Of a stretch of 25,118 bases of DNA, positions 1 through 25,118 are shown one piece after another. The DNA comes from a virus. Numbering within the stretch: position 1 is the stretch's first letter; every line of letters begins with the position of its first letter. The translations under genes were made by a program, and so were the position numbers. The stretch is from positions 1-25,118 of IMG/VR virus record IMGVR_UViG_3300010354_000591; one strand, given 5' to 3'. The notes beneath the pieces were generated by a model. The model saw only the letters and a list, made by a program, of their open reading frames with translations, was not told the origin of the DNA and made no database searches.

Positions 1-179
1 ATTAAATATACTTGGCCGGCGTTGGCCTTTGTGGTACCAGGAGCTGTTCCGTCTCCTGCACCGTTCTGTTTATCCTGTGCTGTGGCTACAATAACTAAAG
101 GTACTGTGCCTGGCTCAGCAGGAGTATAGAACGATTCGTCAATAACTTTGACTTCTACGCCTGGTGAAGTTAGTGCCAT
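1..179 (-). CDS. gp18: Tail sheath protein gp18, N-terminal fragment
   Basis: The gene starts at the ATG complementary to 177-179 and runs leftward out of the window, so only about 59 residues are visible. They begin MALTSPGVEVKVIDESF and continue with a PGTVPLVIVATAQ stretch. This matches the start of T4-like contractile tail sheath proteins, where the N-terminal SPGVxVxE/K segment leads into the first sheath strand; the sheath polymerises around the tail tube and contracts on infection. A clear Shine-Dalgarno AGGAG (188-192) lies 8 bases upstream of the start, which fixes the start codon. A late-type box (213-220) precedes it. The gene is divergent from the small zinc-finger gene at 290. 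The family call is from memory of sheath N-termini; the rest of the gene is outside the window. Confidence 0.85.
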   Translation of the reverse strand, partial: MALTSPGVEVKVIDESFYTPAEPGTVPLVIVATAQDKQNGAGDGTAPGTTKANAGQVYL

Positions 180-212
180 ATTAGATTCTCCTATGGGGTT
201 TCATTGTAATAT

Positions 213-220
213 TATTTAGC
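213..220 (-). promoter_or_regulatory. Putative late promoter box for tail sheath gene
   Basis: On the minus strand this reads GCTAAATA, six of eight matches to the T4 late -10 consensus TATAAATA, with the TAAATA core intact. With T4-like spacing, transcription would start near 207, giving a leader of about 28 bases that contains the AGGAG ribosome-binding site. The same octamer GCTAAATA precedes gp14 (2467-2474), which supports it as this phage's own variant. Inferred from motif and position only. Confidence 0.5.
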
Positions 221-276
221 GGTTTTTTCTAAAACGGACTGGTTATAAGCCCATAAAAAGGGGACAAAAAGGGCAG

Positions 277-284
277 CATAAATA
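277..284 (+). promoter_or_regulatory. Putative late promoter box for zinc-finger gene
   Basis: CATAAATA differs from the T4 late consensus TATAAATA at one position. Only five bases separate it from the ATG at 290. With the usual T4 late spacing the transcript would start at, or within a base of, the start codon itself. No Shine-Dalgarno sequence lies directly before the ATG. The box therefore suggests a leaderless or nearly leaderless late mRNA. An internal upstream start for the transcript cannot be excluded. Confidence 0.5.
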
Positions 285-289
285 GCTTT

Positions 290-628
290 ATGCCACGTCC
301 TTTATGTGTTTGTGGGTTTAGACCCGCTGCTATTAACTATTACAAAAATAACAAACCCTATTATCGCAAAAAATGCGAAGTATGTCTACATGGCGGCGTA
401 GGCAAAGGTATACCTAAGTGGTATCAAGAAGGCTTTAGACTAAAGCCTGTATGTGACAAGTGTGGATTTAAAAGCAAGCACAAAGAACAGTTTAATGTCT
501 ACCATATAGATGGTAATATGAACAACAACCGACCTATTAATTTAAAATGCGTATGTGCTAATTGTCAACGCATTTTATCCAAAGAAGGAGTTAATTGGCG
601 ACGAGCTGATCTTCAACCAGATTTCTAA
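290..628 (+). CDS. Small zinc-finger / HNH-like protein
   Basis: This 112-residue protein carries nine cysteines in pairs: C6-x-C8, C29-x2-C32, C55-x2-C58 and C87-x-C89-x2-C92. An HNH-like core reads YHIDGNMNNNRPINL followed by CxxC, resembling the H-x-DGN-x-N-NL-x-CxxC treble-clef of HNH nucleases. The histidine that normally follows the second CxxC is a glutamine (NCQ), so nuclease activity is uncertain and a structural zinc-binding or DNA-binding role is equally possible. I recall similar small proteins near structural genes in marine T4-like phages, with a conserved start like MPRxLCxCG, which supports the ATG at 290. There is no clear ribosome-binding site. Its last 38 bases overlap, tail to tail, the 3' end of the kinase gene on the other strand. 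Confidence 0.7.
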   Translation: MPRPLCVCGFRPAAINYYKNNKPYYRKKCEVCLHGGVGKGIPKWYQEGFRLKPVCDKCGFKSKHKEQFNVYHIDGNMNNNRPINLKCVCANCQRILSKEGVNWRRADLQPDF

Positions 629-1238
629 TCTGTGCGAATAGGTCGTCTATAGTTCCGTTGTTATCTATAGTTGTATCGATAGCGCCACCAACCCAGGCAG
701 TTTCACTAGCATGAATTTTTCTCTGCTCCATACGCATTTTGCTAATAGCCCAACTCATATTTTGAGGGCCAGCATTCATATTAACAGCATCCTCGTACCA
801 CTCAGGGTCGTCACCTCGCTTAACTCGAACTACAATGCCTCCAGCATTATGTATGGCTTTAATTTCATTAGGAAAACGTACATCTGAAATCACAATGTTA
901 TCTCGAGTTTTACGCATCTTGTTTTCAAGACTAGCGATCCAGATGTCATCGTGAAACCCGTTACGACAAACTTCAGTTCCCCAGTACTGTAAAATCCATC
1001 TTGGAGTTAAATTAGGCTTGTTTAATCTTTCTGCCCACCATGGATCTACTTGCTCTCTCCACTCACGGGCTTCTTTGGTGCGGCCTTCAAGCAAAACTCG
1101 ATCCCAACCAAACACTGCGGCCACTGCATCTTTAAGTGTATTAGCAAATGAATCTCGTCGAAATCCATGAAAGTTAACTAGATAATCTGCGGCAGTGTCT
1201 TTGCCTGAACCAATAAATCCGACGAATCCAATAATCAT
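591..1238 (-). CDS. gp1: Deoxynucleoside monophosphate kinase (T4 gp1-like)
   Basis: A 215-residue P-loop kinase. The Walker A loop GFIGSGKDT lies at residues 7-15. A WILQYWGTEVCR segment (about 81-92) corresponds to the conserved LMQALGTDL-type region of T4 gp1, and SDVRFPNE (about 118-125) corresponds to the strand with the conserved D-x-R. T4 gp1 phosphorylates dTMP, dGMP and hydroxymethyl-dCMP to diphosphates for phage DNA synthesis; which substrates this homologue uses cannot be read from sequence. Length is close to the family (T4 gp1 is about 241). The start is backed by AGGAG seven bases upstream and by its own sigma70-like promoter at 1260-1288, unlike the late-type boxes of its neighbours. 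Its 3' end overlaps the zinc-finger gene on the opposite strand. Confidence 0.88.
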   Translation of the reverse strand: MIIGFVGFIGSGKDTAADYLVNFHGFRRDSFANTLKDAVAAVFGWDRVLLEGRTKEAREWREQVDPWWAERLNKPNLTPRWILQYWGTEVCRNGFHDDIWIASLENKMRKTRDNIVISDVRFPNEIKAIHNAGGIVVRVKRGDDPEWYEDAVNMNAGPQNMSWAISKMRMEQRKIHASETAWVGGAIDTTIDNNGTIDDLFAQIRNLVEDQLVAN

Positions 1239-1259
1239 AGTATCTCCTGCTGATACTAT

Positions 1260-1288
1260 ATTTTATACTAAACTAGTTAGCTTGTCAA
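1260..1288 (-). promoter_or_regulatory. Sigma70-like promoter for the kinase gene
   Basis: On the minus strand there is a perfect -35 TTGACA (1283-1288), a 17-base spacer and a -10 TAAAAT (1260-1265, five of six matches). It lies in the 54-base gap between the 127-aa gene and the kinase start at 1238, followed by an AGGAG ribosome-binding site. This is the layout of a host-sigma-factor early promoter. It suggests the kinase can be expressed before late structural genes. Motif-based; no transcription data. Confidence 0.65.
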
Positions 1289-1292
1289 GATT

Positions 1293-1676
1293 TTATATGC
1301 CATATTTGTTGCGTTTTGGCTTGGCAATAGGACTTACTTTATTGGTTGTTTTAAGCTCTTCGCTGTTCATGTTACCGTGGTTTAAATCTTCGTGTGAGGC
1401 TCCAGCAACTTGGTAGGCTATCTTCAACATATCTGCTTCTTCTGGTGTATAAGGGAAAGCAGCTCGTTTTTTACCTATCCAACTTTTAGCATCGATGTCT
1501 GGTTTCTTTTTGCCGTCAGTAGAAGCAGCAGCCATGCCTACACGAAACATAACATAATCACTATTAGCCCGTTCAGCATCACCGAATAAATGAACTCCTT
1601 TGGTAGCTTGATTTTGTCGCTTAGTCATTTTACCTTGCTTGACTTTAGCTTCGCTAATAATTTCGTATACTTTCAT
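1293..1676 (-). CDS. Unknown 127-residue phage protein
   Basis: I do not recognise a functional domain. The protein starts MKVYEIISEAK, an opening I recall in several small uncharacterised proteins of marine T4-like phages. It is basic and hydrophilic, with many lysines (TKRQNQATKG, DGKKKPDIDAKSWIGKKR) and a basic tail KPKRNKYGI. No signal peptide, membrane segment or cysteine motif is visible. The ATG at 1676 lies two bases downstream of the stop of the gp13-like gene, so it is probably co-transcribed and translationally coupled with it from the late box at 2459-2466. Its stop is immediately followed by the sigma70-like promoter of the kinase. A minor virion protein or a DNA-associated role is possible, but neither is supported directly. 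Confidence 0.75.
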   Translation of the reverse strand: MKVYEIISEAKVKQGKMTKRQNQATKGVHLFGDAERANSDYVMFRVGMAAASTDGKKKPDIDAKSWIGKKRAAFPYTPEEADMLKIAYQVAGASHEDLNHGNMNSEELKTTNKVSPIAKPKRNKYGI

Positions 1677-1678
1677 AA

Positions 1679-2443
1679 TTAACCAATAACAAAAGTGTAA
1701 CCAGTACCGCCCGAAACATAAGTCTCAAGTTCTTTATCTAGTTTTTCAATTTCTTCTTTGCTGGCTGATTTTAGGTCAGCACCATTTAATTGTGTGCCAC
1801 CTTGTGGACCAGCAATGTTAGCAAATTTACTGCGAGCTTCCCCTAATATGCCTTTACAAATGGCCAATGTATAATCTTTAATCCACTGACTGGCATAAAT
1901 GTCGTTGATTAAATTAAAATCAGGACGATAATTATAACATCTCAACATCACAGTTTCTTTTTCTGTAAAAGGACGTTGTAGCATACGCCATGTATGGCTG
2001 TGCGGAATCCACTGAAATTCTATATAGCTACCAAACATTCGACCTACCATTTCTTGATACTGGGAGAAAAAATCATAGGTAGCAATACCGCCTAGCATGG
2101 TAGAATTAAGCAAATACGTGTTAGTGTAAGCTAGATTAAATGGTTCAAAATTTGTACCAGTACCGCCGCCTGTTCTAGATCCTAACGTTCTACGGAATGC
2201 CGAACGAACTTCTATCACTTCGTCAGGAAGCTTGTAATCGTTTACATCTTTAGTCAATTCTAAAAACATATAGCTTTCTTCTACAGCATTAGGACTGCGC
2301 TGTCTAAAACGTGTTAATGTTTTGGTAAGAGCAGTTTCATAATGTATGGGATCAAGCTCTACATCAATCATGCCGTCACCTAGCATAGCTCGGACATAAT
2401 CGTAGACTTTTTGACGTTCTGCTTGTACATTAATTTCTGACAT
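1679..2443 (-). CDS. gp13: gp13-like neck / head-completion protein
   Basis: A 254-residue protein aligning by eye with T4 gp13. The N-terminal YDYVRAMLGDGMIDVELDP corresponds to T4 LRRLGAPIINVELTP. The C-terminal SQWIKDYTLAICKGILGEAR, then a GPQGGTQLNGADL segment, a Lys/Glu-rich helix and the final TFVIG, match T4 RWVKDYATALAKELNGQI through its ending GILVG. gp13 forms part of the neck ring joining the filled head to the tail. This copy is shorter than T4 gp13 (309 aa). Marine T4-like phages often carry such a protein annotated only as a structural protein, sometimes besides a longer gp13, so it may be a gp13 paralogue rather than the sole gp13. The start has GGGAG eight bases upstream and a late box at 2459-2466. 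It is divergent from gp14, whereas in T4 genes 13-14-15 run together. Confidence 0.75.
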   Translation of the reverse strand: MSEINVQAERQKVYDYVRAMLGDGMIDVELDPIHYETALTKTLTRFRQRSPNAVEESYMFLELTKDVNDYKLPDEVIEVRSAFRRTLGSRTGGGTGTNFEPFNLAYTNTYLLNSTMLGGIATYDFFSQYQEMVGRMFGSYIEFQWIPHSHTWRMLQRPFTEKETVMLRCYNYRPDFNLINDIYASQWIKDYTLAICKGILGEARSKFANIAGPQGGTQLNGADLKSASKEEIEKLDKELETYVSGGTGYTFVIG

Positions 2444-2458
2444 TTGAATCTCCCGTAT

Positions 2459-2466
2459 TATTTATC
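2459..2466 (-). promoter_or_regulatory. Putative late promoter box for gp13-like gene
   Basis: The minus strand reads GATAAATA, one or two changes from TATAAATA. T4-like spacing places the start near 2453, leaving a roughly 10-base leader that keeps the GGAG of the ribosome-binding site. It abuts base to base with the oppositely oriented box at 2467-2474. Confidence 0.55.
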
Positions 2467-2474
2467 GCTAAATA
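2467..2474 (+). promoter_or_regulatory. Putative late promoter box for gp14 gene
   Basis: GCTAAATA, the same octamer as before the sheath gene. The ATG of gp14 follows after seven bases (TTATACT), so a T4-like start site near 2480 gives a leader of about two bases. No Shine-Dalgarno sequence is present. With 2459-2466 it forms the inverted repeat TATTTA-TCGC-TAAATA. Confidence 0.55.
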
Positions 2475-2481
2475 TTATACT

Positions 2482-3867
2482 ATGCCGCGTTTATCACTTT
2501 ACCGCCCAGAAAAGGGCAACGATTACAAATTTATTGATCGCCAGGCCAGTGAAATGTTCACTGCTGGAGGCACAGACATATATGTACACAAATATATAGG
2601 TCCGTTAAATCCTTCAGACGAAGATGCCACCGCAGATCAGCCGCAATATGCGTCTGTAAAAGAGACAAATATTCAAGATCTATTGTTTTTAGAAAACAGA
2701 GATCGCAAGTATGATTCTAGTATATACAAAATTAGAGGCGTATATAACGTACAAGATATTGACTTTAATTTAAGTCAATTTGGACTTTTTATAGATAATG
2801 ACACGTTGTACATGACTGTACATATTAACGATTTTATTAAGACCGTAGGAAGAAAACCGCTCAGCGGTGATGTATTAGAAATACCTCATTTAAAAGACGA
2901 ATTTGCCCTTAATGAAGCAGATGTTAGTTTGCCACGCTACTATGTGATCAGCGATGTTGGTCGCGCAGCAGAAGGATTTAGCCCTACATGGTATCCACAT
3001 TTGTATAGATTAAAACTGACAAAAATCAGTGACAGTCAACAGTATAAAGAAATTTTTGATCAGAAAATTGTAGATCCAATTACCGGCGACGAAACTGCTC
3101 AAACTTTAAGAGATTTACTCAGTACCCAACAGAAAGCATTAGACATCAACGATGCTTTGATCGCACAAGCAGAAGCAGATGCTCCAAAAAGTGGATACGA
3201 AACACAACATTTTTATACTCTTGCTATAGACGAAAAAGGCAATGCTGCATTAGAAACAGTAGACGACAGTGCTACTCCTCCTGATGCTAGCTCAACAATG
3301 ATGGATGCTAGTAGAATTACTAAACGTCCAAAGCGCAGCGGCTATCAAGGTTATTTGTTAGGCGATGGTATTCCAGACAACGGAGTAGATTTTGGGCATG
3401 GTATACAATTTCCTCAAAGTCCGTTAGAGGGTGATTACTTTTTGCGTACAGATTTTTTACCCAATCGTTTGTTTAGATTTGACGGTGCGAGATGGATAAA
3501 GAGAGAAGATGCTGTGCGTACAACAATGACTCAAACTGATACTAAAGACACACAAAAAGGAACGTTTATCAATAACAATAATAAGACTGGTGTTGGATTT
3601 ATTATCAGCGATGTTATTAGACCGGTGTCAGCTACAACAACAGTGTTGACCAATGAAACATTTACCGCTGGTATGTTTGCCAGTGTGTCCAGTGATACTG
3701 TAGATACTAAAGTATTGAGTGTTACTTCTGGCGCCGGTGGTAAAGCATTAATTACATTTACCAATGCTGTTCCTGCTGGGAAACAAGTCGAATGGAAATT
3801 GTATTCAAGTTCGACCGAAGAAAGAGTAGCTCTTAGCAAAGTTTTAAGACCAAAGGCTGATTTATAA
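2482..3867 (+). CDS. gp14: Neck protein gp14, with long C-terminal extension
   Basis: A 461-residue protein starting MPRLSLYRPEKGNDYKF, as gp14 homologues of marine T4-like phages do. Residues about 85-190 (FGLFIDNDTLYMTVHINDF, then KPLSGDVLEIPH and a RYYVISDVGRAAEG segment) align with the T4 gp14 core, which also has FGMQVQDEVTLSINPNLF and EGDLIYFP. gp14 makes the outer neck layer and is needed for head-tail joining. T4 gp14 is only 256 residues; here about 200 extra residues follow, including a PNRLFRFDGARW segment near residue 330, a W-rich element also seen at the end of gp15. The start has no ribosome-binding site but sits directly after a late box. The stop overlaps the gp15 start by one base (TAATG), implying coupled translation. 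Confidence 0.85.
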   Translation: MPRLSLYRPEKGNDYKFIDRQASEMFTAGGTDIYVHKYIGPLNPSDEDATADQPQYASVKETNIQDLLFLENRDRKYDSSIYKIRGVYNVQDIDFNLSQFGLFIDNDTLYMTVHINDFIKTVGRKPLSGDVLEIPHLKDEFALNEADVSLPRYYVISDVGRAAEGFSPTWYPHLYRLKLTKISDSQQYKEIFDQKIVDPITGDETAQTLRDLLSTQQKALDINDALIAQAEADAPKSGYETQHFYTLAIDEKGNAALETVDDSATPPDASSTMMDASRITKRPKRSGYQGYLLGDGIPDNGVDFGHGIQFPQSPLEGDYFLRTDFLPNRLFRFDGARWIKREDAVRTTMTQTDTKDTQKGTFINNNNKTGVGFIISDVIRPVSATTTVLTNETFTAGMFASVSSDTVDTKVLSVTSGAGGKALITFTNAVPAGKQVEWKLYSSSTEERVALSKVLRPKADL

Positions 3868-5474
3868 TGCAATATTTTTATGACGGGCAAATAAGAAGAT
3901 ATCTTCTACAAATAATAAGATTATTAAGTAATTTTGTTGTGAGATATGGAGACGGTACTTTGGTTAGAGTACCCGTAATGTATGGAGATCCTGATAGACA
4001 AGTAGCTCATATTGTCAATCAGAACAGCGAAAATACTACTGTGAGCGCACCTCGAATAGCAGTTTATATTACTGAATTAGAATTAGACACTTCTAGATTA
4101 GCTGATCCTAGCTTTGTAGGTAAGATGCACATTAGAGAAAGAGAATACGACGACCTAACTGGAGAATATACTAGCAGTCAAGGTAATACTTATACCGTAG
4201 AACGATTAATGCCGACTCCATTTAAATTATCAGTAAAGGTTGATATTTGGTCTACAAGTAATGATCAAAAATTACAAATTTTAGAACAATTACTAATGTT
4301 GTTTAACCCCAGTTTAGAAATTCAAACTACTGATAATTATATTGATTGGACCAGCTTGAGTGTAGTTGATTTAACTGCGGTAACGTATAGCAGTAGAGCC
4401 GTGCCTGTTGGGACCGGTACCGAAATTGATATAGCTACCCTGTCTCTTCAAACTCCAATTTATATCAGTCCGCCTGCTAAAGTTAAGAGACTTGGTGTAG
4501 TTACTAATATTATTACCAGTGTGCTAGGTTCTATCGATCAAGTCTCAGATTTTTATGTCGAAGGATTGGGTTCTGATAATAACAAGAGCGAAAGCGGTAC
4601 GGTAATTGGCAGTCTTTTATTCAGTATGAATACCAATTTGTTGTTTACTTTAGAAGTTACTAGTAATCAACTTAGATTAATTTCTAAAAATGAATATGTG
4701 AGTTGGTACAAAATTATAGAAATGAATCCTGACATTTATAAAGAAGGACTTACAAAGATATATCTACGACAGCCAGATGGTACTTATGTAGTAGGATATG
4801 TTGCGTTAAATCCGTTAGATGACACTATTATGACAGTTAATTGGGATCCTGACAGTTACCCTAGTAATAACTCCATTCCGTCTACATTTAGAAATCCCGG
4901 TCTGCTAGGATCTTTTGATGCCATAATTGATCCGCAAAAAACTAGACCTGATACAACCAATACTGGTACTAGATATTTAATACTTGAGGGTATAGGTGGT
5001 GGATACAGAGACACATTTACCGCAGAAAATAGTGTTCACAAAATTGCTACAGATTTTTTAAGACGTAAAGTAAATGATCATAAAATATTTGTTGACGGCG
5101 TTGAAGTAGGCAGTGGCGGCCCTAGTGAACCGTGGAATCCTGCTAACCCTGTTATTTACAATAGTAATTATTACATAACATTAGATGATGCTGCTCCTCC
5201 GGGTAGTGTGATAACCTACGAACTTTACATGAACGACGATGGTCCTGATGCATGGAAAAACAATGATGGCAGTGATTTTATTGCTGAAGCTAATGACATA
5301 GTAGAATGGAATGGCACAAAATGGAACGTAGTTTTTTCTGCTAGCGAAAGCGAAGACATGATGTTATATTTGACTAATTTATATACTGGTACACAGTACA
5401 AATGGAATGGTGTATATTGGAGTAAGAGTTTTGAAGGTGAATACGGTAAGGGAGACTGGCACCTTGGACTCTAA
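3867..5474 (+). CDS. gp15: Tail completion and sheath stabiliser gp15
   Basis: A 535-residue protein. The N-terminus (residues 1-50) reads MQYFYDGQIRRYLLQIIRLL, then a short SNF/VRYGD stretch and RVPVMYGDP. It aligns with T4 gp15 (YFYNSSFRRYATLMGDLFSN, RVPITYASK). The segment with RLMPTPFKLSVKVDIWS and ILEQLLMLFNPSL (about 110-150) matches the T4 region containing NPSPIKMIYELSIF and IVEQILPYFQP. gp15 caps the tail tube and sheath and contacts the gp13/gp14 neck. The protein is about twice the T4 length (272); the added C-terminal half ends in W-rich elements (VEWNGTKWNVVF and YKWNGVYW). It is coupled to gp14 by a one-base TAATG overlap, and its 3' end overlaps the Nudix gene start. Confidence 0.85.
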   Translation: MQYFYDGQIRRYLLQIIRLLSNFVVRYGDGTLVRVPVMYGDPDRQVAHIVNQNSENTTVSAPRIAVYITELELDTSRLADPSFVGKMHIREREYDDLTGEYTSSQGNTYTVERLMPTPFKLSVKVDIWSTSNDQKLQILEQLLMLFNPSLEIQTTDNYIDWTSLSVVDLTAVTYSSRAVPVGTGTEIDIATLSLQTPIYISPPAKVKRLGVVTNIITSVLGSIDQVSDFYVEGLGSDNNKSESGTVIGSLLFSMNTNLLFTLEVTSNQLRLISKNEYVSWYKIIEMNPDIYKEGLTKIYLRQPDGTYVVGYVALNPLDDTIMTVNWDPDSYPSNNSIPSTFRNPGLLGSFDAIIDPQKTRPDTTNTGTRYLILEGIGGGYRDTFTAENSVHKIATDFLRRKVNDHKIFVDGVEVGSGGPSEPWNPANPVIYNSNYYITLDDAAPPGSVITYELYMNDDGPDAWKNNDGSDFIAEANDIVEWNGTKWNVVFSASESEDMMLYLTNLYTGTQYKWNGVYWSKSFEGEYGKGDWHLGL

Positions 5475-5904
5475 AGAAAAAATTACCTGTAGTGGTGCGT
5501 TATTTTATGCCAAATCAACTCGACGTGTGCTGTTCATACAGAAATCTAATGGTAAGCATCAAGGAACATGGGGTATAGTGGGCGGCACTAACGAATCATT
5601 AGAAACACCGTGGCAGGGTCTTACTAGAGAAATTCAAGAAGAAATAGGATTTGTGCCTGAAATAATAAAAACTATACCAATTGAAACTTTTGTTAGCAAT
5701 GATAAAATTTTTAATTTTCACACATATCTTTGTATAATAGACAAAGAATTTATACCATGTCTAAGTAATGAACATAGCGGCTGGTCGTGGGCCAGTATAG
5801 ATGTTGCTCCAAAACCTTTACATCAAGGTTTAAGAAATAGTTTCAATAACAAAATTGTTAGAACCAAACTTGAAACTATTTTTGAAATTATTGAAATGTT
5901 TTAA
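5464..5904 (+). CDS. Nudix hydrolase
   Basis: A complete Nudix box, G-x5-E-x7-REUxEExGU, is visible as GTNESLE...REIQEEIGF, residues about 41-63 of a 146-residue protein. Nudix enzymes cleave nucleoside diphosphates linked to another group; the substrate here (dNTP, ADP-ribose, NADH or capped RNA) cannot be told. I place the start at the TTG at 5464. Homologues I recall begin just before ITCSGALFYA, and AAGGGAG lies about nine bases upstream. An in-frame ATG at 5407 would add 19 residues with no clear ribosome-binding site and a 68-base overlap with gp15. Even with TTG, the first 11 bases overlap the end of gp15, so expression is tied to the late structural operon. Its stop overlaps that of the converging 198-aa gene. 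Confidence 0.85.
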   Translation: MDSKEKITCSGALFYAKSTRRVLFIQKSNGKHQGTWGIVGGTNESLETPWQGLTREIQEEIGFVPEIIKTIPIETFVSNDKIFNFHTYLCIIDKEFIPCLSNEHSGWSWASIDVAPKPLHQGLRNSFNNKIVRTKLETIFEIIEMF

Positions 5905-6497
5905 GCGTAAACAGCATTTAACAAGAACCATAAACTACTAGTTACTGCTACATATTCTAGAGTAGTTCCTGCTGTTTGAGCAACTCCTGTGTTTACACCA
6001 GTTGTATTAATTTGTCCGCCAGTGTGTGGGTAAACAGTAATAGAGCTTCCTAATGCGTTTCTTATAATAATTCTTTCTCCGCCTACTGGTGTAGGCAATA
6101 AAACGCCGCCACTACCGCTGTTTACATTACTAATTTGTCTAGTTAAAAGAGTAGCAGTACCTTGTGTTGAACCTGCCGCTGCCACTGCTGTGTTATTACC
6201 AAAAGCTACATAACCGCCATATTGTCCTAATCTAATAAGCCCTGTGTCTGTAACTTCGATACTAGGTACTCCGGACACATCATTTACAGAAAAAATAGTT
6301 CCGGTAAGTGAATTAGTAATGCTGAATAACTGACCAGCAGATCCTTCAAAACTTAATGTTCCGTTATTTGTAGGATAAACACGTAGGGTGATATTTTGAG
6401 GACCCAAAGACGCATTAGCGCCGCTAAACACAACTTGAGGGTCGTTGGCTGATCCTATATTAGGTGTTATTACAATATTTTTATCTGAATTTGCCAT
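5901..6497 (-). CDS. Virion structural protein, fibre-like, 198 residues
   Basis: It opens MANSDKNIVITPNIGSANDP, then has short beta-rich repeats (GTLSFEGSAGQLFSITNSLT, GTIFSVNDVSGVPSIEV, GLIRLGQYGGYVAFGN). This is typical of small fibre or decoration proteins in marine T4-like phages. The C-terminal third (VLLPTPVGGERIIIRN, then SSITVYPHTGGQIN and a final WFLLNAVYA) resembles a fibre-tip domain with a conserved aromatic end. There are no cysteines, signal peptide or membrane segment. It ends the leftward fibre cassette but has its own late-type box (6516-6523) and a short A-rich leader, so it may be transcribed separately at higher level. It converges on the Nudix gene with overlapping stop codons. 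Receptor-binding, capsid decoration or short-fibre roles are all possible. Confidence 0.75.
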   Translation of the reverse strand: MANSDKNIVITPNIGSANDPQVVFSGANASLGPQNITLRVYPTNNGTLSFEGSAGQLFSITNSLTGTIFSVNDVSGVPSIEVTDTGLIRLGQYGGYVAFGNNTAVAAAGSTQGTATLLTRQISNVNSGSGGVLLPTPVGGERIIIRNALGSSITVYPHTGGQINTTGVNTGVAQTAGTTLEYVAVTSSLWFLLNAVYA

Positions 6498-6515
6498 TTT
6501 TTAAATTCTCATTGT

Positions 6516-6523
6516 TATTTATG
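6516..6523 (-). promoter_or_regulatory. Putative late promoter box for the 198-aa gene
   Basis: The minus strand reads CATAAATA, the same octamer as before the zinc-finger gene and one mismatch from TATAAATA. A T4-like start near 6510 gives a 13-base leader (GAGAATTTAAAAA). It lies in the 52-base gap after the 64-aa gene. Confidence 0.5.
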
Positions 6524-6549
6524 TGATTTCTCTGAAGCTAATTTATCCA

Positions 6550-6744
6550 TTAAACGCCCCATTTTTCTAAAGGACAAATCTTAAATTTATATGAAATTAC
6601 ATATTCTATAGGACACGCACATTGGTCGCAACTTGGTGCTCCTAATATTAAAGTTTGTTTTTCACAAGCATTGCATAATGCTAGTCTAGCTTGTCTTTCT
6701 TGATCGCTAGTAATAACGTTAAAATTTTCTACATCTTTAATCAT
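6550..6744 (-). CDS. Small cysteine-rich protein (DUF6171-like)
   Basis: A 64-residue protein with the pattern RL-x2-C24-x2-C27 ... C39-x2-C42-x-C44 ... YKFKIC57PLEKW. This matches the small zinc-ribbon-like family I know as DUF6171 (RLxxCxxCE...CxxCGC...CPxxKW), often found among phage tail-fibre genes and without an assigned role. The paired cysteines probably bind a metal. Its ATG overlaps the stop of the 412-aa adhesin (ATGA, 6741-6744), showing coupled translation. A related protein sits at 13103-13321, on the other side of five adhesin genes. A role as assembly or maturation helper for fibres is a guess from position only. Confidence 0.75.
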   Translation of the reverse strand: MIKDVENFNVITSDQERQARLALCNACEKQTLILGAPSCDQCACPIEYVISYKFKICPLEKWGV

Positions 6745-7979
6745 ATATTGAATATCCTTCTCATAGCATTAAAATTTTGTGCTATTTCGTTAGCAGATAG
6801 TTGTCTATTATAAATTTCAACTATGGGCATATTTCCGTTAAAATAATCATCAGCGTTATCGTGCCCTAATCCTATTCTTCCATTACTAGCAGGATTTGTC
6901 GATGGTATGTTTCCTATACTTCTACTTGTATACAACGAACCATTTTTATATATTTCAGATGTGCCATTAATTTTCCAAGTAAAACACATATTAGTCCAAG
7001 TGTTTAAAGGTATGACAGACGAAACACTGCCAAAAGCTAGATCATTATTACAACATGTTGAACCGTCTCCTATTCTAAAATAGAAAGTATCTGAGTATGG
7101 TCCTATCCAAAACCAATCTCCAGCATTCGGAACATCGTCTTCTCTATTAACAAAATAACCATTACCTCCATTATATCTTGTAGGATAAATCCAAAAATTC
7201 ATCGTTCCCTCAGTTTTGTTAAATGCTGTCGATAACGGGATAGTAATATAGCTAGGATTTGAATAAGTAAAATTAAAAGTATTATTGGCATTATACGTTA
7301 AATTGTTTACTGTAATTGTACTTTGACGTATAGTATCTATTAATGCCTGTGTTGTGCTTCTTGACCCGCTTGGTCCAACGAACGGGGCTGTCATTCCGCT
7401 AGTAGAACTAAAAAGCACCTGCGGGTTCTTCATTAAAAGATACCCAGTAGCTGCAAGTCTGCCTCCGCTGCACCCTCCCGGATACAATAACATTCTAAGA
7501 CCCGAAGTTGCTGTTGCGGCGTTACCGTTTATTTGAATTGTTTGCCAAACACCTAAATTTCCATTAGGTAATGCCGCAGAGCCGCCGACACCTGAACCTA
7601 AGTTTTCAAAATTGGCCATATAAGTGTCGCTTAATGATGTAACGTCCGGACTTAAATAATAATCAAATGTGAATGTTGGGAATTGTCCAGCGGGAATAGT
7701 AACATCATTGCCATGATAATGACAGCCGTTCGTTCCTAAATCATATCTATAAACAACATCGTCTGGCGTAATGGTGTACCCGCCGTATGTTCCCGAATAT
7801 ATTCTCTGAAAGATACCTGTGCCATTAACAGCGAAGCTTACGTTATTGTTACTATCGGGTACAGGAACTGCGAATTGATTAGTAATAGGTTGTCCCTTCC
7901 AAGATTTTGCTGTGTTATACATATTGTAATCAAAAATTAATCCTAAATTTACAGAATTAGGTCCTGCACTTATAGCCAT
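6741..7979 (-). CDS. LamG-domain tail adhesin (412 aa)
   Basis: Three parts are visible. Residues 1-40 carry the cassette signature (P-x-S-x4-GLIFDYNMYN...SWKG-P-TN). Residues about 45-205 form a beta-rich, CBM-like middle with FDYYLS and VWQTIQING strands. After a linker (TTQALIDTIRQ, then VNNLTYNANNTFNF), residues about 235-412 form a LamG/concanavalin-like jelly roll (GTMNFWIYPTRYNG, NTWTNMCFTWKING, EIYKNGSLYTSR) ending in VEIYNRQLSANEIAQNF and RRIFNI. LamG domains bind glycans or proteins, so a host-surface recognition role is likely. Last of six related genes; the stop overlaps the 64-aa gene by four bases. The start has GGAG, ten bases upstream. Confidence 0.8.
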   Translation of the reverse strand: MAISAGPNSVNLGLIFDYNMYNTAKSWKGQPITNQFAVPVPDSNNNVSFAVNGTGIFQRIYSGTYGGYTITPDDVVYRYDLGTNGCHYHGNDVTIPAGQFPTFTFDYYLSPDVTSLSDTYMANFENLGSGVGGSAALPNGNLGVWQTIQINGNAATATSGLRMLLYPGGCSGGRLAATGYLLMKNPQVLFSSTSGMTAPFVGPSGSRSTTQALIDTIRQSTITVNNLTYNANNTFNFTYSNPSYITIPLSTAFNKTEGTMNFWIYPTRYNGGNGYFVNREDDVPNAGDWFWIGPYSDTFYFRIGDGSTCCNNDLAFGSVSSVIPLNTWTNMCFTWKINGTSEIYKNGSLYTSRSIGNIPSTNPASNGRIGLGHDNADDYFNGNMPIVEIYNRQLSANEIAQNFNAMRRIFNI

Positions 7980-8000
7980 TTATTTCTCCGCTAACTTCAT

Positions 8001-9467
8001 TTAAATTCCAAATCTCATACGCTGAGAAGCAAAATTCTGTTGAACTTCCAAAGAACTCAACGCTCGATTATACACACTTACTGAATGAATTTTTCCAGTA
8101 AATGGTTCTGCACCGCCGTTAACATCTGCTCCTATTCTAAAATTATATGTTACAGGAATACTAGCTGATAATACTCCGGAATTTTGTTGTACTCCGTTTC
8201 TGTAAAGAATTACATTCCCAGACGAGTCACGTGTTGCTGCAAGATGATATGTACCAGCACCAATTGGTGCGCCAGGAAAGTATACAGCACCATTTATGTA
8301 AATTCCGTATCTTCCCGATACCCATAATGTACCAGACGTGCTACTTGTACCGTAGTTACCAAAAATTTCATCAGCAGTGGCTCCTGTAGTAGTATACCAG
8401 GATTCCACAGTAAAAGCTTGATTACCTGTGATAATATTGTTACTGTTAAGGTCTAGCCATGAAGCACCGTTAAAATTAAAAGTTCCATCTGTATTGTATG
8501 TTAAATTATTAGCAGTTAATGTGTAATTGCCTGTTAAATCAGTAACTACTTGTGTACTGCTTCTTGTAAAATTACTAGGCACGTACTCACTTGATCCTGA
8601 TCCTTGATAAATCATTATTTCAGAAAGATCCCAAGCAGATTGAGAAGGCATATTGTCGTTAAACCAATAAAAATATGTTGCTCCCGACTGACTTGTTGAA
8701 AATGTATAGCTAAATTTTTGCCAAGTCTTTCCTACTGTAAATGAAATACCAGTATATTCTCCGTTAGTCCATCTGTTAATAGATGCTCTTGTTCCTACAC
8801 AATTAGGTGTGGCGGCTTTATGATAAAAACTTATTGTGTATGTATTACCTGCTACAATGCTAGGTTCATTACCGTAGGCTAATCCGTCAGTGACACCGTC
8901 TGGTCTATACCAATGAATTCTCATACAATCGTGTGATCTGCCTTTGTATTGAAAACCGTTAGGAATAATCTGCTTTATTATTCCAGAATTAGGAAGATGT
9001 GGTGGTCCCCACCACATATTTGATACGCCGCTGCTAATTGGAACTCTATTATCTGTATTCAAATTAACCTGATGTTGAAAAGGATTAAGAGCGTCTTGTG
9101 TTGAATCATAAGCATAAAGAGAAAATTGATTTGCATCCCATCGTCTTACTAGATAATTTGTTCCGTTGGCTAATCCCCCGCCTGAAGTTTGAGGGGTCAT
9201 TACATCATATGTTCTTAATGGGTGTCCTGGACAAGTTACTATATTATTTGATACACCAGTTATAGTGCCAATAGAAAAATAAGTTCCACTACCGTATTGA
9301 TTTGTATTATACGTTCCCCATCCCGATGATACTGTTGGATATCCAGCATTGATACCGTTAGGTAAAATGTTTGTCAGTGGAGGTCCAGAATAACTACGAA
9401 TATTATTTTGATCGTAGCAGAATATTAGACCGCTAGTAACAATTCCGGGAGAACTAAAATATGCCAT
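8001..9467 (-). CDS. LamG-domain tail adhesin (488 aa)
   Basis: The start is set at the ATG of MAYFSSPGIVTSGLIFCYDQ. It aligns with the other adhesins and lies one base after the upstream stop, with GGA 8 bases upstream. An in-frame ATG 60 bases earlier would add a non-homologous segment inside the upstream gene. After the N-terminal signature, residues about 68-120 (GHPLRTYDVMTP ... NGTNYLVRRWDANQFSLY) resemble the HGF-x2-GD-x-V modules of the 2395-aa fibre. Residues about 205-300 look like a carbohydrate-binding jelly roll (NTYTISFYHKA, KTWQKFSYTFSTS). The linker contains NNLTYNTDGTFNFNG, and residues about 340-488 are LamG (AFTVESWYTT, TYHLAATRDSSGNVILYRNG) ending YNRALSSLEVQQNF...MRFGI. 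It has the longest insert of the six. Confidence 0.8.
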   Translation of the reverse strand: MAYFSSPGIVTSGLIFCYDQNNIRSYSGPPLTNILPNGINAGYPTVSSGWGTYNTNQYGSGTYFSIGTITGVSNNIVTCPGHPLRTYDVMTPQTSGGGLANGTNYLVRRWDANQFSLYAYDSTQDALNPFQHQVNLNTDNRVPISSGVSNMWWGPPHLPNSGIIKQIIPNGFQYKGRSHDCMRIHWYRPDGVTDGLAYGNEPSIVAGNTYTISFYHKAATPNCVGTRASINRWTNGEYTGISFTVGKTWQKFSYTFSTSQSGATYFYWFNDNMPSQSAWDLSEIMIYQGSGSSEYVPSNFTRSSTQVVTDLTGNYTLTANNLTYNTDGTFNFNGASWLDLNSNNIITGNQAFTVESWYTTTGATADEIFGNYGTSSTSGTLWVSGRYGIYINGAVYFPGAPIGAGTYHLAATRDSSGNVILYRNGVQQNSGVLSASIPVTYNFRIGADVNGGAEPFTGKIHSVSVYNRALSSLEVQQNFASQRMRFGI

Positions 9468-9468
9468 G

Positions 9469-10644
9469 TTAAATTCCGTATTCTCTTCGTTGATAATTAA
9501 ACAAATCCAACACATCATCGTTGTCAAATATTGTTCTATAAGTCCTAACTACTGCTACTCCGCCCGTGTCGCAAGTTCCAGCATATCCTGTGCCTATTTG
9601 TAAGTAATTAGCCTGTGGAGGCAATTGAATAGCACGTTGAGTCCAACTACCACTAGGACTTCCATTTAAATACCATTGTCCCGAAGTTAGATGCGGTCTT
9701 AAAACACACACAACATGATTCCAAGCATTATTATTTAATCCCCCCGAACTGCTATAATCGTATGCGTTGTAATTTCTGTAGCCGCTTATATCATTACCGG
9801 TTTCCCAAGTCATGGCAATTTCTTGTTCGTAGCTAGCATATATACTACCAGTCTTTTCAAACACTGTTCTTCTGTTAGGTTTTGTTTCATTATACAACCA
9901 CATCTCTATACTGGTTCCGTATCTATAATCTGTTTTTTGTGCGTCGGCAGCGCTGCTATACCAATACATAGAGCTGTTAAATCCAAAACAATCAATGCCT
10001 CCTTTAGAAGTATGATTGATGGTACCGGCATAATTCAAATTAATTGTATTGCCGGCAATATCATACCATCTACGATTAGGATTAGACATTGAATTAAATC
10101 TAGAAGCTGTATTACGTTGTTCAACTTGAATGCCATCTACCCAAAGAGTTACTCCATTTACGTAGCAATCTATTCTTGCTTGAATAAAGGCTGCGCTGGC
10201 ATTAGTAAATGTATATGTTCCTGTGACTCTAGTCCAATCTGTAGTGACGTTAAAGTAGGGTTGTCCATAAGTTATGTAATTTCCAGCACTATTGGCCTCA
10301 AATATTAGCATGGATGCTGTGACCGTGGTACTGGATTTGACCCAAAAACTCACAGTCCATGTTTGACCTTGTGCAGCAGGCGCTAGATTCCATGTAGTTG
10401 AGTTATAAGTTCCTATATATCCCGAAGTTCCTGATGTAACCATCTTCATAGGAGTATTGCCTACAGGACTTATCATTGTAGTATCTCTGCTCAGAGTCAT
10501 TTGATAGGCACCACCAGGTTGTGCCCAAGTAAAAATATCTAAAGGATATGGGTGTACGTTAGGACTCCAACTTTTAGGATTATTTACATCTACGCAAAAC
10601 GTTAAGCCTTCGGGTAGAATAGACGAATTTAAATTAATTGCCAT
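9469..10644 (-). CDS. LamG-domain tail adhesin (391 aa)
   Basis: N-terminal signature: MAINLNSSILPEGLTFCVDV and NNPKSW. The middle (about 75-185) has paired strands typical of a CBM-like jelly roll (QTWTVSFWVKSSTTVTASML, DWTRVTGTYTFTN, VTLWVDGIQVEQ). The C-terminal half is LamG-like (TSIEMWLYNETKPNRRTVFE, NAWNHVVCVLRPH, GQWYLNGSPSG). It ends in the most diverged copy of the shared tail, VVRTYRTIFDNDDVLDLFNY then REYGI, lacking the usual YNR. The start overlaps the upstream stop by one base (TAATG). Adhesin function is inferred from fold and company. Confidence 0.78.
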   Translation of the reverse strand: MAINLNSSILPEGLTFCVDVNNPKSWSPNVHPYPLDIFTWAQPGGAYQMTLSRDTTMISPVGNTPMKMVTSGTSGYIGTYNSTTWNLAPAAQGQTWTVSFWVKSSTTVTASMLIFEANSAGNYITYGQPYFNVTTDWTRVTGTYTFTNASAAFIQARIDCYVNGVTLWVDGIQVEQRNTASRFNSMSNPNRRWYDIAGNTINLNYAGTINHTSKGGIDCFGFNSSMYWYSSAADAQKTDYRYGTSIEMWLYNETKPNRRTVFEKTGSIYASYEQEIAMTWETGNDISGYRNYNAYDYSSSGGLNNNAWNHVVCVLRPHLTSGQWYLNGSPSGSWTQRAIQLPPQANYLQIGTGYAGTCDTGGVAVVRTYRTIFDNDDVLDLFNYQRREYGI

Positions 10645-11840
10645 TATCTTCCAAACCTTCCGCGATCAGCATTAAAATTTTGAGTTACTTCGGCGGCAGT
10701 CAGTGCTCGATTGTATACTCTTGATACGGCAATTTGTCCGTTAAATGGATAGCCACCACCACCGTATATTCCTACATATTGGTTAGTTTGTCCAGTAGGT
10801 AGAGTACCAGTATAACTAGTTTGTGTTATCTGAATGCCGTTAACATAAATTGTTTTTAATCCTGATCCAACAGTACATACAATATGATACCAACCGCCTG
10901 GAGCAATATATGTAGGGGCAAAAAAAGTTAAATCTTGTGGAGACAAACTCATTGTTCTAAAATAAAATGTTCCGTCGCTGTTATAAAAATTGCTATATTG
11001 TGTATTAACTTGACCTTTTTCAAACAGAAATCCATTTTGATAAACAGTAGAATTGGGTTTGTTCCAGCTTTCCATAGTAACAGCTTGAGAATCAAACACT
11101 GAGGAAGTTGATGACGTAATTGAACTGTTAGATCCATTAAAACTAAAAGTTCCATCGTTAGAATATGTTAAGTTATTAGCAGTCCATATGTTATAATTAG
11201 TAAGATCTAGTACAGCTTGACTAGTTGACCTTGTTCCGTTAACAAATCTACTTGGATACGTGCCTACTTCCATTTGTAAGTTTGTATAATAGCGTTTACC
11301 AGTGTAGTTATTATTTCCATAGCCTACATACCAGTTAAAGATATTACTGTAATCCGACGGTGTAGATATTGTCATATAGCAATATCTCCACCTTATTCCG
11401 CCTACAAATCTTGTTTCAATTACTGTTCCTATGTCTATTCCTGTAGCAATATGATTTCCAGATGCGCTAAAAGTTCTAGCATGAAACATTCTACTACCGT
11501 CAGCACAACTGTAATCAGGTGATTCACCGTACCAACCGCTCATAACATAAGTTGTATTAGAAACTAGTTCAGAACTTAGGTTAATTTGATATTCTGTATA
11601 AGGAGTTCCTGCAGTTTGTTCTAAAACCCATTGTGAATCTCCAGGATTGTCTGGAAATGAAATTACTGTATTAGTAGCATTACTACCGCTCTCTTGCGGC
11701 ATACCTGTGCCGCCTGCAAAATGTCCGTTAATAAAAAAATTTGTTGTTGGTTTTCCGAGGTAAGATTTTTTTGTGTTATACATATCATAACTAAAAATTA
11801 ATCCGTTTTGAGTAACAGTGGGTCCAAAATTTATACTCAT
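10644..11840 (-). CDS. LamG-domain tail adhesin (398 aa)
   Basis: It begins MSINFGPTVTQNGLIFSYDM followed by YNTKKSYLGKPTTN, the clearest form of the shared N-terminus and nearly the same as in the 412-aa protein. Residues about 85-200 form a CBM-like middle (NTTYVMSGWYGES, RWRYCYMTISTPSD). The linker TRSTSQAVLDLTNYNIWTAN and NLTYSNDGTFSFNGS is shared with the 412- and 488-aa proteins. LamG follows (VTMESWNKPNSTVYQNGFLF, GWYHIVCTVGSGLKTIYVNG), ending SRVYNRALTAAEVTQNFNAD and RGRFGR. The start overlaps the upstream stop as ATGA (11837-11840). Confidence 0.8.
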   Translation of the reverse strand: MSINFGPTVTQNGLIFSYDMYNTKKSYLGKPTTNFFINGHFAGGTGMPQESGSNATNTVISFPDNPGDSQWVLEQTAGTPYTEYQINLSSELVSNTTYVMSGWYGESPDYSCADGSRMFHARTFSASGNHIATGIDIGTVIETRFVGGIRWRYCYMTISTPSDYSNIFNWYVGYGNNNYTGKRYYTNLQMEVGTYPSRFVNGTRSTSQAVLDLTNYNIWTANNLTYSNDGTFSFNGSNSSITSSTSSVFDSQAVTMESWNKPNSTVYQNGFLFEKGQVNTQYSNFYNSDGTFYFRTMSLSPQDLTFFAPTYIAPGGWYHIVCTVGSGLKTIYVNGIQITQTSYTGTLPTGQTNQYVGIYGGGGYPFNGQIAVSRVYNRALTAAEVTQNFNADRGRFGR

Positions 11841-13102
11841 ATTCCGTACCTACGCCTTACTAAATTAAAATTTTGACTTACTTCATTAGCAGATAACACT
11901 CTGTTATAAATTCTAGCTACATAGAATTTGCCTTCAATACTAAATCCCGTATTTCCGCCCCATCCACTACCATATGGGTACAATGATCCAAATAGTGTTC
12001 CAAAATCGTTAGTTCCTGAAGAGCCGCCGCCGCCGCTCAACCCGTGATTAGTTGCCCCAACAAGGACTGCTCCGTTTTTATAAACACCGTATTGTGTAGG
12101 ATTCATCCACCATACCATATGAGTAGTTTGACCTGTACAAATAGACGAATATCCTAAGGCTGCACCGGACGCATTAGAATGTAATCCAAAACTTCCGTCT
12201 GTCATAGTATAGTTATACTGGCCGCTGCCATTCCATGGCCTACTTACTATGTACCCGCTAGTATCACTCGAATTAAAAACTAATTCTATCGATAACGATG
12301 AATTGCCATTAACTCCATTAGGACTCCAAGCGTTCCAATAGTTTCCGCCATAAGCATATATGTATTGGTTGCTTAAAAAATTTGGATTAAGAGTGATAGC
12401 ATTGTAATCTGAATTAAAAGTTCCGAGGCTGGGAGCATTAATTTCTACAGTTCGGTTATTAACAGAAGTGTCTAAGATAGATTGTGTATTAGCTCTAACA
12501 GTGTTAACCTCAGGCCAATATCTAGGATGTAGACCGCTGTAATTTCCTTGTAGGATAGCTACTTTAGCTACAGATAACTTATCGTTAAAATTTGAATAAT
12601 TATAGGTAAAAGAATGACAAGTACAATTAGTTGTTGTTGGTTGTGTATCAAAAGTGTTCCAAGCATAATACCACCCATTACCTAAGTAAGTTCGATTACT
12701 GTCAGAATGTATTCCGCTTTCTGTTAGATATCCGCTTGGGCCGTACTCATACCTATACATCCAGTTAGGATGTGTATAACCTGAATCATTTCTATATAAA
12801 ATGAGATAAGTGTAAGTTGTAGATCCACTAAAAAATGCTGTATTACCATAATTGGCCCAGTTTACACAACACCACGACGCACCAGTATTTTGATAGTTAC
12901 AGAAATTTACCAAAGTATCGCCCAGTGTTGGAATGTTTACTATTTCTGTTCCGCTGGTCAATACATAACCAGTACCAGATCCGGCGGTAATCCCCATAGT
13001 ATTAATTAAATTTCTTATCGACGGACCTTTATAAGACTTACTATTAAGAGTGTCTATATTAAATTGTAATCCGTCAGTTACTATAGAAGGTGATAAGGCC
13101 AT
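11837..13102 (-). CDS. LamG-domain tail adhesin (421 aa)
   Basis: N-terminal signature: MALSPSIVTDGLQFNIDTLN and SKSYKGPSIRN. The middle (about 85-195) is rich in aromatic residues and cysteines (WCCVNWANYGN, TYTYLILYRNDSGY, WYYAWNTFD). It is unlike the middles of its neighbours, which suggests exchange of this part. The C-terminal LamG region (SLSIELVFNSSDTSGYIVSR, GQTTHMVWWMNPTQYGVYKN) ends ARIYNRVLSANEVSQNFN then RRRYGI. The gene abuts the 72-aa gene with no gap. A glycan-binding role at the virion surface is the likely use; the target cannot be read from the sequence. Confidence 0.8.
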   Translation of the reverse strand: MALSPSIVTDGLQFNIDTLNSKSYKGPSIRNLINTMGITAGSGTGYVLTSGTEIVNIPTLGDTLVNFCNYQNTGASWCCVNWANYGNTAFFSGSTTYTYLILYRNDSGYTHPNWMYRYEYGPSGYLTESGIHSDSNRTYLGNGWYYAWNTFDTQPTTTNCTCHSFTYNYSNFNDKLSVAKVAILQGNYSGLHPRYWPEVNTVRANTQSILDTSVNNRTVEINAPSLGTFNSDYNAITLNPNFLSNQYIYAYGGNYWNAWSPNGVNGNSSLSIELVFNSSDTSGYIVSRPWNGSGQYNYTMTDGSFGLHSNASGAALGYSSICTGQTTHMVWWMNPTQYGVYKNGAVLVGATNHGLSGGGGSSGTNDFGTLFGSLYPYGSGWGGNTGFSIEGKFYVARIYNRVLSANEVSQNFNLVRRRYGI

Positions 13103-13321
13103 TTACCATTTCTCCAGCGGACATTGTTTAAATTTAAAAGTAATCATCATACTTATATTACAACCAGAACCTTTACATTTAGTCTGTTGATCTGTGTCAA
13201 TATAAAAATTTTCACAAGGTTTACATTTTTCAAGTCTATTATTAGATTCAGTTGCATCGCATACTACAGAATCTAACGAGTTTTCTTCTACGACAGTTGG
13301 TGCTGGATTAGGATTCATCAT
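13103..13321 (-). CDS. Small cysteine-rich protein (DUF6171-like)
   Basis: A 72-residue relative of the 64-aa protein at 6550. A variable N-terminal 28 residues are followed by RLEKC33KPC36E...C49KGSGC54...KFKQC67PLEKW. The spacing of the central pair (Cx4C instead of CxxCxC) differs from its partner, so metal binding may be altered. Two start codons are possible (MM); the first overlaps the upstream stop as ATGA (13318-13321), favouring it. The gene lies between the first and second adhesin genes in the transcript. Function unknown. Confidence 0.72.
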   Translation of the reverse strand: MMNPNPAPTVVEENSLDSVVCDATESNNRLEKCKPCENFYIDTDQQTKCKGSGCNISMMITFKFKQCPLEKW

Positions 13322-14037
13322 ATTCCGTACCTTTCTCTCTGCGCTGAAAAAATATTTTTTATTTCAGTATCATCTAATCGTCTATTATACATAGCTATGT
13401 AGGATATGTCACCCCAAAATTGATCTGGTCCGGCAGAATTATAAGCGCCTAGAGTTCTGAAGCCGCCTTTAAATCTTGCATTAGCACTGCTGTTAGATCC
13501 TCTTATTGTTTCTGGAGAATCATTATAAGCAAATGTGTAGTAGTTAAAATTATTTTGTGTGCTTACCCAACGCCATACTAGCATGTTCCATTGCGTAGTT
13601 CCATAACCGGGCAAACTCTGCTGGCTAAATCCCGAACTATTAAATCCGGTACCATTTACGTTATCATACATGCCTATTAACCAACCGCCAGCTTGTACAA
13701 TTACTTGATGGTCGTTATTAGACGTTTCTCCTCTAAATAGTGTTCTCCAATTTGATGAAGAATTCAGTATTCTTGTCCAGACTATAGCGGTAACTGTTCC
13801 TGAAAGAGGTATATCAGATCCGCTAGTAGTTACGGCACAACCAAACGATCCTCCAAAATTCATATATTTTGGTCCTGAACTGTTATAAGCTCCAGCATTG
13901 GTGAGAGTGAAATTATTTCCACTTCCGCTAATATCAGTCCACGATGTACCAGAACCTGGATAAGATCTAGTATTACCTGCGTCTAATAATAAAGCTAATC
14001 CGTCTGTAGATATTTCAGGTCCATAATAAATTGACAT
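13318..14037 (-). CDS. LamG-domain tail adhesin, short form (239 aa)
   Basis: The smallest of the six. The N-terminal signature MSIYYGPEISTDGLALLLDA and GNTRSYPGSG is joined directly to the linker-like SWTDISGSGNNFTLTNAG and then to a LamG domain, with no CBM-like middle. The domain shows VTAIVWTRILNSSSNWRTLF, NMLVWRWVSTQNNFNYYTFA and a final IAMYNRRLDDTEIKNIF with RERYGI. It is thus the minimal version of the architecture and shows that N-terminus plus LamG is the conserved unit. The start overlaps the stop of the 1207-aa fibre gene by one base (TAATG). A fibre-tip adhesin paired with the preceding fibre is plausible from order but unproven. Confidence 0.8.
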   Translation of the reverse strand: MSIYYGPEISTDGLALLLDAGNTRSYPGSGTSWTDISGSGNNFTLTNAGAYNSSGPKYMNFGGSFGCAVTTSGSDIPLSGTVTAIVWTRILNSSSNWRTLFRGETSNNDHQVIVQAGGWLIGMYDNVNGTGFNSSGFSQQSLPGYGTTQWNMLVWRWVSTQNNFNYYTFAYNDSPETIRGSNSSANARFKGGFRTLGAYNSAGPDQFWGDISYIAMYNRRLDDTEIKNIFSAQRERYGI

Positions 14038-17000
14038 TACTGGTCCTCAATCTCGACCTCTAATTTATCTACGTCCTTGCGTTCTCCGTAGATTACATAA
14101 AAGCAATCAATATTTTCACCAACTACTTCTACACGGTTGTCTTTGATTTCTCCGACATAGATTTCTTGCTTACGACCCTTAGGAGTAATGCTTACTGTGA
14201 TAGAATCAGGATCGACTAGCCCAGTCCAATAATCTGGTAATTCTATCACATTAGAATTCTTTAGGGTACCTCGAACATAAACACCGTTTTCTGGACCTTC
14301 TAAGCTGCCATATCGTAGCTTCATACCAGATTTAGTTGGGTGATCGATCAAGAAGCTTTTAGTTGTGGCAGCAAAGGCACCGTTGACTTTCAATCTATAA
14401 TTTGCATCGGCGGCCGTGTTCCATGGAAATCCTATCATTACTGTTGCTGCTGCTGCGTCATTTTGTATGAATAGAGGAGCCCATGCGTCTAAGTTAGTAG
14501 TGTGAGCACCGATATGAGCATATCCGTGAGCAGAACCTAAAACTGGTCGTTGACCGTTATTGTCTCCAAATGCTCCTGCGATCCAACCAGTGGCTGCTGC
14601 TGCAGCACCAGAATTGTATGCTGTAAAGTGATTTCTAGCATTACTACTATTAGTTCCTAAGAATCCCGCATTAGTAACTGCGCCAAATCTAGCAGCACCG
14701 TCTGCTGATCTAATTTCTGCTACTACTGTAGGTGTAGTATCACTAGAACCAGTTCCGCCTTCCCATGTCCAACCATATCCAGCAGCATCTTCAATATAGT
14801 TTCTCAAGCCCCAAGAAGTAACCAATGTACTTGAAGGTACTGTAATATTTCCTTTAGTACCTATACTTGTTTGACCAGCTTGTGCCATATAGGTTTGCCA
14901 CGTAGTATAAGAATCTGCATACCAACTTATACCATGAGTAGCGTTACTATCTCTACCAATTAGAATTCTAGGAAAATAACTTTGTGAATTAGAACTAATA
15001 CCACCAGTTACAACTAGTGAACCGGTAGTGCTCGAAGTAGCTGCGGTACCATGAGTATTAATTTGTGCGGATGTTGTAGTTGAACCACCTCCGTATAATC
15101 TTGTTGCTCCAGAATTAGTATTACCATAACCAATAAACATACCGTCATTGAAGGCAGATGAAGTATTATTTCTAATAACACGCACACTGGTATAAACGTC
15201 ATTAGTAGCAAAATCAAGACCATCAGCCCCGCCGGCTAATCCTGATCTAATTACTTCATTACATGTTATTGTTCCAGCGCCAGTAGTTGATCCAATATTA
15301 ATATTAGTTGTACTACCCGAAACTCCACTTGTACCTATGTTAATTGTTTTAGTAACGCCGTTAGCTGTAGCACCTGTGCCCAAGTTCAGTGTTTGAGCTG
15401 CTGTGCTTTGACCTATAGTTATTGCCCCAGTTGCCCCAGTTCCGCCTAATGTAAAAACTCCAGTAGTTTGTGCGCTGTATATTGTTACATTACCTGTTGT
15501 TGTAGTATTATATAAAGTGCTGTTAGTTCCAGCTGCGCTGACAATGTCACCACCTGTAACAGTTATATCACCATTAACAGTTAAATCTCCTTGATCTAAA
15601 TCAAAAATAAACTGATTAGTGCCGCCGCCTACAAATTGTATTTCGTTAGGCGTTGCTGCCCAACGTATGCCCCAAGCGTTTGCTGCTGTTCCGTGGCTAG
15701 GATAATAATCTTCAGAAATACCCCAGATATCGTGATTGTCGTCGCCAGTTTCTCTTGATATAAATCCGCCACCTAATATTGGTCTATTAGCTATAGCAGA
15801 AGGAAACGACGCTTGTCCGCTTACTGTTATAATAGGACTAGACAATGTGGTCGTCCCGCCGTTTGATCCGCCAATATTAACGTTGGTTGTAGAACTAGCT
15901 ACGCCGCCTGTGCCTATATTAACTGTTTTTGTAATAGAAGCAGCAGCAGGAGCAGTACCAAAATTATAAGTGCTAGCTGCAGTGCTAGCATTTCCTATGT
16001 TGATAGTTTGTGCGGCAGCAGCATTGCCAATGTTTAAACTAGTCGCAGCACCAAATGCGTTAACAGTAGTACTAGTTGTATTCCATAAATTAACAGTGGC
16101 TTGACTACCTACCACAGTGGGATTATTAATTGTAGCAGTACCACTGGTAGCTCCCATGTTAAGGGTAGTGGCAGCACCGGCAAAGTTTACAGTAGTACTA
16201 GTTGTATTCCATAAATTAACAGTGGCTTGACTACCTACCACAGTAGGATTATTGATTGTTGCTGTGCCACTGGTAGCACCAATATTAACTGCTGTACCTG
16301 CGCCGGCAAAGTTCACAGTAGTACTAGTTGTATTCCATAAATTAACAGTGGCTTGACTACCTACCACAGTAGGATTATTGATTGTTGCTGTGCCGCTAGT
16401 TGCTCCCATGTTAAGGGCAGTGGCAGCACCAGCAAAGTTTATTGTAGTAGCAGTAGCATTGGCTAAATTAAATGTAGCCGTACTTACTGTTAAGTCTCCT
16501 CCGTCGATATTAACGTCAAGGTCAACATCTAAATTATTTTTAATATTAGTTGTACCAGTAGCAGCGCCAATATTAACTGTTGTACCTGCACCGGCAAAGT
16601 TCACCGTAGTAGCTACTGTATTGTAGACATTTTGAGTTGTCTGACTACCCACTAGTGTTGGGTTATTGATTGTAGCAGTACCACTGGTAGCTCCCATATT
16701 AAGGGCAGTGGCAGCACCGGCAAAGTTCACCGTAGTAGCTACTGTATTGTAGACATTTTGAGTTGTCTGACTACCCACTAGTGTTGGATTATTGATCGTA
16801 GTAGTACCAGTAGTTGTTCCAATATTGACTGCTGTAGCTGCACCAAATAAATTTCCAGTTAATGAGTTTGTGTTAAACACTGACGCTGCGCCGGTATTGT
16901 TACTGACAATGGTAGGTGTTGGACCGTTCATGTTAAAAGTAACACTGGTTGCGTTGCTTTGAGTTATTACCGGATTATTAACAGTGACCGTGCCGGTAGA

Positions 17001-17660
17001 AGCACCAATATTGACTGCGGTAGCTGCTCCGAATAAATTACCTGTAGTTGCTACTGTATTAAAAACGTTAGCAGTAGTAACACCAGTATTTGTACGAATT
17101 GTTGCTGTACCTGTAGTAGCATTACCTCTTACTTCTAAGATGCTGTTTCCAGCTGTAGTTCCTAAATTTAAAACTGCTGCGGGTGCTCCTAGATTAGTCG
17201 TAGTAGCTGCGCCGCCAACGTTTAATGTTGTAGCATTTGCGTTAGCAAGATTAAATGTAGCTGTACTAACAGTTAAATCACCACCATCAATATTAACATC
17301 GCCATCTACATCTAAATTGTTATTGATATTAGTAGTGCCAGTGGCGGCCCCAATTTCCATGCTAGTAGCAGCGCCACCAAAATTAATTGTAGTGGCCACT
17401 GTGTTTAATAAATTAAACGTAGTTTGATCTGTACCAATTGTTCCAGTGCCACCACCTACTGTTAGGGTTCCCGAAAATGAACCGTTATTGCCGACAGATA
17501 AATCTGTGCCTATGTAGGCTTTTTTAGCTATTGCTGCACCACCTGCCGAATATAAACTAGCTGCGGTATCAGAACTAGATGTGGCATCTGTGGTGCCAAG
17601 TATTTGTGCCTCTTCCGTCACAACGAGGCCGTTTTTAACGACGAAATCTACTATTGCCAT
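14037..17660 (-). CDS. Repeat-built tail fibre protein (1207 aa)
   Basis: The protein opens MAIVDFVVKNGLVVTEEAQI. About residues 65-570 are short Thr/Asn/Gly-rich repeats of the form TVNFAGAGTAVNIGATSG-TATINNPT. This pattern is typical of beta-helical or triple-beta-spiral fibre shafts. Some are near-identical 42-residue units (see repeat entries). Middle parts are more varied and contain globular segments. Residues about 1100-1207 form a distinct domain: KSFLIDHPTKSGMKLRYGSL, then EGPENGVYVRGTL, LPDYWTGLVDPDSI and a charged end. I recall this C-terminal domain from many marine phage fibres; it may act in trimerisation or as a tip. A hairpin-containing leader with GGAGAGG precedes the ATG, and a late-type box lies at 17706-17713. 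It heads the coupled adhesin operon. Confidence 0.85.
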   Translation of the reverse strand: MAIVDFVVKNGLVVTEEAQILGTTDATSSSDTAASLYSAGGAAIAKKAYIGTDLSVGNNGSFSGTLTVGGGTGTIGTDQTTFNLLNTVATTINFGGAATSMEIGAATGTTNINNNLDVDGDVNIDGGDLTVSTATFNLANANATTLNVGGAATTTNLGAPAAVLNLGTTAGNSILEVRGNATTGTATIRTNTGVTTANVFNTVATTGNLFGAATAVNIGASTGTVTVNNPVITQSNATSVTFNMNGPTPTIVSNNTGAASVFNTNSLTGNLFGAATAVNIGTTTGTTTINNPTLVGSQTTQNVYNTVATTVNFAGAATALNMGATSGTATINNPTLVGSQTTQNVYNTVATTVNFAGAGTTVNIGAATGTTNIKNNLDVDLDVNIDGGDLTVSTATFNLANATATTINFAGAATALNMGATSGTATINNPTVVGSQATVNLWNTTSTTVNFAGAGTAVNIGATSGTATINNPTVVGSQATVNLWNTTSTTVNFAGAATTLNMGATSGTATINNPTVVGSQATVNLWNTTSTTVNAFGAATSLNIGNAAAAQTINIGNASTAASTYNFGTAPAAASITKTVNIGTGGVASSTTNVNIGGSNGGTTTLSSPIITVSGQASFPSAIANRPILGGGFISRETGDDNHDIWGISEDYYPSHGTAANAWGIRWAATPNEIQFVGGGTNQFIFDLDQGDLTVNGDITVTGGDIVSAAGTNSTLYNTTTTGNVTIYSAQTTGVFTLGGTGATGAITIGQSTAAQTLNLGTGATANGVTKTINIGTSGVSGSTTNINIGSTTGAGTITCNEVIRSGLAGGADGLDFATNDVYTSVRVIRNNTSSAFNDGMFIGYGNTNSGATRLYGGGSTTTSAQINTHGTAATSSTTGSLVVTGGISSNSQSYFPRILIGRDSNATHGISWYADSYTTWQTYMAQAGQTSIGTKGNITVPSSTLVTSWGLRNYIEDAAGYGWTWEGGTGSSDTTPTVVAEIRSADGAARFGAVTNAGFLGTNSSNARNHFTAYNSGAAAAATGWIAGAFGDNNGQRPVLGSAHGYAHIGAHTTNLDAWAPLFIQNDAAAATVMIGFPWNTAADANYRLKVNGAFAATTKSFLIDHPTKSGMKLRYGSLEGPENGVYVRGTLKNSNVIELPDYWTGLVDPDSITVSITPKGRKQEIYVGEIKDNRVEVVGENIDCFYVIYGERKDVDKLEVEIEDQ
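16075..16452 (-). repeat. Three near-identical 126-bp tandem units in the fibre gene
   Basis: Copies begin at 16075, 16201 and 16327 on the plus strand (each with GTTGTATTCCATAAATTAAC). The period of exactly 126 bases equals 42 codons, so the frame is kept. They encode repeats of the form NNPTVVGSQATVNLWN...NFAGA...GATSGTATI. The low divergence indicates recent duplication or gene conversion, and the copy number could change by recombination. Confidence 0.85.
16606..16857 (-). repeat. Two further 126-bp units of a second subtype
   Basis: Copies start at 16606 and 16732 (GTAGTAGCTACTGTATTGTA), again 126 bases apart, encoding NNPTLVGSQTTQNVYNTVAT-type units. They share the frame and general plan of the units at 16075-16452 but use other bases in the TTQNVYN segment. 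The second copy diverges toward its end. Confidence 0.75.
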
Positions 17661-17661
17661 G

Positions 17662-17698
17662 CGGTTTCCCTCTCCACCGTTGTGTAGTTTTAAACTAC
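17662..17698 (-). promoter_or_regulatory. Leader hairpins before the 1207-aa fibre gene
   Basis: The transcript leader can form two stems. GUAGUUUAAAACUAC (17684-17698) gives a 6-bp stem at the probable 5' end. CGGU/ACCG (17662-17679) encloses a 10-base loop GGAGAGGGAA that contains the ribosome-binding site. A 5'-terminal hairpin could protect the mRNA, and a looped ribosome site would stay accessible. There is no U-tract, so it is not a terminator for the gene ahead. Confidence 0.4.
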
Positions 17699-17705
17699 GA
17701 TATTA

Positions 17706-17713
17706 TATTTATT
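17706..17713 (-). promoter_or_regulatory. Putative late promoter box for fibre/adhesin operon
   Basis: The minus strand reads AATAAATA, one mismatch from TATAAATA. A T4-like start near 17700 places the hairpin GTAGTTTAAAACTAC almost at the 5' end of the mRNA. The box overlaps the stop codon of the 2395-aa gene. Confidence 0.5.
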
Positions 17714-20700
17714 AGACTGTATTTAGATAACGAACTGTCCTTACTTTAATTGTATTACCTGCTGTAGCTTGTGCTAATAATCTAGCATTAGGAGCACTAA
17801 TGTCTGCGGTAAATGTAACTAAATTATTATTTCCTGTCTTAATAACTGCGAAATCTGTAATTGATGCAGTAGTACCATCATGAATCATTAATATTTCACT
17901 GACTTGATATTTGCCAACGTCTGTGCCGGCAGTACATTCAATCTGAATAGTAAATTTAGCACTACGATATGTAGCTGTAGCAAATGAACTTACTACTGTA
18001 GCTGCTGCTGATGTTATAGAAGCAGTTTCATGTGAAGTTATATGTAACAAATCATTAATAACAGCACTATTACCCACCTTAACGGTAGTTCCAGAAGAAC
18101 CAGTTGAACCAATATTGATAGTACCAGTTGTAGTACCAGTATAAAGATTTACAGTACCTGTGGTAACGTCGCTGGTTAAGTTGATTGTGCCTGCTGCCGT
18201 GCTGTTAATTTTAACAATATTTCCAGTTACAGCACCACCAAATGTCAATGTACTTGCAGCGCCCGTGGCAGCTGTAGCAACGTTAATTGTTCTAGCACTA
18301 GTTCCTGTGTTAGCTAAAGCCAGTGTTGTAGCAGCGCCAGCAAAATTAACTGTAGTAGCATTAGTGTTAAACACGTTAGCGATAGCCATTGCTGTAGTTA
18401 AATTTAGAGTAGTTGATCCACTAGATTCAGCAAGTGTCATTCTTGTTGTAACTGTTTGTGTAGTGTCACCAGTTGTACCAGTTGTACCAGTTTGGAAGTT
18501 AATTACACCACCTGTAGCGTTACCTGTACTTAATCCAGGGCGAACTGTTAAGGCTGCACCGGCAATGTTTGTTCCAACACCGTTTTCACCTTTAATAACA
18601 GATGCCACTGGTGTAGCACTTGCTTCACTTGAACCAATAGTTACGTTTCGATTTCTAATAACTAGTGTGGATTCTTTTACTATGGTTCCTGCTCTTGCTA
18701 AATTAGTTTGTGTTGTTGCTGAGGTAATTTTAAATGTAAATGATTTACTTAACAGTCCAGCACTAGTGATTGGCCATGTTCCGTTGATATTTGCCACGCC
18801 AGATGTAGCAACAGTAATTTGATCTCCAGTATTAAGACCTAGACTTTTACAAGTATCTGTAAATGCTATTGGAGCAGATGCAGCTATTATTCCTGTTAGA
18901 GCGGCACTTAAATAAATTCTACTATTGTCATAACCTGTTACATAAGTATTTGCTGGAATAAATGAACTTCCTTGAACTAACATACCTGGTCTAATTGTCA
19001 CTGGATAACCAGTGTATATTAAAAATGCCTGTCCAGAAGCACTTGCAGAACTTAGATTAATTCCCACAGCTCCAATATAAACATCACCGACTCCGGCTGT
19101 AGTAGTTACAGTAGAACCTGTATTTGAGTAGGTAAATGTAGTACTGTTTGTAACAGTTACCGCAGCATTTACAGTATTAAAATTACTGTCACTTGAACAT
19201 ACAATAGTAACAGTATCGCCGTTGGTTAATCCGTGATTTGCGGCTGTCACTATAGTTGCCACATTAGATCCGTTACGAGCCACTGTGGATATTGCTATGT
19301 TTATGCCAATATTAGCAGTTACTGATACTGTAGATGATCCGCCGGTTGTATAACTTTTAACATTAGTTGTTAAAGACTCAGTTGCGGCATTACTGCCTAT
19401 GTACACTGCCTCAGCGTCTCCACCAATATTAACTGCTCTAACACTGTTATTAAATAAACTTGCAGCTCCGGATGTACTAGACCCAAATTGATCGCCTGTT
19501 ATGTTAACGTATTCTGCTACAGTTAAACTAGAACTCCACTGTGGAGCTGATCCGGTGCTAGTCATTATAGTATTAGCAACACCGATACTTAACGGATTCA
19601 ATGTCTGAGCCGCACTAGCATACAACATATCGCCAATGCCATAGCTGGCAATATTTGTACCGCCTCGATTTACAGGCACATTGCTGGTTAAATTACTAGG
19701 ATTTAAAAAGTAACTTGAATCATATGTATCTAGTGTACCGGCATCAACAACACCTGCCTTAATTAAAACCTGGCCTGCTGTTAGACTGTCGCCAGTGCCT
19801 ACACTAAACTGAGTAGTGTTAAAACTAGCGACACCCATTGTTGAATATCCGGCGCTGCCTCCGGTTTTATCAACTTTAGTTACATCAAATGTTAAGTCTC
19901 CATAAAACGGACTCGAGCCACTACCGGTTAGAGATAACGCACTGCCGGCTGCTAGTTGAGCACTTTTAACAGCAGTTGACCATATAGAGTCGCCACGTAA
20001 AAATGTTGAACTATTGGCTGTTCCTGTGGCCAATCTTGATGTGGCAATAATACCAGATATGATATTACTAGCATCAATGTTAGTGGTAACTAGACTGTTC
20101 CAATTTGACCTTGTTGATGAGCTAGTATTAACTGTGCCAATAACCTTAATACTAGCTTTAACCACAGTGATATTTCCACTACCAGTAGCAGTTAAATTGC
20201 CTTCTCCTAATACAACTCCTCCTACGCTGCTTAAGGCATCAGCACGAAGAGGATGTACTGTAAAACTATTTGTAGTTACGCTACCTACAAACCAAAAAGT
20301 ATTCTGACCAATTTGAACTCCGCTTTCATATGGTAAATCTGATCCTACGATACGGAAAGCATCACCTGTGACAAATCCATGTCCCGGAACACTAAAAGTA
20401 TTATTGACAATGTCAACTGTTTTTCTTGTCAGTGTGTGACCGGCGCCCGTCGACGTAGTCAACGCTACAATTGTTGACAGTGTGTAATTAGTATATAATT
20501 CTAATGTTGTTGAATTTATTACTTTAGCGTAATAAACATTATTAGTAATAAGACCGCCAACTGCCGGATCTACTCCTGGATTATATTGTACTGGATCGCC
20601 TGAAGTAAATCCATGAGCTGCTAACGTGGTAATTCTATTCAATAGTGTATCTACACCGCCACCTGAGCCAGTAGCTGTAGCATCAAATGTAGCTGTAACT

Positions 20701-23700
20701 GTTCCAGTTGCGCTAAATGTTGCTACTACACTCGAGTTATGCTCAACAAAATCAGGTGCCCCCGACGTAGCTACAAATGTTTGACCTCCAAATAAATCTA
20801 AATACACTCGTTTTTCAACTGCGCTGATTGTGATTTGAAATCCAGATCCTGTTCCACCTAAGAATGTATTGTTTGCTGACAGTGTGTTACTTCCTGCGCT
20901 ATTAGAGTATCCAGCACCACCAAATACAATATCAACATTAGTAACTGCTCCGGCGGCAACTGTAATATCAGCTAAAGCACATACTCCCGAGCCGGTGACA
21001 TTAGTTAACGGAACACGATAATATACACCGTTGACATAACCACTGCCTCCAGTTAATCCAGTCAAATTGTTAACTGCGGTAATAACGCCTAGTCTTAATT
21101 CTTTAAATTCTCCTTGACTCAATGAATCAGATGCTGTTAGTACCGAACGAACTGTTCCGGTTTCTGCTGCCGGAGTAAAAAACTTTAATGTAGCAGTAGT
21201 TGTTGCTGCCACTGTTGATGCTGTTGGAAACGTAATAGTAAATGTTCTAGGATCTACAGCCATATTGACTGTGGTAATCTTTGAACCTTTTGGTATAGTG
21301 CCTGCTGTGTCAAAAACAAACTGTCCTGTAGCAATAGTTCCTGTTAAACTGGCTGCTGCTACACTACCAGTCATTGTAGTAGCGCTAGTTGCTCCTGCTA
21401 AACTAGCAGTAGCGGTTGTGCTAGCACTTGTAGCGCTATCTGCTGCTACGTTAGAATAATAAAATTCATCAGCATCTAATACTGTGATATATTCTGTATC
21501 ATCATAGCTGTCAGTAGCAGCATTAATTTTTACTGCATTACCTGAAGTAAAATTATGATTAGCACTTGTTTTCATGTAGACATTGTTGTTATATCTAAAT
21601 GCTGTGCTAATTGTAGTATTTGTATAAGTTGGCGACGCTGCGGGATCTAAAATAAGATATTGACTAGATGTACTAGCTCTTAAAAAATAGTTTGCTGTAG
21701 ATGCGCTAGCAGCAGGAGCAGTACTTACTGTTACTGTGGTATTTGAATCACTAGGTGTTCGATCACTGTTAATAATTAGTGTACTTCCGCCAGTGACAAA
21801 AGGTGTATTAAATGTACCAAATACGCTGCCTACAATAATATTAGTAGCACTGGTATATGTAGCTTTTAAAATTCCGCTGGCGCCACCGTAATAGATTGTG
21901 CCTTGGACTGTAGCAGTGCCTGGATTAATGTTTGTAAACACTTCAAAACTGCCGGCACTTGATCTGTTAACTAACCAAACACCGTTATAGGCTGCGGGTG
22001 TAACACCTTCTAAAAGCACATAAGTATCTTTGGTAACAGTGACAGCGCCGCTGTGCGTCACTGTAAAACTGTTTGTTCCGCTGGTAATTGCTGTTGTAGC
22101 AGTATTACCTGTAGTTTGTATAATTGTACTACCTACTGATGCTGTAATAGCCGAACTAACTGTTAATTCTTGTTGTTGAAAACTTTCTGTAGCAATATCG
22201 CCGCCTAACATATCACTCGCAGGAATATCGTCAATTTGATACAATCTACCGTCTAATCCGTTAGAACTAAAATTTGTAAAACTGCGATTAGTTGGAATTA
22301 AGTCAGTATTAATTTGTCCATTAGAATTCAATTGAACTAATGATCCAGGAACAGCATTAGTAGAAACGTTTTTGTCAAGAACATTACCCAAGTGAGTTTG
22401 AGCATAACTATAAACAGCTAATTGAGTACTAATACGACTATCTTTTGGTCCGCCAACTTCATTTTCGCCTAAGTCTATATCAGTACTAATAGTTTCAACG
22501 GTAACTCCGCCAACACCTAGACGTAGTACGTCTAGTGTGTCTACTGTTATTTTGTTAGTGAATGTAACATTACCAGTTCTGTTATAAGCTCTAATAAAAT
22601 TACCAACTTTGAAGTCGCCTAGTTCATTTGTTCCAGACGTATAAACACGGCCTCCGTTTTGAGACACTTGTTCATATTCTTCTCTAGTCTGACCTCCGTT
22701 CTGTGGTAACGCATTATAGTCTGTACCAGATCCTGCATATTCCCAAGTATGAGCAGACGAGTTAGTGATACTAGGTCTATGGAACCAAATTTTCTTACCA
22801 GGTAATGTAGCCGTACTAGTAAACGAACCACCGACAATGGTCGGAAATACTTCAAACACAGCACCGTATAAGTCTGTTCGAGCTAATGCCACACTTACAG
22901 TGTATGAAACACCAGAACCGTTTCTTGTTACAATAGTACTGCTGGCTGCAAATTGATTTCTAGTTTCTGTAATTCCGATTGTAACTTTGTTTATAGATAC
23001 TACTAACTCTCTTGTTCCGGCATTATAACTGTAAACATAAGCATTGTTAGGTAAGCCTCCTGTTAATCCTGTAATTACATCGCCTGGATTAAACACATAT
23101 CCGCTACCACTACCAGTGGCTAATGTAAGCGTTTGAAAGCTGTTGTGTGTTTCTAAAACGTCACCAACATACATTTCATAATCTTGTTTTCTAAATTTCT
23201 GTGTGCCTGCGCCCACAAATGTAATATCAACATCTTTAGTAAGACTGTCGTCAAAACAAAGACTAAATGTATTAGATGTAAGATATTTGATCCAAAAAAC
23301 ATCGCCATTATAAATTCCGCCGATGTCTGTGCCGCCGTTAGTGTCATAGGTAACTTGATCACCGTTATTAAAACCATGAGATGCCACTGTAAATACATTT
23401 GTTGTAGGATTAACGTCAGTAGCAGCATTAAAACTAACTTCTAAAAAGCTAGGCAAATTATTTTTATATGAGCTAGTTAAGTCTGCATTGGTACTTGGAT
23501 CATATATCCTTGTGATAAATTCTTCAACTGGTCCATTTGGTCGACTAAATCCAAACGCAGTAATTGTTTGAGTGCTTCCTACTGTACCTGTAGTTCCAAT
23601 ATAACCTTTATCAAAGGCAAAGGCGTTGGGACTATAGCCTGCTGCTCTTAACGCATACAAACCAAAGTTAGTAGCTGAGTTAGTGATAGAGCAATAACCA

Positions 23701-24899
23701 CCGCTTTGTGTATAACTTCCATTCAACATGAAAATTTGGAAGCATGAAACAATCTGTACATAAGCATCGTTGATAACACGCCATCCTGTACCTCCAAAGC
23801 TCAACATGGTAAATGCGTTGGCAACCATCGACTTGCCTTGTTCAGGTGCTGGTCCGCTTACAGGATTTTCTGCTTCAATTTGATTCTGCGGTGTATTTGG
23901 AGTTACAACTTTACTACCATCAACTAGACATCCGCTGGCACCTAAGAAACTAATCAACGAACAATTTTGAATATATGGTGATTGACTAATTAAAGGTTTG
24001 GTAGTCGGCATATTGGTATAACCAGTTCTGCTACAATTTGTATCTAATGGGTCATCGAACGCTACAGCATAAGCAAATGTAGTAGTTGGGACGCCGCCAG
24101 ACAGTGCATCTCTAAATGTAAATTCTCCAAAATATGTGCTGTTACGAACACGTAACATATCAAGGCCAGGATTTAAAGGTCTTATGTTTACCGAACGAAG
24201 ACTATCTCCTAACACGGTTACGTTATCTGGAACTATGATAGGATTATTTTCATAATAGTCTCCAGCTGATACCATAATGTTAATACGTTGTCCATTAGGT
24301 ATTCCTCCCGATGTATACACTAATCCTGAAGCAATTTGTAATGCTCTTTTTAAAGTCAATACCGGTGCTGTAATACCGTCATTGGCATCATTGCCTTTTT
24401 GTGCTGATACATATACACGATTTCCACCGAATGTATCAGCATCTGCCCAACCCAATACTCCGCTTCCGTTTGTGTAAAGTAGTTGTCCCACATCTCCGTC
24501 TGTGGTAGGTAATGTTAATGTATAGCTAGCTGCTAAATTATCTGGCGCTTTTATAGCAGCATGATTAATACCATTTGCTGTTAGTTCTCTTAATTGGAGT
24601 TGTTTAGCGTCACGTATGCTAGTGTCTTGAGTAAATCCTACGTGGGTAGATGTTATCTCACTAACTGTGGTTCCGTCTACAACTACGTTTATCAAGCCAT
24701 TAGCGCCAGTATCAGTTACAGTTACATTAGTATCATTTTTAAAAATTGTTGAAGTAATATCTAAGATATCGTCATTATCTTTTTTAACATATACTTTACC
24801 ATCTGCGGTATTAAGCGCAAATTCTCCAGGGTCCATTTGTGCTGCGGTTGGTGCGCTTCCTGCAGTACTACTTCTTTTGTGTTTAATTTTAGTTGCCAT
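17712..24899 (-). CDS. Giant tail fibre protein (2395 aa)
   Basis: The N-terminus (1-43: MATKIKHKRSSTAGSAPTAA, then DPGEFALNTADGKVYVKKD) is the common fibre attachment domain of phage fibres, resembling the Mtd N-terminal type. Residues about 155-450 (NRVYVSAQKGNDANDGI, LTLKRALQIAS, NVTVLGDSLRSVNIRP) look like a right-handed beta-helix of the pectate-lyase kind. Then come several modules with H-G-F/L-x2-GD-x-V at residues about 508, 1115, 1429, 1507 and 1889. Such modules are often reported in phage fibres as FCCH-like. Late repeats (GTINLTSDVTTGTVNLYTG) lead to a globular C-terminus (TYRSAKFTIQIECTAGTDVG ... KVRTVRYLNTV). Its size suits a long or proximal tail fibre. AGGA lies ten bases before the ATG. 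No endosialidase or lyase active site is recognisable. Confidence 0.85.
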   Translation of the reverse strand: MATKIKHKRSSTAGSAPTAAQMDPGEFALNTADGKVYVKKDNDDILDITSTIFKNDTNVTVTDTGANGLINVVVDGTTVSEITSTHVGFTQDTSIRDAKQLQLRELTANGINHAAIKAPDNLAASYTLTLPTTDGDVGQLLYTNGSGVLGWADADTFGGNRVYVSAQKGNDANDGITAPVLTLKRALQIASGLVYTSGGIPNGQRINIMVSAGDYYENNPIIVPDNVTVLGDSLRSVNIRPLNPGLDMLRVRNSTYFGEFTFRDALSGGVPTTTFAYAVAFDDPLDTNCSRTGYTNMPTTKPLISQSPYIQNCSLISFLGASGCLVDGSKVVTPNTPQNQIEAENPVSGPAPEQGKSMVANAFTMLSFGGTGWRVINDAYVQIVSCFQIFMLNGSYTQSGGYCSITNSATNFGLYALRAAGYSPNAFAFDKGYIGTTGTVGSTQTITAFGFSRPNGPVEEFITRIYDPSTNADLTSSYKNNLPSFLEVSFNAATDVNPTTNVFTVASHGFNNGDQVTYDTNGGTDIGGIYNGDVFWIKYLTSNTFSLCFDDSLTKDVDITFVGAGTQKFRKQDYEMYVGDVLETHNSFQTLTLATGSGSGYVFNPGDVITGLTGGLPNNAYVYSYNAGTRELVVSINKVTIGITETRNQFAASSTIVTRNGSGVSYTVSVALARTDLYGAVFEVFPTIVGGSFTSTATLPGKKIWFHRPSITNSSAHTWEYAGSGTDYNALPQNGGQTREEYEQVSQNGGRVYTSGTNELGDFKVGNFIRAYNRTGNVTFTNKITVDTLDVLRLGVGGVTVETISTDIDLGENEVGGPKDSRISTQLAVYSYAQTHLGNVLDKNVSTNAVPGSLVQLNSNGQINTDLIPTNRSFTNFSSNGLDGRLYQIDDIPASDMLGGDIATESFQQQELTVSSAITASVGSTIIQTTGNTATTAITSGTNSFTVTHSGAVTVTKDTYVLLEGVTPAAYNGVWLVNRSSAGSFEVFTNINPGTATVQGTIYYGGASGILKATYTSATNIIVGSVFGTFNTPFVTGGSTLIINSDRTPSDSNTTVTVSTAPAASASTANYFLRASTSSQYLILDPAASPTYTNTTISTAFRYNNNVYMKTSANHNFTSGNAVKINAATDSYDDTEYITVLDADEFYYSNVAADSATSASTTATASLAGATSATTMTGSVAAASLTGTIATGQFVFDTAGTIPKGSKITTVNMAVDPRTFTITFPTASTVAATTTATLKFFTPAAETGTVRSVLTASDSLSQGEFKELRLGVITAVNNLTGLTGGSGYVNGVYYRVPLTNVTGSGVCALADITVAAGAVTNVDIVFGGAGYSNSAGSNTLSANNTFLGGTGSGFQITISAVEKRVYLDLFGGQTFVATSGAPDFVEHNSSVVATFSATGTVTATFDATATGSGGGVDTLLNRITTLAAHGFTSGDPVQYNPGVDPAVGGLITNNVYYAKVINSTTLELYTNYTLSTIVALTTSTGAGHTLTRKTVDIVNNTFSVPGHGFVTGDAFRIVGSDLPYESGVQIGQNTFWFVGSVTTNSFTVHPLRADALSSVGGVVLGEGNLTATGSGNITVVKASIKVIGTVNTSSSTRSNWNSLVTTNIDASNIISGIIATSRLATGTANSSTFLRGDSIWSTAVKSAQLAAGSALSLTGSGSSPFYGDLTFDVTKVDKTGGSAGYSTMGVASFNTTQFSVGTGDSLTAGQVLIKAGVVDAGTLDTYDSSYFLNPSNLTSNVPVNRGGTNIASYGIGDMLYASAAQTLNPLSIGVANTIMTSTGSAPQWSSSLTVAEYVNITGDQFGSSTSGAASLFNNSVRAVNIGGDAEAVYIGSNAATESLTTNVKSYTTGGSSTVSVTANIGINIAISTVARNGSNVATIVTAANHGLTNGDTVTIVCSSDSNFNTVNAAVTVTNSTTFTYSNTGSTVTTTAGVGDVYIGAVGINLSSASASGQAFLIYTGYPVTIRPGMLVQGSSFIPANTYVTGYDNSRIYLSAALTGIIAASAPIAFTDTCKSLGLNTGDQITVATSGVANINGTWPITSAGLLSKSFTFKITSATTQTNLARAGTIVKESTLVIRNRNVTIGSSEASATPVASVIKGENGVGTNIAGAALTVRPGLSTGNATGGVINFQTGTTGTTGDTTQTVTTRMTLAESSGSTTLNLTTAMAIANVFNTNATTVNFAGAATTLALANTGTSARTINVATAATGAASTLTFGGAVTGNIVKINSTAAGTINLTSDVTTGTVNLYTGTTTGTINIGSTGSSGTTVKVGNSAVINDLLHITSHETASITSAAATVVSSFATATYRSAKFTIQIECTAGTDVGKYQVSEILMIHDGTTASITDFAVIKTGNNNLVTFTADISAPNARLLAQATAGNTIKVRTVRYLNTV

Positions 24900-24918
24900 G
24901 TTATTATCCTATATAGGT

Positions 24919-24966
24919 GTGGGTCAAGTCTTACGACGCCCTGTGGGTCAAGTCTTACGACGCCCT
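24919..24966. repeat. Perfect 24-bp tandem direct repeat, two copies
   Basis: Units 24919-24942 and 24943-24966 are identical (each starts GTGGGTCAAG and ends ACGACGCCCT). They fill the spacer between the stop of the upstream gene (24968) and the ribosome-binding site of the giant fibre gene. They are clearly richer in G+C than their surroundings. Each unit contains GTCTTACGAC, which can fold as a short hairpin. Function unknown. Confidence 0.9.
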
Positions 24967-24967
24967 A

Positions 24968-25118
24968 TTAATAACTTCCGCCGTCAATTACGTCTGTCCA
25001 TGTAGGTACGTTGCTGCCATCGGTTGTCAAAATTCCATAACTTGTTGTTGCATTACTACCTGGATTGCTTGCTGCTGTTACTAACAATCCGCTGGTATTA
25101 TTTCCGTATATTACTCCA
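24968..25118 (-). CDS. Virion structural/fibre protein, C-terminal fragment
   Basis: An open frame on the minus strand enters from the right edge and ends at TAA (24968-24970), closely followed in frame by TAG. The last 50 residues include GNNTSGLLVTAASNPGSN, SYGILTTDGSN and the end WTDVIDGGSY. This Gly/Ser/Thr-rich ending is typical of fibre or other structural proteins of marine T4-like phages. It lies just upstream of the giant fibre gene, in the same direction, so it is probably another member of the fibre cassette. The start and domain layout are outside the window. Confidence 0.7.
   Translation of the reverse strand, partial: GVIYGNNTSGLLVTAASNPGSNATTSYGILTTDGSNVPTWTDVIDGGSY

Follow-up and report, generated by a model that had tools for sequence, protein, structure and literature searches.

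Two genes for neck proteins diverge from a short spacer in the DNA analyzed here, a 25-kb virus record of a giant T4-like phage (25,118 nucleotides, hereafter the window), and this arrangement raises the question whether the spacer holds one shared control element or two promoters that lie close together. At positions 2459-2474, between gp13 on the minus strand and a gp14-like gene on the plus strand, the spacer harbors the 16-mer TATTTATCGCTAAATA. It is composed of a minus-strand late promoter box facing gp13 (GATAAATA, 2459-2466, with the core TAAATA at 2459-2464) and a plus-strand box facing the gp14-like gene (GCTAAATA, 2467-2474, with the core TAAATA at 2469-2474). The two 8-mers abut and share no bases, exactly as had been described in an initial annotation of this DNA, and the hexamers lie 4 bp apart. 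The same annotation called the boxes a perfect inverted pair, which is correct for the hexamers but not for the centre, as TCGC is not self-complementary. With up to two mismatches allowed, no second copy of the 16-mer was found in the window (0.02 expected). The late box alone, when matched loosely, occurred at chance level (79 seen vs 80 expected), so the window alone is unable to show that the boxes are promoters.

To characterize the genes on both sides, their products and neighbors were compared with known families. The neck genes of the window match those of Atu_ph07, Phosso, SCTP-2, PA5oct and the Rak2/121Q group. The minus-strand gene (1679-2443) encodes gp13, the head-tail adaptor Ad2; it belongs to phrog_211, which is also the PHROG of T4 gp13, and matched T4 gp13 in PDB (E 9e-14) and by hhalign (E 1e-13). 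It is followed on its strand by a gene without family match, called as an ORF (1293-1676), and by a dNMP kinase gene (591-1238, PF21448). The plus-strand gene (2482-3867, phrog_11591), whose mRNA is predicted to be leaderless, encodes a protein in which M1 and P2 are invariant in 38 relatives. Nothing significant was found between this protein and T4 gp14 by PHROG, PDB profile search or hhalign. Structures were predicted for proteins of the window and of fetched contig loci, and the model of the gp14-like protein (pTM 0.37, low confidence) gave the T4 neck structures 9lu5, 9lu7 and 9mkb as best Foldseek matches (E 7e-6), with the connector of phage P1 and the stopper of phage 812 close behind. 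Because of the T4 neck matches and the position of the gene before a gp15 homologue, gp14 appears a reasonable name, and the protein is a candidate neck protein of the T4 head closure Hc2 type. The gene for the gp15 tail sheath stabiliser (3867-5474, plus strand; PF16724, E 2e-22) follows directly, as in T4, and a NUDIX hydrolase gene (5467-5904, PF00293) lies further downstream on the same strand. Each promoter faces more than one gene, namely gp13 and two further genes on the minus strand and gp14 and two further genes on the plus strand.

Loci of relatives were fetched with the two neck proteins as queries; among these and the window's own, the two genes stood head to head in 148, which comprised 78 distinct spacers. 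IMG/VR loci are not independent; counts refer to distinct spacers or tree representatives where this is stated. TATTTA...TAAATA was present in all 78 distinct head-to-head spacers. Both boxes were kept in Atu_ph07 (TATTTA-ACGG-TAAATA) and in Phosso, where the gap is 14 bp. Since all 78 distinct spacers keep both boxes, these are, as judged by conservation, almost certainly T4-type late promoters, and the proposal that one box faces each neck gene is borne out. The spacing between them was not kept. The hexamers are separated by 3 bp in six spacers, 4 bp in 15, 5 bp in 20, 7 bp in five, 8 bp in 22, 9 bp in two, 18 bp in three, 20 bp in four and 27 bp in one, so that of the expectation that relatives would retain both boxes at zero spacing only the first half stood. 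In addition, a side clade (L412, L416, L418, L420 and L421) carries gp13 1-2.5 kb away, and gp14 has retained its box there in the absence of an inverted partner. These loci do not support zero spacing as a device in its own right; the variable gap and the gp14 box kept without a partner rather give the pair the appearance of two independent promoters that the shortness of the spacer has brought together. Genome-wide, head-to-head box pairing showed no clear enrichment in G001, one of the relatives, with eight divergent pairs at 30 bp or less vs five convergent ones. Two such pairs in this genome, at 222378 and 227921 (in L184), lie between divergent radical-SAM genes that both have a box directly before their start codons.

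The spacing of plus box and gp14 start behaved differently from the gap. In the window, 7 nt separate the end of the box from the ATG, which leaves no room for a leader or a Shine-Dalgarno sequence, and in the 78 spacers this distance was 4 nt (3 spacers), 5 nt (23), 6 nt (4), 7 nt (44) or 8 nt (4). As far as the spacers tell, the gap between the boxes is not selected whereas the distance from the box to the gp14 ATG is held fixed. A Shine-Dalgarno-like motif within 22 nt upstream of gp14 was found in none of the 78 distinct spacers; on the minus side, a GGAG-type Shine-Dalgarno sequence lies 4-6 nt after the box in 74 of them. The T4 late box is located at -13 to -6, one helical turn from the RNA start (PMC2988020). 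With this geometry, transcription of gp14 is predicted to start at 2480-2482, 6 nt downstream of the final A of the box and at or not more than 2 nt from the AUG at 2482, and transcription of gp13 at 2453 on the minus strand, with a leader of about 10 nt and the Shine-Dalgarno sequence GGGAGA (2449-2454, minus strand) at the 5' end predicted for this mRNA. The starts predicted at 2453 and 2480 agree with the distance of about 27 bp that had been estimated before. Together with T4 geometry, the spacing of 4-8 nt places the 5' end of the gp14 RNA on the AUG or no more than about 2 nt away from it, and the gp14 mRNA should thus be leaderless or nearly so. At a distance of 5 nt the predicted start falls exactly on the AUG and at 6-8 nt a leader of 1-3 nt is predicted, which is near-leaderless; at 4 nt it would fall on the second base of the ATG if the start is not displaced by one. 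In bacteria, TA-led leaderless genes lack a Shine-Dalgarno sequence and carry a -10 box 10-13 bp upstream of the start codon (PMC3160421, BMC Genomics 2011). The data agree with the established way of identifying leaderless genes, which relies on a -10 box located about 10-12 bp upstream of the start (PMC3160421). The gp14 layout resembles them in both respects, the first T of the plus TAAATA being located 13 bp before the ATG at 2482, but their box is that of a housekeeping sigma factor on host chromosomes and not, as here, a phage late sigma box for virion genes.

To analyze if this layout is confined to gp14, the spacing between TAAATA and the first ATG was determined in large contigs of four relatives (383, 199, 223 and 133 kb), with genes called by a simple longest-ORF rule and with other A4T2 hexamers as control. 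The distances were bimodal, with a sharp class at 4-8 nt (the close class), a broad class at 10-30 nt and almost no cases at 0-3 nt. The close class comprised 26, 10, 6 and 8 genes in the four relatives, about 50 in total vs about 5 expected, and the control hexamers gave means of 2.5, 1.2, 0.7 and 0.3 and maxima of 8, 4, 3 and 2 at 4-8 nt. The fused arrangement of late promoter and start codon is found in about 3-8% of genes in this phage group. A Shine-Dalgarno sequence was present in 3 of 50 close-class genes (94% without), compared with 81 of 114 genes of the 9-30 nt class and 373 of 750 remaining genes (Fisher 1e-15 and 1e-10, respectively). The start codons at close distance were 58 ATG, 2 GTG and 1 TTG (n=61) vs 2027:689:1018 among overall candidates; near-exclusive use of ATG would be expected where ribosomes depend on finding an AUG at the 5' terminus (PMC9031893). 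A preference for G-A before TAAATA was common to the close and the 10-30 nt classes, which suggests that both use one promoter type. The close class of G001 includes the virion genes for the gp14-like protein, tail tube, baseplate wedge and a virion structural protein, and besides these endonucleases, several radical-SAM proteins and many unknowns.

The same search was applied to a comparison set of T4, Atu_ph07 and PA5oct, together with 400 kb from each of Phosso and SCTP-2. Close-class counts were about at control level in T4 (0), Atu_ph07 (2), PA5oct (1) and Phosso (1). In SCTP-2 (L301-L320) ten genes were found vs a control mean of 4, eight of them at exactly 5 nt and 0-1 at neighboring distances. 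A/T hexamers overlapping the box peaked similarly in this AT-rich background, which leaves us unsure whether the SCTP-2 layout is a separate origin of the arrangement, as it may be.

Other explanations for a TAAATA close to the gp14 ATG have to be weighed against this pattern. Transcription of gp14 could come from another promoter and provide a leader, with TAAATA serving as an AU-rich ribosome-standby or translation signal for initiation without Shine-Dalgarno sequence. The region is indeed AU-rich, translation starts of this kind occur in some bacteria, and in 19 of the 50 close-class genes a preceding gene on the same strand reaches up to or into the box, so that readthrough could supply a leader there. 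However, the close-class boxes share their G-A extension with the boxes at 10-30 nt of Shine-Dalgarno-led genes, no other A/T hexamer peaks in the four relatives, ATG is nearly exclusive in the close class, and in Atu_ph07, Phosso and the L066 clade TAAATA stands far from the ATG, with a Shine-Dalgarno sequence present. We regard this explanation as unlikely. Much less probable still are binding of a dimeric regulator to the repeat as its operator and formation of an RNA hairpin, to which the dyad symmetry of the hexamers and the perfect 16-bp palindrome of locus L019 might point; the arms match a promoter box found genome-wide, and an arm spacing of 3-27 bp with a centre that is not conserved is unlike a dimer operator. 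Chance matches in AT-rich sequence, for one box or for both, would be in line with the chance-level number of loose matches in the window, but with both boxes kept in 78 of 78 distinct spacers and in Atu_ph07 and Phosso we give this reading the least credence of all.

The abutting boxes could also form one shared bidirectional promoter at which competition sets the gp13:gp14 ratio. For this speak the predicted starts, which at 27 bp apart lie inside one polymerase footprint, the presence of both boxes in all head-to-head spacers, and the steric exclusion established at bidirectional promoters of E. coli (PMC12825309). These promoters, described by Warman et al. (PMC12825309), resemble the site in having divergent starts so close that one polymerase is expected to fit. 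They have a shared symmetric -10 element, with starts mostly 18 bp and commonly also 10 and 23 bp apart (PMC12825309), whereas the two separate boxes here predict starts at distances of about 26-50 bp, according to the gap between them. A bidirectional promoter in the sense of Warman et al., with one shared symmetric -10 element, is thus not what was found: the 8-mers of the window are separate and share no -10 bases, the hexamers of relatives lie 3-27 bp apart, and the gp14 box of the side clade persists with gp13 1-2.5 kb away. In E. coli, competition occurred only when one side was strongly activated, and none of the five tested promoters showed basal competition, as basal initiation was too low (PMC12825309). 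The view of the initial annotation that two polymerases could not occupy the site at once is supported by the closeness of the starts, as judged from polymerase size and the E. coli bidirectional promoters (PMC12825309), and mutual exclusion is plausible across gaps of 3-27 bp. Its further proposal, that the site splits transcription to set the ratio of the two neck proteins, found no support, given that further genes follow on both strands and that the five E. coli promoters lacked basal competition. A shared promoter that sets the ratio is improbable, to about the same degree as a translation signal.

We consider it quite probable that the site is a compact head-to-head pair of late promoters with an unselected gap, the plus box fused to the gp14 start so that its mRNA is leaderless and gp13 left with a minimal leader, and that this layout recurs at the genome-wide frequency given above. 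The basis of this account is the conservation of the boxes, the variable gap, the fixed distance from box to ATG, the genome-wide class, the lack of Shine-Dalgarno sequences, the bias towards ATG and the presence of a late sigma factor; the start sites, the leaderless translation and the mutual exclusion of polymerases are inferred. A gp55-like sigma factor with the host RNA polymerase would recognise each TAAATA from its own side, the boxes being separate elements that are close only through the short spacer, and polymerase would start at one or the other of them, probably not at both simultaneously. With box and start codon fused on the plus strand, gp14 would yield an mRNA that begins at or next to the AUG and is translated leaderless, and the gp13 leader of about 10 nt would comprise little more than its Shine-Dalgarno sequence.

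A gp55-like late sigma factor (phrog_12791, E 1e-72 to 1e-118, and phrog_234) was detected in all ten relatives searched. The promoters resemble T4 late promoters (TATAAATA, gp55/gp33/gp45) in the presence of this sigma family, the TAAATA core, the A favoured before it, the dispensable -35 element and the driving of structural genes on either strand. They differ from them in that G-A or G-C often precedes TAAATA, and in that in T4 a box at 4-8 nt before the first ATG occurs in no gene. A search for the T4 clamp family phrog_223 gave a match in T4 but in none of the relatives, whose clamps may be too divergent for detection.

Subsequently, the start of gp14 was followed across relatives. In 204 of 238 gp14 upstream regions the box was close, no Shine-Dalgarno sequence was present and the start codon was ATG throughout. 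About 30 of the 238 had a distant box, mostly with a Shine-Dalgarno sequence, among them several that have GTG, TTG or ATT as start codon. In a quick tree of 126 gp14-like proteins, at least seven changes of state were counted, five of them forced by well-supported branches, and 97 of 107 members of the main clade were of the leaderless type. These upstream classes and the tree indicate that promoter distance and Shine-Dalgarno sequence change together. It is likely, if slightly less so than the account of the site itself, that giant T4-like phages have fused late promoters to start codons, giving a leaderless class with neck, tail tube, baseplate, endonuclease, radical-SAM and other genes, and that genes like gp14 switch between leaderless and Shine-Dalgarno-led initiation over short evolutionary times. 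In the L066 clade gp14 is Shine-Dalgarno-led and keeps the box; L066 itself carries an HNH endonuclease gene between gp13 and gp14 (4239-4880), and spacers near 770 bp in L323, L324, L335 and L336 suggest the same arrangement there.

A phage mRNA that starts at its AUG is known as a single case from the temperate phage lambda (mentioned in PMC3160421), unlike the genome-wide late class predicted here for T4-like phages. No report of leaderless T4-type late genes was found in the open-licence literature searched. If the account is correct, a T4-type late programme, in a form undescribed for T4 in that literature, would use leaderless mRNA for several virion proteins, and the host would have to translate such mRNA well late in infection. 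It would further supply a sequence rule for gene starts that Shine-Dalgarno-based callers may misplace, and a phage system in which one gene repeatedly switches its initiation mode with the promoter box constant.

A second box of the leaderless type is located in the window at 277-284 on the plus strand (CATAAATA), where it ends 5 nt before the ATG at 290 of an HNH endonuclease gene (290-628, plus strand; phrog_10822) that is predicted to be leaderless. The relative of this gene in G001 (128485, plus strand, about 2.5 kb before gp14) also has the close layout, with a distance of 4 nt. Three further TAAATA on the minus strand, at 213-218, 6516-6521 and 17706-17711, stand upstream of the genes that start at 180, 6497 and 17660, at distances of 32, 18 and 45 nt, respectively, and are likely ordinary leadered late promoters. 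Small cysteine-rich, zinc-ribbon-like genes are located at 6550-6744 and 13103-13321, each adjacent to the gene of a large surface-type protein. At least one of these neighbors (13318-14037) is laminin-G-like. A gene at 14037-17660 encodes a 1207-aa protein with many near-repeats of the type TVNFAGAATALNMGATSGTATINNP and a C-terminus that resembles the end of a tail fibre.

Follow-up and report, generated by a model that had tools for sequence, protein, structure and literature searches.

Six neighbouring genes of a viral genome encode proteins that resemble one another at both ends and differ in between, which raises the question of what the shared ends do, how the middles come to differ, and where on the particle such proteins would be carried. 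The genes lie in a viral record of 25,118 bases, the whole stretch of DNA analysed here and referred to as the window, which belongs to a T4-like phage with a contractile tail. They occupy positions 6741-14037 of the minus strand, between the gene for a 1207-aa fibre and an ORF for a 198-aa fibre-like protein (o198), in the orientation of the fibre genes. On one side of this array of LamG-unit genes are a neck protein and a tail-sheath stabiliser, and on the other the 1207-aa fibre and a 2395-aa fibre of the cyanophage type. Here, we dissect the array, its proteins and their relatives, which were gathered, together with relatives of the surrounding genomic backbone, by searches of IMG/VR.

The fibre operon starts with the gene for the 2395-aa long tail fibre (17712-24899, minus strand, as are all features listed in this paragraph), which matches phrog_5342, a tail fiber family, at 2.8e-161 and Synechococcus phage fibres in tblastn. 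The 1207-aa fibre (14037-17660) is repetitive (phrog_6002 and phrog_4527 repeats) and ends in a conserved C-terminal domain of 117 residues, f1207C (14037-14390; phrog_17490); its stop codon overlaps the start of the first unit gene by 1 nt (gap -1). That gene, g239 (13318-14037), encodes a bare LamG unit without a middle, identified by an AlphaFold2 (AF2) model and its fold matches in the PDB. Coupled to it is zn72 (13103-13321), a small Cys-rich protein (CxxC..C..CPLEKW; phrog_13558, 2.1e-8). The next units are g421 (11837-13102; phrog_8510), in which a middle is inserted at about residues 31-211, g398 (10644-11840), whose CBM-type middle has a homologue within KVP40 gp35, g391 (9469-10644), with a CBM_4_9 middle identified by Pfam, and g488 (8001-9467), with a middle of about 270 aa whose second half is CBM_4_9-like by Pfam and hhalign. 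The last unit gene, g412 (6741-7979), also carries a middle and is coupled to a second small Cys-rich gene, zn64 (6550-6744), and o198 (5901-6497) closes the slot. All six unit ORFs were confirmed, with lengths of 239, 421, 398, 391, 488 and 412 aa; the 488-aa form starts at an ATG at 9467, and a TTG further upstream would extend it to 508 aa. Intergenic distances from g239 through zn64 range from -4 to +21 nt.

The T4 late-promoter consensus TATAAATA does not occur in the window, where about four occurrences are expected by chance, and sigma-70-like sites are no more frequent there than chance predicts. At 13318-13332 and 11837-11851, the stretch that codes for the conserved C-terminal R-Y-G-I (AGGTACGGAATATGA) coincides with the expected position of the RBS of the next, overlapping gene. 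The adhesin slot is flanked by a nudix hydrolase gene (5407-5904) that overlaps the gene for the sheath stabiliser; its homologues account for 84 ORFs of the fetched loci. The array DNA has no relatives at the DNA level among named phages, and scans of viral contigs with g239 and with g488 as queries returned none.

This gene order bears on where the units would be carried. The best PHROG match of several units is phrog_8510, a 'virion structural protein' of the head and packaging category, as would be expected if the units decorated the capsid or neck in the manner of head fibres. We consider this rather unlikely, however, given that the unit genes follow those of two tail fibres and adjoin that of the tail-sheath stabiliser, and given their association, described below, with a C-terminal domain of fibres.

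The two Cys-rich genes, like o198, had been missed in the preliminary description of the locus. Homologues of these proteins (phrog_13558, with a weak match to DUF6171) are encoded immediately after LamG units in various arrays (L007:1503-1817, L009:3568-3813, L143:13461-13775, L145:12955-13167 and L147:11566-11763), the homologue of zn64 in L147 being 56% identical and lying behind a relative of g412. A role for the Cys-rich proteins as an assembly partner of the units is possible.

The similarity of the six proteins at both ends, noted in the preliminary description along with their lengths, is well supported. The mean pairwise BLOSUM score of the N-terminal 34 residues is 40.9, compared with -16.9 +/- 2.1 for shuffled sequences (z 28), and that of the C-terminal 34 residues is 61.3, compared with -17.8 +/- 2.2 (z 36); a control window of equal size from the middle of the proteins gave a z of -0.5. 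Four of the six (g412, g488, g391 and g398) match Pfam LamG_3 (PF13385) above its curated cut-off of 27.6 bits, a profile that already takes in the first half of the C-terminal motif. The g239 protein reaches 20.8 bits, below that cut-off, and g421, which has no Pfam LamG_3 match, is linked to the family through phrog_8510 (2.8e-10) and a family HMM. AF2 models were obtained for g239 (pLDDT 77, pTM 0.80) and g398 (pLDDT 79, pTM 0.77). As regards the comparison of predicted N-termini proposed in the preliminary description, residues 14-19 form a high-confidence strand in both of these proteins, and both terminate in a strand and a helix, which in g239 are assigned by DSSP to residues 209-217 and 223-237, respectively. 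The best PDB matches of the two models are lectin-type domains of sialidases, clostridial neurotoxins and AbnA, as befits a ConA-like jelly-roll fold; those of g239 comprise the lectin-type domains of trans-sialidase and clostridial neurotoxins and the tailspike of cyanophage Pan3 (9vyh).

A survey of the wider family defines where the shared N-terminal motif sits and where the middle is inserted. The family HMM set consisted of 154 complete proteins in which a LamG unit is complete at the C-terminal end, and in 153 of them the C-terminal motif is the end of the protein. A clear N-terminal motif was detected with a narrow HMM in 117 of the 154, at the start of the chain in most standalone units. 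In 77 of these 117 the motif runs directly into LamG, with a distance near 0, and in the remaining 40, which include three multi-unit proteins and some entries from duplicate contigs, at least 150 aa lie between the two; since no protein has a distance of 20-140, insert length is bimodal. Middles are 150-290 residues long, and the insertion point, just past about residue 30, is constant. A separate domain is therefore inserted in a single loop of the beta-sandwich, and a twin of the g391 core in L143 lacks the insert. In two-unit proteins (L018 and L049) the whole N-LamG-C arrangement is repeated, with an N-terminal motif ahead of each LamG, and in p176 of Synechococcus phage S-PM2, a virion structural protein of 1058 aa, a unit that includes the motif occupies residues 840-1058.

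These findings most likely identify the shared ends as edge strands of one LamG/ConA-like jelly-roll rather than a docking tag, and the middle is most simply read as a nested domain that follows strand 1. As g239 has no other domain to which strand 14-19 could belong, an edge element of the lectin fold is the simplest assignment for that strand; from the known topology of the ConA-like fold, it would pair with the C-terminal strand. The preliminary description had instead taken the N-terminal 30 or so residues to be a common docking peptide and the middle plus LamG to be the exposed, variable part. The strong conservation of the motif and its location at the beginning of the chain in the majority of standalone units (117/154) agree with such a function, as does the weak similarity of the N segment where middles differ, which gives it the look of a separate piece. 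A separate common dock is nevertheless improbable: the motif also precedes the second LamG of two-unit proteins, lies at residue 840 in S-PM2 p176, and forms a strand of the single-domain g239 model, and on these grounds we reject docking as its main role. The N-terminal strand could also present a contact surface and in that way serve a dual role.

A candidate attachment site lies in the fibre encoded immediately upstream. The f1207C domain at its end has no match in Pfam, NCBIfam or the PDB; it belongs to PHROG 17490, a family of unknown function, and is present in at least 550 IMG/VR stretches. In the initial locus sets, which had mostly been selected for units, f1207C occurred only where units were present (seven loci). 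A scan with f1207C alone, blind to LamG, yielded 80 loci (L148-L227), and in all 80 the domain is the extreme C-terminus of its protein. LamG units lie downstream of it in 39 of the 61 non-redundant loci with enough downstream sequence; the first unit is within 60 nt in 31 of the 39, and in 29 the gap is 4 nt or less or the genes overlap. Among backbone relatives without f1207C, units are present in 6 of 40 (Fisher p 1.4e-6 against 39/61), the two sets of phages having been sampled differently. An upstream/downstream control, weak because long fibre genes occupy most of the upstream flanks, covered 10 loci with at least 2.5 kb of upstream sequence and gave eight occurrences of units downstream and two upstream. 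In Flavobacterium phage immuto, an f1207C fibre is followed by two adjacent units, both of which are annotated 'structural protein' in the deposited record. The f1207C domain is thus a candidate mounting platform for lectin units. No LamG units adjoin f1207C in four marine or lake cyanophage records, and most other fetched array loci contain no f1207C, so it is not the sole platform. Directly behind the f1207C fibres of L173 and L220 lie genes for proteins of 1259 aa (L173:5348-9127) and 1394 aa (L220:5351-9535) that start with sequences resembling the N-terminal motif (YYDMSNPK and FYFDPCNP) and in which a LamG unit was not detected.

Known fibre chaperones are likewise encoded immediately after a fibre gene (PMC7289586). 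Since the unit genes occupy this place, with the fibre stop codon overlapping the next start codon, their products might, instead of being adhesins, assist fibre assembly or cap the fibre in the manner of T4 gp38 or Tfa. To this reading we assign little probability, since up to 13 units with unrelated inserts of carbohydrate-binding type exceed what chaperoning would need, the immuto units are annotated as structural, and units elsewhere form the C-terminal part of large virion proteins.

The middles themselves differ in five of the six proteins, g239 having none. The CBM_4_9 match of g391 is above the cut-off (1.8e-7), and that of g488 is weak and just below it; g398 is tied to the CBM type only by a weak match to KVP40, most of its middle being homologous to residues 73-251 of gp35, the long-fibre hinge. 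The middles of g412 and g421 have no CBM match in Pfam. By hhalign, no relation was detected between the middles of g421 and g391, g398 and g391, g412 and g391, or g421 and g398. The earlier characterization of the middles as unrelated or absent therefore holds for most pairs compared and fails for g488 and g391, whose CBM parts are related (hhalign 87%); g398 and g488 are borderline (hhalign 45%).

In all five proteins that carry a middle, the middle and the LamG core have their nearest relatives in different proteins. The middle of g421 is 53% identical to that of L144|11158 and its core 73% identical to that of L143|14496. The g398 middle is 72% identical to that of L007|9908, where the cores are unlike (31% over 93 aa). 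For g391, the core matches the insert-less L143 unit at 60% identity, and the middle matches, at 64%, a middle that an unlike core carries in L144. The cores of g412 and L147|9956 share 76% identity, the middles of the two being unrelated, and the nucleotide match between the two genes starts within the LamG core and continues at 75% for 517 nt, revealing a natural hybrid. As the discordance between middle and core runs in both directions, unequal rates alone do not explain it. The swapping of middles among relatives that the preliminary description had suggested looking for is thus found, and its view of the middles as exchangeable modules in a variable adhesin slot is borne out by these discordant relatives, by the L147 hybrid and by the comparison of loci below. 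Its treatment of the middle plus LamG as the variable part needs amending, because both vary, and do so independently rather than as one block. Inheritance of the N-terminal strand together with the LamG core was looked for and not seen, N-terminal similarity being about equal for pairs that share a core and pairs that share a middle. This missing co-inheritance might count against a strand that is strictly intra-domain; an N segment that tracks neither partner probably fits the exchange of the whole 5' part of the gene.

The route of this exchange appears to lie between phages. No identical run longer than 15 nt connects the ends of different genes of the array, which speaks against recombination through identical ends inside it; with at most 15 identical bases in common, the ends offer little for recombination among its members to act on. 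The idea that the array is a reservoir for recombination is weakened accordingly as regards its own members, and exchange between phages is what is seen. Relatives with the same backbone differ in the number of units at this site, which is zero in L051, L055 and L104, three in L144, five in L066, six in L143 and in this window, and ten in L007; the largest arrays found elsewhere have 12 and 13 units (L020 and L145). The fibre of the 2395-aa type in L144 is 70% identical over 1171 aa. In L050, where the sheath stabiliser is 93% identical, g412, zn64 and o198 are retained, and a dN/dS of 0.04 between the two g412 genes indicates strong purifying selection.

The C-terminal domain of o198 corresponds to the C-terminus of the f1207-type fibre in the array-less loci L051, L055 and L104; with this domain fused to the fibre there, two alternative fibre ends exist at the locus. 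Large proteins in the same slot of L147 (12140-14578) and L066 (8754-13628) have glycine-rich domains (PF21722) and a LamG core further downstream, and in L147 a fibrinogen-C-like gene stands immediately ahead of the array.

That most units form a silent or weakly expressed reservoir, with one in use and the rest feeding recombination, would suit the large and variable copy number and the clear exchange of modules between phages, but is highly improbable for six open, tightly coupled genes whose last unit has a dN/dS of 0.04, within an array whose ends share no identical run above 15 nt and in view of the two adjacent units of immuto annotated as structural.

Taken together, these observations lead us to favour, as a probable though by no means certain account, an adhesin slot whose nested LamG units are made together with the fibre, are mounted at or near f1207C, and are exchanged between phages. 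The slot in the tail-fibre operon of this T4-like phage would hold six interchangeable lectin units, each a single jelly-roll whose first strand, and last strand plus helix, stand at the chain ends because the fold requires both. In five of them, a domain of carbohydrate-binding type in the loop past strand 1 would add a second candidate sugar-binding surface to that of LamG. Translated together with the upstream fibre, the units would most likely be attached at or near f1207C, the presumed fibre tip, so that one particle could carry several specificities. The slot would evolve as units are gained and lost and as foreign 5' parts, comprising first strand and middle, are joined to LamG cores, through exchange between phages and not between array neighbours. 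Gain, loss and swapping of modules probably tune which bacteria the phage grips. Several units may be displayed by one phage, a suggestion to which the two adjacent structural annotations in immuto and the low dN/dS of g412 lend indirect support. More tentatively, it is conceivable that aquatic T4-like phages in general possess a widespread, undescribed mode of display in which f1207C is a socket for variable, co-translated LamG lectins with swapped nested inserts, possibly aided by Cys-rich helpers.

For uncultured aquatic phages, little is known in most cases about which part of the particle decides the host. This locus offers a recognisable signature, an f1207C fibre followed by LamG units. 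The architecture, present in 0 to 13 copies, consists of a stable lectin framework in which one hot loop takes up other domains, predicted to bind sugars. It makes testable both the number of different adhesins per particle and the way in which phages alter sugar specificity without breaking the fold.

Several known systems share elements of this arrangement. In T-even phages, the distal fibre locus comprising the gp37 tip and gp38 was reportedly found by Tetart and colleagues to swap adhesin specificity. As at that locus, a conserved fibre C-terminus is followed here by one or more variable, recombining adhesin genes (39/61 loci); Pfam and PHROG scans detected no gp37 or gp38 homology in fibre or units. 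The present loci differ in having up to 13 adhesin genes rather than one, and their ends lack long identical recombination motifs.

LamG_3/ConA-like proteins have been noted with the tail fibres of jumbo phages (PMC7824862). Phage LamG_3 proteins (PF13385, PHROG 8510) share family, fold and association with fibres or virion parts with the units described here, which are distinguished by their multi-gene array, the second domain nested after strand 1, and the shuffling of nested domain against core. The nearest parallel to the nesting is the evolved Dit of siphophages, where loops of a galectin-type domain house carbohydrate-binding modules (PMC7291167). In both systems a beta-sandwich protein carries a further domain in one of its loops, a carbohydrate-binding module in the Dit and a candidate one here, the virion location being predicted for the present units. 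Here, however, the carrier is an array-encoded LamG unit rather than the baseplate Dit hexamer, the CBM identity applies to g391 and partly to g488, and Pfam and PHROG revealed no Dit homology in the units.

Ackermannviridae have been described as multi-adhesin phages with branched tailspikes (PMC11414711). Like the present phage, they encode several receptor-binding proteins side by side. Their tailspikes build the branched complex through dedicated domains, whereas the conserved N-terminus of the LamG units reads as part of the lectin fold. Domain mosaicism is reported to be widespread in phage receptor-binding proteins, and the portion of that report consulted contains no nested LamG/CBM case (PMC10684548). 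In the literature reached, we found no earlier description of arrays of LamG units with this nesting, of the independent shuffling of their parts, or of the association with f1207C. Finally, in the metaviromic islands of marine phages that govern host recognition, genes for lectin-like and carbohydrate-binding proteins are among the most variable between close relatives (PMC3909814); in the present locus, such a variable slot is resolved to its individual modules and to the site at which they are inserted.
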